The position numbers were made by a program, and so were the translations under genes. A stretch of 64,000 nt of DNA from Ehretia macrophylla (lineage: Eukaryota; Streptophyta; Magnoliopsida; Boraginales; Ehretiaceae), in assembly GCA_037974665.1 (NCBI GenBank), contig CM075764.1, positions 78,074,325 through 78,138,324 of the forward strand, written 5' to 3'. This document shows positions 1 through 64,000 of this stretch, in pieces. The notes beneath the pieces were generated by a model. It ran no database searches, was not told the DNA's origin, and saw only the letters and a list, made by a program, of their open reading frames with translations. Numbering within the stretch: position 1 is the stretch's first letter; each line of letters opens with the position of its first letter.

Positions 1-790
1 TGTTCCGGACTTTGGGAAGAACTGGGAGAAACATCTACCACTTGCCTAGTTTTCTTATAACAATAGTTATCAAGCGACTATTGAGATGGCACCTTATGCA
101 GCACTCTACGGCCGTAAATGCCGATCACCTTTGTACTGGGATGAAGTAGGGCAGATGAAGGCTATTGATCCGACTATAATGCTCGAGCTTCTGGAGAAGA
201 TTGAGAATGTCCAGTTGATCAGGCAGAGGATGTTGACAACATAGAGCAGATACAAAAGTTATGCTGATAAACGCCGTCGGGCTTTGGAGTTTGCAGTTGG
301 GGATCGTGTTTTCTTGAAATTGTCTCCTCGTAAGGGGTTTGCTCGCTATGGTAAAGGTGGTAAGCTGAGCCCGAGGTTTGCAGGGCCGTTTGAGATTACC
401 GACCGAGTTGGTAAGTTGGCGTATCGGTTAGCTTTGCCAAAGGACTTCTCTAATGTTCACGATGTCTTCCACGTATCTAATTTGCGGAAGTATTATCCGA
501 ATCCATCTCATATTCTAGAGTCAGAGTCATTACAGCTTCGTGAGAATCTAACTTATGATGAGCAAATGATTCGTATTCTAGATCAGATGGAACGGGAGTT
601 GAGGTCGAAGAAGATTCCGATGGTCAAGGTGTTGTGGAAGCATCATGAGATAGAGGAAGCTACTTGGGAAAGAAGAGACCAGATTCAGCAACAATACCCA
701 GACTTATTCCGAGCAGCAAGTAAGAATTTTGAGGATGAAATTTTTTTAAAGGGGAGAGCATGTGAAACACCAGATTTCATCTATATGTGA
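1..790 (+). pseudogene. Ty3/gypsy chromovirus polyprotein, 3' end (integrase C-terminus and chromodomain)
   Basis: This is the last quarter of a gypsy pol gene; the rest lies left of the window. Reading from base 2 gives the end of the integrase core (NNSYQ, MAPY, LYGRKCRSPLYWDE), then the integrase C-terminal domain (VGDRVFLKLSPRKGF, GPFEI, VFHVSNLRKY). A chromodomain-like tail follows (VKVLWKHHEIEEATWE) and ends near QQQYPDLF. Integrase joins cDNA to the host genome; chromodomains of this class are known to steer insertion towards modified histones. Two in-frame TAG codons (47-49 and 242-244) break it. The second corresponds to CAG in the G1 copy near 53870. The frame runs about 30 bases into the LTR before stopping. 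Family identification is secure; the lineage (Tekay/Del type) is an inference. Confidence 0.9.
748..760 (+). other. Polypurine tract of gypsy element A
   Basis: A purine-rich run (AAAGGGGAGAG followed by CA) lies directly before the LTR start TGTGAAAC. This is the expected site for priming plus-strand DNA synthesis. It matches the layout of the G1 tract at 54378-54389. Confidence 0.75.
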
Positions 791-1310
791 AATTATGTGT
801 TTTGACCTGTATATGTGTTATATGAGTTAGAATGCGCTAATTCTATTATTTATACTCCTATTACATGCTATGTGAGTATTCATGGAAGTTTCGTAAAAAT
901 CGGCATTGAAAATTTTATCGTCGAGTTTTGTAAATAGTATTGTTGAAACATGTCCGCTAAAATTTTGACACGGGTGTTTTTAGTGTTTGAAAACCTAGTC
1001 CTCGGATATTAATAGACTCGTATTTGATTAAAACAGATTTTGAATCGGATTAGGAATTTAAAAGGATTTTACACCTTATTTTGCAAAAATTGAGTTTTAT
1101 AGCTATTTGTATGTATATGTATGCATATGAAATGTTGTCACCTACACTTAAACTACTAAATATAGTATATATGATAGATATATATGTAAGTAAACAAAAT
1201 AGTCTAGGAAAACAATTAAAAGACTAAGAAATACAAATTAAAAGACTAGAAAATCAACTTTGACCGTTTGCATTTTGTTGACATATTCTAAGCATGTATC
1301 AACATATGTT
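761..1310 (+). mobile_element. Truncated 3' LTR of gypsy element A
   Basis: The sequence from TGTGAAAC matches the start of the G1-family LTRs at 23062 and 54390 (the TTTGACCTG segment, a shared segment around CGTCGAGTTTTG, then AACCTAGTCCTCGG). Similarity stops near 1300, about 550 bp into an LTR that is normally 2.2-2.5 kb. The terminal TGACA end and the target duplication are missing. Element A was therefore cut off, probably by the event that placed Y beside it. Bases 1311-1379 are not assigned. Confidence 0.75.
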
Positions 1311-1379
1311 CTTCCAACAATGTACATAAAACTAGCTAGCACACATTATATATCTTCAATACATAATGTAAAAGAGTGG

Positions 1380-4300
1380 TTAAAAGGTATACCTCTTGTA
1401 GACTCAAGGTTGATGAAGCTTGAAGTTGGAACTCTTGATTCCTTCTAACTTGACGGTTCTAGTTGGTCCACCAAGCATCCAATGTCCACCCCAATCTTAG
1501 AAGAAAAATGTGCTAGTATACTTCTAAGATATGAAGCTATGTGTATGGTTTGTTTTTGCAAAAGAAGAATGGTTTTTGCAAAAGAAGAATGGTTTTTGCT
1601 TATGCTACCAAGGCCGAAAATCACAAGCTCAAGGAAGAAGATGAAGTTTTTGCTCTCCTTCTTTTTCTTGTTTGGCCATGTATGCGTGTATGTGTAGAGG
1701 GATAATTTGTTTTCTTTTGATTATTATATATAATCACTATTATATTTTAATATTACATTATTAGATGGCCAATCACAATTGCTATCTTCTTTAGATAAAC
1801 AAGACAAAGCCATGCAAATCCTAGGATTGTAAACATTGCAATCCAAAGATTCTTATCATCAAAAGCAATGGCTAGGATTCTTTTGTCTTTATTCAAGACT
1901 TAATCTTAACCATCCAATTCAAATTAGAAGAATAGGATTGTTGACATGGACTATCAAATCATCAATCTTTACATGTGCACGTCCAGTCACTAATTTGTAT
2001 TTTTAAATTGATGACTAGGATTGACGACGTGACATTTATCAAATCACATCATCAATATACACACAAATATATAAACACCATTTATATACATGATGAGGGA
2101 CTGATAAACCTCCTTATCTATTTTGAAAATGTCTTCGGCATTTCCTGAAATACCCTCATGCTTATGAGTGACGCACTAGTAACAAACGTACCGTGAAAAT
2201 GTACACGATAATGAAGACAATGTTCCTTATGAATCCATTTACCTGACGAGAATTAGCGTGTAGTCCGATCCTTCTATTAAAAAGGCCTCGATCGGGTAAG
2301 GAACATGAAATAGTTAAGTCCACTTCCGATACTATGAATAAATCTAAACCGGTATAACGAGAGATAACTACCATGGAAAAACTCATTTCCATCAATTCAT
2401 ACTCGCCTTGGCCAAGGACTTCCTTGTTTAACAACCGATTTCAAATATCATAGGACATCGCCTTACGCCGGAGGTTAACAGATCCTATCTTGACAATCAC
2501 TTCTCAGTCTATATCACAAAACTAAAACACGAAAGGCCGTAACCTACCTTGTAAAAGACAGGTGTTGTCCAAACGTAATATTTAATCCCTGTTATAACCA
2601 GCGGCCGCAATCTCTTAAGTCTGAGGATTAATTTCCACAATTCCCAACTAAATAGTAAATTATTAACTTGAAATCATGTAGTTCACTATTTATTGTCATA
2701 TTCAATGATCCGTTCACTGAAGATCACTCATATGTTTATTAGTCCACATCATCATGTTGCTCTGGCACTTTGCATACCATCATTTATCATTAACATCACT
2801 ATGTTAATCAAATGTAATAATATATGATAACCCGTACTAGATTATTCTAAGTCCTGGTCGAACAATCTAAAGGGCTATGAATCGATTCTTAAAGTTTATC
2901 CTATCGAAGAAAAACGGTGAAGTATTCTAAACTCCTTTAGAACGTATCTTTCTTCTCGGATAAGCATTAGGGACATGTTTATACAGAGTGGAGAATATAA
3001 ACATCCAAAAATATCATTGTGTGTAAAACACACATATATTCTTATTAAACCCTAATTAAGTCATCTCATCTATAGCATTAGGGCATATCCCTAACAATCT
3101 CCCACTTGCACTAATGCTATCAACTATAGGATTAGCGCATTGTGCATTCATATCTATATACTCATCTTCTCTAAGATGGTGATCAATTGTAATTACCTTT
3201 ACAAGATTAGTGGGTCAACTATAGAAGTATCTATAGGATCCTTTTCTGTTAAACCATTTTCTGTCAAGAAAGTATTTATTGAACTGACTCTTATATGTTT
3301 GGATTCTTGATGAGATCGGGTTCTTTAAGCTTGTGCAAGAAGCCTCTATAATAGTCACCATATTACAAGATATCGGTAACTACCAATAGATAGAACCACA
3401 TAATATCCAAACACCATTAAAAGTCAAGTAGCATCTTGGCTCAAATAATAAGATAACGATTACTTATTATTCGGAACTCTTTACAAAGTTCATAAATCCA
3501 TTATTAATAATGTTTTTATCATTTTTAGTGAATTTTTCTCTAGAAACTTCACTATCTCCATAAACCTTGAAAATCTCGGGTTATAATTCATATAAAGATC
3601 ATTATTACCATAATAAGATCAATAGAACCTATATGTATCCTCTCCGATATATATCATGTAACTTATTACATCATATCGGGCCTTATACTTGCCATCGCAT
3701 GTAAGGAGACTGCAAACGGCTAAAGGATAAGGTGAAAAAACCTTTCGCAACCTTTCCTAAATAGTTAGAAAGAAATCTACAAGAAAAGATGGATACCCTG
3801 CCATAAAGGCTGGAGACCAAAATTTCTTAGATTCCTCCATCTTAAAAAAAAACCTTAAGATCATGACCTAGTGTACAAGCTATGAGGAAATCAAATAATC
3901 ATATCATTGTATTTCATGATCGTACAAGACATGATTGGTTTACCCTAGATTTACAATACTTGACTATTTAATTTTATTGGACCTATGGTGAATTTTGACT
4001 AATGAATGTATCATGATTTTACAAGATTTGTAAAGGGTTTAAGCTCATACTAACTTCTCTTATAAACTTAGATATCAACTTCATTTTCAATGAAATCGAT
4101 CTCTATCATTTCATTTTGAAAAACTCATTAACCTTTCATCATAGTTGCTTTCACTAAAGAAACTATGAATAAAGTTTAAATTCTATCTATCCATAGAATT
4201 AAAATCATAGTACAAAGATAAGCTTAAAATCAATTTGAAAGATTTTGGTGATAAATGATGCACTCAATAATCTTCTTTTATAACCAAACATATTCTGGAC

Positions 4301-4980
4301 AAGTCTCATAAACTCTATTTCTTTTTAACTATTCATTTTTGGACAAACTCTTTTACCAAAAGAAAAATCAATCCATCAAACTCATTTGAATAGAAATAAA
4401 AGAATTCAAGTCTTTAACTCTCGACCATTTCAAAGTCTTAGACTTACATGACAACCTTATTAAATATGATTCAGTAATTAGCCATTTTATTAAATGCTAA
4501 GCAATGAAAAATGAATGTTTATGTGGTTTCCGTTTGAAGACATTCTTTATTTTGATATGCATTCTGAATATTTCATTTTCATAATGAAATTATACAAAAT
4601 GCCAATCATTCTCTACATAGGATCAATTCAAAAACTATCCTTAGCAAGAAATGATTGAAATAGTCACTACTATTTTTCATCAAATAAAGAAAATTCAAAC
4701 TAACCAAACATTTACAAATATTTTTCAAAATTAGGATCGCATACCGATCCAATCCTTAAGAACATCTAAATCATGCATAAAAAGGTCTACTACTCAATCC
4801 CCTCCTGATGAGAGATCTCCCGGTAAGAATGCCACAGCCCGATTCCTTCTATGTCTCATCTTTCTCCTCTTTCTAATGTTTCTACTTTGGCTAGGTCGAA
4901 GCACAGAGGGAGAAAAGTCAACAAAGGTTATGTTGCTAAGAAATTTTTTGAAATCTGTTGTTTCTACTTAGTGCATAAAG
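1380..4980 (-). mobile_element. Element Y: minus-strand copia-type non-autonomous LTR element, 5'-truncated
   Basis: Y is an inverted relative of X. Its 3' LTR (1380-3096) ends in plus-strand CCCTAACA, the complement of the X LTR start TGTTAGGG. A polypurine tract (plus-strand ATCTCCCACTTGC, 3097-3109) follows. The internal part (3110-about 4980) is the complement of X internal DNA near 34435-35430, for example the segment with TCATTATTACCATAATAAGATC. I find no gag or pol frame in it. The far LTR end and the whole 5' side (leader, PBS, 5' LTR) are absent, so the boundaries at 1380 and 4980 are approximate and no target duplication can be named. It is a fragment of a pol-less element, not a host gene. 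Confidence 0.7.
3097..3109 (-). other. Polypurine tract of element Y
   Basis: Read on the minus strand this is GCAAGTGGGAGAT, immediately before the LTR start. The same string precedes the 3' LTRs of C1 (12820) and, with small changes, X (35432) and C2 (40446). Confidence 0.8.
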
Positions 4981-4994
4981 GTTGTGATTCACAC

Positions 4995-5415
4995 TTATCT
5001 TGATAGATCATTTCCTTCACTTGGAATATCTAATCTCAATTTTAATGGTTTCTTCTTATTACCTCTGCTTAAACTTTTAAATTCCACTTTCCTATGAGTC
5101 GATGAATCAATAAAATAAACATCTCTAAACTTGCTAATAGCGCCATTTATTATGGCTAAGCCACTTTGAACACACAAATTTAAAAATGGCATACATATCT
5201 ATTATGAAAAATTTTACTTTTATATGTGTCTTGAAATTGTCCTATTAATGGCTTAATAGTTCTAGATATGTTACTTGCATTGTCAAATGATATGCTAAGT
5301 ACCTTATTATCAATTTGATATTCACGTGCAACTTTAACAATGCAACTTGTTATACATTCAGCACTATGTTCATCTTCTACTAATTGAAAACTTATAATTC
5401 TTTTTTGCATATTCC
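4995..5415 (-). pseudogene. hAT-superfamily transposase remnant
   Basis: Two overlapping minus-strand frames, 5180-5410 and 4995-5192, together read like the central part of plant hAT (BED-finger type) transposases. The first has KRIISFQLVEDEHS, VAREYQIDNKVLSISFDNAS and a terminal RYVCH; the second has NLCVQSGLAIINGAISKFRDV and ends near LRLDIP. In the family this region holds a catalytic-core Asp and the conserved C..H..NL motif. A frameshift near 5185 separates the halves, and the zinc finger, the rest of the core and the dimerisation domain are missing. The bases just upstream on the minus strand (TTTCCCTTCAG) resemble a 3' splice site. No terminal inverted repeats were found. It appears to be among the oldest layers here. 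Confidence 0.75.
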
Positions 5416-5468
5416 TGAAGGGAAACGTTATATCGCATGAATTAAATTCTATAATTACAAGAATAAGG

Positions 5469-7520
5469 TGTTAGAGATATGTCCTAATTCTATATAGTTA
5501 GATGACCCATATAGGGCATTTTGATGTAAATCTGAATGGCATGTTAATTGGATGTTCATATTCTCCGTTCAATTATAAGAATATGTCCTCAATGTTTTTC
5601 GGAGAAGAAATATATTCTTAAGGTGTTGAGAATTCAATGACATGTTTCTTCGACATGATAAACATTCAAAAGCATTCATAGTCCTTAGATTATTCGACCA
5701 GAACTAGAATAATCAAGTACGGACTATCATATGTAGTTACCTTTGATTGACATAGAGATGTTAATGATAAAGGGTAACGAGCGTTGAGCTACAACAGCAT
5801 AGGGATGCGATTAACTCACATATGAATGATCGTTGGTTGAACGGATCATTGAATGTGACCAGAATGATGAAATTACATGACTTTGGATTCATAGTTTGTC
5901 ATTCGTTGTAAATTGTGCAAATTAATCCTTTGACTTGAGAAATTACGGTTGTCGGCTATATCAGGGGGCTAAATCTTGCGTTTGGACAATGCTCGCCTTC
6001 TTTGAGTGTGAGATACGGCCTCTTGCAGTTTAGTCTTGTGATATGAGTCTGACAGGTAATTGTCAAGATATGATCTGTTAACCTCCGATAGTGAGGCGAT
6101 GTCCTATGCGATATAGTGTCGGTCGTCTGAAATGAGAAATCCTCGACCGGGGTAGTTGAACGATGGAAAGGTGTTTTTCCATAGATGTCATCTCTCATTC
6201 CACCGAACTAGATCTATGCATTGAATCGTATAGCAAACTTAATCATTTCATGGTCCCCACAATGATCGGGACATTTTAACAAAAAGATCGGACTACACGT
6301 TAATTTACGACTAGGTTCGTTGGAATTTGACTTCATTACTGTACATATTGTCATGACACGTTCGTTGCTAGCGCGTCACTCATGAACATGAAGGTATTCC
6401 TAAGAATGACGGAGACATTTTCAGAATCGATCCTTTATCGTTGTACGGTCATGAACCTAAAAAGTCACACACTTAGGGCATCATGAATAAAGTCATTTCT
6501 GAGCTTGGTATTGAGTTGGAAACACGTAAAAGTGTTAACGGTGTGATTTTGGACCTTACCAGTTAAGTAGGCCAAAATCGTAATTTTTGAAAGTTTTGGG
6601 ATCAAAGTGTAAATATTGAAAAGTATTGGGTCAATAGTGCAAATTGATTGAGGGGTCAATCTGTAATTAATTATTCTAAAAGGGTTTAGGAATAATTAAT
6701 GTTTGTCTTCACTAAAAGACAAACAACAAGTTGCACAAAAAGACAACGACTAAAAGACAAAACACAAAAGGTCAAAAGACAACTTGCACAAAAAGACAAA
6801 TAACAAGTTGTAAGCAAAAATTGTCCAATTTGCCCCCCCTTTGGCCGGCCATGCATAGGATTAAGACACTTGGCTTCTTGATCATGACACTTGGCATTTG
6901 ATGAGCTTGTTCATGCATTTATAAATAGAAGACAAGTTCTTCATTCTTATTTGCACCCTATGGCCGAAATTCTCTCTCTTTAGAAGCATATCGTTCTCTT
7001 TTTTCTCTTGGTGTTTTCGGCCAAGTCTAGTAGAGATATGAAACTTTTGCTTCTAAGTTTTTAACTCTTAATTTACTAAGCTCTCGGACTTAACTAAGCT
7101 AGAACTACAATTAGTTAGTTGTCATTTGCTTTTGGATACCCGTGGAGCGACTAGGACCTTTGCACGTGCGAATGAGCTTTGCCCGAGTCAAGATCTTCTT
7201 CAAGTGTCTACATCCGAGTTCTCCACGCGAGGTATTTCGTTTTAAATACATTTGTATATAGTTGTATATACTTTATTGTATTTACTTTTAATGTACTAGT
7301 TACAGATTTCCTCTTGAGTTTATGTAAATACAAACTTGTTTACATGCAAATTTTAATTGTTATTATTTCCGCTGCGCTTGCATGTTTTTGTTATTTACAT
7401 ATCTCGAGACGATCCTGTTGTGCTCCCATTTTTTAAGCTGACGCTATTACACGCCTTCATTTATGAAGCTGACGCCTTTGCGCCTTCATTTTGAAGCAGA
7501 CGCCCTTTATAGTGCCTTCA
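5469..7520 (+). repeat. C1 5' LTR
   Basis: It begins TGTTAGAGATATG and ends GTGCCTTCA. A TATA box lies about 1.45 kb in, so U3 is long and R/U5 is about 600 bp. It holds a degenerate AAAAGACAA repeat cluster (6711-6810) and ends in a three-unit GAAGCNGACGCC repeat. It aligns with the X LTR along most of its length. Several short frames inside it are chance. Confidence 0.95.
6920..6928 (+). promoter_or_regulatory. TATA box of C1 5' LTR
   Basis: TATAAATAG occurs in both LTR copies at nearly the same offset (1451 and 1455 bases from the LTR start). It probably sets the start of the genomic RNA. Confidence 0.65.
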
Positions 7521-7522
7521 AG

Positions 7523-7535
7523 TGGTATCAGAGCC
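7523..7535 (+). other. C1 primer-binding site (initiator tRNA-Met type)
   Basis: TGGTATCAGAGCC starts two bases after the LTR. It is complementary to the 3' end of plant initiator tRNA-Met, the usual primer for minus-strand synthesis in this class. Confidence 0.9.
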
Positions 7536-8831
7536 ACGATTTTGAAAGTCCGTAATATATACATTAGATCTAATCTTTTAATGTTTATTGACACGTTTAC
7601 GCGAAAGATATGAGTTGATTCCATCCCGCATGGAAAGATTGACTTTGATTGTAGCGAGCCAAAAGTTTTCTATGATCGGGCTTGATGATCCCTTTATATG
7701 AAAATCTCGGTTTACGTCTCATATCGAGACTATATGGCTTGTGAACTCGGTTGGTCTTGCAATGCTTGGTTGATGTTAGAGTCAATTCTCTTTCATGCAT
7801 GTTGTCAAAACATTAATAGAAGATTAGATGGACTTTGTTTATCTTTTGTATATGATGCGTTAAGATGTTTATTGATTATTTTCATTTAGATTTGATTATC
7901 TATGTGATAAGTTTAATCTAGCTACATGATGCATAAATGGTGAACTTGATCATGGACTTAGTGGATACCCGGTTTGTAATTGAGACATAAGTCTCATTTT
8001 ATTTTTCTTACTTTTGAGAGAACTTTGTAGTGAGGACTATATGTAAATTCTCAACAAGAAATGCAAAGAGACAACTGGATAAATCCAAAGGAGTTGGAGA
8101 TCTTGAAGACATAGTGATGTGTTTTAAGATAGTTTTTCCTTTTTATTCCAAAGTCCATGATCCACCATTTATACATGTTGCATGCATTATATACTATATG
8201 ATTGTTAATGTATGCATGATGAGATCTATTACAAAACTCCCAAATGTGCAAATCAATATTAGATCTGTTGTCATCCGCCATCCTAGGACTTAATGAACCC
8301 AAAGCGATCATGTCTGGTCTTGCCCAAAGGTAGAGGGACATGATTCGTACTAAGTTTAATTAAGTTGCTAGTAAGAACATAGTGATGTGGTTGTCTGCCA
8401 AAATTTAACGGCCAACATAGCCACAAAGACTTGAGGCTAGTGATTCAATTTGTGGGATAACTGTGAGATTGCGGGTCGGGTCTAACTGAATTACTTAATC
8501 AACATAGCCACAAAGGTTTGAGACCAAAGTAATTTAGGGACTGGATATAAGCATAACCTATTTTGTGAAATAGATAACAAAGAGTTGTTGACTCCTGATA
8601 TTTCTATTCCAACATAGCCACAAAGGTTTGAGGGATACAAATTATTGAGAGAATTTGGTCACCCACTACCGGATTCTAACGGATTCGCGTTTCTTGTTTT
8701 GGGAGTATGAGATTCGATAAAGTTAGTGGGAGTTACTATTTTTTGTAAAGACCATACTTAAATAGTTATACATTTTTACATCAACTAGCAGTCTTACTTT
8801 CTGTACTACTTATTTCTGCAGTATTTTTATA
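7536..8831 (+). other. C1 untranslated leader between PBS and gag
   Basis: About 1.3 kb without a credible coding frame. It holds a six-base-pair hairpin, TGAGAC-ATAA-GTCTCA at 7981-7996, and three copies of a 23-bp motif (8413, 8500, 8610). Both features recur in order in the X leader at 27003 and 27414-27646. In retroelements this region normally carries dimerisation and packaging signals; that role is inferred here. Confidence 0.7.
8413..8632 (+). repeat. Triplicated leader motif of C1
   Basis: CAACATAGCCACAAAGGTTT followed by GAG occurs at 8413-8435 (with AAGACTT in place of AAGGTTT), 8500-8522 and 8610-8632. The start-to-start distances are 87 and 110 bp, and the sequence between copies is unrelated. 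Confidence 0.9.
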
Positions 8832-9641
8832 ATGGCTTCTATTTCAAATCCCATTGCCTGTATCCTTGATAAAAATGCTTTAACCAGACCAAACTTTCCC
8901 GATTGGTTTCGCAATCTTAAAATTGTTTTGGGATTGGAAAAGATTGAATATGTTTTGGATAAGGCCCCTCCTGCTACCCTTCTTGAAACTGCAACTGAAG
9001 AAGAGCAAGAAACATATCGGCTCTAGGTAGAACATGACTTGAGAGCAAAGGCTTACATTCTTGCTTCAATGTCGAATGAACTGCAAAAGCAGCATGAGAA
9101 TATGTCTGATGCTGCTAGCATGATTCTGAACTTGAAAGAGCTGTATGGTGAGCAAAATGATGTTGCCAGATATGAACTGTCAAATGAGTTGTTTAGAGCT
9201 AGATTGGAAGAAGGTGGTGATGTCAGCAAGCATGTTCTCAGGATGATTAATTTGATTACTCAACTTGAGATGCATAAGTTTGACATGGATTGTAAGCTGC
9301 ACACAGACCTTATTCTGCAGTCCCTCCCACCTTCCTTCAATCAGTTCATAGTGAACTTTTAGATGAACAAGCTATCTACTTCTTTGCCTGAGCTGGCCAA
9401 TATGTTGACCACTGCGCAGTCATAGTTCAAGGGAAAAGGTAAAGAGATTGTCCTCGTTGCTACCTCTTCTTCTGGGTTTAGGCCCAAGAATAGATGAAGG
9501 AGGAAGAACAAGAAGAAGAAGGACACTATTCCTAGGCCTACTGGAGGTGTTAAGAAGAAAGCAGTCGTCCCTAAAGGGCAGTGTTATCACTGCAAGGGTG
9601 ATGGCCATTGGAGAAGAAATTGTCCCCTATACCTTCAAGAG
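8832..9641 (+). pseudogene. gag: C1 gag (capsid/nucleocapsid), broken
   Basis: Gag packages the element RNA into a cytoplasmic particle. The ATG at 8832 is the first in a good frame after the leader, and its start (MASISNPIACIL) matches the X copy at 27848. The frame continues through LRAKAYILASM, YELSNELFRARLEEGGDVSKHV and LILQSLPPSFNQF. It ends with a basic stretch and a CCHC zinc knuckle, CYHCKGDGHWRRNC at 9582-9623, which binds RNA. Stops interrupt it at 9024-9026 and 9360-9362, with more near 9423 and 9495; at least the TAG stops could come from CAG. Frame is otherwise kept throughout. Function is lost. Confidence 0.85.
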
Positions 9642-10860
9642 TTGAAAAAGAAACAGGTTGCCACCACTGTGCGAGGTACAACTTCTTTTTCTGTGAATGA
9701 AACTAATTTTTCAATTAGTCCGGCTTGTACATCTTGGATTTTAGATTCTGGTGCTACGACACATGTTTGTATGTCCTCACAGAATCTAAATGATAGGATA
9801 ACACTTCGGAAGTGTGAGATTGTCCTGAAGGTTGGTAATGGAGCAAGTGTTGCGGCCCATGCCAAAGGAAATGTTGAAGTTTGTCTGCCTGCTGGTCATG
9901 TTATGCGTTTGTCAAATGTTTTGTTTGTTCCAAATGCTGATAGGAATATTGTTTCTATTCCTAAACTTGTTTGTGAAAATTATGAATTTTCTTTTATGAA
10001 CAAGGGCTGTAATATTTATTACCGTAATAAATATATCGGCTCAGCTACTTTGTTGAACGGACTTTATCATTTGAATCTTGATGAATGCATGCATATAACT
10101 TCAACTTCCACTTTAAAACAATCAAAAGATATTCAAATTAATGTAAAACGATTGTGGCACTTGAGACTTGGACATATTAACGAGAAAAGATTAACATGGA
10201 TGGCTCAAAATGAACTTATCGATTCATTGGGATTTGAGCCCGGGCCTACATGTGAGTCTTGTATTCTCAGAAAAATGACCAAGTCATCATTTGTTGGAAA
10301 ATGAACAAGAGCCACTGAATTGTTAGCATTAAAACATAGTGATGTATGTAGACCCTTTAGATAAATGGATCGCGGTGGTTATATCTACTTCATAACCTTC
10401 ACCGATGATTATTCTCGGTATGGTTATGTGTACTTAATGAAGTATAAATCCGAATCTTTTGATAAATTCAAGGAATTTAAAGCTGAAGTAGAAAACCAAA
10501 CGGGAAAAAGTATTAAAAACTTGCGATCCGATCGTGGAGGTGAATACTTAAGTACCGAATTTCTTGAATATCTTAAACAAGCTGTAATAACTTCACAGAC
10601 TACTCTACCTACTACACCACAATTAAATGGAGTATCTGAACATAGGAATCATACATTGATGGACATGGTACGATCTATGATCATACACCAATCTTCCAAT
10701 TTCATTGTAGGGGTATGCACTTCTTACGACTACTTATTTGTGGAATGGGGATCCAACTAAAGTTGTTCCTACTACACCGTATGAGATGTGGTTTGGTAGG
10801 AAACCAAGTCTTAATCACATTAGGATTTAGGGCTGTCCCGCTTATGTTAAAAAACTTAAG
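9642..10860 (+). pseudogene. pol: C1 protease, GAG-pre-integrase and integrase, broken
   Basis: In the same frame as gag. The aspartic protease motif DSGATTH is at 9744-9764; it would cleave the polyprotein. The GAG-pre-integrase segment reads RLWHLRLGHINEKRL with a downstream CESC (zinc-binding HHCC type). Integrase core motifs follow: FTDDYSRYGYVYLM, LRSDRGGEY and NGVSEHRN, giving the D-D-E positions. There are TGA/TAG-type stops near 10302 and 10360. The frame shifts between 10700 and 10760, so the integrase C-terminus is in the next frame, where ATTTAGGGC replaces a usual Trp codon by TAG. The order protease-integrase-RT marks it as copia. Confidence 0.88.
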
Positions 10861-12232
10861 ATGGATAAGTTGGAAACAAGATCAGATAAAGGGAGATTTG
10901 TGGGATATCCTAAGGAGACTAAAAGAAATTATTTTTATTTTCCCGATAATCAAAGAATATCAATCAGTCGAGATGCCGTCTTTCGTGAAAAAGAGTTTGT
11001 TCAAGAAGGAGGCAGAGGGAGGAAAATAATAATAGAAGAAGAGTTTTCTGAACCACAAATTGACCCAAGTCTTGATCCTGAACCAATTCAACAAGATCCA
11101 GAACCAGTCATCACAAAAGGACCTCGAAGATCTAGTAGAGTATCCCGTCTTCCTGAGAGATATGGTTATTTGCTTGAGGAAACACAAGAGTTGTTTGTGA
11201 TAGGGGATAAAGATCATTTGGATGATCCTACTGATTATGAGGAAGCAATACAAGATATCGATTCCGAGAAATGGAGGCAAGCTATGCAAACAGAGATAGA
11301 TTCCATGTATTCAAATGATGTTAGGACCTTAGTTGACAGACCTGAAGGTATTGTACCTATAGGTTGTAAATGGGTCTTCAAAAGAAAACTTGGAATAGAT
11401 GGAAATGTGGAAACTTATAAAGCAAAGCTGGTTGCGAAAGGTTTTTGTCAGAAACAAGGTGTTGATTATGACGAAACTTTTTCACCAGTTGTCATGCTTA
11501 AGTCCATCCGCATCATGCTTGCAATTGTCGCACACTATGATTTTGAGATCTGGCAAATAGATGTTAAAACTGCGTTCCTGAATAGCTATCTTGAGGAAGA
11601 TATCTATATGGAACAGCCTGAAAGTTTTAAATCCAACAAAGATCAAGTGTGTAATATTTAAAAGATCAATTTATGGTCTAAAACAAGCCTCTCGTTCTTG
11701 GAACATCAGATTTAATAATGAGATCAAAGAGATTGGTTTCATTAGAAGTGACGATGAACCTTGTGTATACAAGAAGATCAGTGGGAGCATGACCACTTTT
11801 CTGATTTTGTATGTTGATGATATTTTAATCATGGGAAATGATGTTGGACAGATAATGTCCACAAAAATCTGGTTAAACAACAAGTTCTTCATGAAAGATC
11901 TGGGAGAAGCCTCCTATGTCTTAGGGATTCGTGTCTATAGAGATAGAACAAAAAGATTGATTGGTTTGTCTCAAAGTCTGTACATAGAGCGAGTATTGAA
12001 GAAATTCAATATGGAGAGTTCTAAGAAAGGTCTTCTGTCTATCCGGCATGGAATACATCTTTCTAAGAACATGTCTCCCAAATCCAAAAATGAAAGGCAA
12101 CGTATGGAACTTGTGTCTTATGCTTCGGTTGTTGGCAGTCTCATGTATGCAATGCTATGTACAAGGCCTGATATTGCATATACTGTAAGCCTTGTGAGTA
12201 GATATCAGTCCGATCCAGGAGAAGAACACTAG
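10861..12232 (+). pseudogene. pol: C1 reverse transcriptase, broken
   Basis: The first half, in frame to about 11650, holds the integrase-RT linker and the RT start (KWRQAMQTEIDSMY, GCKWVFKRKLG, YKAKLVAKGF, IWQIDVKTAFLN). A small indel near 11651-11660 moves the rest to another frame: RSIYGLKQASRSWN, then the catalytic YVDD at 11810-11821 within LYVDDILIMGND, then VVGSLMYAMLCTRPDIAYTVSLVSRYQSDPGEEH. The enzyme copies the genomic RNA into cDNA inside the particle. Both halves keep all recognisable motifs, so the frameshift looks later than the loss of selection. Confidence 0.92.
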
Positions 12233-12796
12233 ATGGCAGTGAAGCATATCCTTAAGTACTTGCGAAGGACTAAGGACCTTGCACTGATTTATGGAGGAGG
12301 ATAACTCCAGATAGATGGGTACACAGATTCAGATTTTCAATATGATACAGATGATAGAAAGTCTACATCCGGATTTGTGTTTGTTTGTAATGGAGAAGCA
12401 GTAAGTTAGAAGAGTTCCAAGCAACCTGTTATTGCTGACTCCACTATAGAAGCCGAGTACATTGCTGTATCTGATGCAGCAAAAGAAGCTGTTTGGATAA
12501 GAAAGTTCTTGTTAGAGCTAGAAGTGGTTCCTTCCATCGAGTTGTCGATACCGCTGTATTGCGACAACAATGGAGCTATTGCACAGGCTAAGGAACCTAG
12601 ATCTCATCAGAAATCCAAACACATTAAAAGGCATTTTCATATCATTCAAGAGATAGTTGCTCGAAAAGATATAAGTCTGCAGAAATTTCCTACATTAGAG
12701 AATGTAGCTGACCCACTTACTAAGCCCATGAGTCAATCGCAGTTAGAACATCATCTTGAAAAGATGGGAATGCGATACTATGTAGATATGCGCTGA
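12233..12796 (+). pseudogene. pol: C1 RNase H, broken
   Basis: Continues RT in the same frame after a TAG at 12230-12232 (Trp in relatives). It reads AVKHILKYLRRTKDL, then GYTDSDFQYDTDDRKSTSGFVF with the first catalytic Asp, SSKQPVIADSTIEAEYIA with the Glu, and YCDNNGAI with another Asp. It ends near SKHIKRHFHIIQE and VADPLTKPM, with a TGA at 12794-12796. The enzyme removes the RNA strand after copying. Two more stops lie near 12303 and 12408. No extra env-like frame follows before the polypurine tract. Confidence 0.9.
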
Positions 12797-12819
12797 AGGC
12801 TATATTCTATAGCATTAGT

Positions 12820-12832
12820 GCAAGTGGGAGAT
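12820..12832 (+). other. C1 polypurine tract
   Basis: GCAAGTGGGAGAT directly precedes the 3' LTR. The same string occurs at this place in Y, with close variants in X and C2. Confidence 0.85.
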
Positions 12833-14885
12833 TGTTAAAGATATGCCCTAATACTATATAGTTAGATGACCTATATAGGGCATTTTGATGTAAATCTGAA
12901 TGGCATGTTAATTGGATGTTCATATTCTCTGTTCAATTATATGAATATGTCCTCAATGTTTTTCGGAAAAGAAATATATTCTTAAGGTGTTGAGAATTCA
13001 ATACATGTTTCTTCGACATGATAAACATTCAAAAGCATTCATAGTCCTTAGATTATTCGACCAGGACTAAAATAATCAAGTACGAACTATCATATGTAGT
13101 TACCTTTGATTGACATAGAGATGTTAATGATAAAGGGTAGCGAGCGTTGAGCTACAACAGCATAGGGATGCGATTAACTCACATATGAATGATCGTTGAT
13201 TGAACGGATCATTGAATGTGACCGAAATGACGAAACTATATGACTTTGGATTAATAGTTTGTCATTCGTTGTAAATTGTGCAAATTAATCTTTTGACTTG
13301 AGAAATTACGGATACCGACTATATCATGGGCTAAATCTTGCGTTTGGACAATGCTCGCCTTCTTTGAGGGTGAGATACGGCCTCTTGCAGTTTAGTCTTG
13401 TGATATGAGTCCGACAGGTAATTGTCAAGATAGGATCTGTTAACCTCCGACAGTGAGGCGATATCTTATGCGATCTAGTATCGGTCGTCTGAAATGAAAA
13501 ATCCTCGGCCGGGGTAGTTGAACGATAGAAATGTCTTTTTCCATAGATGTCATCTCTTATTCCACTGAATTAGATCTATGCATAGAATTGTATAGCGGAC
13601 TTAATCGTTTTATGGTCCCCACAACGATCGTGACATTTTAACAGAAGGATCGGACTGCACATTAATTTGCTACTATAAATAGGTTCATTGGAATTTGACT
13701 TCATTACTGTATATATTGTCATGATACGTTCGTTGCTAACGCGTCACTCATGAATATGAAGGTATTCCGGAGAATGATGGAGACATTTTTGGAATCGATC
13801 CTTTATCGTTGTACGGTCATGAACCTAAAAAGTCACACACTTAGGGTATTATGAATAAAGCTATTTTTGAGCTTGATATTGAGTTGAAAACACGTTAAAG
13901 TGTTAACGGTGTGATTTTGGACATTACCGGTTAAGTGGGCCAAAATCATAATTTTTGAAAGTTTTGGGGTCAAAGTGTAAATACTGAAAAGTATTGGGTC
14001 AACAGTACAAATTGATTGAGGGGTCAATCTGTAATTAATTATTCTAAAAGGGTTTAGGAATAATTAATGTCTGTCTTCACTAAAAGACAAACAACAAGTT
14101 GCACAAAAAGACAAGCACTAAAAGACAAAACACAAAAGGTCAAAAGACAACTTGCACAAAAAGACAAACAACAAGTTGCAAGCAAAAATTGTCCAATATA
14201 CCCCCCCTTTGGCCAGCTATGCATAGGATTAAGACACTTGGCTTCTTGATCATGACACTTGGCATTTGATGAGCTTGTTCATACATCTATAAATAGAAGA
14301 CAAGTTCTTCATTTTTGTTTGCATCTTATGGCCGAAATTCTCTCTTTAGAAGCATATTGTTCTCTCTTTTCTCTTGGTGTTTTCGGCCAAGTCTAGTAGA
14401 GATAGGAAACTTTTGTTTCTAAGTTTTTAACTCTTAATTTACTAAGCTCTTGGACTTAACTAAGCTAGCACTACAATTAGTTAGTTGTCATTTGATTTTG
14501 AATACCCGTGGACCGACTAGGACCTTTGCACGTACGAAGGAGCTTTGCTCGAGTCAAGATCTTCTTCAAGTGTCTACATCCGAGTTCTCCACGCGAGGTA
14601 TTTCGTTTTAAATACATTTGTATATAGTTGTATATACTTTATTGTATTTACTTTTAATGTACTAGTTACGGATTTACTCTTGAGTTTATGTAAATACAAA
14701 CTTGCTTACATGCAAATTTTAATTGTTCTTATTTCCGTTGCGCTTGCATGTTTTTGTTATTTACATATCTCGAGACGATCCCGTTGTGCTCCCATTTTTG
14801 AAGCTGACGCTATTACGTGCCTTCATTTTGAATCTGACGCCTTTGCGCCTTCATTTTGAAGCAGACGCCCTTTATAGTGCCTTCA
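12833..14885 (+). repeat. C1 3' LTR
   Basis: 2053 bp, nearly colinear with the 5' LTR, starting TGTTAAAGATATG and ending GTGCCTTCA. It is followed by the target duplication TAAGG. Confidence 0.95.
14288..14296 (+). promoter_or_regulatory. TATA box of C1 3' LTR
   Basis: TATAAATAG at the same offset as in the 5' LTR, again followed by GAAGACAAGTTCTTC. Confidence 0.6.
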
Positions 14886-14890
14886 TAAGG

Positions 14891-16537
14891 CAAAAACATT
14901 CATGCACAGATATTTAAAATGAATAAAGCATGAAATAGTTACTTGAACAACTAAACAGTTCATAGTTTAATTATGAAAGCAAATAAAGTTTTCAGAAATA
15001 CATTTATTGCGAAGAACGATGCAAGAAAAACTTCACATTTGCTGAAGGAGTTATTCCACATACCTGGAATAACGTTTATGCTCCTCAACTCTGATCTTCC
15101 CCTCTATTCCAAATTCCTAGCTAAAGTGTTGATCTAGTTGTGGGACTAGATCTTGCAAAACTAAACTAAAAAAAACTTATACAAGTTTCTTCAAAGAGTT
15201 GAAGCTTACTCGTGAGAGAGAGAAAAAGAGATCTCAAAGGATATGGTGCAATTGTAAAGATTGGGATAGAGCCCTTTATATAGGGGAGAACATGCAAGGT
15301 AATTCTGTCAGAATTCCAATGTCGGAAAGTATTAGGGCTTTAAATTGTCCTCTAATTCCATATTACAATAGAAATTTTTTTACACCTTGCATTCACATTT
15401 GTCCTAGGCGTCCCATCTAGGGAATGGTACCTAGGACCCTGCGCCTAGTCTTTGTTCGCGACCCAAGGCTCTGGCTCAACCCTTTATGCTTTATTCAATT
15501 AATTTCCAAGTCCAAATCTAGTCTACTATTTAAGAATATAACTTTTCTCTAATTCCGAAAAAAGTATCTTAAATATTTTAATAGCCTTTAGACTTTAATT
15601 AATTAATTATATAATTCAATCTCAGTCAATAATCAAAATAGAAACTCATTTCCCATAATAGAAAAGACTATTTATCATTTCTAATTGCCAATGGATTATA
15701 TCCTCTCACAACAAAGAAACAACTAAGTTTAGTAATGACACTTATAAGGTAAATGGCTAGAAGAGGGACCAAAAACATAATTATCCTTCCATTGAAAATG
15801 ACCAAAATATTCCCGCTAGTCTCCTATCAATATTTTACATTTTGACCTTAGTCTATTCCACTAAAAGACTATGGTTGCACTCCAAGATAATTACTATATG
15901 AACAGGAGTTAGTCAATAATATATGGCGCTCAGTCTTTAAACCAACTAAGTGATAATGACCACGCTGCCCCATCTATACTCACTCATAACTAAGACAGGT
16001 TCACCGATTATACTACCACCTCTTTGACTACAACTTACTCCTTAGAACCACTAACCCATAATCTAACCATCCTCCGGAAGTTATCTACTTGACCACAAGA
16101 GAAACCCATAAGTGTAACAACCAATACATCATGTATTATTGTGCGCACAAATTTAGGATGATCAACCTGGATCATTCTAAGGGAGTGATTATTGTATAGA
16201 TTCCTTATTGCACACGCATGTCCTTTCTAACCAAGTGCAGACGCCTAAATCATAGAGTTGTTGACCTATATATAAGATTTCACCCATAGTGACTCAAAGT
16301 GCAAGAACATGACTTCGTCAGTTCATCCACATATGCTCAAAATTAAGAGCACTGGCCTACTTAGAAACTTATAGGTATAGGTTACCGCTTTCTTTGATAG
16401 TACGTATTTAGAGTTCATACCTACGGTGGCCCGTCCAATGCATACACAATCATAAGTGTAATAAGTCTGGAAGCCCTATCCATGATCAAGACAGATCACC
16501 CTACTATAAAGGGAACATATTCACAATAACTTCTACT
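14891..16537 (-). mobile_element. Distal part of the C2 3' LTR (minus strand)
   Basis: This stretch has no coding potential. Removing X with one copy of its CTACC duplication joins it to 40153-40433, which ends at the C2 polypurine tract. Together they form one minus-strand LTR of roughly 1.9 kb. A TATA box on the minus strand at 15274-15283 supports the LTR reading. The outer end is not located: it lies somewhere between 14891 and about 15060, and its target duplication would be outside the window. The 5' LTR partner is also outside, so the assignment is an inference. Confidence 0.55.
15274..15283 (-). promoter_or_regulatory. TATA box in C2 LTR
   Basis: Minus-strand CTATATAAAG, preceded by a C-run, is a textbook LTR promoter core. 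It has no plus-strand gene to serve. Confidence 0.5.
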
Positions 16538-16918
16538 TGTTAGGGATATGCCCTAATGCTACTGATTAGATGACCTAATTAGGGTTTAATAAGAATATAT
16601 TTGTTTTTCTACACAATGATGTTTTTGGATATTCATATTCTCCGATTTTATATGAATATGACCCTATTGTTTATCCGAGAAGAAAAACATTTTAAAAGGG
16701 TTTAGAATACTTCGCTATTTTTCTTCGATATGATAAACATTAAGAATTGAATCATAACCCTTCAGATTATTTGACCGGGACTAAAATAATTGAGTACGGG
16801 TTATATGTTATTACCTTTGATTAACATAGGGATGTTAATGATAAATGATGGTATGCGAAGTGCCAAAACAACATGAGGAAGTGGACTAATATACATATGA
16901 CTAATCGTCAGTGGTACA

Positions 16919-19224
16919 TGTCACGCCCCAACTCGACCCCACATACGATTAGTCAGGATGCAACGAAATTTTGGCTATATAACGTCTGTAACATGAACAT
17001 CAGGACTCTATCCAATCCTTTAAAAACATAACACAACCAACTCCAAGTTCAGCAACAACTCCAACATCCATTCAACAAATACAAAGCCATTCATTTAACA
17101 TCCATATGACATTCAAACATAAGTCATAAGCCTCTGTTTCAACAATATACCACAAGCTATACTTTATATTTGCAAAATAGATTATAAACTAATCTAGCAA
17201 CCTAATTATACTCAAAAGGAAGACTACTAAACTAGTATTATATAAACCATTATCTTTGAGTAAGTTATACAATACAACATACTATAAAAGCTAAGACAAA
17301 AACACAGAGCACTTCAACATAACTCATGGATAAGACTCCGACACATAAGACTCCTCCACAGAAGGAACATACTCAGCTTCCTGAGAGACGTACCCAAAGC
17401 CTAGCTCAGCAACACCTAATGACAATAAACGAATGAGGGTAAGCTTATATATAACAAAGCTCAGTGAGGATAAGAAAGATGTTTCGAAAACCTTTACTTT
17501 ACCACTTGGGAAATCATCCTATGAGCAATAACACACATTAAACATCATTAACATCAACATTACATTTCAAGCCACATAAATAACCATTCAATTGAGAAAT
17601 GATACACTAGTTGGTGTAGTTCCGTACGCCATCACGATCTCAACCAACTTCTTATAACTCCCATAATACATAACTGAGGTACCTCAACTAGCCCCTCCAT
17701 CCATGGCATCTCCGCCCATGCGAGCTAGGGCTAGTCTATGATAGTCATATCGTTATCAACTCGATAGTCCGATGCTAGCTGAGAGGTGGCACACACTATC
17801 AAGACTCATGACAATAATAATAAACATCTCATATTCTGGAAAGACAACAAAGTAGGTTGTCCTCCAGACCATCATCAATCATCAATTAATTAACAACATT
17901 TCAATCAACATAACATCAATTAAACAACTAAAACAACTAAGTTAGATGACAAAGTAGGCCACCCAACTTAGCATACATTTAAACATACTTCCAAACCCAA
18001 ATCTACACAACAATAATCCATGAAACAACTACACAAACACCACCAACCAACTAAAGACAACATTTTAACATTTCAAAGAAAGACTACACAAACTTATAAC
18101 ATTCATAACTTACAATCTAAAAATCCAATAACCTCCAAACCACTTCCTATCACTCCACCACACATGCAACCACATTAACCCCACTGAAACCCAACCAAAA
18201 GCCTTCCAAAGCAAGTCCAACAACCTTATTTTTGGCAATGCACCTAGGCTGAATTTTTGGACTTTTGCTACGACATTTAAATCAAAAATTCGGTATTACA
18301 ATATTACTACACAATAATTAAAAAGCTCATAAAAGCAACAACCATTCAATTCCAACCATCACAACAACAATTTTTCAACTATAAGCCAATAAATCAATTT
18401 TAATGCCCGAAAATTAGAAATACATGCTACTATAGTTCAAAACAGCTATAAATACATATAAATGGTCATTGCCAGCTACTGAGCAATAATCTAAAGACAA
18501 TTTAACAAAACATCGAATAAAAATGCAACTATAGAAATTTGACAATAAATAGCATTTCAAGATCTAAAATTTTTCTCTCACATTTGATCCAAAGTAAAGC
18601 CAGGAATGCATGCAATGGATGCCCAACAAGCGGAATCCAACCAAGAATGAAAAGCTTTGGACAAAAAATGAGTTTTCTAAGGGAAAATTGCTTTAAAAAC
18701 CAAGTGAAAAATCTTTCTTTCTTGCCTATGGAGTTTTGGCCATGTGTGTGTGTATTTTTTGTGTTTTGAGCTTTGTCTAATTGTATTGTGTATGTATAAT
18801 GTGTATATGATATATACTTATATATATATGTTGTCAACTAAAATATAGTTCTAAAAAAACTAGTATATATATATATAATTAAGATATATTACTTATTTTT
18901 GCAAAAGATAGTGAAAAATCCTTTTAAATTCCTAATTCGTTTTAGAATCAGTTTCAATCAGACACGGGTCTATTACTATCCAAGGACTAGGTTTTAAGAC
19001 ATTAAAAACACCCGTGTCAAAATTTTAGCACACGTGTTTCAAAAATACTATTCACAAAACTCGACAATAAAATTTTCAATGCCGATTTTTATGAAAATTT
19101 CATGGATACTCACATAGCATGTAATAGGAGTAGAAATCACAAAATTAACACATTCTAAGTCAAATAACACATATACAAGTCAAAACATGCAATTTCACAC
19201 AACGACGAAATTTGGGGTTTCATA
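16919..19224 (-). mobile_element. Solo LTR, G1 gypsy family (2306 bp)
   Basis: On the plus strand it runs from TGTCACGCCCCAACTCGAC to GGGGTTTCATA, the complement of the G1 LTR. Flanks are GTACA (16914-16918) and GTACG (19225-19229); the X 3' LTR shows the empty site as GTACG. There is only one LTR and no internal DNA, the product expected from LTR-LTR recombination. It carries CTACTTT-loop hairpins at 17836-17867 and 17939-17969. Confidence 0.92.
17939..17969 (-). other. Conserved LTR stem-loop, CTACTTT loop (H1)
   Basis: The sense arms AAGTTGGGTGGC and GTCATCTAACTT pair over 12 positions, three of them G-U, around the loop CTACTTT. It is identical in design to the copies at 20409, 24420, 48321 and 55756. 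Confidence 0.7.
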
Positions 19225-19382
19225 GTACGGATCATTGAATGTGATGATAAATAGTGAACTACATGATTTTAGCTTAATAGTTTACTATTTAGTTGAGAAT
19301 TGTGCAAATTAATTCTCAGACTTGAGAAATTACGGCTGCTGGATATATCAAAGACTAAATATAGTGTCTGGACTATACCTGT

Positions 19383-21811
19383 TGTCACGCCCCAACTCGA
19401 CCCCACCTACAATCGGTCAGGACGCAACGGAATTTTGACAGTATAATGACAGTAATTAAGACACCGAGGCTCTAAACCAACCTCTCAGAATATCATACAA
19501 CCAAACTCCTCAATTAAAATTAACAACATACAACATAACCATATTATACACTAATCATTCTTCAACATTCCAATCATAGTTATATGCCTCCGTTCCAACA
19601 TAATACATTAACTGAACATATATTTCAAAATAGATTATAATCTAACTTAGTAACCCGATCATAGTCAAAAGAGAGACTACTAAGTTAGCAACAACCAGTT
19701 CATTATTTTTATTACAACTTGTACATCATAAACTATAAAGTGAATGAAAGACAACTAGAATAATATACAAGACTATAAGGTATACAACATCGCTAACATC
19801 AAGGACAAGACTCTGGCACATAGGACTCGTCCGCATATGGCACATTCTCAGCTTCCTGAGGCACGTACCCGTAATCTTGCTCAATAACACCTGTATGCAT
19901 GCAATAATAGAGAGTGAGCTTATATAAAACAAGCTCAGTGAGGATTCGATAGATCTCTAACAGTATTTACTATACTCCTTGGAAATGATCCTTTGAGCAG
20001 TTAACACACAATAAAACAACAATAACAATATAAACATATAACTATAATGACCAATCAATAAAGGATATTCTAGTTGGTGTAGCTCCAAACGCCATCACGA
20101 TCTCAACCATTCTTCTTGTAACTCCCCATTACTCACGCACCCAAGATACCTCACTAGCCTCGCCCTCCATGACACCTCCGTCATGCGAGCTGGAGGTAGT
20201 CTTTGGTAGTCATGCCGTTATCAACCCAACAGCCCGACGCTGCCCGAGAGGTGGCACACATATACCAAGACTCAGCAATAATAATAAACATCATTCACAG
20301 GAGGACAATCTAGAAGAATTGTCTATCTACCGGTTCATCAATCATCAATCAATAATCATCAATTATCATTAATATAACATCAAGTAATTAATTAAACAAC
20401 AAACAACAAAGTTAGATGACAAAGTAGGTCATCCAACTTAACATGCATTAAACACGTAATCTAACCCTAGTCTAGCCATTTACAACTCACAATTCAATCA
20501 CTCAAACACCACCCAATCAACTAAAGGCTCAATTCAACAATTTAAAGAAAGACAACCTAAACTTCAAATAATCATATCTTACATTCTACCAATCCAAACA
20601 ACTCCAAATCAGTTTCTAACACTTACCCATTCAATCAACTACATTAGCCCTCTCAGAAACCAACCAAGACACATCAAAATCAAGCCCAACAACCCTAAAA
20701 CCTCAATGCACCTAGGCTGAAATTTTCAGATTTTCACACAAACATCGCAATCAAAAATTCGGCATTATAACGGCGCTACCACGTAATTAACAAACTTTTA
20801 GAAATCGACGGCAATCGATTTCAACCACAACAACTCAAGATATTCATCAAATGGCCAATCTATCAACTTTAAATACCCAAAAATAAAAATTTATGATACA
20901 ACGGTTCAAATCTCACAAGAATACATATAATCGATCCTTAGCATGCAATGAGCAATAATATAGCTTCAAATTAACATTCTAACGGTTCAAAATGCAATTA
21001 TAAGCAAAAACATAAAATATGACTTTTGAGATCTAGAATTTTATTCTCACCTTTGATGCAGAATAAGCCTAGATATGCGTACAAGTGCCCAACAAGTGGA
21101 ATCCAACTCGGCACAAAAAACTACGGACAAAAACTAGGTTTTTCTATGAAATTTTGCTTTGAAAACTTGAAGAAAAAGCTTTGTTTTTCGCTCTATGGCT
21201 CTCGGCCATATAGGTGCAAAATAAGTGTCTTTTGTGTTGTGTTTTGTGTGTGTTGATGCATATAAGCTAAGGTCAACATAATAAAAATGGTCAATGTTAG
21301 TTTTATTAGTCTTTTAATTCTATTTTCTAGTCTTTTAATTCATTTAATGACTATTTCTTGCTCAACTATTAAATTGACACCTAAATTAATTCTAGACAAT
21401 ATATTTTAGGTGACAAAGAGTGTTACATTAAAATAGTTTCACTCGAGTCGGCTTAAAACTCGTTTTCTCGCAAAAGAAAGTGTAAAAATTTTTAAAATTC
21501 CAAAACTGATTCCAAATCCGTTTTATTCAAACACGGGTCTATTAATACCCGAGGACTAGGTTTTAAAACGTTTAAAACACCCCTGTAAAAATTTTAGCGG
21601 ATAGGTGTTCAAAATACTATTCACTAAAACCGACGATAAAATTTCTGATTCCGTTTTTTATAAAAATTTCATGAATGCACACTTATCATGTATTAAGAGT
21701 ATTAATCACATATTTAGCACATTCTAATCCATTTAGCACATAAACAGGTCAATTCATGCAAAATGATGTAAAACACGCAAATCGAGATAAAGCAAAATAT
21801 GGGGTCTCACA
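19383..21811 (-). mobile_element. Solo LTR, G1 gypsy family (2429 bp)
   Basis: Runs from TGTCACGCCCCAACTCGAC to GGGGTCTCACA on the plus strand. Flanks are CCTGT (19378-19382) and CCTGC (21812-21816); the X 3' LTR has the empty site CCTGC near 35977. It was inserted 158 bp from the previous solo LTR in the same orientation. The different duplications show two separate insertions. Confidence 0.92.
20409..20439 (-). other. Conserved LTR stem-loop, CTACTTT loop (H1)
   Basis: Sense arms AAGTTGGATGAC and GTCATCTAACTT pair over 12 positions with a single G-U. Compared with 48321, two G-U pairs are A-U here, so pairing is kept while sequence changes. Confidence 0.7.
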
Positions 21812-22561
21812 CCTGCTTTCTATAAGGTGAGTTACGGCCTTTCGTATTTTATTCTTGTGCTATAGAATCTAATAGGTAATTGTCAAGATATGATCTGTTA
21901 ACCTCCATTGAGAGGTGATGTCCGATGATATCTAAAATCGGTCGATAAACGAGGAATTCATTGGCCAAGGAAAGAATGAAATTGATGGAAAGGACCTTTT
22001 CCATAGTTGTCATCTCTCGTTTTGCCCTTTTGGATTTATTCATAGAATTAGAAGTGGGCTTAACCATTTCATGGTCCTTTTCCCGATCAGGACATTTTAA
22101 TAGAAGGATTGGACTACACGGTAATTCCCAACAGTAAATAGATTCATAAAAAGACCGAGTCTTCATTATCGCGTATATTTTCATGGTACGTTTGTTGCTA
22201 GTGTGTCACTCATGAACATGAAGGTATTTTGGGTAATGACAGAGATATTCACGAAATAGAGTAAGAGGTTTAATGGTCCATCATCGGTATGCGGTTATAA
22301 ATCTAGAAAGTCACACACTAATAAGCATCAAGAATAAGTTCGCTGGTAGCTTGTATAATATGGCTAATGACTTTAAAGTGTTAAGAGTCATCTAGATTGG
22401 TATTTGGTCCAAAAGTGTAATTTTATAAAGTTTTAGGGTCAAAACATAAATAGTAAAATATTTAGGGGGCTAAATTATAAATATTGAAAAGTTGTTTCAA
22501 TAATATTATTCTAATAGAGATTAGAATAAGCAAAAGTATTTATTTATATATATATATAGGC

Positions 22562-22564
<3 letters not shown>

Positions 22565-22594
<30 letters not shown>
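22565..22594. repeat. TA dinucleotide run
   Basis: About 15 TA units inside the X LTR. The 3' LTR has a shorter run at the matching place (39197-39217), as expected of a slipping microsatellite. Confidence 0.9.
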
Positions 22595-22597
<3 letters not shown>

Positions 22598-23061
22598 TAG
22601 GGATAATATGATTCATGAGATGCCACGTCATCAATCCTAGTCATCAAATGACAAAGCAAACTTTTGGATAAAGTGGTACATGTGGCGTGTGACTAAGAAT
22701 GTGGGATGATTAGATAGTCCATGTCATCTATCCTAGGATTAATCTTATCCTTTAATTTGAATCAAAGGTTGAGATTTAATCTTGATTAAATCAAGATACC
22801 TTTTTGTCATTAGATGATAATCGTAGCTTTTGCAAGTTGTAGGAGAGAGAAAAAGGTAACCTTTGGATTATAATGATTACAATCCAAAGCCATGCACAAG
22901 CTTATCTAATCATGCACTCAACTAAAGCTTCTTTTGATTGGATAATTAACATGCAAATATACATTATTATAATGGTGATTATAATATAATATAGATGAAC
23001 AATCTTTCTCCTCTAATGCATGCACTACACGGCCAAACAAGAAAAGGAAGAGAAAAATTAT

Positions 23062-25449
23062 TGTGAAACCCCAAATTTTACCTTTGCATAGAATTGCATG
23101 TTTTGACCTGTTTGTGTGTTATATGAGTTAGAATATGATAATTCTGTTATTTATATTCCTATTACATGCTAAGTGTGTATTCTTGAAATTTTTATCGAAA
23201 ACGGCATCAGAAATTTTATCGTCGGTTTTTGTGAATAGTATTTTGAACGTACGTCCGCTAAAATTTTTACACGGGTTTTTTAAACATCTTAAAACCTAGT
23301 CCTTGGATATTAATAGAACCATGTTTGATTAAAACGGATTTCAAATTGGATTAGGAATTTTAAAGGTTTTTACACCTTTTTTTGTGAAAATCGAGTTTTT
23401 AACCGAGTCGGGTGTTGATATATGCATGTGGAAATTGTTGTCAACTAAAAATATATTACTTGAAATAGTCTAAGCGTTGAATGCATATAAGTAAGCAAAA
23501 TAGTCAAAAAATACAATTAAAAGACTAAAAAATACTAAAAACTAACAAGTGTTTCAACTTTGACTTTTATTATTTTGTTGACTTGAACTATATATGCATC
23601 AACACACACTAGAAACAACACAAAACACCCACAAAAATACACACATGGCTGAAACTTGAGGGAGAGAAAAAGAGAGTTATTTTCAAAGGTTTTCAAAGCA
23701 AATTTCACTTAGAAAACTTAGTTTTAGGCCAAATATTTTCAAACCGAGTTAGATTCTGCTTGTTGGGCACCTATTGCACGCATTCCTAGCTTTGTTTCGA
23801 ATCAAAGGTGAGAGAAAAATTCTAGATCTCAAAACGCTATTTTATGTCATTTTCATATAATTGAATTTTTATCCAATGAAATGTTAAATTGTTGTTAAAT
23901 TATTACTCAGTAGATGCCAAGGATCGTTTATGTGTGTTTATATAAGTTTTGAACGGTAGTAGCATGTATTTCTATTTTTCGGGTATTAACGTTAAGTATT
24001 TGGCTTGTTGTTGATTAATTGTTGTTGTAGTGGTTGGAATTGGTTGGTTGTCGCTTCTAAAAGTTTGTTAATTATGGGGTAGTAATGTTGTAATGCTGAA
24101 TTTTTGATTTGGATGTCATGGTGAAAGTCCGGAAAATTCAGCCTTAGTGCATTGCGAGATTAGGGTTGTCGGGCTTGTTTTAGATGTGTTATGGTTGGTT
24201 TTCGAGGGGGATAATGTAGATGCATGAGTGGGTGAGTGATAGGAAGTGGTTTGGAGGTTATTGGATTAATAGATTGTAAGTTATGATTGTTGGAAGATTG
24301 TGTAGTCTTTCTTTAAATGTTGAAATATTGTCTTTGGTTGTGTGGGTAGTGTTTGAGTAGTTGAATCTTGGGTTGTTGTTGGTTAGACTCGGGACTGGCT
24401 GTGTAGTTTAATGCATGTTAAGTTGAGTGGCCTACTTTGTCATCTAACTTAGTTGTTAGTTGCTTATTTCATTAATTGATGTTATGTTATTGAAATAATG
24501 TTAGCTGATTGATTATTGATAATGTCGGGAATTAGGCAACCAACTTTTGTTGTCCTTCCGTAATGTGAATGTTTATTATTATTGTCATGAGTCTTGATAG
24601 TGTGTGCCACCTCTCGGGCAGCATTAGGTTGTCGGGTTGATAACGGCATGACTATCATAGACTACTCCCAGCTCACATGGGCGGAGATGCCATGGAGGGA
24701 GGGGCTAGATGAGGTACCTCAAGTGTGTATTATGGGAGTTATAAGAAGATGGTTGAGATCGTGATGGCGTATGGAGCTACACCATCGAGTGTATCCTTTC
24801 ACAATTGAATGGTCATTTATGTGATTGAATTGAAAAGTTGTTATTATTGTTGTTTATGGGATGATTTTCCTAAAGGGTAAAGTAAATGTTTTCAAAAAGA
24901 TCTATAGAATTCCTCATTGGGCTTGTTTTATATAAGCGCACTCTCATTTGTTATCTGCAAGTAGGTGTCACTGAACCGGATTACAGGTACGTGCCTCAGA
25001 AAAGTGAGAATGTGCCTTACGTGGACGAGTCTTATGTGTTAGAGTCATTTCCATGAGTTTGTCTTAGTTTTGTAATATATTGTATTGTTTGACTTACTTA
25101 AGGATAAGGACTTATGTAATGCTAGTTCAGTAGTCTTTCTTTTGAACATGAATAGGTTGCTAGACTGGCTTATAATCTATTTTGTAAATGTATGATATAG
25201 CCTATGTATGATATTAGAACAGAGGCGTATAACTTATGGATGAATTGATGAAAGAATGTTTAATATATGGAAATGGTTGCGTTGTATGTTGTTGACTTGG
25301 TTGTGGAGTTGTTGTTGATCTTTGGAGTTGGTTGTATGAAGTTCTAAAGGGTTGGTTTAGAGCCCTGATATCCGTGTTACTGTCGTTATACTGCCGAAAT
25401 TCCGTTGCATCCTGACTGATCGTAGGTGGGGTCGAGTTGGGGCGTTACA
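23062..25449 (+). mobile_element. Solo LTR, G1 gypsy family (2388 bp)
   Basis: Starts TGTGAAACCCC and ends GGGGCGTTACA. Flanks are ATTAT (23057-23061) and ATTGT (25450-25454); the X 3' LTR empty site reads ATTAT near 39680. It is the only plus-oriented member among the four G1-family solo LTRs in X. It carries the H1 hairpin at 24420-24450. Confidence 0.92.
24420..24450 (+). other. Conserved LTR stem-loop, CTACTTT loop (H1)
   Basis: AAGTTGAGTGGC and GTCATCTAACTT pair with G-U wobbles and one A-C mismatch around CTACTTT. Confidence 0.65.
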
Positions 25450-25718
25450 ATTGTCATCTTCTTCTTCTTCATGTTGTTTCGGCCATAGCTAAGGGAAAAA
25501 GAAATATTTTTCTTTTGCAAAACAAACCACATATATACATAGCTATATATCTTAAAAGTATACTAGCACTTTTAGTTTTCAAGCTTGGTGGACTTTGGAT
25601 GCTTGGTGGACATCTCTAGAGCCTTCAAGTTAGAAGGATTCAAGCTAGTCTTCAAAGCTTCATCTTCACTAGTGACTACAAGAGGTATATTTCTATTATA
25701 CTCTTGTATATATATATG

Positions 25719-25721
<3 letters not shown>

Positions 25722-25764
<43 letters not shown>
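25722..25764. repeat. TA dinucleotide run
   Basis: About 20 TA units with slight interruption, near the end of the X 5' LTR. The 3' LTR counterpart near 39945 is shorter. Confidence 0.9.
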
Positions 25765-25769
<5 letters not shown>

Positions 25770-25947
25770 AGAATTGTAGTTACATGCATGTTATTTTAAG
25801 AGCTTCTATTAGATTAACTTGTTGTTACAAAGTGTTTACATGTCAAAAAATTTAAAATGCTAGCTTATCTTGGTATGTACTTGTTGTGTACAACTAGTTT
25901 ATCTAACGATTCATTCCGCACATTTAATGATAAGTTAGACTTTCAAG

Positions 25948-25960
25948 TGGTATCCGAGCT
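25948..25960 (+). other. X primer-binding site
   Basis: TGGTATCCGAGCT begins two bases after the LTR end, the same spacing as in C1. It differs from the tRNA-Met complement at a few bases. Confidence 0.8.
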
Positions 25961-27847
25961 AGACTCATGGAGTTCTTAAAAATAATATGTAGTAACTTTA
26001 GATCCATTCTCGAAAATGCAAGATCTATATATATTTCTTGTTTTTATTTACATGCAAACTAGAAACATGAGATGTATGGCTTGATCTTGGATATGCATGC
26101 AAGATATCATGATAGATCTAAAAGTTGTTTTTTATTATACCAACTTTTAGGATACTATATGATTATAAAGTCAAAAGTTGAAGAAAACAAGTATTGATTT
26201 ATTTTATAGCCATGGCCGACACTCTAGGAGTGTGAGAAATGTGTTTTTGCAATTTTGTTTAGCTTGAAAAGTTGTAGAAAAATTGTCTTGAAGTCCTCAA
26301 CATGAATATTAGATATATATGTTGTAGATGCATGTGTTGTTATATAAGTTTAAAAGGATGGTTTTAAACTTATTTTAATGTTAACATATGTGTCGACTAT
26401 TTGAAGATTAAAGGGCTTAATAGTCAAAATGCAACTTTTCCCTTTTTCATCTTTATATAGCCAAAAATATCATACAAAAAAGAGGCAATGTGATTCTTGA
26501 CTTGAATTTGGAAATAGTCTAAATGAGTATATATTTAGAGATTTCTAAATTTAAGAAAGTTAAAAAGTTATTATATGTTGATATAATGCTTTTAAGAATA
26601 ACTAATTAAGCTAAATTTGTGTGCATGGGCCAAAGACATATGGATTTGGGCTTGGGCCATGTGTGCATGTGTTTGTGTTTAAATTTATCCTATTGGGCCA
26701 CTTTATGTGTTTGGGCCATGGACTTGTGATCTTCTATTTGGACTTGGACTTGCATGTGTTACTACAATGTGTTATGGGTAAATGGGCCAACTTGACTTGC
26801 ATTATTAATGAAAAGTGTTTTTTGATTATGTAATAAGAATGGATGGGGTTTGATTATTCATAGGATGAGATAATTAAACTTAATTGCTAGCTAATTTGTT
26901 TATGATTATTATATTTGATATGAATGATCATATACATTTTAAAATGGTGAATTTGATCATGGATTTGGGCTTTAGGGTTATTGTTTGATTTGGGTTATAA
27001 TTGAGACATAAGTCTCGTTTTTATATTCTTGCTTTTGAGAGAATAATGTAGTGAGGACACTTATGTAATTCTTCAAGAGAGATACTTGCAAGAAAGCCCA
27101 ATGGACAATCCAAGGAGTTAGAGGCCCAATGAAGATTTCCAAGAGTTGAAGATCTTTAATAGGATAGTTTTATTTCCTATTGCCCAAACCCAAATCCATG
27201 ATCCACCGTTTATGCATCTTTGCATTCATATTCTATAATGTGCTATAATTGTGCTTGTAGTATGATGAATGCATGATTATATGATGAGATAGGATACAAA
27301 CTAAAGAACTCCCTACGTGCAAACCAATATTAGATTGATATATACGGTAAAAGGAGTTTTATCATAGTCCTCCGCCATCCTAGGGTTTAATGAAACTTGA
27401 ATTGAATACAATCCAACATAGCCACAAAGGTTTGAGGAAATGTTTCATGATAAGTTTATTAAAATTGTTAGTATGAACATAGAGATCTAGTTATCTTCCA
27501 AAATCTAATGACCAACATAGCCACAAAGGTTTAAGACCAAAGTGATTTAGGGACTAAAGTTGACCATAGGCTATTTAGAGAAATAGACAACAAAAGAGTT
27601 GTTGACCTTTGGTATTTGTAATTCAACATAACCACAAAGGTTTGAGAAATATGTCTTATCAAAGGAAATTGGTCATCTCCCTTAGAGTCTTTTAGTAGAT
27701 TCACCATTTCATATTTAGGAAGTATGAGATTCAAATGAATTAGTGGGAGTGGCTATTTTGTCTTATTATTTAATAGCTTTATATATTCTTGTTAGCCTAC
27801 AATCTTATTTTCTGTTATATTTACCTTTTTTCTGCAGCTTATATGTT
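25961..27847 (+). other. X untranslated leader
   Basis: About 1.9 kb with no credible gene. From about 26940 it aligns with the C1 leader: ATGGTGAA then TTGATCATGG, the hairpin GAGAC-ATAA-GTCTC at 27003-27016, then the triplicated motif. An extra upstream part contains five TGGGCC words between 26627 and 26790. These resemble plant site II (TCP-type) elements, but their use is unproven. Confidence 0.65.
27414..27646 (+). repeat. Triplicated leader motif of X
   Basis: The C1 motif recurs at 27414-27436, 27513-27535 (TTTAAG ending) and 27624-27646 (ATAACC variant). Spacing is 99 and 111 bp, close to the 87 and 110 bp of C1. Confidence 0.9.
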
Positions 27848-27994
27848 ATGGCTTCTTTTATAAATCCTATAGTCTCCATCCTTAACCACGACTACTTAAC
27901 TGGATCGAACTTTAAAAAATTGTATAAAAGCTTAAGAGTCGTTCTTCGGTTTGATAGAATTAAATACGTTGTGGATAAAGAGTTAAAGACTTGA
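27848..27994 (+). pseudogene. gag: X gag, first 48 codons only
   Basis: The ATG at 27848 opens MASFINPIVSILNHDYLTGS and continues to RIKYVVDKELKT before TGA at 27992-27994. It aligns without gaps to the first 45 or so residues of C1 gag at 8832. An upstream in-frame ATG at 27743 is in leader sequence and is rejected as the start. After the stop there is no capsid, zinc knuckle or pol; 28000-28276 and the pieces at 31647 and 34435 are non-coding. Keeping only the gag start fits a packaging signal that extends into gag, as in some retroviruses; that role is inferred. Confidence 0.75.
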
Positions 27995-28276
27995 ATAAAT
28001 AAAGAGCCAAAGTCATTCTTTTTCTAAAAGAGTTTGATAGATTTACTATTCTCTTGGTAAAAGAGTTTGACCAATAGAGATAGTGGGAGGAAATAAAGTT
28101 TATCCAGAACATAGTTATCACATTAAGATTCCTTGAAACATCATCAAAATCAATGTGTTAAGTTTAGATGAATAATTTATCCATTTAGAGGAATTGTAGG
28201 TGATAGCAAAGTTAAGCAAAACAAAGGAAGTACTAATGGAGTCCATTTGTTCCAAAGATGTTATTGGAAATGATGG

Positions 28277-31200
28277 TGTGACGCCCCGATCCCTCACGAG
28301 ACCAGAGGCTCTAATAACCAAGCTATTCTCAACCCAATCCCAACCCGGTCTCAAAATTTTAGGAAAAAACTGACAGAGTTTCCTCTGTACCGTGGACATT
28401 TCTCAAACCTATAAATGCTCAAAATAGCCACAATATACTAAAACAAGCTTTTATAATTAAAATTCAAGGTTCTAGGCCATCCAAGCCAGGAGACAAACAA
28501 CAGCTCCAAATCACACATGCATGCACCCAACTTAACTTTTCATTAAACCTTTTTAACATGCCATTCTATGATAACATTAGAGCAATTTTAGAAGTTGAAA
28601 TCAACACCTCTAAACATACACACCCAAGCATGCAAGAATTAAAAGGAGAATTAAAAGTTATTACAAGCCATAATATCTCAAAGCTAACATTACAACTAAC
28701 AACTTTCAACTTGCAACTACAAGAATATACATAGCCTTAAGGCCACAAAATAGATCATGCTATAGCAATACAAGTACACCATGTAACAACAAGAAGACAA
28801 ATCCACCTTAGACAACAAACACATAACAACTAGGGCAAAGGCTCAGCCTGAACTTCTTCCTCTTCTACTAGCACCTCAATTAGCTGGGGATCACCCTCAG
28901 CACTTCCTGAAACATATATCGAGGTATGAGCAACCACTGTTGCCCAGTGAGGGATATAGTCTCCCGAGGCGTGCAATGCAACAGGTAATACAGTTAAACA
29001 ACAATAACAATTAGACAATTAAAGAAACAATGATAGCTTAAATAACCACACATTTAAAAGGATACATTTCACATAACCCCTATACACCAATCTTCGTTGG
29101 TCTTCATTCACGATCCATGAACCACGATCACGATCACAATAAGCCGGCATCCCAAACACCAAAGGGTACTCCGGATGTACCCAATCCTACGACCCAACAC
29201 CCCCTGGCAATCTCCGGACCAGGCGAGTGAGGGAATAGGGTACGGAGCTAGAGCAACCAACCCTGGCAAGCCCGCTGCCGCCCAGAGAGGCCCATCGCAT
29301 TCGCCCCGACGATAAGGTTGCGCAACCATTGACTCGATAACACAGGAAGCAATAATAATAACAATATAACAAAATAAGCCGATATACAAACAAGGAGGAC
29401 AACAAAAGAGGTTGTCCTCGAGCACACACATCATCAATCACGCCATACGATGAAATATGATACATTCATTAGTCTATAATTGCTAAACTAATCCAACTAA
29501 AACACTTAAATCACTTAGTATCAAATATTTAGCATATAACAAGATAAGACACATAGAATGCACATAGAAATGATCCCTCACCTTTTAAGAAGCCAAACCT
29601 GCGCGAATTAAGCCAAGATTCCCTCAATATTCTCCAAAAGCATCAATTTTCTTCAATTATCACTACCTAATACAATCAACTATATGCATAAGAAGTGATT
29701 TCTTATTCTCAACTAAAGCTAGTTCATAAAGCCATTAACTTATCCAACTCTATTTGATTCCCTTTAATTCACATAACTAACAATATATTTCATGGTTTAA
29801 CAATCATTCTAATCAATATTTGAACAATACATAAACTCAAGTGATCACATATGCAACATTCTTTAATTTTCAAGTATTAGACAAAGACAATAGCATAATA
29901 AATAACATATACATAGCCATTCATATAAGTAAAAACACTATATAACATCTAACCAATAAGTTATATAAGCGTATCTTTACACATATAATGCAATTAATAA
30001 GCAATATAAACATGTTTACTCAATCTTTAACTAGTATCGGTATAACTTAACTCACAACTTCTCCGAATAGATGAACTTGTTACATAAGTACATTTAAATA
30101 TTTATCCAATCAATCAAGAATCAACTAACAACAATTATTACCATGGTTTATTACTAGTTCCTTTAGTCAATTCTAAATTCATACTCAACCAAATCCATGT
30201 AAACCAAGCAACTTAATTCACGAGACTTCACTACTATAATACGTACACTATACAAATGCATATAAACATTTAATTACTCAATTATAAAGCAATTATCATG
30301 AGATTAACTATGCGAACACAAAGGGGTCAATATTATACTTTTCACAAAACTCAACCAAAAGCTCACACATACCTTAGAATAGCATTTAGACTCGCTAGGA
30401 GCAACTACAAAGCAATACAAGTACTAAAACAATTAATTCATTCATTTTCCCTTTGTTCAACTAGGCTATTTAGCTTCCTATCGGAATTCAATGATCAAGT
30501 TAAGCTAGCTAACCATCCTACCAATCTAAGGATACCTAAATACCTCATTTAAAACCTCCAAATCATAACCTAGAGCACAAGTACACGAAAATACCAAAAA
30601 TGCCTCTTTGTGGGTTTACACTACAAGTACCAATTTCGGAACCCAAACAAGCGAAACGAAAGCACTTCTAAGGTTTCAATACTTAATAAAGACTAGCCAT
30701 AACCTCGAAACGTGCCCGGATTCAAGTTAAACCAGAAACTCCTTATTAAAGTAGCCTATTTTGATCAAATTTCTCAAATTTTGAACATAGTAAGTGCAAT
30801 TAACATTTTTCTCACGCTTATGGACCTAATTAGCAACTACTAGAAGCCTCGAATCGAATTAAATTGTAACTTTTTTCGGAAACCCTAGTTTAGCACTATT
30901 CATCATCTTCCCCAAGTGCCATTTTCATTTTCAAGCATTCAACAAGTATTTTAAACCATCAAACATATTCTATGAAGTCATTAGAGCGTATAAGAATCAA
31001 CGGAACAAGAATTAAACCACTACAATATTAGATCACAAAAATAATAATACAAACTTTAATTGAATTTAATACAAAAATATAATGCACCCTCACCTCTTTT
31101 GAAGATCAAAGAATGGTCTTAAGGTCCTAAGGATGAAGCACAACCAATTTGGGAAGCAATGGAAGCAAGAATGAAGCAAGGAGTAATTTTTTTTTTTTGA

Positions 31201-31641
31201 GAAGTTACTATTCTCGTAACTATTTTTTGGCCATTTTTTTGACCCCTTTTTTTTTTGTTTCTTGGCTTTTAATATTCTCATAAGATGGTCAAATGGTAGG
31301 TCAAGCAAATAAGGTATTTTAGTAAGGGTAAATAGGTCATTTGGGTGATTAAATTTCAGCAAAATAAAATCTCAAAAATCTGAAAAATCTGGAAAAATCT
31401 CGCTGGTACTATTCATCAGACATTTCGCGAATTTTTTTCCTTTGATCCCGATATGCAATGCACGCACAGTCAGGGGCTATAGTCCCCTAAAAATATGTAG
31501 TATTTTATAAAAATATAAAATGCATGAAAAGAAATATTTGAATTTATGGAAATATAAAAAAATAAAGTAATTAGCTAAATTACATCTAAGTTAACAATTT
31601 AATGAATGCAATTAGTGAAGTGCTGGGTTCGGGGTGTCACA
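28277..31641 (-). mobile_element. Solo LTR, G3 family (3365 bp)
   Basis: Runs from TGTGACGCCCCGATCCC to GGGTTCGGGGTGTCACA, flanked by a perfect GATGG duplication (28272-28276 and 31642-31646). Its left end matches the LTR at 59054. Orientation is judged from the GCCCCGA end, which corresponds to the 3' side of G1-type LTRs. No internal region is present. It contains a hairpin with perfect 9-bp arms at 29395-29419. Several frames in 29100-29470 are GC-richer but show no known protein. Confidence 0.85.
29395..29419 (-). other. LTR stem-loop with perfect 9-bp stem (H2 type)
   Basis: Plus strand GAGGACAAC, loop AAAAGAG, GTTGTCCTC. The loop differs from the usual AAAGTAG, but its position and closing AAC/GTT match H2 in G1 and G2 LTRs. 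Confidence 0.7.
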
Positions 31642-31960
31642 GATGGGACAGTTGAAGAATATGTTTGGTTATAAAAGACCATTAGAGAATGCCTCCTTTA
31701 TCACCAAAGTTCTTCAAACCATTTTGAACTTGCCTTTGTTATATGCACTATGATTGTAATTCTATGGTGGGATAGAACTTAAACTCAGATTCATGCATAG
31801 ATACTTTAGTGAAGCAACTATGATGAATGGTCAATGAATTTTTATCCAAGAAACAATCAAAGTACAAATAATCACATTCTTAAATATGAAATGATGGAGA
31901 TCGATTTCAGAGAAAATGAAAAATAATCCCTATATTTATAAGAAGGTTAGAGGGATCCTG

Positions 31961-34429
31961 TATGAGGCCCGGCACGAGACACATATGCATGTAGATCATA
32001 CCAAATATAATTAAGTCATTTTATATGCCTATACCTTGTTTTATGTGTTTTTAAATTGAATTATCTGTACATGTGCATTTATCTTGAATTATGTGCATTT
32101 GCATCATTTTGCGTGCATTTAGGTTCAGATACATGCATTTAAGTGTTTTAAATATCATAGGAATTAATTAACTATTATTAAGTTGAGACAAGCAACTAAG
32201 TAGTCAAGACACAACTAAAATGGCAAATTAGTAGAACATAAGCTAGTTGAGGGGTAAGGTAGACTTTTGGCAATTAATCAAAATATCCTAGCAACTATTT
32301 GATTCTTCCAAGAGCAAAACACACACACACACACGATTTACACACTTACACACACACAAAACGTTTGAAGCAAGAAGAGAGAAGAGAGAAGAGAGAAAAG
32401 AGAAAGAAGAAGAAGAAGAAAAAAATGGAATAAGAAGAAGATTCAAGCCATCCCTTTGCATCTTTAAGCCTTGTTCTTGCTCTTACAAGCATGTTAAGCT
32501 ATTGTCTTGCATTGGATTCAAGAGTTGAGGTGAAGGAAGTTTTTTACATGTTTTATCAAAACATATGAAGTATGTTTGATGAGTTATATAGGTGTAGTAA
32601 GCATGATGATGGGTATATGTAAGCTTGTTTCATGAATTTGAACTTAGCTTGTTCATCTAGGGTTTCAAGGATTGGTTGTATTGTTATTCTTGGTTCAACT
32701 TGCCTTTACTTGTGGTTGATTATGCTATGTTGTGACATGAGTTATATGAAGTAATTTGTATATAAGATATGCTTGAGTTGTTGGTAGATAAGAAGAGGGG
32801 AAAAATGGGGTTTTGAACTTGGGTGCCAATTCGAATGTTGAGAAGATTTGGTGTTGTACTTGAGTTGTGGGAGTTTAGGAGCAAGAAAACTTGTGGTTTA
32901 ATGGTGTTTAAGGTTGAGTTTAGTTGCCTACTTGGAATGAGCTTGAAGAAATACGGTTGGAGCAAGAAACAAGGAAATCTGTGTGTTTTGCTGAAGGATC
33001 CGGTTGACCGGATCCAAATCTAGTCGACCGGATCAGTCGTCTGGATAGTTACTGCCATTGATACGGTCGACCGGATTGCTCGTCCGGATTTTTTGACATA
33101 TTTGCACAACATTTTGCTAAAAACCATATCTCACTCAATTCAACTCCGAATTGAGTTCCGTTTGATTCTAGAACTATCTACTTTCGATAATCTTTAATTC
33201 TATACCAAACCAAGTTATTTGGAGTTCGGGAGTCTAGGGATACTAATTGTTTAAGTTAGGCTATTGCTGAAACAATGAAGTTGTTTCATAGTTTCGCTCA
33301 TGTTAGCATTTTGTTTCCATTTTGAGTAATCCATGGATGACTTTTCACAATCTCATGATACTTGGCAATACTTGAAGCACCATAAATGCTATATATGCAT
33401 GACTATTATATGCTTGCTTGATATGCCATTGATTAATCATTTACTACCGCAAAAGGTTTACGTGCTTACACGCCATATTTTGTTATTACCATTGTGACGA
33501 AAGCAACCAACTTTGTTGTTATCCTAGTCCCTCTGTTGGTGACGTCCCTTGGAGAGTTGGGTATTATATATATATATATATATCAAGGTTGCAACCTTCT
33601 AAAGGCCTTGGTGTGATCGATGGCCCCGGGCAGCATGGACTTACCGATTATACCCTCGACCACCATGGACCTATTCTTTACCTTTGAGGGGAGCTATCCG
33701 GAACCCTCGGTTGTTGATGGAGTTGGTGTCGAGTTTTCTTTGAGGACTTGATCCTCGGCTGTGGTGTCGGGTTATCATTAATTGATTCGAGGCAGAAGCC
33801 GTCAACATCAAAAATCATCATATCCTTTTGAAATAAGTATACCTATTCATATTCTTATTTCATGTTCAGTAATTACCTGTTTGTTTACATGTGCGCTCTT
33901 AAATGCTTGGCATGACTTCTTGAACTGTTTGCGAAAATAGAAAACAATTGTGAAAACCATTCCTAGTCCATCCTCATTGAGCTATAAGCTGGATTAGCTC
34001 ACCCTTTTCTCTACCATTTCAGGTGAGGCTGAGCCCGGGCAGGCTTCTCAAGAGGTTGGCGAAACTCCTTGGTCTAACATCGAGGATTTATGCCTTATGT
34101 GATCCTATGTGTTGATGTACTTGAATTACTTAATGTATAACTTAATTTTTTGGACAACTACTATGTAACTAAACACTTCTATTCTTTTGAGACTTAGAAA
34201 CCTGACAGTTGGTTAGTCATTATGCTTGAACAGGTAGACCACTGAAGTCTTGTATATAAGTAATATGTAAGGTTACCTTTCTAAGGCCAATATAATTGGA
34301 AGACTCTTGAACTTTTATGGAGTATATATGAACGTATAGGTTATCAAGTTATCAATTTTATAACTTTTAGGGTTACGAATGTCACGTGCCGGCCTTAGCC
34401 TTCGCAGGTGTCCGGGTCAGGGCGTGACA
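31961..34429 (+). mobile_element. Solo LTR related to G2 (2469 bp)
   Basis: Begins TATGAGGCCCGGCACGAGAC (probably TG mutated to TA) and ends GGGTCAGGGCGTGACA. Flanks are TCCTG (31956-31960) and GCCTG (34430-34434), four of five matching. The start resembles the G2 sense LTR start TGTGAAGCCCCGCACGAAAC. It contains a purine tract (32377-32424), a palindrome cluster (32996-33076) and an H2-like hairpin at 33503-33520. No coding region. Confidence 0.8.
32996..33076 (+). repeat. Cluster of CCGG-centred palindromes
   Basis: GGATCCGGT-TG-ACCGGATCC at 32996-33015 is a perfect 9-bp-arm inverted repeat. GTCGACCGGAT recurs at 33023-33033 and again within 33067-33076, and CGGTCGACCG at 33064-33073 is self-complementary. 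G2 LTRs carry a different inverted repeat at the corresponding place. Confidence 0.85.
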
Positions 34430-34434
34430 GCCTG

Positions 34435-35431
34435 TGCCCTTAACAAGTCTTATAAATTTGTGATATCTTTGGATTATGGAAGACCAATAATTATCAAACT
34501 TCTCTAAGGTCTAGTTAAATAATGTATCAATACCGCAAATATAGGGTGAACCAGTCATATCTTGTAGGATTATTTTTGCGAAATACAATGATATGATTAT
34601 TTGGTTTATCTTACAACCTGTACACTGAGTCAAAATCTTAAAATCTTAAGATGGAGGATTCTAAGAAATGAATGGTCTCCATCCTCTGAGGTAGGGTATC
34701 CATATTTTCTTTTAGACTACCTTCTGACTTTAGTAAGAAAATAGTAGTGAAGGGATCACGCACTTTATCCTTTAGCGTTTGTAGTCTCCAACAATGCAAA
34801 GGCAAGTATATTGGACAATATGATGTAAAGGGTTACATCGGAAATGATCTAAGTATGGGTAATAATGATCTCATTATGGTAATAATAATCTCCAGTTTTA
34901 ACAATAACTTGGGATCCTCAAAGTCTGTGGTATCAGGGAAGTTTTTAGAGAAGAATTCACACATTGATGGTAACATTATTAGATTTATAGTTGATTTATG
35001 AAAACACTGTAAAAGGTTGGAAAGAGTTCTGAATAGTAAGTGACTGTTTTCTTGTTACTTAAGCCTAAATGCATACCTGACATTATGAATGGTGTTTGGA
35101 TACAGTATTTTTATCAAGAAAATAAAGATGGTTCTGTTTATTGTTGGTTATCGATACTTATTTGGTAACTACAATAAAAGCTTCTTGCACAAGCTTAAGG
35201 AACCCGATCTCATCAAAAAAAAAATCCAAACATATAGTAAAGGATTTTCTCACGCTTATCGAGAATTCTTCTCTTGAGAAGTAAAAGGGTTTAACAGAAA
35301 GGCTCATGTATATATTTTATAGTTGACCCACTGATCCTGTAAAGATAGTTACGGTTGATCACCATCTTAGAAAAGATGAGTATATGGATACGAATGTACT
35401 GTATGCTAATCCTATGGTGGATATCATTAGT
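34435..35431 (+). other. X non-coding internal 3' region
   Basis: No gene. The best frame (34747-35001) is low-complexity and unlike any protein I recognise. The region aligns with the complement of Y internal DNA (about 3110-3900). It replaces the pol region of an autonomous copia element. Confidence 0.65.
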
Positions 35432-35444
35432 GCAAGTGGGATAT
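35432..35444 (+). other. X polypurine tract
   Basis: GCAAGTGGGATAT directly before the 3' LTR start TGTTAAGG. Confidence 0.85.
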
Positions 35445-38400
35445 TGTTAAGGATATGCCCTAATACTATTGATTAGATGACCTAATTAGGGTTTAATAAG
35501 AATATATGTGTTTTTCAACACAATGATGTTTTTGGATATTCATATTCTCGGACTTTATGTGAATGTGTCCCTAGTGTTTATTGGAGAATAAAATATTCTA
35601 AAAGAGTTTAGAATACTTCGTTGTTTACATATCGATATGATAAACAATAAGAATTGAATCATAACCCTTCAAATTATTTAACTGGGACTAGAATAGTCGA
35701 GTATGGGTTATCATATGTTATTACCTTTGATTAATATAGTAATGTTAATGATAAATGATGGTATACGAAGTACCAGAACAACATGAGGATGTAGAGTAAT
35801 ATACATATGAGTGATCGTCAGTGGTACGGATCATTAAATGTGATGATAAATAGTGAACTACATGATTTTAGCTTAATAGTTTACTATTTAGTTGAGAATT
35901 GTGCAAATTAATCTTCAAACTTGAGAAATTACGACTGCCGGATATATCAGGGACTAAATATAGCGTCTGGACTATACCTGCCTTCTATAAGGTAAGTTAC
36001 GGCCTTTTGCATTTTAGTCTTGTGATATAGAGACTAACAAGAAATTGTCAAGATAGGAACTATTAACCTCCATTGAGAGGCGATGTCCGATGATATTTAA
36101 AATCGGTCGATAAACGAGGAAGTCCTTAGCCAAGACAATAATGAAATTGATGGAAAGAACTTTTTCCATAGTTGTCATCTCTCGTTTCGCCGTTTTGGAT
36201 CTATTCATAGAATTAGAAGTGGGCTTAACCATTTCATGATCCTTTTCCCGGATCAGGACTGTCACGCCCCAACTCGACCCCTCCTACGATCAGTCAGGAC
36301 GCAACGGAGTTTCGGCAGCATAACGACAGTAACATGAACATCCGGGCTCTAAACCAACCCTTAAGAACAACATGCATCAACCTCCATAAATCACCAACCA
36401 ATTCCACAATCAAATTGACAACATACAACACAACCACTTCATACATTAAACATTCTTTCATCAACTCCTTCATAGTTACGCGCCTCCGTTCCAACATAGT
36501 ACATAGGCTATACATACATATCAAAATAGATTATAAACAAACTTAGCAACCTAGATCATAACAAAAGAAAGACTACTAAGTTAGCATCATTTAGTTCATT
36601 ATCTTACTACAACTTATACATCATAAATTACAAGGAAAATAAAGGACAACTAGGTTAATATACAAGATAATAGAGTATACAACATCTCAAGCATCAAGGA
36701 CAAGACTCTGGCACATAGGACTCGTCCACATACGGCACATTTTCCACATTCTCCTCTTCAGGAGGCACGTACCCGTAATCCTGCTCAAGTACACCTGTAA
36801 GCATGCATTAATAGAGAGTGAGCTTATATAAAATAAGCCCAGTGAGGATCCGATAGATCTCGAGCAAGGTCTACTAAACTCCTTGGAATAATCCTTTGAG
36901 TCAGTAAACACACAATAACAATAAATAATACTATCATCACATAACTATATGACCATTCAATAAAGGATACTCTCTCTAGTTGGTGTAGCTCCAAACGCCA
37001 TCACGATCTCAACCATTCTTCTTGTAACTCCCCATTACTCACGCACCCGGGGTACCCCCAATAACCTCGCCCTCCATGACACCTCCGTCATGCGAGCTGG
37101 AGGCAATCTCTGATAGTCATTCCGTTATCAACCCGACAGCCCGATGCTGCCCGAGAGGTGGCACACACATACCAGAGACCCAGCAATAATAATAAACATC
37201 AATCATCAATATTCCGAGAGATCAGCAACAAAAGTGCCCGATTCCCGTACTCAATAATCAATCAATAAAACATCAATATAACATCAATATAACATTAAAC
37301 AGCAAACAACTAAGTTAGATGACAAAGTAGGCCATCTAACCGAACATGCATTAAACACACAATCAAACTCTAATTTACCCATCAACAACTCACAATTCAA
37401 TCACTCAACACCACCCAACCATCTAAAGGCATCGTTCAAGAAATTAAAGAATGACAACCTAAACTTCTAAAATTCATAACTTACAATCTACTAATCCAAA
37501 CATTGCCAAATCAGTTTCTATCACTCACCCATTCAACCTACTACATTAACCCTCTCGGAAATCCACCATAACACCTCCAAATCATTCCCGATAACCCTAA
37601 AACCCTAGGATGTCTTGGCTGGATTTTCCGGATTTTCACACGAACAATGTAATCGAAAATTCGGCATTACAACAGCGCTAACACGTAATTATCAAGTATT
37701 TAGAAATCGACGGCAATCGATTTCGATCAACACAACTCATTTAATTCAACTTTGAACATTTTAATCAAAATTAAATACCCGGAAAATAAAAATTATGCTA
37801 CATCCGACAGAAATTCGTAGTATTGGTATATAACGATCCCTAGCATGCAAGGAGCAATAATCTATCCTCATATTTCAATTCTAACGGTTAAATTTTCATT
37901 TATGAGCAAAAGTATAAAAATGACATTTTGAGATCTAGAATTTTTCTCTCACCTTTGATGCGATAAAAGCCTAGGAATGCGTGCAATGCGTGCCCAACAA
38001 GCGGAATTCAACTCGGCACGAAATTCTACGGACAAAAACTAGCTTTTTCTTTGAAAAATTGCTTTGAAAACCTTGAAAACTCCTTGGCTTAATCTCCCAT
38101 GAAAATCTCGGCCATGTGTGTGAAAATGAGTGTGTTTTTGTGCTTTGGCAATGTGTGTTGATGATATATGCATGAAAGTCAAGATTTTAAATGAAAGTCA
38201 AAGTTGAAACTTTAGTGTTTTTAGTGTTTTCTTGACTTTAAATGCATTTTCTTGATCACCAAAGTTCAAAATAATTATTCAACACCCAAGCTAGCTCAAG
38301 TAAATTATTTTTAGGTGACAAGAAGTTTTACAATCAAACAATTCTACCCGAGTCGGCTTAAAACTCGATTTTCGCAAAAGTCGGTGTAAAAAACCCTAAT

Positions 38401-40147
38401 AAATTCTTAAGCCGATTTTAAAACTGTTTTAATCAAACACAGGTCTATTAAAGTCCGTGGACTAGGTCTATAAGGGTTAAAAAGACCAGTTTCAAAATTA
38501 TAGCGGACGTGTTTCGAAAATACTATTCACTGAAAATCGACGATAAAATTTCGGACTCCGTTTTTGATGAAAATTTCATGAATGCACATTTAGCATGTTC
38601 TAGGAGTATTGATACTAAAATTACCACATTCTAAGTCATATAGCATATAAACAGGTCAATTCACGCAAAACGAGAATAAACACGCAAAACGAGATAGGAT
38701 AGAAAAGTGGGGTTCCACAAGGACATTTTAATAGAAGGATTGGATTACACGGTAATTCCCGACAATAAATAGATTCATAAAAAGACCGAGTCTTCATTAT
38801 CGCATACATTTTCATGGTACGTTTGTTGCTAGTGCGTCACTCACGAACATGAGGGTATTTCGGGTAATGATTGAGACATTCCCGAAATAGAGTAAGAGGT
38901 TTAATGGTCCCTCATCGGTATACGGTTATGAATCTAGAAAGTCACACACTAATAAGCATCAAGAATAAGTTCGCTGGTAGCTTGTATAATATGGTTAATG
39001 ACTTTAAAGTGTTAATAGTCATCTAGATTGGTATTTGGGCCAAAAGTATAGTTTTATAAAGTTTTGGGTCAAAACATAAATAGTAAAATGTGTAGGGGGC
39101 TAAACTACAAATATTGAAAAGTTGTTTCAATAAAATTATTCTAATAGAGATTAGAATAAGCAAAAGTATTTATTTACATATATATATATAGGCATTTATA
39201 TATATATATATATATATAGACTAAGGATAATATGATTCATGAGATGCCACGTCATCAATCCTAGTCATCAAATGACAAAGCAAACTTTTGGATAAAGTGG
39301 TAGATGTGGCGTGTGACTAAGCATGTGGGATGATTAGATAGTCCATGTCATCTATCCTAGGATTAATCTTATCCTTTAATTTGAATCAAAGGTTGAGATT
39401 TAATCTTGATTAAATCAATATACCTTTTTGTCATTAGATGATAATCATAGCTTTTGCAAGTTGTAGGAGAGAGAAAAAGGTAACCTTTGGATTGTAATTA
39501 TTACAATCCAAAGTCATGCACAAGCTTATCCAATCATGCACTCAACTAAAGCTTCTTTTGATTGGATAATTAACATGCAAATATACATTATTATAATGGT
39601 GATTCTAATATAATATAGATGAACAATCTCTCTCCTCTAATGCATGCACTACACGGCCAAACAAGGAAAGGAAGAGAAAAATTATCATCTTCTTCTTCTT
39701 CATGTTGTTTCGGCCATAGCTTAGGGAAAAAGAAAGGATTTTTCTTTTGCAAAACAAACCACATATATACATAGCTATATATCTTGAAAGCATACTTGCA
39801 CTTTTAGTTTTCAAGTTTGGTGGACTTTGGATGCTTGGTGGACTTCTCTAGAGCCTTCAAGTTAGAAGGATTCAAGCTAGTCTTCAAAGCTTCATCTTCA
39901 CTTGTGACTGCAAGAGGTATATCTCTATTCTACTCTTTTGTGTGTATATATATATATATATATATATCGTTAAAATAGAAGTTACTTGCATGCTATTCTA
40001 AGAACTTCTATTAGATTAACTTGTTGTTACAAAGTGTTTACATGCCAAAAATTTTAAAATGCTAGCTTATCTTGGTATGTACTTGTTGTATACAACTTGT
40101 TTATCTAACGATCCATTCCACACATTTAATGATAAGTTAGACTTTCA
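35445..40147 (+). repeat. X 3' LTR, split by one solo LTR
   Basis: LTR pieces are 35445-36259 and 38720-40147. It supplies the empty-site sequences that confirm the three insertions in the 5' LTR, while the 5' LTR confirms the one here. Confidence 0.92.
36260..38719 (-). mobile_element. Solo LTR, G1 gypsy family (2460 bp)
   Basis: Runs from TGTCACGCCCCAACTCGAC to GTGGGGTTCCACA, flanked by a perfect AGGAC duplication (36255-36259 and 38720-38724). The empty site is seen in the 5' LTR near 22088. It has the H1 hairpin at 37312-37341, but its H2 hairpin is not recognisable. Confidence 0.94.
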
Positions 40148-40152
40148 CTACC

Positions 40153-40433
40153 ATAGTAGAGTGCCCAACTCTACTACTTAGTTATGGACTAAATAGTTCT
40201 ACTTAACAAGTTACCATGACTTAGACCTTCTGTACATAACCACCACGTACCTAAGTCAACACTTGAAGTAAGGACCTTCTATTCACACACACACACACAT
40301 ATATATATAATAGTCAACCACATAAGAGAAAAGCATACTCATGAAAGTAAGATGACAATAATTATTATTTGCAAACATCCAGATATATCAATGACAATGT
40401 GCTAGTGGTATTTTGGGCATACCATTCCCAACA
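40153..40433 (-). mobile_element. Start (U3 end) of the C2 3' LTR
   Basis: Minus-strand sense start TGTTGGGAATGGTATGCCC, directly after the C2 polypurine tract. It joins 14891-16537 once X is removed. It includes an AC/AT microsatellite at 40286-40309. Confidence 0.75.
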
Positions 40434-40446
40434 GACTCCCACTTGC
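40434..40446 (-). other. C2 polypurine tract
   Basis: Minus-strand GCAAGTGGGAGTC, next to the LTR start. Confidence 0.85.
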
Positions 40447-41791
40447 TCGAAAGAGCACTAGGTTATGCTACGCGACAACTTAGTCCCCACTTACTCAATA
40501 TCTACATAAGAGACCTTATTCAAAAGAGTCTTAATAAGAGGAACTGCTAAGTCACTCGCAAATGCAATCTATCACTATATCTCCTTTTCTAGACGTATCC
40601 CCAAAATAAGTGATACTTTTTATCAAGGTGTTTGCCTTTCCTACGTTTCCTTGACTCTTTATGCAAGTGCTAGTTTATTATATTATATACTCAGCCCGGT
40701 ATGCAAGTGCTAGTTTATTATATTATATACTCAGCCCGGTACACTAACATATAGTCTTTTGTTCTCCGAAGATATATGTTATGCTACACTTCCACTTAGT
40801 AAGCTTGTCTTGAGTTTGATTGACATCTATTTTGATATCTGGTTTAGTATATAACATGGCATACATCAGACTGCCAACTGCTGACGCATTTGGAATCCGT
40901 CTCATGCTCTCTTTCTTATTAGATATCTTGGGTACTGATATCTAGAAAATATAACTCTAAGCCTGGAGGGCAATAAACCCTTCTTAGAGTTTTACATGCT
41001 AAACTTAGCCAATATCTTCTCAACATATGTAGCTTGAGACAACGCTAGTGCCTTGTTCTTGTAATCTCGTATGAGCTTAATCCCTAGAACACAGATAGCT
41101 TCTCTTAAGTCCTACATTAACAATTTGAGAAGACAGTCAAACTTCTATGGATGACAACATCCTTACAATGTCCCCAATTAATAGGATGTAATCCACAGGA
41201 AGACAAGTAATACAACAGTGTTGCTATTCCTTTTCTTGTACATGCATGAATCGTCAATGTTCTGCTCAAAATCAAAGACTTTGACTGCTACATTGAATGG
41301 AATATTCCAAGTCTTAGATGCTTGCTTAAATCCATAGATGGACCTCTAAAGCTTATTGACCAAATTCTTTTGGCCTTTAGCAATTGATTTGTCTGGTTTC
41401 TTTAAATAGATGCATACGTTAAGATTTCCATAAAGGAATACAGTCTTGACATTCATCTGCCATGTCCCGTAGTCATAATGACAAGCGATGGCTGAGAGAA
41501 TCATTATGGACATTAACGTTACTACTAATGGGAAAGTCTCCTCATAGTCAATACATTTTTTAGAGTTTATCCTTTCACCACCAGCCTAGCTTTCTTGTCC
41601 ACTCATCTCTTTCTCTTGTAGACCATTTTGCACACTAAAGGTTATACCCTTTCCAGTATAACTACAAGATCCCAGACTAAATTGGAATACACGAACCCCA
41701 ACTTAGATTTCATTGTCTTGTGCCAATGGTTAGCATTTACGTCTGCAACTGCTTCATTGTTACAAGTGGATTTGTCAACCTGATTAAAGAC
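40447..41791 (-). pseudogene. pol: C2 copia reverse transcriptase region, decayed
   Basis: Minus-strand translation in shifting frames gives copia RT landmarks: NHWHKTMKSKLG near 41720, YKRKRDEWTRKARLVVKG, QMNVKTVFLYGNL, GFKQASKTWNI, and near 40900 SAVGSLMYAMLYTKPDI. Many stops and frameshifts are present. The RNase H core (DSD, STIEAEY) is not clear to the left of 40750, so part of the 3' end is probably deleted. A perfect 40-bp tandem duplication sits at 40661-40740. The region is cut at 41791 by G2 and resumes at 58625, sharing the AAGAC/GAGAC target site. Confidence 0.85.
40661..40740. repeat. Perfect 40-bp tandem duplication
   Basis: The unit begins ATGCAAGTGCTAG and ends CAGCCCGGT; copies at 40661-40700 and 40701-40740 are identical, so this is a recent slip inside old C2 DNA. 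Confidence 0.97.
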
Positions 41792-42816
41792 TATCACGAC
41801 CCCAAATCTGAATTGCTAAAACGGTCTCTAATACCATAATAATGAAAGGAATTATAACTCAAGCTTACGGAACATTGAATAATCCTAGGGTCGAGATGCA
41901 ACGGGCTTAAGAATATCACTCCTCTTAAAACCGCTAAGGCATAAGACAATAGCCCGATCATTATTAGCCATAAACATTTCAATACTAAGATTCAAATTAC
42001 TAAGTTACATTAATTCAAATAATACATGTTATACAAACTTCATAACTAAATTTTAATGTTACAACCACCAAATACACAATTACATGGCCTAGATTCATCA
42101 AGTACATCATGCACGATCCAACTACTACAACTAGGCCTCAAAAGAATATTGTATCAAACTAGAAACAAAGCTAAGCGTCCAAAGTTAATACATTACATCA
42201 AATAGTTCATATACCTAGCCCATCTATTTCAACAAGAGGTTAAACACACAAGGGAGCATTCATTCATCTTGTAGAGTTGACTCGGGTTTAGCCTAACCTG
42301 TAATCGTAATGAAGAAGGGTGAGCTATACCTAGCTCAGTGAGGGATAATGGGAAGGGGATTTTTGCAAGTGTTTTATTCTTTAGAAAACCATGCCTTGCA
42401 CACATGGACAAATAATATGAAACGAGATTAAACATGATAAATAAACTATGACATGCATGAAGGAACATGAGTTACAATGAGGATGCATTATATCCTGAAC
42501 ATTTATCAATAATAGAAACAAGCACAAAAGTAAGAAAACAACCCTACTCCCCGAGGACCTCTAGGGACCAAGTAGAAGTGGTAAACCACTTAATGAAAGG
42601 ATACGGTTGAATGAGCATTTGTTAGAGATGGCCAGTCTCAAGTCTTCAATCAATATCTTCCCTTTCGCCAACATTAGGTGCTATCCGGATATACACCGGG
42701 GTCCATGGTAGTCGAGTCCTACTGACAGCCCGATACTGCCCAAGGAACCCGAGCGCTACTACGCCCATAAGTTTGGTACCGTCGCGCCCGTAATTGATAA
42801 CAAAAGGAACATAGTT

Positions 42817-42842
42817 GGAGGACAACAAAGTAGGTTGCCTCC
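42817..42842 (-). other. Conserved LTR stem-loop, CTACTTT loop (H2)
   Basis: Plus strand GGAGGACAAC, loop AAAGTAG, GTTGCCTCC: nine pairs with one bulged A. A second, shorter copy (GCAAC/GTTGC) is at 42969-42985. Confidence 0.7.
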
Positions 42843-43226
42843 GTTCATATAAACATGTATAAGCATTTCAACATTTGACCATGTAGAACATCATGTAAAC
42901 ATGAAAGCATGTAGCGATTAATCACATTGGCATCTAGGTACATGTGACATATAATACATATATGGAGTGCAACAAAGTAGGTTGCCTCGGTACACAAGCA
43001 TTATTAAGTATCAATGACTAACAAGATAATAGGAGGATCAATATGCTATAAGTAAACTTGTGCAATATAACTCCATGTGTAACGCACTTAGAAGTGGCAT
43101 GTATAAACATTTATAGGCTTACTCATACAACACAAAACCTAAAAGGTTCAACAAATAAAGACTCAACACGCATGTACATAGTTTACCAAAACCGAACACC
43201 ATGAAATGAACCTACTTTGGGAGTTC

Positions 43227-43335
43227 GGTCGTGTACCCAGTTGTGTTGATCACGACTGTGTACACGACCGTCAAAATGCATGCTAAAAATACAGGAGTGT
43301 ACCCGGTCTTTTTCAACACAACCGGGTACACGACC
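43227..43335. repeat. 23-bp inverted repeat in G2 LTR
   Basis: Arms 43227-43249 (starts GGTCGTGTACCC) and 43313-43335 (ends GGGTACACGACC) match at 22 of 23 positions, with a 63-bp spacer. The other LTR has the same structure at 57527-57549 and 57613-57635, with two mismatches. Confidence 0.9.
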
Positions 43336-44302
43336 TCCCCCCTGCAATACGAAAACGTGAAATTGGCCATTTTGTTCCGTACATGTTTTCTAGCTTCCAA
43401 CACTTTTCCAAGCATCTAATAACCTCAAATGGGGTTGTCAACCATCATATACAAGCTCAAGAATCATGCCATAACACCCTTGAAACATTAATTAGCATCT
43501 AAGACAACCAAGAATCCATATGAACTCAAGAATACCCAAACACACATCTAAGACCCACAATGCTTAATTCTCTTTTCTACTCCTTGCACACAAGATATAA
43601 TCCATCTAACACAATCAAGAACATCTTCTAGCTCATCATACAACTCATTAACTCATCAAAAGCTAGTTAGAGCAAAGCCTAGCTCAACAAACTCAAAATG
43701 CAACCAACACACACCAAACTCTTAGATTGTGCATCATAAGCAAGATTAACACTAAATGTACATCATATAACCTTGGATGAGTTTTAAGAAAAGTTTTGAA
43801 AGAATCCCTCACCTTAGCTTTGAGTTAAAGTGCAAGAAATAGTGCTAGAAAGTTTGAAGATGCAAGACAATGCTTAGGAATAGGTTGAATCTCATTTTTC
43901 TTCCTTTTTCTTCTTCTTTTTCTTTCTTCCTTCTTTCTATCTTTTTCTCTCTTTTCTCTCAGTCGTGGGGTATGTATGTGTATTGTATGTAGCATTTTTT
44001 GTGTATGTGTGTGTAGTGTAATATGTGTGTTTTGTTAGGTAAAGGATATATTAAAAGGCCAAAAGACCAAGTTGCCCTTTTAACTAAATGTTATTTATTT
44101 GCTTGCCATTCCAGTTGCTTCCTAACTATTTGGTTACTAGTCTTAACTTGATAAATTTTAATTAATGTCTACAATATCTAAAACATCTAAATGCACATAA
44201 CTAAACATAATTGTGTGTAAAATGATACAAATGCACGTAAATCGATATAAATACATATTGGATGATATGATATGCATATAATGTTTCGTGTGGGGCTTCA
44301 CA

Positions 44303-44315
44303 TCCGTCCGTCCTT
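44303..44315 (-). other. G2 polypurine tract
   Basis: Minus-strand AAGGACGGACGGA immediately before the sense LTR start TGTGAAGCCCC. Confidence 0.8.
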
Positions 44316-44399
44316 AACAAAATTGCGCCCTCGCAATTCTTTCATATGAAAATTCCTTTTTGAGCCACAATGACACTACTCAAAGCACATGAAAAGAAT

Positions 44400-44850
44400 T
44401 ACCGAACATCGAATTTCATATACCAAATGCTGAGGTGAATTCCAAATACCAATTACCGAGTATACCAACACTGGATTCCACATACTAAATTATGAATATA
44501 GTTGTTGAGTAGGAATACCCCGTATAAGAACTCTACATAATTAAGAATTCTAAATAAAGATGCTGAATGCCGAGGATCGCATACCAGATAAGAATTCCCT
44601 TGCAAGAATATTGAATTCCAGATAAGAATACCAAGTGAGAATTCCAAATAAGAATACCATACCAAATAAGAATATCGAAAAAGAATAGACAGCAAGAAAA
44701 CTGAATAAGAATCTTGAATGAGAATTCTAGAATAGAACTCTGTGGAAAAATTCCATGAAGAATACCGAATCCTAATACCAAATATCAAATACTGTATAAG
44801 AGCTCAACATATTAGTCCTCAAATAAGAGTGCCAAATAAGAATCTCAACA
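44400..44850 (-). repeat. Degenerate short-repeat field in G2
   Basis: Variants of AATAAGAATACCA recur about every 11-15 bases. Two overlapping minus-strand frames (44453-44788 and 44533-44781) are only this repeat translated, rich in Ser, Tyr, Leu and Ile, and are not called genes. Confidence 0.7.
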
Positions 44851-45227
44851 GTCAACACCTCGTGTTAGAGTGACATCTTTCTTCATCCTCATCAATATGA
44901 ACGCCATACGATATGATACCCTGGAGTTAGATAATTGCATAATCTACAATAAGAGGTAAGACAAGGTTAATAGCAGATCTTGTTCCGCATTCGGAATCTC
45001 ATATGCTTCAATTCCACGTAGTACTCAAACACCAGTTTTAACATCATGCACGTGTTAACCTCAATTGTATAAAGTATATTTCCTACTTGTATACCAACAC
45101 ATTGTGCCCAAGAAAATGTAATAAAAGGATGAACTTCGAGGTCATTCAATATTTCAACTTACTAGTTTGAAATTAAAGCTTACCTTCGACCACAGCTATT
45201 GCCTGAAGCCTACGCACGACTCTTTTC

Positions 45228-46045
45228 CTATCTCGGACATTGTTTTGCTCGATGTTGGTCACTCCCACATCTAAGGCACCTGTCAGACTTCCTCCAGCAC
45301 TGGGCTTCAGTATGCCCTTTTTGGTTGCAATGAGTACATAATGACACTCTGAGTGGTAGTTATACCTCCTGACATACCATGAGCTATATGGGTGGCTGGG
45401 GCTTCTTGTTGTGGTCTAGCAGTATCCAGTCCCTTCTAATTCTGACCCTGGCCTTGGGTACCTTCACCTGTAGTTTATCCTTGTATTTTCCGCTATTTTG
45501 GGCATTGTTTGCTTTATGTTGGTCACTGCTGTAGCCCAAGCACTTCCTTGTCTTCTTCCAACAATTAATCTCCAGGTGGCCCCTACATTTACAATAAGTA
45601 CAACATAGAATCGGTATAGTAGCATCACTTGCAAAGGGGCCCTGAGCTACACGAATAGGTAAACCTCTCTGGCAACTTCTCTCATTAGCTGGCTGCAATT
45701 GATTCTGACCCCTACTCGATTGACTCGACCCTGCCATTTCTTCTTTCTTACCTTTTTCGCTATTGTTGTAGCAAAAAAAAAGGCCTTACCGTAGGTAGAA
45801 AACTATAGAAGAACCAAGTTGTCTTGAATTTCTGGCCTCAACCCTTGAATAAAACTTTGGATCCTCTTTTCAGTGGTTTGTACCATTCCAGGAGCATAAT
45901 GCAATAGCTGATTAAACCGAGCTTCATATTGTGCAACCGTTAAATCCCCTTCTTTAAAAGTCATGAATTTATTCCTCCAAAGTCTTCCCACAATTGCAAA
46001 AACTCTTCCAGCAATTCTTACTTCACCACAAGAGAGATATGACAC
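45228..46045 (-). pseudogene. gag: G2 gag remnant with repeated zinc knuckles
   Basis: The upstream part (46045-45803) has a gypsy capsid signature: FKEGDLTVAQYEARFNQLLHYAPGM and RIQSFIQGLRPEIQDNL. After a stop-rich gap, 45737-45384 holds CTYCKCRGHLEINC followed by a decayed second knuckle (CLGYSSDQH). A further pair follows in the same register at 45338-45237: CTHCNQKGHTEAQC and CLRCGSDQHRAKQC, both CX2CX4HX4C. The nucleocapsid segment therefore appears twice in tandem. Most relatives have one or two knuckles. After the last knuckle a TAG ends the frame and no protease follows. Zinc knuckles bind the genomic RNA. Confidence 0.8.
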
Positions 46046-46368
46046 CCCATAATATGATATGAATATATGCAGTTATGTTATATGAGAAACAAGTATGTAC
46101 TTATATAATCAGATCACATAAAAGTAACTATAACTTAATGCATATTATTATGTAGTACGATATTATCAACTAATGTGCACCCTAGCATACAGGTAACAAT
46201 TGTAACATAACAAACACTTAAAGCATACAGTGCATATGGATCACATAGGCACATTGATTACATTTGTCTTACTTAACACATAGTAAAGCAAACATCCTTC
46301 AAGAAAGTTCACATCAACACCTCTACCCAATAGTTCGAGGACCCTATCTCGACCTATGAGCCCTCTAA

Positions 46369-46380
46369 GCTTTGATACCA
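46369..46380 (-). other. G2 primer-binding site
   Basis: Minus-strand TGGTATCAAAGC, three bases from the LTR end, one base different from the tRNA-Met complement. Confidence 0.85.
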
Positions 46381-47416
46381 CTATATCACGACCCCAATTA
46401 TGAATCGCTAAAACGGTCTCTAATACCACAATAATCAAAGGAATTATAACTCAAGATTACGGAACATTGAATAATCCTAGGGTCGTGATGCCACGGGCTT
46501 AACAAGATCACTCCTCCTAAGTTCGCTAAGGCACAAGACAATAGCCTGAACACTATTAGCCATAAACATTTCAATACTAAGATTCAAATTACTAAGTTAC
46601 ATGAATTCAAATAATACATGTTATACAAACTACATCATTAAAGTTTAAGGCTACAACTACCAAATACACAATTACATGGCCTAGATCATCAACTACATCA
46701 TGCACGATCCAACTACTACAACTAGGCCTCAAAAAAATATTGTATCAAACTAGATACAAAGTTAAGCGTCCAAAGGTTAATACATTACATCAAATAGTTC
46801 ATATACTTAGCCCATCTATTTCAACAAGAGGTTAAACATACAAGGGAGCTTTCCTTCATCTTGCAGAGTTGACTTGGGCTTAGCCTCACCTGTAATCGTA
46901 ATGAAGAAGTGTCAAACCCCAAAATTCCCTTTTATATGAAATTACGTGTTTTGACTTGTCTATATGTTATTTGAATTAAAATGTGTTAATTATGTGATTA
47001 TTACTTCTATTACATGATATGTGAGCATTCATGAAATTTTCATAAAAATATGCATTGAAAATTTTATCGTTGAGTTTTGAGAATTGTGTTTGAATACACG
47101 TCCGCTAGAATTTTGAAACGGTCTTTTAAACGATTTAAAGCCTAGTCCTCTATGATTAATAGACCCGTGTTTGATAAAAACTGATTCTGAAACGAATTAG
47201 GAATTTAAAAGGATTTTTCATTTTCTTTTGCAAAAATAAACATTTTATTTTAACTATATGTATATATATGCTTACATATGCTTACATATAAATGTTGTCA
47301 AATATTTATAGTCTACTAAGTATAGTATTTATAGTAGTTTATATATATATATAAAAGCAAAATAGGCTAAAAACACAAAGTTTGAAAACTTTGACTTAGT
47401 TTTATTTTGTTGACTA

Positions 47417-47420
<4 letters not shown>

Positions 47421-47482
<62 letters not shown>
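47421..47482. repeat. TA dinucleotide run
   Basis: About 30 TA units just after TTGACTATGCA. The 3' LTR has only a short run at this place (54907-54914), so the difference arose after insertion. Confidence 0.95.
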
Positions 47483-47486
<4 letters not shown>

Positions 47487-48320
47487 ACACATTATACACA
47501 CATAATACATTTAGACAATACTCAAAACACCACAAACACACACACACAAGGCCGAAACTCTAAGAAGAAAAAGAGAAGGCATTTTGCTTACGATTTCAAG
47601 AAATTTTCTCAAAGATTTTGGAATTCAAAGCCAAATAACTTCATTCAAAGCTTGAAATTGCTTGTTGGTCATCCATTCTACACATTTATAACATTGCTTG
47701 GCATCAAAGGTGAAGGAAAAAATATAGTTCATTATTTTAAAGTTGAGAAGAGTTTTTGGTTGATGCATTTATAGTTGCTATTTTGCTAAATTGATGTTAG
47801 ATTATTGCTTAGAAGATGATAAGGACCAATTATATGAATTTGTTGCCATTTTAATCGGTAGTAGCTTGTATTTTATTTTTCGGGTATTTAAATTGATTAT
47901 TTGGCTTATATTTGAATAATTGTTGTTGTAGAAGTTGAAATTGAGTTGTAGTTTCTTTTATAGGTTTTTTAATTATTGTATAGTAATGTTATAATGCCAA
48001 ATTTTCAATTTGAATGCCATAGCAAAAGGTCAAAAATTCAGCCTAGGTGCAGTGCCAAAATTAGTCTTGTTGGGCTTGTTTTGGGTGGCTTTTGGATGGT
48101 TTCCGAGGGGGTTAATGTAGTTTCATGTGTGGTTGAGTGGCAGGAAAAGCTTCAGGGGTTGTTTGATTAGTAGATTGTAAGTTATGAATTTTAGAAGTTT
48201 GTGTAGCCTTTCTTTAAAATGCTTAAATGTTGTCTTTAGTTGTTTGGTAGTGTTTGTGTAGTTGTTTCTTGGATTATTGTAGAGTAGGTTTGGGTTTGAA
48301 AGTATGTTGAAAGGTGTATT

Positions 48321-48351
48321 AAGTTGGGTGGCCTACTTTGTCATCTAACTT
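48321..48351 (+). other. Conserved LTR stem-loop, CTACTTT loop (H1)
   Basis: Arms AAGTTGGGTGGC and GTCATCTAACTT pair at all 12 positions, three as G-U, around CTACTTT. G-U pairs work only on the sense strand, which points to an RNA structure in the element transcript. Confidence 0.75.
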
Positions 48352-48405
48352 GGTTGTCTTAGTTGTTTAATTAATGTTATGATGATTAATGATTGTTGTT
48401 GTACT

Positions 48406-48432
48406 AGAAGGCAACCTACTTTGTTGTCTTCT
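48406..48432 (+). other. Conserved LTR stem-loop, CTACTTT loop (H2)
   Basis: AGAAGGCAAC and GTTGTCTTCT pair over 10 positions (one G-U) around CTACTTT, 54 bases after H1. Confidence 0.75.
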
Positions 48433-49430
48433 CAGAATATGAAATGTTTATTATTATTGTTGTGAGTCATGATAGTGTGTGCCACATCTCGGGCAGTATC
48501 GGGCTGTCAGGTTGAAAACAGCGTGGCTATCATATGTTATCCCCTATCTTGCATGGACGGAGATGTCATGGAGTGTGGGTCTAGGATGGGGTACTTTCAG
48601 AATGTATGGAGTGTGGGTCTAGGATGGGGTACTTTCAGAATGTATCAATGGGCGTATAGGGTTAGTTGAGTTCGTGATGGCGTATGGAGCTACATCAACT
48701 AGTATATCATTACTCAATTGAATGGTTACCTGTGTTGCTTTAATTTTATTATGGTTATTGGTGATGTTTATTGAATGTCTAATTGTTCATAGGGTGTTTT
48801 CCCAAGTGGTAAAGAAAAGTGTTTCCAAAACATCTTTTGAACTCTCGCTAAGCTTTGTATTGTATAAGTTCACCCTCTTTACTGACTTTCAGGTGTTACC
48901 GAGCTAGATTTAGGGTACATTCCTCAGGAGACTGAGTACGAGCATTATGTGGACGAGTCCAATGTGCAGGAGTCTTATCCTTGATGCCTTTGCTGGAATG
49001 CTTCTATGATGTTCTGTAATATGAAATATGTTGTAATGTTTAAAGCTTTAAAGGTTGTATTGTATAAGGTGCTTTAAAGATAGTGAAAAGTATAATGCTA
49101 GTGTTGTAGTGTTACTTTTAGAGATGAATGGGTTGCTAGAGTAGTTTTATATCTATTATGCATATGTATATTATAGCTTGTGGTATGTTATTGAAACAGA
49201 GGCATATGACTTGTGGTTGGGATGTTGTATAGTTGTATAATGAATGGTTTTGAATGTGTTGTATGTTGATGAATGATTGTTGGAGTAGTGGTTGAAGTTG
49301 TAGTTGGCTGTGTGATATCATAAAGGATTGGTTTAGAGTCCTATTGTCCATGTTACAGACGTTATATTGCCGAAATTTCGTTGCATCCTAACTGATCGTA
49401 AGTGGGGTCAAGTTGGGGCGTGACATTAAG

Positions 49431-49442
49431 TGGTATCAGAGC
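49431..49442 (+). other. G1 primer-binding site (initiator tRNA-Met type)
   Basis: TGGTATCAGAGC, five bases after the LTR. Confidence 0.93.
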
Positions 49443-49674
49443 GCATGTTTAGCTGTTAGCTGGGTTATCCTCGGTATATGGGTAGTGGTCTAACCATGCA
49501 AGTATGTATTAAGTGAAAAAGTGAAGTATATGACTATATGATTATGTGATTAACTTATTTACGTGACTAATATTTATGTAATCTACGTGCCTCATGTGAG
49601 TTGCTGCCTATGTGCTATTAACTGTCTATAGCCTGTCTATGTGTTATAAAATGTGCTAACTCTTTGATAGTAAG

Positions 49675-50936
49675 ATGGCTGTCCAACAACCCGTAATAGG
49701 CCTCAGGGAGGTGATGATGATCAGGGGAATCAGGAACAGGGTCGGGATCAGGGAATGGATAGGATAGCGGTGGCAATGGACCGTATAACCAAGGTTCTTG
49801 CTTGGCAGACAGAGATATTAGCGGGGCAAGCTGCCCAGGTTCAGAATGTGCAGGCGCAAGTGCACAATGTATAGGGTGGTTACTGTGAAGGTAGTTTGTT
49901 AAAGGAATTCTTTGGGTACTTTCCACCAAGGTTTCAGGGCTAGCCTGATGATCGGAAAGCTGAGGCTTGGGTAAGCAAGATTGAGAAAATAATTGACCCA
50001 CTTGAGTACACAAATGATAGAAAGGTTACCTTTGTCGTGTATCCTCTTGATGATGAGGCAGAGGAATGGTGGCGTACAGTGAGGTTAGTTTGGGAAGCTC
50101 AGGGTACTCCCTATATCTGGGCTAATTTCATTCCGGAGTTCCGGGCTAAATATGTTCTGAGGCTTGCTAGGGAGCGTAGGGAAGAGGAGTTCTTGTCCCT
50201 TGTTCAGGGTAATTCTATAGTGGCTCAGTACGAGGCCAATTTTACTAGGTTGTCCCAGTATGCACCGGAGTTTGTGCAGGACCAGGAGAGGAAGACTCGA
50301 AGGTTTATACGGTGGTTGAGGCCAGAGCTTCAGGATTCAATGGCCTTGTTAGAGTATGATGAGTTTCCCGCAGCCTTTAATACTACTTCTAGAATGAAGA
50401 AAATGAAATGGGAGCAGGCTGGTTCAAGTTAGGCCAGTAGGAGGCCGTTTCAGCCTCAGGGTCAGTAGGTTGTTTATAGGCCTCCAGTGCAGTAGGGTAT
50501 TTATAGGCCACCAGTGCAACAGGGTTCTTACAGACCTCAGGGGCAGCAGAGTACTTACAGGCCCTAGTTTTAATAGGGATCCTATCAGGCACAGTCACAG
50601 CAGAGGCCGGCCCAGTCTTAGGGTCAGTACAGGCCGAATGTTGTGATACCTCAACAAACTAGTGCAGCTGCATATTCAGCTTCTGGTTCTTCGGGAGGCA
50701 GTGTTGGTACTCCGACACTGCATTGTGCTTATTGTAAACATAAGGGCCATTTGGAAGCCGACTGTCAGATGAAGGTAGAGAGGTGTTTAGGTTTCGGCAA
50801 CAACTAATACAGGGCGAGAGACTGCCCCAGATATCAGAGGGTTGAGGGTTAGTCAGCGACCCAGGGTTATCAGGGTAGACCTACAGGCAGTGCACCTCAG
50901 CAGCAGCGGGTTCAGGCTTGGGCCTATGCGATCGAC
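49675..50936 (+). pseudogene. gag: G1 gag (capsid and nucleocapsid), broken
   Basis: The ATG at 49675 is the likely start, but the frame shifts near 49690. The rest lies in the next frame: a Gln/Asp/Gly-rich opening, VQNVQAQVHNV, YFPPRFQG and DDRKAEAWVSKIEKI. The capsid core at 50037-50432 reads YPLDDEAEEWW, FIPEFRAKYV, IVAQYEANFTRLSQYAPEFV and FIRWLRPELQDS. A Gln/Tyr/Pro-rich linker follows with repeated TAG codons (50430, 50466 and others), then one zinc knuckle CAYCKHKGHLEADC at 50724-50765. Gag forms the particle and packages RNA. Most stops sit where the linker repeat predicts Gln. Confidence 0.88.
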
Positions 50937-52340
50937 TTGGAGGAGTTGCCTGAGGCAGCAGCGGTTGTGGAAGGTAACTTTCTTATACTCAATCAACTTG
51001 TTAAAGTATTGATTGATTCTGGTGCTACGCATTCTTTTATTACACCTCCCAGTGTGCAACATGTTAATGTGCAACCTGAGAAGTTACCTTATGTGGTTGA
51101 GATTAGTACTCATTTGACTGATAAATATGTGACTGGCTTAGTATGTAAAGATTGTAAAATACATGTTAAGGGTCAGGATTTTCTTTCGAACCTTATCTTA
51201 TTTCCTATTTGAGAGTATGATGTTATCTTGGGTCTGGATTGGCTTGCCAAGTATGATGCTCAATTAAACTGTAGAACAAAGGTGGTACAGTTTTAGTTGC
51301 CAGAACAGCCAGTGGTCGAGGTAGTGGGAAACCGAGATCCTAAGACGAGTTTCACTATCTCATCAGTTAAAGCTATTAAGTTGGTGAGTAAGGGGTGTTC
51401 AGGTTACCTAGCTTATTTGATCAACAAACTATCTGATAAGCTAAAATTGGAGGAAGTTCAGATAATTCGGGAATATCCCAATGTATTTCCCGAGGAGTTG
51501 CCAGGACTACCGCTAGAAAGAGATATTGAGTTTGTGATTAATTTAATTCCCGATACTCAACCTATTTCTAAATCAGCATACCCGATAGCACCAGCTGAGC
51601 TTAAAGAGCTGAAAACTCAGTTGTAGCAGTTATTAGAGAAATGTTTCATTCAGTAGAGTTTTTCACCGTGGGAAGCACCCGTTTTATTTGTGAAGAAGAA
51701 GGATGGTACCTTGAGATTATGTATTGATTATCGTGGTTAGAATCAGGTGACCATCAAGAACAAATATCTTTTGCTACTAATTGACGAGTTGTTTGATCAA
51801 CTTCAGGGAGCTAAAGTCTATTCTAAGTTTGACTTGAGGTAGGGGTATTATCAGCTTCGGATCCATACGGAGGATGTTCCAAAGTCTGCTTTCAGGACTC
51901 GGTATGGGCATTACGAATTTGTAGTTATGCCCTTTAGACTAACTAATGCACTGGCAACATTCATAGATTTTATGCATCGAGACTTTCGGCCATACTTGGA
52001 CCAGTTCATGGTAATCTTCATTGATGATATCTTAGTATATTCTAAGACTGAATCGGAGCACGAGCAACATTTACGACTTATCCTATAGAAACTTTAGGAG
52101 CATTAGTTGTTTACGAAGTTCAGCAAATGTGAATTCTGGCTACAACGAATATCTTTTCTGGGCCACGTGATTACTCAAAACGGTATCTCTGTAGATCCCA
52201 CTAAAATTGAGGTGGTGATGTCTTGGAAAAGGCCGGAGAATGTTACGGAGGTTCGCAACTTCCTTAGTTTGGTGGGTTACTACCGCAGGTTTATGAAGGA
52301 CTTTTCTAAGATTGTGGGGCCACTTTCTTAGCTAACTCAA
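50937..52340 (+). pseudogene. pol: G1 protease and reverse transcriptase, broken
   Basis: Protease active site DSGATHS is at 51015-51035, followed by the YDVILGLDWL region. RT begins near 51440 and shows [71 protein letters not shown] and the catalytic FIDD at 52017-52028. Then come [19 protein letters not shown] and [12 protein letters not shown]. All are in one frame, interrupted by TGA at 51210-51212 and about ten TAG codons, including three between 52085 and 52107. Retention of every motif with stops but no frameshift over 1.4 kb fits point decay by deamination. Confidence 0.92.
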
Positions 52341-52928
52341 AAATGAACAAGTTTTACATGGGATGAGAAGTGTAAGAGTGGGTTTTAGGAGTTGAAAAAG
52401 AGATTGACTACCGCTCCGGTACTTGCATTGCCAGAGGGAATTGATAATATGGTCATCTACAACGATGCATCCAAAGAGGGCTTAGGTTGCACACTTATGC
52501 AGAATGGTCGAGTTATTGCCTATGCTTCTAGAAAGTTAAAACCATATGAGGTGAACTATCCGACTCATGATTTGGAGTTGGCAGCTGTTGTGTTTACTCT
52601 GAAAAAGTGGCATAACTATCTGTGGGGTAGTAAGTTTGAAACCTTCACTGATCATATAAGTCTGAAGTACTTGTTCTCATAGAAGGAGTTGAATATGTGG
52701 CAACAAAGATAGATGGAGCTTCTAGGAGATTATAATTGTTCTATCAATTATCTGCCTGGGAGGACAAATGTTGTAGCAGATACTCTTAGCCGTAAGGCCA
52801 GTATTGCTTGTTTGGTAGTTAAAAAGTGGGAGGTGCTTGAAGAAGTTAGTTATTGGAAACTCGAGTTGACTCAGGTTGAAATGATGTTCACATCTACGGA
52901 TTCAACCTCTATTGTTGTCTCAGATTAG
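52341..52928 (+). pseudogene. pol: G1 RNase H, broken
   Basis: Reads [28 protein letters not shown] (first catalytic Asp), [34 protein letters not shown] and [10 protein letters not shown], ending NYLPGRTNVVADTLSRK. Stops at about 52345, 52388, 52680 and 52710 break it. The first could derive from CGA and the next two from CAG, and the last sits at a conserved Trp. A frameshift near 52911-52920 moves integrase to the next frame. Confidence 0.9.
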
Positions 52929-54389
52929 AGAAGCTCAGAAACTTGATGCAAAACTTCAGAAGACCAATGAGCAGATTGCGGATGGTCAGTTTGACTTTAA
53001 ATTATATGAGGATGGTATTCTTCAGTTTCGGAATAGGGTGTGTGTTCTTGATGAACCGGGTTTAAGGAGAGGTATTCTGGAGGAGGCTCATAATTCTAAA
53101 TACACCATTCATCTCGGTGGAAACAAGATGTACCGGGATTTGAAACAACATTATTGGTGGAACTACATGAAGATGGAGGTTGCTTAGTTTGTATCCAGAT
53201 GTTTGACTTGTCAGCGAGTAAAAGCGAAACATCAATGACCCGCAGGGTTACTTCAGCCGTTGGCAATACCAGAGTGGAAATGGGAACATATTACGATGGA
53301 CTTCGTCACTGATTTTCCTAGAACACCGAGAGGTTGTGATGCGGTTCAGGTTATTGTAGACCGTTTGACGAAGACAGCTTATTTTATTCCGATGAGGAAG
53401 GGTGATAAACTTGTGAAGTTGGCGGATCTTTATTTGGATCAGATTGTTAAACTTCACAGGATTCTAGTCAGTATTGTTTATGATCGAGATCCTCAGTTTA
53501 CTTCTCGATTTCAGGAGAAACTTCAGAAAACTTTTGGTACTAAGTTGAGTTTCAGAACAACGTATCATCCACAGACCGACGGTCAGTCGAAGAGAACTAA
53601 TCAGATTCTGGAAGATATGCTCAGGGCTTATGTTTTAGACTTTGGGAAGAATTGGGAGAAACATTTACTGCTAGCCGAGTTTTCCTATAACAATAGTTAT
53701 CAAACGACTATTGGGATGGCACCTTATGCACCTCTCTACGGTCGTTAGTGTTGATCACCTTTGTACTGGGACGAGGTAAAGGAGATGAAGGTTATTGATT
53801 CAACTATGATGCCAGAACTTCTAGAGAAGATTGAGAATGTCCAATTAATCAGGCAGAGAATGCTGACAGCGCAGAGCAGATACAAGAGTCATGTTAATAA
53901 ACGCTGACGGGATTTGGAGTTTGTAGTCGGGGATAGAGTTTTCTTGAAATTGTCTCCTCGTAAGGGTTTTGCTCATCATAGTAAAGTTGGTAAACTGAAT
54001 CCAAGGTTTGCAGGGCCGTTTGAGATTACTGGCCGAGTTGGCAAGTTGGCGTATCAATTAGCTTTGCCACATAACTTCTCTAATGTTTATGATGTCTTCC
54101 ACGTATCTACTTTGAGGAAGTATTATCCGGATCCTTCTCATATTCTAGAACCAGAGTCGTTATAGCTTCGTGACAATCTGACTTATGATGAGTAGCCGAT
54201 TCGTAATCTAGATTAGATGGAACAGGAGTTGAGCTCGAAGAAGATTCTGATGGTTAAGGTATTGCGGAATCATCACGGGATTGAGGAAGCTACTTGGGAG
54301 AGAAAAGATCAGATTCAGCAGCAATACCCATATTTGTTCCGAGCAGCAAGTAAGAATTTCGAGAACAAAATTTCTTTAAAGCGGGAGAA
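52912..54389 (+). pseudogene. pol: G1 integrase with C-terminal chromodomain, broken
   Basis: The zinc-binding part reads HNSKYTIHLGGNKMY to CLTCQ. The core follows: WEHITMDFVTDFP (first Asp), VSIVYDRDPQFTS (second Asp), HPQTDGQSKRTNQILEDMLRAY (Glu). After LYGR come two stops where element A has KCRS: TAG, then TGA in place of CGA. The C-terminal domain (GDRVFLKLSPRKGF, GPFEI, FHVSTLRKY) and a chromodomain-like tail (MVKVLRNHHGIEEATWE) follow. TAG codons at 54163, 54193 and 54214 lie in the tail, and element A has CAG, CAA and CAG there. The tail ends just before the polypurine tract. Confidence 0.92.
54378..54389 (+). other. G1 polypurine tract
   Basis: AAAGCGGGAGAA directly before the 3' LTR start TGTGAAACC. 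Confidence 0.85.
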
Positions 54390-56592
54390 TGTGAAACCTC
54401 AAAATTCATTTTATATGAAATTAAGTGTTTTGACTTGTTTATATGTTATTTGAATTAAAATGTGTTAATTATGTGATTATTACTTCTATTACATGATATG
54501 TGAGCATTCATGAAATTGTCATAAAAATCTGCATTGAAAATTTTATCGTTAAGTTTTGTGAATAGTGTTTGAAGACATATCCGCTAGAAATTTGAAACTG
54601 GTCTTTTAAATGTTTTAGAACCTAGTCATCTGTTATTAATGGACTCGTGTTTGATAAAAAATTGATTCTGAAACAAATTAGGAATTTAAAAGGATTTTTC
54701 ATTTTCTTTTGCAAAAATAAGCATTTTATTTTAACTATATGTATATTTATGCTTACATATGCTTACATATAAATGTTGTCAAATATTTATAGTCTATTAA
54801 GTATAGTATTTATAGTAGTTCATATATATATAAGCAAAATAGGCTTAAAACAACTAAAAACACAAAGTTTGACAACTTTGACTTAGTTTTATTTTGTTGA
54901 CTATGCATATATATACATTATAAACACATTATACATACATAATACATTTAGACAAAACTCAAAACACCACAAACACACACATACAAGGCCAAAACTCCAA
55001 GGAGAAAAAAAGATGGCATTTTGCTTAGGTTTTCAAGAAATTTTCTCATAGATTTTGCAATTCAAGGCCAAATAACTTCATTCAAAGCTTGAAATTGCTT
55101 GTTGGGAATCCATTCTACACATTTTTAACATTGCTTGGCATCAAAGGTGAGGGAAAATATAGTTCATTATTTTAAAGTTGAGTTGAGTTTTTGGTTGATG
55201 CATTTGTAGTTGCTATTTTGCTAAATTGATGTTAGATTATTGCTTAGAAGATGATAAGGACCAATTATATGCATTTGTAGCCATTTTAAATGGTAGTAGC
55301 TTGTATTTTTTATTTTTCGGGTATTTAAATTGATTATTTGGCTTATATGTGAATAATTGTTGTTGTAGAAGTTGAAATTGAGTTGTAGTTGCTTCTATAG
55401 TTTGTTAATTATTGTATAGTAATGTTGTAATGCCAAATTTTCAATTTGAATGCCATAGCAAAAGGTCAAAAATTCAGCCTAGGTGCATTGCCAAAATTAG
55501 GCTTGTTGGGCTTGTTTTGGGTGGCTTTTGGTTGGTTTCCAAGGAAGTTAATGTAGTTGCATTCGGGGTTGAGTAGGAGGAAAGGGTTGGGGGTTGTTTG
55601 ATTAGTAGATTGTAAGTTATGAATTTTAGAAGTTTGTATAGCCTTTCTTTAGAATGTTTAAATGTTGTCTTTAGTTGTTTAGTAGTGTTTGTGTAGTTGT
55701 TTCTTGGATTGTTGTAGAGTAGGTTTGGGTTTGAAAGTATGTTGGAAGGTGTGTTAAGTTGGGTGGCCTACTTTGTCATCTAACTTGGTTGTCTTAGTTG
55801 TTTAATTAATGTTATGTTGATTAATGATTGTTGTTGTATTGGAAGGCAACCTATTTTGTTGTCTTCTCAGAATATGAAATGTTTAATATTATTGTTGTGA
55901 GTCATGATAGTGTGTGCCACCTCTTGGGCAGTATCGGGCTGTCGGGTTGAAAACGGCGTGACTATCATATGCTATTCCCTATCTCGCATGGGTGGAGATG
56001 CCATAGAATGTGGGTCTAGGATAGGGTACTTCCGAAATGTATCAATGGGCGTATAGGGTTGGTTGAGTTTGTGATGGCGTATGGAGCTATGTCAACTAGT
56101 ATATCCTTTCTCAATTGAATGGTTACCTGTGTTGCAGGAGTCTTGTCCTTGATGCCTTTGCTGGAATGCTTCTATGTTGTTCTGTAAAATGAAATATGTT
56201 GTAATGTTTAAAGTTTTAAAGGTTGTATTGTATAAGGTGCTTTAAAGATAGTGAAAAGTATAATGCTAGTGTAATAGTCTTACTTTTGGAGATGAATGGG
56301 TTGCTAGACTAGTTTTATATCTATTATGCATATGTATATTATAGCTTGTGGTATGTTGTTGAAACAGAGGCATATGACTTGTGGTTAGGATGTTGTATGG
56401 TTGTATAATGAATGGTTTTGAATGTGTTGTATGTTGATGAATGATTGTTGGAGTTGTGGTTGAAGTAGTAGTTGGTTGTTGATGTTATAAAGGATTGCTT
56501 TAGAGTCCTGTTGTCTATGTTACAGACATTATATTACCGAAATTCCGTTGCGTCCTGACTGATCGTAAGTGGGGTCGAGTTGGGGTGTGACA
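54390..56592 (+). repeat. G1 3' LTR
   Basis: Starts TGTGAAACC and ends GGGGTGTGACA. It holds H1 at 55756-55786 and H2 at 55842-55866 (loop CTATTTT). At 56135/56136 it lacks 229 bp present in the 5' LTR (48739-48967), with the trinucleotide TGC at both breakpoints. Confidence 0.95.
55756..55786 (+). other. Conserved LTR stem-loop, CTACTTT loop (H1)
   Basis: Identical to the 5' LTR copy at 48321-48351; H2 follows at 55842-55866 with GAAGGCAAC and GTTGTCTTC arms. Confidence 0.75.
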
Positions 56593-57106
56593 AGAAGGGT
56601 GAGCTACACCTAGTTCAGTGAGGGATAACAAGAAGGGGATTTTCGCAAGTGTTTTATCCTTTAGAAAACCTTTAGAAAAGCATGCCTTGCACACATGGAC
56701 AAATAATATGAAACGAGATTAAACATGATAAATGAACTATGCGATGCACGAAGGAACATGATTTACAATGAGGATGCACTATATCCTTAACATTTATCAA
56801 TAACAAAAACAAGATTAAAGGTAAGAAAACAACCCTACTCCCCAAGGACCTTTAGGGACCAAGTGGGAGTGGTAAACCACTTAATGAAAGGATACGGTTG
56901 AATGAGCATTTGTTGGAGATGGCCAGTCTTAAGTCTTCAATCAATATCTTCCCCCTTCACCAACATTAGGTGCTATCCGAATATACACTGGGGTCCATGG
57001 TAGTTGAGTCATACTAATAGCCCGATGTTGCTCAGGGAACCCGAGCGCTACCACGTCCATAAGTTTGGTACCATCGTGCCCGTAATTGATAACAATAGGA
57101 ACATTT

Positions 57107-57144
57107 GGAGGACAACAAAGTAGGTTGCCACTTTGTTGTCCTCC
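57107..57144. repeat. Perfect 15-bp inverted repeat in G2 right LTR
   Basis: GGAGGACAACAAAGT (57107-57121) and ACTTTGTTGTCCTCC (57130-57144) are exact complements with an 8-bp spacer. The left LTR has only the ordinary hairpin here, so this copy gained an inverted duplication. Confidence 0.95.
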
Positions 57145-58624
57145 GTTCATGTAAACATGTATAAACATTTCAATATTTGATCATGTAGAACATCATGTAA
57201 CATGAAAGCATGTAGCAATTAATCACATTGGCATCCAGTACATGTGACATATAATACATATATGGAGGGCAACAAAGTAGGTTGCCTCGGTACACAAGCA
57301 TTATTAAGTATCAATGACTAACAAGATCATAGGAGGATCAAGATGCTATAAATAAACTTGTGTAATATAACTCCATGTGTAACGCACTTAGAAGTGGCAT
57401 GTATAAACATTTATAGGCTTACTCGTACCACACAAAACCTAAAAGGTTCAACAAATAAAGACTCAACACGCATATACATAGCTTACCATAACCAAACACC
57501 ATGAAATGAACTTACTTGGGGAGTTTGGTCGTGTACCCAGTTGTGTTGATCACGACTGTGTACAGGACCGTCAGAATGCATGCTAAAAATACGAGAGTGT
57601 ACTTGGTCTTGTTCAACACGACCGGGTACACGACCTCTCCCCTGCAATGTCAAAACGTGAAATTGGCCATTTTGTTCCTTACATGTTTTCTAGCTTCCAA
57701 CATTTTTCCAAGCATCTAATAACCTCAAAAGAGGTTGTCAACCATCATATATACAAGCTCAAGAATCATGCCATAACACTCTTGAAACATTAATTAGCAT
57801 CTAAGACAACCAAGAATCCATATGAACTCAAGAACACCCAAACACACATCTAAGACCCACAATGCTTGGTTCTTTTTTCTACTCCTTGCACACAAGATAT
57901 AATCCATCTAACACAAGTAAGAACATCTTCTAGCTCATCATACAACTCATCAACTCATCAAAATCTAGTTAGAGCAAAGCCCTAGCTCAACAAACTCAAA
58001 ATGCAACCAACACATACCAAACTCTTAGATTGTGCATCATAAGCAAGATTAACACTAAATGTACATCATATAACCTTGAATGAGCTTTAAGAAAAGTTTT
58101 GAAAGAATCCCTCACCTTAGCTTTGAGTTAGAGTGCAAGAAATGGTGCTAGAAAGCTTGAAGATGCAAGACATTGCTTAGGAATAGGTTAAATCTCCTTC
58201 TCCTTCCCTTTTTTTCTTCTTCTTTCTTCCTTCTTTCTCTCTTCCTCTCTCTTTTCTCTCAGCTGCAGGGTATATGTGTGTAGTGTGTGCAGCATTTTTG
58301 TGTGTGTGTGTAGTGTAATGTGTGTGTTTTGTTAGGTAGTGGATATTTTAAAAGGCCAAAAGACCAAATTGCCCTTTTAACTAAATGTTGTTTATTTGTT
58401 TGCCATTCCAGTTGCTTCCTAACTATTTGGTTACTAGTCTTAACTTGATAAATCTTAATTAATGTCTACGACATCTAAAATATCTAAATTCACGTAAGTG
58501 AACATAATTATGCGTAAAATGATGCAAATGCACGTAAAACCATTCAAATGCACGTAAATTGATATAAATACATATTGGATGATATGATATACATATGGTG
58601 TTTCGTGCGGGGCTTCACAGAGAC

Positions 58625-59053
58625 TACCTCGAAAGACTCTCCATAGTATCAATCTGGTTGTCTCAATATTATCCCACTACGATAAGGCTTCGCGGTACTT
58701 AAAAGAATCCGTTGTTTTGTTTATAGCTGTAGTAGAAGTCACAATAGAAACTTATTTTATTTTAGTTTTTGAACTTAACTCTTAATGAATTATACCATCA
58801 TTCTCCGAGTTTCTAGCACAGTACTTATTAGTACATTTTGCTTCTATGAAATGACATATCTTGGACCTTAGCTCCAGCTAAGAAGCAAAGCTGCTCAGTA
58901 TAGAAGTTGGACACCCCTATATGTGGATATGCCTTATACTGGGCTTGCGACCCATCTACAACTCACAAGGTATCTTAGATACTGATTTAGAAGGCACTTA
59001 GTTCAAGATGTCTGTAGCCATTTCTAAATCTTTTCCAAAATCGATATAGATAG
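58625..59053 (-). pseudogene. pol: C2 integrase C-terminal part and RT linker
   Basis: Minus-strand frames give the copia integrase end: ILNxVPSKSVSKIP (x = stop), GRKPSIRHIHI, GCPTS and LELRSKICHFIEAKC. Decayed linker DNA then runs towards the RT segment that resumes at 41791. The left edge is the right target duplication of G2 and the right edge abuts the solo LTR at 59054. The order and strand fit C2 exactly, which is the main reason to join the pieces into one element. Confidence 0.75.
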
Positions 59054-61547
59054 TGTAACGCCCCGATCCCTCATGAGACCGGAGGCTCTAATAACCATGC
59101 TATTCTCAACCCAATACCAAACCCGGTCACAAAATTTTAGGAGAAAAACGGACAGAGTTTCCCCTGTACTATGGACATTCTGAAAACCTGTAAATTCTCA
59201 AATAAGGTAACTACAAGGTAAACAAACTTTTCATGGCTAAATATTTAAAGATTCAAGGCCATCCGAGCCTTGAAGCAAACAACAGTTCCAAAACCACACA
59301 AGCGTGCAAGTAACTTGTTTATAATATAGTCTAATAACCATGCCATTCTAGGATAACATTAAAACATACTTAGAGATAAAACATTCTACACTAAGCCATT
59401 CACTCCCAAGCATGCAAAGCAACTAGAAATAGAAATATAAGTTATTACAAGCCATAGAATTACCACTGCTACTACATTATCAGACTTCCAGCTTACATAT
59501 TACTCAAATACATACATGAGCTTTAAGGCCCCAAAATAGATTATACATAGAACAACAAATTCTTCACATAGCAACCAGAAAGCACATCCGCCTCAGACAA
59601 ATATCACACAGCAGTTAAGGCAACTCCACCAACTGTGCCACCTGAAACATGTTAGCGAGGTATGAGCAACCATTGTTGCCCAGTAAGGGATATAGTCCCG
59701 GGGCGTGCAATGCAACAGATAATACAATTACACAACGATAACACTTTAACAATTTAAGAAACAATGATAACTTAAATAACCACACAATTAAAAGGATACA
59801 TTTCAACAATCCCCTATACACCAATCTTCACTGGTCTTCAATCACGATCCACGAACCACGAGCACGATCACGATAAGCCGGCATAACCCCAATCACTCCA
59901 GTGGGTGTACTCCGGATGTACCCCGAATCCTACGACCCAACATCCCCTGGAAATCTCCGGACCAGGCGAATGAGGGAATAGGGCACGGAGTTTGAATATC
60001 CACCGGCAAGCCCTCTACTGCCCAACCGATATTCAACACATCCGCCCCGACACTATGGTTGCGCAACCACTATGCAATGCACTCAACGATGGCAAGTTAA
60101 TAACAATAATATAAGCATTAACACATATGAGGATCAACAAAGTAGGTTGACCTCGTTGCAATTAGGATAGAAGCAAAGATAGAAGCTAATAAGCAGTTTA
60201 CAAATGAACTTATACCATATAAGCATAGAATCATTCCAAAAGCTCCAAATCAATTTAAAATCATATATAAACACTTAAGAAGTCCTGACATGGGTTTAGA
60301 AGTATGAGACAACTTAAATTGCACCTAAACCTCTTTGTTTTTTGAACTATTTCTCTTCTAAACCAAAGTTAATGATTTCATTTTCAAAGGAAACTCTCCC
60401 AACCTTCTAACTAACCCCCAAGGTACCCTCTCAACCCTCGAACTCAATCAAATGCCCGCGTTTACCCCGAAAGCCCCAATTTCCCTCTTTTGGCTTTAAA
60501 CCACACCTACATTGTCCGGGCTTCAAACAAGGGATATCAAGGCATCTATAGCACCTAGGTAGCCTAAGGATACTAGAATTGAAGCCCGAATCCACCCGGA
60601 TTCGCATTAACCCCGAAAGCCCCAACTTAAAGTCGGCTATTTTCCATTTTTAGGCGATTTAAGGGCAATACAAGTGTACGGGGCTATTTAATTATCTTCA
60701 CTAGTACCTAAGGCATCAATTAGAAGCATTAATTCAAGCCAATTCGAGCAATTACACAAAACCCTAGAAAAAAACGTCACTATTCACCCTAAAAATCAAA
60801 CTAACGATTCTAACCGTTTAAATTGCGAAACGACGGTTCAAAAGTGTTCTCTAGCATTCATATAGATAGTATATTAGCATAGATAACAATTATAATGGCA
60901 TATAATCATATTTTCAACAAATCAATAAATGAGCAACTATTTAAAAATGCAAAAACAAGTCGTGAAATCCCTCACCACTACGCGTAGGAGCATTTAGGAA
61001 CCTTGCAAACACCCTACACTAGTTGCTCAAGGCTTGGCTTGGCTTGAATTGAAGAGTTGAAGATGGAAAAATGCTCCCAAGTGCAAGGAGGGGCTGTCGG
61101 GTTTGGGGCTGCTGTTTCAGCTTTTTATTTTTTTTTTCTTTTGCATTTTGTGAGTTTAAGTGATATAATAAGGGGTTGAGTTGAGGTGGGGTCAATTTGG
61201 TGCTTAAGTGATCTAATAAAATGTGCGTAGTAAGCTTTAAAACGAGCTTAGATGGTAAAATATATGCTAGCTAATTAATTACCTAAGTTAGTTACGTAAC
61301 ACTATTCACTTGACTTCTAAAATTATTTTCTAAACGAGCCCTCCTAACGCCTTTAGCTCAAATGCGCATTTTTTCCACTACTTTAACAATTAATATGATT
61401 TAATAAAAATGTTAATTCACTAATAGAATGCAGTTTGAAAACGAAGTGAATAGTAGCTAAGAAAGTCAATAAATAAAGCACAGAATTAAATGCGCAAATA
61501 AGGGATGCAACAGTAAGTTAATGCAAGGCAAAAGTTCGAGCGTCACA
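59054..61547 (-). mobile_element. Solo LTR, G3 family (2494 bp)
   Basis: Runs from TGTAACGCCCCGATCCC to TTCGAGCGTCACA, flanked by GATAG (59049-59053) and GGTAG (61548-61552), four of five matching. Its first 100 bp match the solo LTR at 28277 closely; the other end differs, so it is a separate subfamily. It has a hairpin at 60129-60154. Removing it restores a continuous C2 integrase frame (VKYMMSHTS joined to the segment ending at 59053). Confidence 0.85.
60129..60154 (-). other. Conserved LTR stem-loop, CTACTTT loop (H2)
   Basis: Plus strand GAGGATCAAC, loop AAAGTAG, GTTGACCTC: nine pairs and one bulged A. Where G2 has a C-G pair at the fourth position from the loop, this copy has T-A followed by C-G, so pairing is kept with different bases. 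Confidence 0.7.
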
Positions 61548-61552
61548 GGTAG

Positions 61553-62170
61553 ACTCGTGTGACTCATCATGTATTTTACCATATCTAGTGGGGTATGATT
61601 TCGTCTCTTAGATACACCATTCTGCTGAGGAGTGTTAGGTGTAGTCCATTAAGACAATTCCCTTTTGTATATGATTACCTACAAACCCACTCGAGAGGCA
61701 CTAAAACCTCATCGCTCTAGTGTGCTCATGGGTCCACCTACACATCAATGTGCACCAATTCCAACATTACTCTTGTCATATGCCATTTGGAAGAATATGG
61801 CCTCTCGACCACCTTTTCTTCTAGGGATACACCATTCTACTGAGGAGTGCTAGGTGTAGTCCACTAAGACAATTCCCATTTGTATATGATTACCCACAAA
61901 CCCACTTGAGAGGCACTAAAACCTCATCGCTCTAGTGTGTTCATAGGTCCGCCATATACATCAATGTGCACCAATTCCAACACTACTCTTGTCCTATGCC
62001 ATTTGGAAGAATATGGCCTCTTGACCACCTTTTTCTTCTAGGCAAGATTCATACTGAGCCTATGGTTCGAGATTTAATGAGCCCAAGAGCCCATCCTCTG
62101 CCAACCTCTGAATCCGTTCAGGTTCATATAACCCGAATCATAGGTTCCACAAGTACAAGCCATTAATGGA
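61553..62170 (-). pseudogene. pol: C2 GAG-pre-integrase and integrase N-part, internally deleted and duplicated
   Basis: Minus-strand reading gives RIQRLAEDGLLGSLNLEP, then YESCLEEKVV, RPYSSKWHRTRVVLELVHIDVYGGPM with the first catalytic Asp, and soon STPQ-stop-NGVS. The core between, with the second Asp (SDRGGEY in C1), is missing. The whole deleted block then repeats (61611-61825 and 61826-62042), after which QNGVSKRRNHTPLDMVKYMMSHT continues. No active integrase could come from it. Confidence 0.82.
61611..62042 (-). repeat. 215-bp tandem duplication in C2 integrase
   Basis: GATACACCATTCTGCTGAGG at 61611 and its near-copy at 61826 start two units of 215 and 217 bp. They differ by scattered substitutions and a small indel, so the duplication is older than the 40-bp one in C2. 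Confidence 0.95.
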
Positions 62171-63105
62171 TGAAATCTTTCTTTTCTAAAAACAACTTGA
62201 GTATTCAGAATCCACATAATCGCAACTTGGAAATAGTTGGATAAAGATAGAATAAATATATCATGCATACTTCCTGACTTATAAAAACCTTTCTATTAAT
62301 AGTAAAATGAAATAAAAGTTTAACAAAAGTAATATTTTAAAATAAACATCAAAACTTAAACTTTCTTATGTCTGGAGCACGATAAATATTGTCTAAATCT
62401 AAAAATTCTATCACTCAATATTACAACTTTAACGACTTAGATGTTCTTCTACTTCTTTTGCTTCCCACTACCTTACTGCCCTTTGCCTTTTCAGTTTCCC
62501 TGCTTACCTTTCTTCTTTAAACCTTGCGTTTGAGGCTTAAATCCAGAAGAAACAGCTTGGGCTACAAAGGTTTGGGCCTTAGATTGCATGATGGCCTTAG
62601 TTGTCTGAAGCTCCTTCATCAGCTTTAGAAGCCCTATGTTCATCCAGCTCATATTAAGCCTGAACTAAAAGAAGAATTCTGGCAATGTTTCAAGCACCAT
62701 GTTGTCCTATCTGGCAATGTTGATCTAGGCCCCCAAGACTTCAGCAATTTTTGAAGTTGTCCATCATCTTGAGAATATGTTCTCAGATGGATGACCCTTC
62801 AGCCATCTTGGTTGTCATGATTTCAATATTAGTGGCTATGTTCTCATGTTGGTCGCCAACATGTTAGACGTAAAGGCTAACATGTAGCACTTGGCCATGC
62901 TATCTGCCGTTTGCCACTTCTCATGGGCCTCCCTTTAGGCATCAATAGAATTATCCCTCAGTTTAGGGCAAGGCTAAGTCAAGACATACTTGTACCCATA
63001 TGTAATGAGTACTATGCCAAGCTTTCTCTTCCAATCATTAAAGTTTGGACCAGTCAGCTTGTCATTTGAAAGAATAGCCGACAAAGGGTTGAAAGAGCCT
63101 GCCAT
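62171..63105 (-). pseudogene. gag: C2 gag, decayed
   Basis: The start at 63105 gives MAGSFNPLSAILSNDKLTGP, NFNDWKRKLGIVL and YKYVL, clearly parallel to the gag starts of C1 (8832) and X (27848). An in-frame ATG further upstream (63159) is in the leader. Downstream, only short traces remain across frames, ending in a Lys-rich basic stretch near 62540-62450. I could not find the zinc knuckle or the protease DSG motif between there and 62170, and that part is probably deleted. Confidence 0.75.
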
Positions 63106-64000
63106 ATTATCTAGATATTCATGCAACATAATCAAGTATGAACAAATTATGTAAGACATATATATATGTGAATAGCATGCATGAGATAATGTAATAGGAA
63201 CTCATGAGTGCAAGTGCACAAACATAGATAACCCTTTCAACTATGACTAGTGTCCTAGTGATTACTCTTATCACTACTAAGTTTGGCTTCCCAAGATCTG
63301 ATAGCACTTATTCCGTATGGAGGTTACTACCTATCTTGAGTTGAGTGTATATATCATTCCTTATGGGATTTCCTAGATAATCCAGACTTGAGCCTCCGTA
63401 AGGAGGTTATTCTTATCAATATCTATAAGGTGATCTATAGCCTAGAACTCCACCATAGGGTGGTCGTTCTACTAACATCTTTTATGTGAATACCCAATTT
63501 TAGATCATTCTACTAAGTCTAGGAATAATTTCACCCTCTGAATTAAGCATACCGCATGGTAAGGCGAGGTAGTATCACTCTTTAACATGATTCGGACATG
63601 GAAAGCCATGGGATTTCCTAGTTCCCTCTCCCACTCGATTATTTGTACTAAGGGTTTCTACTTATGTGATTTTCTTCAATAATTAATACTGGTTTCTCCA
63701 AAAACCCTAGATTAAAGCCTATAATCATTTTGTCTAAACCTTTAAGTATAATGTTTAAATCACATAAACCTAATCTAGGATATAATCCTAACCCTAGGCA
63801 AGGCGTCCTTTTAAGTTTCTAGTCAAGTTTAGACTTCGAAGGTAAAATAGTCATCTTAATATTTCTCCTTAACCAATGTCAATCTCTAATTTAATTAATC
63901 TTTAACTTTAATATTTATAGTCTAATATCTAGATTAATTATTTGACTTCACCATCAAGAACTTAATTTTTTATACTTATAGGATTGCTTATAATTTTATC
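63106..64000 (-). other. C2 leader (PBS and 5' LTR beyond the window)
   Basis: No gene. Read on the minus strand it contains several small tetraloop hairpins: CCTCC-TTAC-GGAGG (63393-63406), CCACC-CTAT-GGTGG (63450-63463) and TACC-ATGC-GGTA (63550-63561). AACCTCC recurs at two of these sites. This parallels the repeat-bearing leaders of C1 and X. A weak PBS-like string at 63297-63307 is not trusted. Confidence 0.5.

Follow-up and report, generated by a model that had tools for sequence, protein, structure and literature searches.

In a single 64-kb window (the whole stretch of DNA that was analysed), hairpins whose loops are the same or nearly so, but whose arms differ, occur at matching places in the LTRs of five families of plant LTR retrotransposons, and they very probably represent a conserved RNA-type hairpin. 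The whole reading that we favour, in which they are copies of one conserved element that tags unspliced RNA, is credible and falls somewhat short of an even chance. By our own estimates its structural part is far firmer than its functional part, as a function of the hairpins as a signal for unspliced RNA can be advanced only tentatively. The positions of all features are given in Table 1.

Hairpin 1 in the LTRs of a Ty3/gypsy family

The first hairpin (hairpin 1) belongs to the G1 family, of which six LTR copies (a to f) lie in the window. LTRs e and f flank one element, with the target duplication AGAAG, so that the six LTRs represent five independent insertions. The sequence TGGTATCAGAGC, which is initiator-tRNA-like and which we take to be the plant iMet primer site, follows 5' LTR e; this position after the first LTR, together with the order of the domains, makes the plus strand the sense strand of LTRs e and f. 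Separate ORF pieces of the element matched, in order, the Pfam families Retrotrans_gag (2.2e-16), RVP_2 (2.6e-20), RVT_1 (2.2e-11), RT_RNaseH (5.9e-27) and rve (4.1e-6). The G1 element is a Ty3/gypsy element (Metaviridae), with gag, protease, RT, RNase H and integrase between its LTRs, and a PBS. A further piece (54217-54453) was chromodomain-like by eye only, a chromovirus/Tekay-like trait, and gave no Pfam match. The element (46905-56597) is inserted in the 3' part of an LTR of another family, H, between a branch-point-like hairpin and an acceptor-like site. No partner LTR was seen for the four G1 LTRs in 16918-25450 and 36260-38719, and their surroundings are continuous in related copies; LTRs a, b, c and d look like solo LTRs.

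All six G1 LTRs carry hairpin 1 in the sense orientation, as the first-pass annotation had proposed. That annotation described the 3' arm as unchanged in five copies and nearly so in the sixth; it is in fact unchanged in all six, and variation in the 12-bp stem is confined to the 5' side. The 5' arm does vary as had been stated, but the variants listed omitted the form AAGTTGAGTGGC of the copy at 24420, the A of which faces C. Six of the 12 positions of the 5' arm are variable; four are paired in every copy and two are not (an A is opposite C in copy c, and a C opposite U in copy d), and no pair of the 12-bp stem has changed on both sides. The loop and the 3' arm form the longest invariant run of the six-copy G1 LTR alignment (20 nt in 2644 columns, the next being 10 nt). 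Hairpin 1 folded more strongly than dinucleotide shuffles in all six copies (z from -2.0 to -5.8), with energies of -9.5 to -18.9 kcal/mol in sense compared with -2.9 to -11.0 kcal/mol in antisense.

Pairing-preserving changes within G1 had been put forward as an argument for selection. We compared them with a null in which columns were drawn from the rest of the LTR alignment, matched for majority base and variability. In the 12-bp stem 70 of 72 cells were paired (null mean 66.1, P = 0.054), and in the 15-bp stem 87 of 90 (P = 0.012); fully compatible variable positions of the 12-bp stem were four of six (P = 0.19). A strong transition bias does not explain the pairing, since transitions account for only 435 of the 806 two-state columns of the alignment. 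The hairpin is thus real and most changes keep its pairing, but the 12-bp result is marginal, with two breaks and no double change, and the pairing argument inside G1 alone is suggestive only. The accompanying argument, that G-U pairs indicate sense RNA, holds for hairpin 1, which folds better in sense, but not for the hairpins of families H, K and J, which fold equally well or better on the opposite strand.

Hairpins with the same loop and different arms

The earlier proposal of selection on RNA structure is supported, mainly because four more LTR families carry hairpins with an identical or nearly identical loop on other arms, the G1-internal argument contributing little. Within G1 itself, a second hairpin of this kind (hairpin 2) lies 83 nt downstream of hairpin 1; it is intact in three of the six copies, and its site is decayed or different in the remaining three (b, c and d). 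Families H, K, J and M carry hairpins with an identical or almost identical loop at the matching place. On the minus strand the scan for the loop placed it, with arms that pair, at 42980, 42833, 57280 and 57123 in the two H LTRs and at 60145 in K. All are in the sense orientation of their own LTR, as determined by the PBS (G1, H) or by LTR-end sequence (K, J, M). As it was the hairpin or the features next to it that drew attention to K, J and M, the count of 11 LTRs with a hairpin out of 11 is partly circular, and the five families, being probably related, are not fully independent.

More palindromic stretches were seen by eye upstream of the hairpin, of GTGTACCCGGT/ACCGGGTACAC type in H (43230-43350, minus strand) and of GGTCGACC type in M (33000-33090, plus strand). 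The window also contains a tandem duplication of about 215 bp (61611-62042, 93% identical).

Table 1. Positions in the window of the LTRs, hairpins and predicted intron features; a slash marks a predicted splice site.
Feature	Position	Strand	Remarks
G1 LTR a	16918-19222	-	
G1 LTR b	19383-21811	-	
G1 LTR c	23062-25450	+	
G1 LTR d	36260-38719	-	
G1 LTR e	46910-49425	+	5' LTR of the element carrying the original finding
G1 LTR f	54388-56592	+	3' LTR of the same element as e
Family H LTR h1	41792-44302	-	own PBS-like sequence on minus strand
Family H LTR h2	58619-56592 plus 46912-46384	-	split by G1 element
LTR-like unit K	about 61547-59054	-	
LTR-like unit J	3' end 28277	-	relative of K; 5' part not delimited
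LTR-like unit M	about 31959-34429	+	fifth family
Hairpin 1, G1 copy e	48321-48351	+	original finding; 12-bp stem (15 with outer pairs); AAGTTGGGTGGC-CTACTTT-GTCATCTAACTT
Hairpin 1, G1 copy f	55756-55786	+	
Hairpin 1, G1 copy c	24420-24450	+	one A-C mismatch
Hairpin 1, G1 copy d	37312-37342	-	outermost pair broken
Hairpin 1, G1 copy b	20409-20439	-	
Hairpin 1, G1 copy a	17939-17969	-	
Hairpin 2, G1 copy e	48406-48432	+	AGAAGGCAAC-CTACTTT-GTTGTCTTCT
Hairpin 2, G1 copy f	55841-55867	+	loop CTATTTT
Hairpin 2, G1 copy a	17835-17868	-	from loop scan
Degenerate hairpin 2, G1 copy c	24521-24566	+	8-nt loop CAACTTTT; fold z only -1.4
Family H copy h1, upstream hairpin	42965-42988	-	loop CTACTTT
Family H copy h1, downstream hairpin	42817-42842	-	GGAGGCAAC-CTACTTT-GTTGTCCTCC
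Family H copy h2, upstream hairpin	57265-57288	-	loop CTACTTT, paired arms
Family H copy h2, downstream hairpin	57107-57144	-	rearranged: longer stem, 4-nt loop
Family K hairpin	60129-60154	-	GAGGTCAAC-CTACTTT-GTTGATCCTC
Family J hairpin	29395-29419	-	GAGGACAAC-CTCTTTT-GTTGTCCTC
Family M hairpin	33499-33523	+	GAAAGCAAC-CAACTTT-GTTGTTATC
Predicted intron, G1 copy e	47710-48892	+	AAAG/GTGAAGG ... TTTCAG/GTG, 1183 nt; contains both hairpins
Predicted intron, M	32530-34022	+	1493 nt
Predicted intron, H copy h1	42298-43812	-	1515 nt
Predicted intron, K	59642-60975	-	1334 nt
Predicted intron, J	28907-29581	-	675 nt
GGGC block, G1 copy e	48491-48506	+	GGGCAGTATCGGGCTG; 76 nt downstream of hairpin 2; similar block in other families
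Branch-point-like CTC(A/G)C and small TGAGC/GCTCA-type hairpin before acceptor	48843-48872	+	imperfect in copy e
Donor/branch-point pairing regions, H	43812/42300	-	
Donor/branch-point pairing regions, K	60975/59680	-	
Donor/branch-point pairing regions, J	29581/28950	-	
Short acidic frame, G1 copy e	48895-48984	+	VTELDLGYIPQETEYEHYVDESNVQESYP
Short acidic frame, M	34025-34102	+	EAEPGQASQEVGETPWSNIEDLCLM
Short acidic frame, J	after 28907	-	

Pairing and loop conservation across families

An unbiased scan of both strands of the window returned 413 strong hairpins with loops of 7 or 8 nt, in which repeated loops were mostly AT runs. The commonest loops were ATATATAT and TATATATA (68 each), followed by CTACTTT (9); its antisense, AAAGTAG, occurred four times, and other loops at most twice among the matches listed. 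Fourteen hairpins were aligned without gaps, leaving out hairpin 2 of b, c and d, the rearranged hairpin at 57123, and M. In this alignment 83.3% of 168 cells pair, compared with 70.1% in shuffles (reached by none of 500) and at most 56.0% when the arms were slid; the covariation score was 0.539, compared with 0.306 in shuffles (again reached by none of 500) and at most 0.314 when slid. Pairs changed on both sides (7 of 12, compared with 5.8 in shuffles, 107 of 500 of which reached 7) and pair types (17 compared with 16.8) carry no weight, as neither exceeds the shuffles. The cross-family pairing signal of the 14 hairpins is largely one split, hairpin 1 against all others.

Apart from this split, two-sided changes were found at five of 10 pairs (1, 5, 6, 7 and 10) among nine second-type hairpins, aligned by hand without H42980, the rearranged 57123, hairpin 2 of c and d, and the bulged base of K; pair 7 did not fit in M or in b, and H had one base unpaired at pair 5. 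When arms were swapped among six representatives (hairpin 2 of b, c and d and the rearranged 57123 being omitted), the hairpins' own arms scored 127, a value that two of 720 permutations reach, counting the true one; when hairpin 1 was left out, the top score was reached by two of 120. Given the inner CAAC/GTTG, hairpins 2a, 2e, 2f, J, H42833 and K paired better than random arms (P 0.000-0.032). With the inner 4 bp given, H57280 and H42980 gave P 0.081, and the M hairpin, taken singly, was no better than chance (P 0.19).

A covariance model built from the 14 hairpins was run unfiltered over the window. It recovered the 14 members and a part match in the rearranged 57123 (E 4e-4), together with one unseen match, in family M (33493-33528, plus strand, E 0.023), the next, unrelated match having E 0.28. 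The M LTR shows the same neighbours in the same order as the other families, a context that was inspected after the match; the weight of the M match comes mostly from this context, because a model of hairpin 1 only is much weaker outside hairpin 1. That model gave E values of 0.04 and 0.08 for hairpin 2 of a and e and of 0.24 for two places in H, mixed with unrelated matches (E 0.10 and 0.22) and the antisense of hairpin 1b (E 0.07), and hairpin 1 alone was rejected as a search model across families. Elsewhere in the window lies an element that is copia-type by its ORFs (5469-14885, plus strand), with LTR-like repeats at 5469-7520 and 12833-14885 that are 94% identical; this LTR pair gave no covariance-model match up to E 5.

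When G1 copy e was compared by BLAST with H, K, J and M, a matching piece fell on hairpin 2 in all four, beside other short pieces of similar weight. Seventeen ten-mers were present in at least three of five family representatives, and seven of these came from the hairpin motif; by this comparison the stretch common to the families is only about 10 nt.

A predicted intron around the hairpins

The same order of features was read in the sense direction in all five families: a TATA-like and a CA-rich leader-like stretch (both read by eye), a donor-like site, the hairpin or hairpins, a GGGC block, a branch-point-like site, a small hairpin and YAG/G. The donor-like sites are AAAG/GTGAGAG in most G1 copies, TAAG/GTGAGGG in H, AGTG/GTGAGGG in K, AAAG/GTGAGGG in J and TGAG/GTGAAGG in M. 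In every family the hairpins thus lie inside a predicted LTR intron, between donor-like and branch-point- or acceptor-like sites. The predicted introns of five G1 copies measure 1157-1183 nt; the acceptor part is missing from copy f, and in h2 the G1 insertion interrupts this region. The T content of the predicted intron does not consistently exceed that of the next 150 nt (in K, for instance, 0.36 compared with 0.40), which counts against an intron. On balance, that the hairpins lie within a real intron is slightly favoured. It is plausible, from the TATA-like, leader-like and splice-like sequences, that they lie in the transcribed part of the LTR, as had been suggested.

The GGGC(A/G)G block lies 76-128 nt past the last intact second-type hairpin in the copies that have one adjacent. 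A conserved stem in this block could be retained only as tentative: RNAalifold proposed one short helix (-2.9 kcal/mol, ten copies) on an uncertain alignment. The branch-point-like sequence is CCTCAC. In the small TGAGC...GCTCA hairpin, 95% of 40 cells (five pairs, eight copies) are paired, compared with at most 45% when slid, shuffles being uninformative; none of the five pairs counted has changed on both sides, and further inside, by eye, a T-A pair of G1 corresponds to A-T in K and J. In H, K and J, 9 bp can form between the donor GTGAGGGAT and the branch-point stretch ATCCC(T)YAC (P 0.001-0.011 compared with random segments). As a closing stem of the whole block this pairing was rejected, since it holds in these three families but not in G1 or M, where 4-5 bp pair (P 0.26-0.74).

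Short acidic open frames of 24-32 codons, in the same phase, were seen right after the predicted acceptor in G1, J and M. In G1 this exon-2 frame is open in all five testable copies, the expectation from composition being 16-25% per copy, and the three codon positions vary at 10, 11 and 19 of 29 codons (three codons of copy d were dropped, their place being approximate). In h1 the frame stops at once and in K after 11 codons. The frames were dropped as proof of coding, as their openness is partly expected and those of h1 and K are interrupted.

Proposed role and alternative explanations

In the mechanism that we propose, the LTR would be transcribed from the upstream TATA-like site, and the stretch between AG/GTGAGG and YAG/G would be an intron that is either spliced or kept. 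Because splicing would delete the part of the LTR that holds the hairpins, RNA for copying would have to be unspliced, and reverse-transcribed copies would derive from such RNA; the genomic LTR copies all retain the hairpin stretch. Given their location in the predicted intron, the hairpins would be present only on unspliced RNA. There, once or twice per LTR and in sense in each of the five families, a stem of variable sequence would present the loop CYWYUUU, most often as C-CUACUUU-G. A loop-reading protein, either the Gag nucleocapsid or a host RNA-binding or export factor, would route this RNA to export and packaging, and spliced RNA would serve translation. Such a loop-reading RNA-binding partner is favoured by the constancy of the loop on arms that change and still pair. 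Of the roles suggested earlier, packaging is possible, and dimerisation is unlikely: the CUACUUU loop is not self-complementary, which makes loop-loop kissing between two copies improbable, and a dimer initiation loop was rejected on the same ground. A broader proposal, that the LTRs represent a widespread class of plant LTR retrotransposons whose LTR intron holds a loop-read element (hairpins and GGGC block) marking unspliced RNA for export and packaging, seems rather doubtful at present.

Two other explanations invoke the same sequences. The motif CCTACTTTG(T), which we take to resemble MYB AC-elements, might be a transcription-factor site in the U3 promoter, with incidental pairing of the arms. 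In its favour, conservation is highest in the loop and the bases that close it, seven of the 17 shared ten-mers come from the motif, and in H, K and J the opposite strand folds just as well. We nevertheless consider it unlikely, since the arms vary and still pair, the G-U pairs of hairpin 1 suit sense RNA, and hairpin 1 is without the ACC of an AC-element. Dimer sites usually keep their arms and vary the spacer, the reverse of the varying arms and fixed loop observed here. Less probable still is that the hairpins and the GGGC block fold a long LTR intron and tune the choice of splice sites, with no later role: splice-like sites do flank the hairpins in five families, the well-paired small hairpin sits between branch point and acceptor, and donor and branch point pair in H, K and J, but this last pairing is missing in G1 and M, the small hairpin is without two-sided change in the pairs counted, and mere folding needs no loop of fixed sequence.

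The palindromes might instead be made or repaired by template switching, during reverse transcription or replication, without selection on structure. In the h2 hairpin at 57107-57144 (minus strand), the 5' arm has received an insert that is the reverse complement of the 3' arm and turns an imperfect stem into a longer perfect one (-30.0 kcal/mol); arm-copying inserts of this kind are a typical sign of a template switch, and this one may well be the trace of such an event. As a general account it is improbable, because mutational upkeep predicts Watson-Crick arms and free loops, whereas hairpin 1 keeps G-U pairs and the loop is conserved. We give least credit to a source or target of small RNAs, that is, a miRNA-like hairpin that Dicer would cut or a target that a small RNA would recognise. 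The stems, of only 9-15 bp, are short for plant Dicers, about 10 nt only is common to the families, and no Rfam family reached threshold; the 20-nt run invariant in G1 would fit such a role, as would the precedent of hairpins in maize elements linked with small RNAs, described in the part of PMC10760457 available to us.

Should the preferred reading hold, in which the hairpins tag unspliced RNA, it would bear on the way in which these plant elements set RNA to be translated apart from RNA to be copied, for which few cis elements are named in the accessible parts of PMC12786077 and PMC3735527. A short hairpin with a fixed loop, common to LTR families that otherwise barely align, offers a searchable handle for mutation, for use as protein bait and for the classification of solo LTRs. 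A real intron would make solo LTRs ready units of promoter, first exon and intron for nearby genes.

Comparison with known systems

No Rfam 15 family matched above its gathering cut-off over the whole window; two mir-297 matches elsewhere in LTR e (E 0.02-0.04) were far below it. A miRNA precursor has a stem of about 20 bp or more, and this candidate was rejected as hairpin 1 pairs over 12-15 positions, with one or two breaks in some copies, and the others over 8-13, the rearranged 57123 being longer. Outside the window, no relative was found in plasmids; a scan of genome contigs gave one bacterial match, ascribed to chance, and the sole locus from viral contigs (L001) was a chimeric contig in which the motif is absent. 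None of the titles and abstract openings retrieved from the open-licence PMC literature described such an element, and the enod40 domains, in the portion of PMC10578108 that was available, showed no link to the hairpins.

Stem-loops of the R region and polyadenylation site of LTRs cause conservation of both arms, according to the available part of PMC3601003, which also states that plant Metaviridae LTRs could not be modelled. The hairpins described here are similarly stem-loops with both arms conserved, in what is predicted to be a transcribed part of the LTR; AATAAA, expected of an R-region polyadenylation hairpin, is absent from the loop and stem of the 15 hairpins examined.

Plant LTR retrotransposons must keep spliced RNA from replication, and they are known to separate their RNA pools: BARE makes spliced, capped and uncapped RNA classes (PMC3735527), and separate RNA pools or splicing are reported for BARE, Ogre, EVADE, CRR and Bagy2 (PMC3735527, PMC12786077). 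In the accessible parts of these two papers, unlike in the LTRs analysed here, the introns lie in the coding part and no common hairpin is mentioned.

The logic proposed here is that of retroviral packaging signals and of export elements such as the RTE and MTE. The CTE of MPMV is an export element of unspliced RNA with a repeated recognition motif; elements of the CTE/RTE kind bind NXF1 or a cofactor and export RNA that contains introns, and such export elements lie outside the LTR. The retroviral packaging signal psi, which binds Gag or nucleocapsid and is required for packaging, consists of stem-loops that follow the splice donor. Mouse export elements for unspliced RNA, the RTE of IAP and the MTE of MusD, are described in the part of PMC12786077 available to us, which regards the existence of such motifs in plant elements as uncertain. 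The hairpins resemble these export elements as structured cis elements proposed to act on unspliced RNA, the two hairpins of G1 and H recalling the repeated motif of the CTE, but motifs and folds differ and the retroviral and mouse elements lie outside the LTR. With psi they share the form of stem-loops near the 5' end of the element; they would, like psi, lie between a donor and an acceptor (here predicted) and so be on unspliced RNA only. Unlike psi, they lie inside the LTR and not in the PBS-gag interval, and they have no self-complementary dimer loop. By analogy, the element might conceivably be a plant counterpart of psi or of the CTE placed inside the LTR and hence kept by solo LTRs, a view that we hold with reserve.
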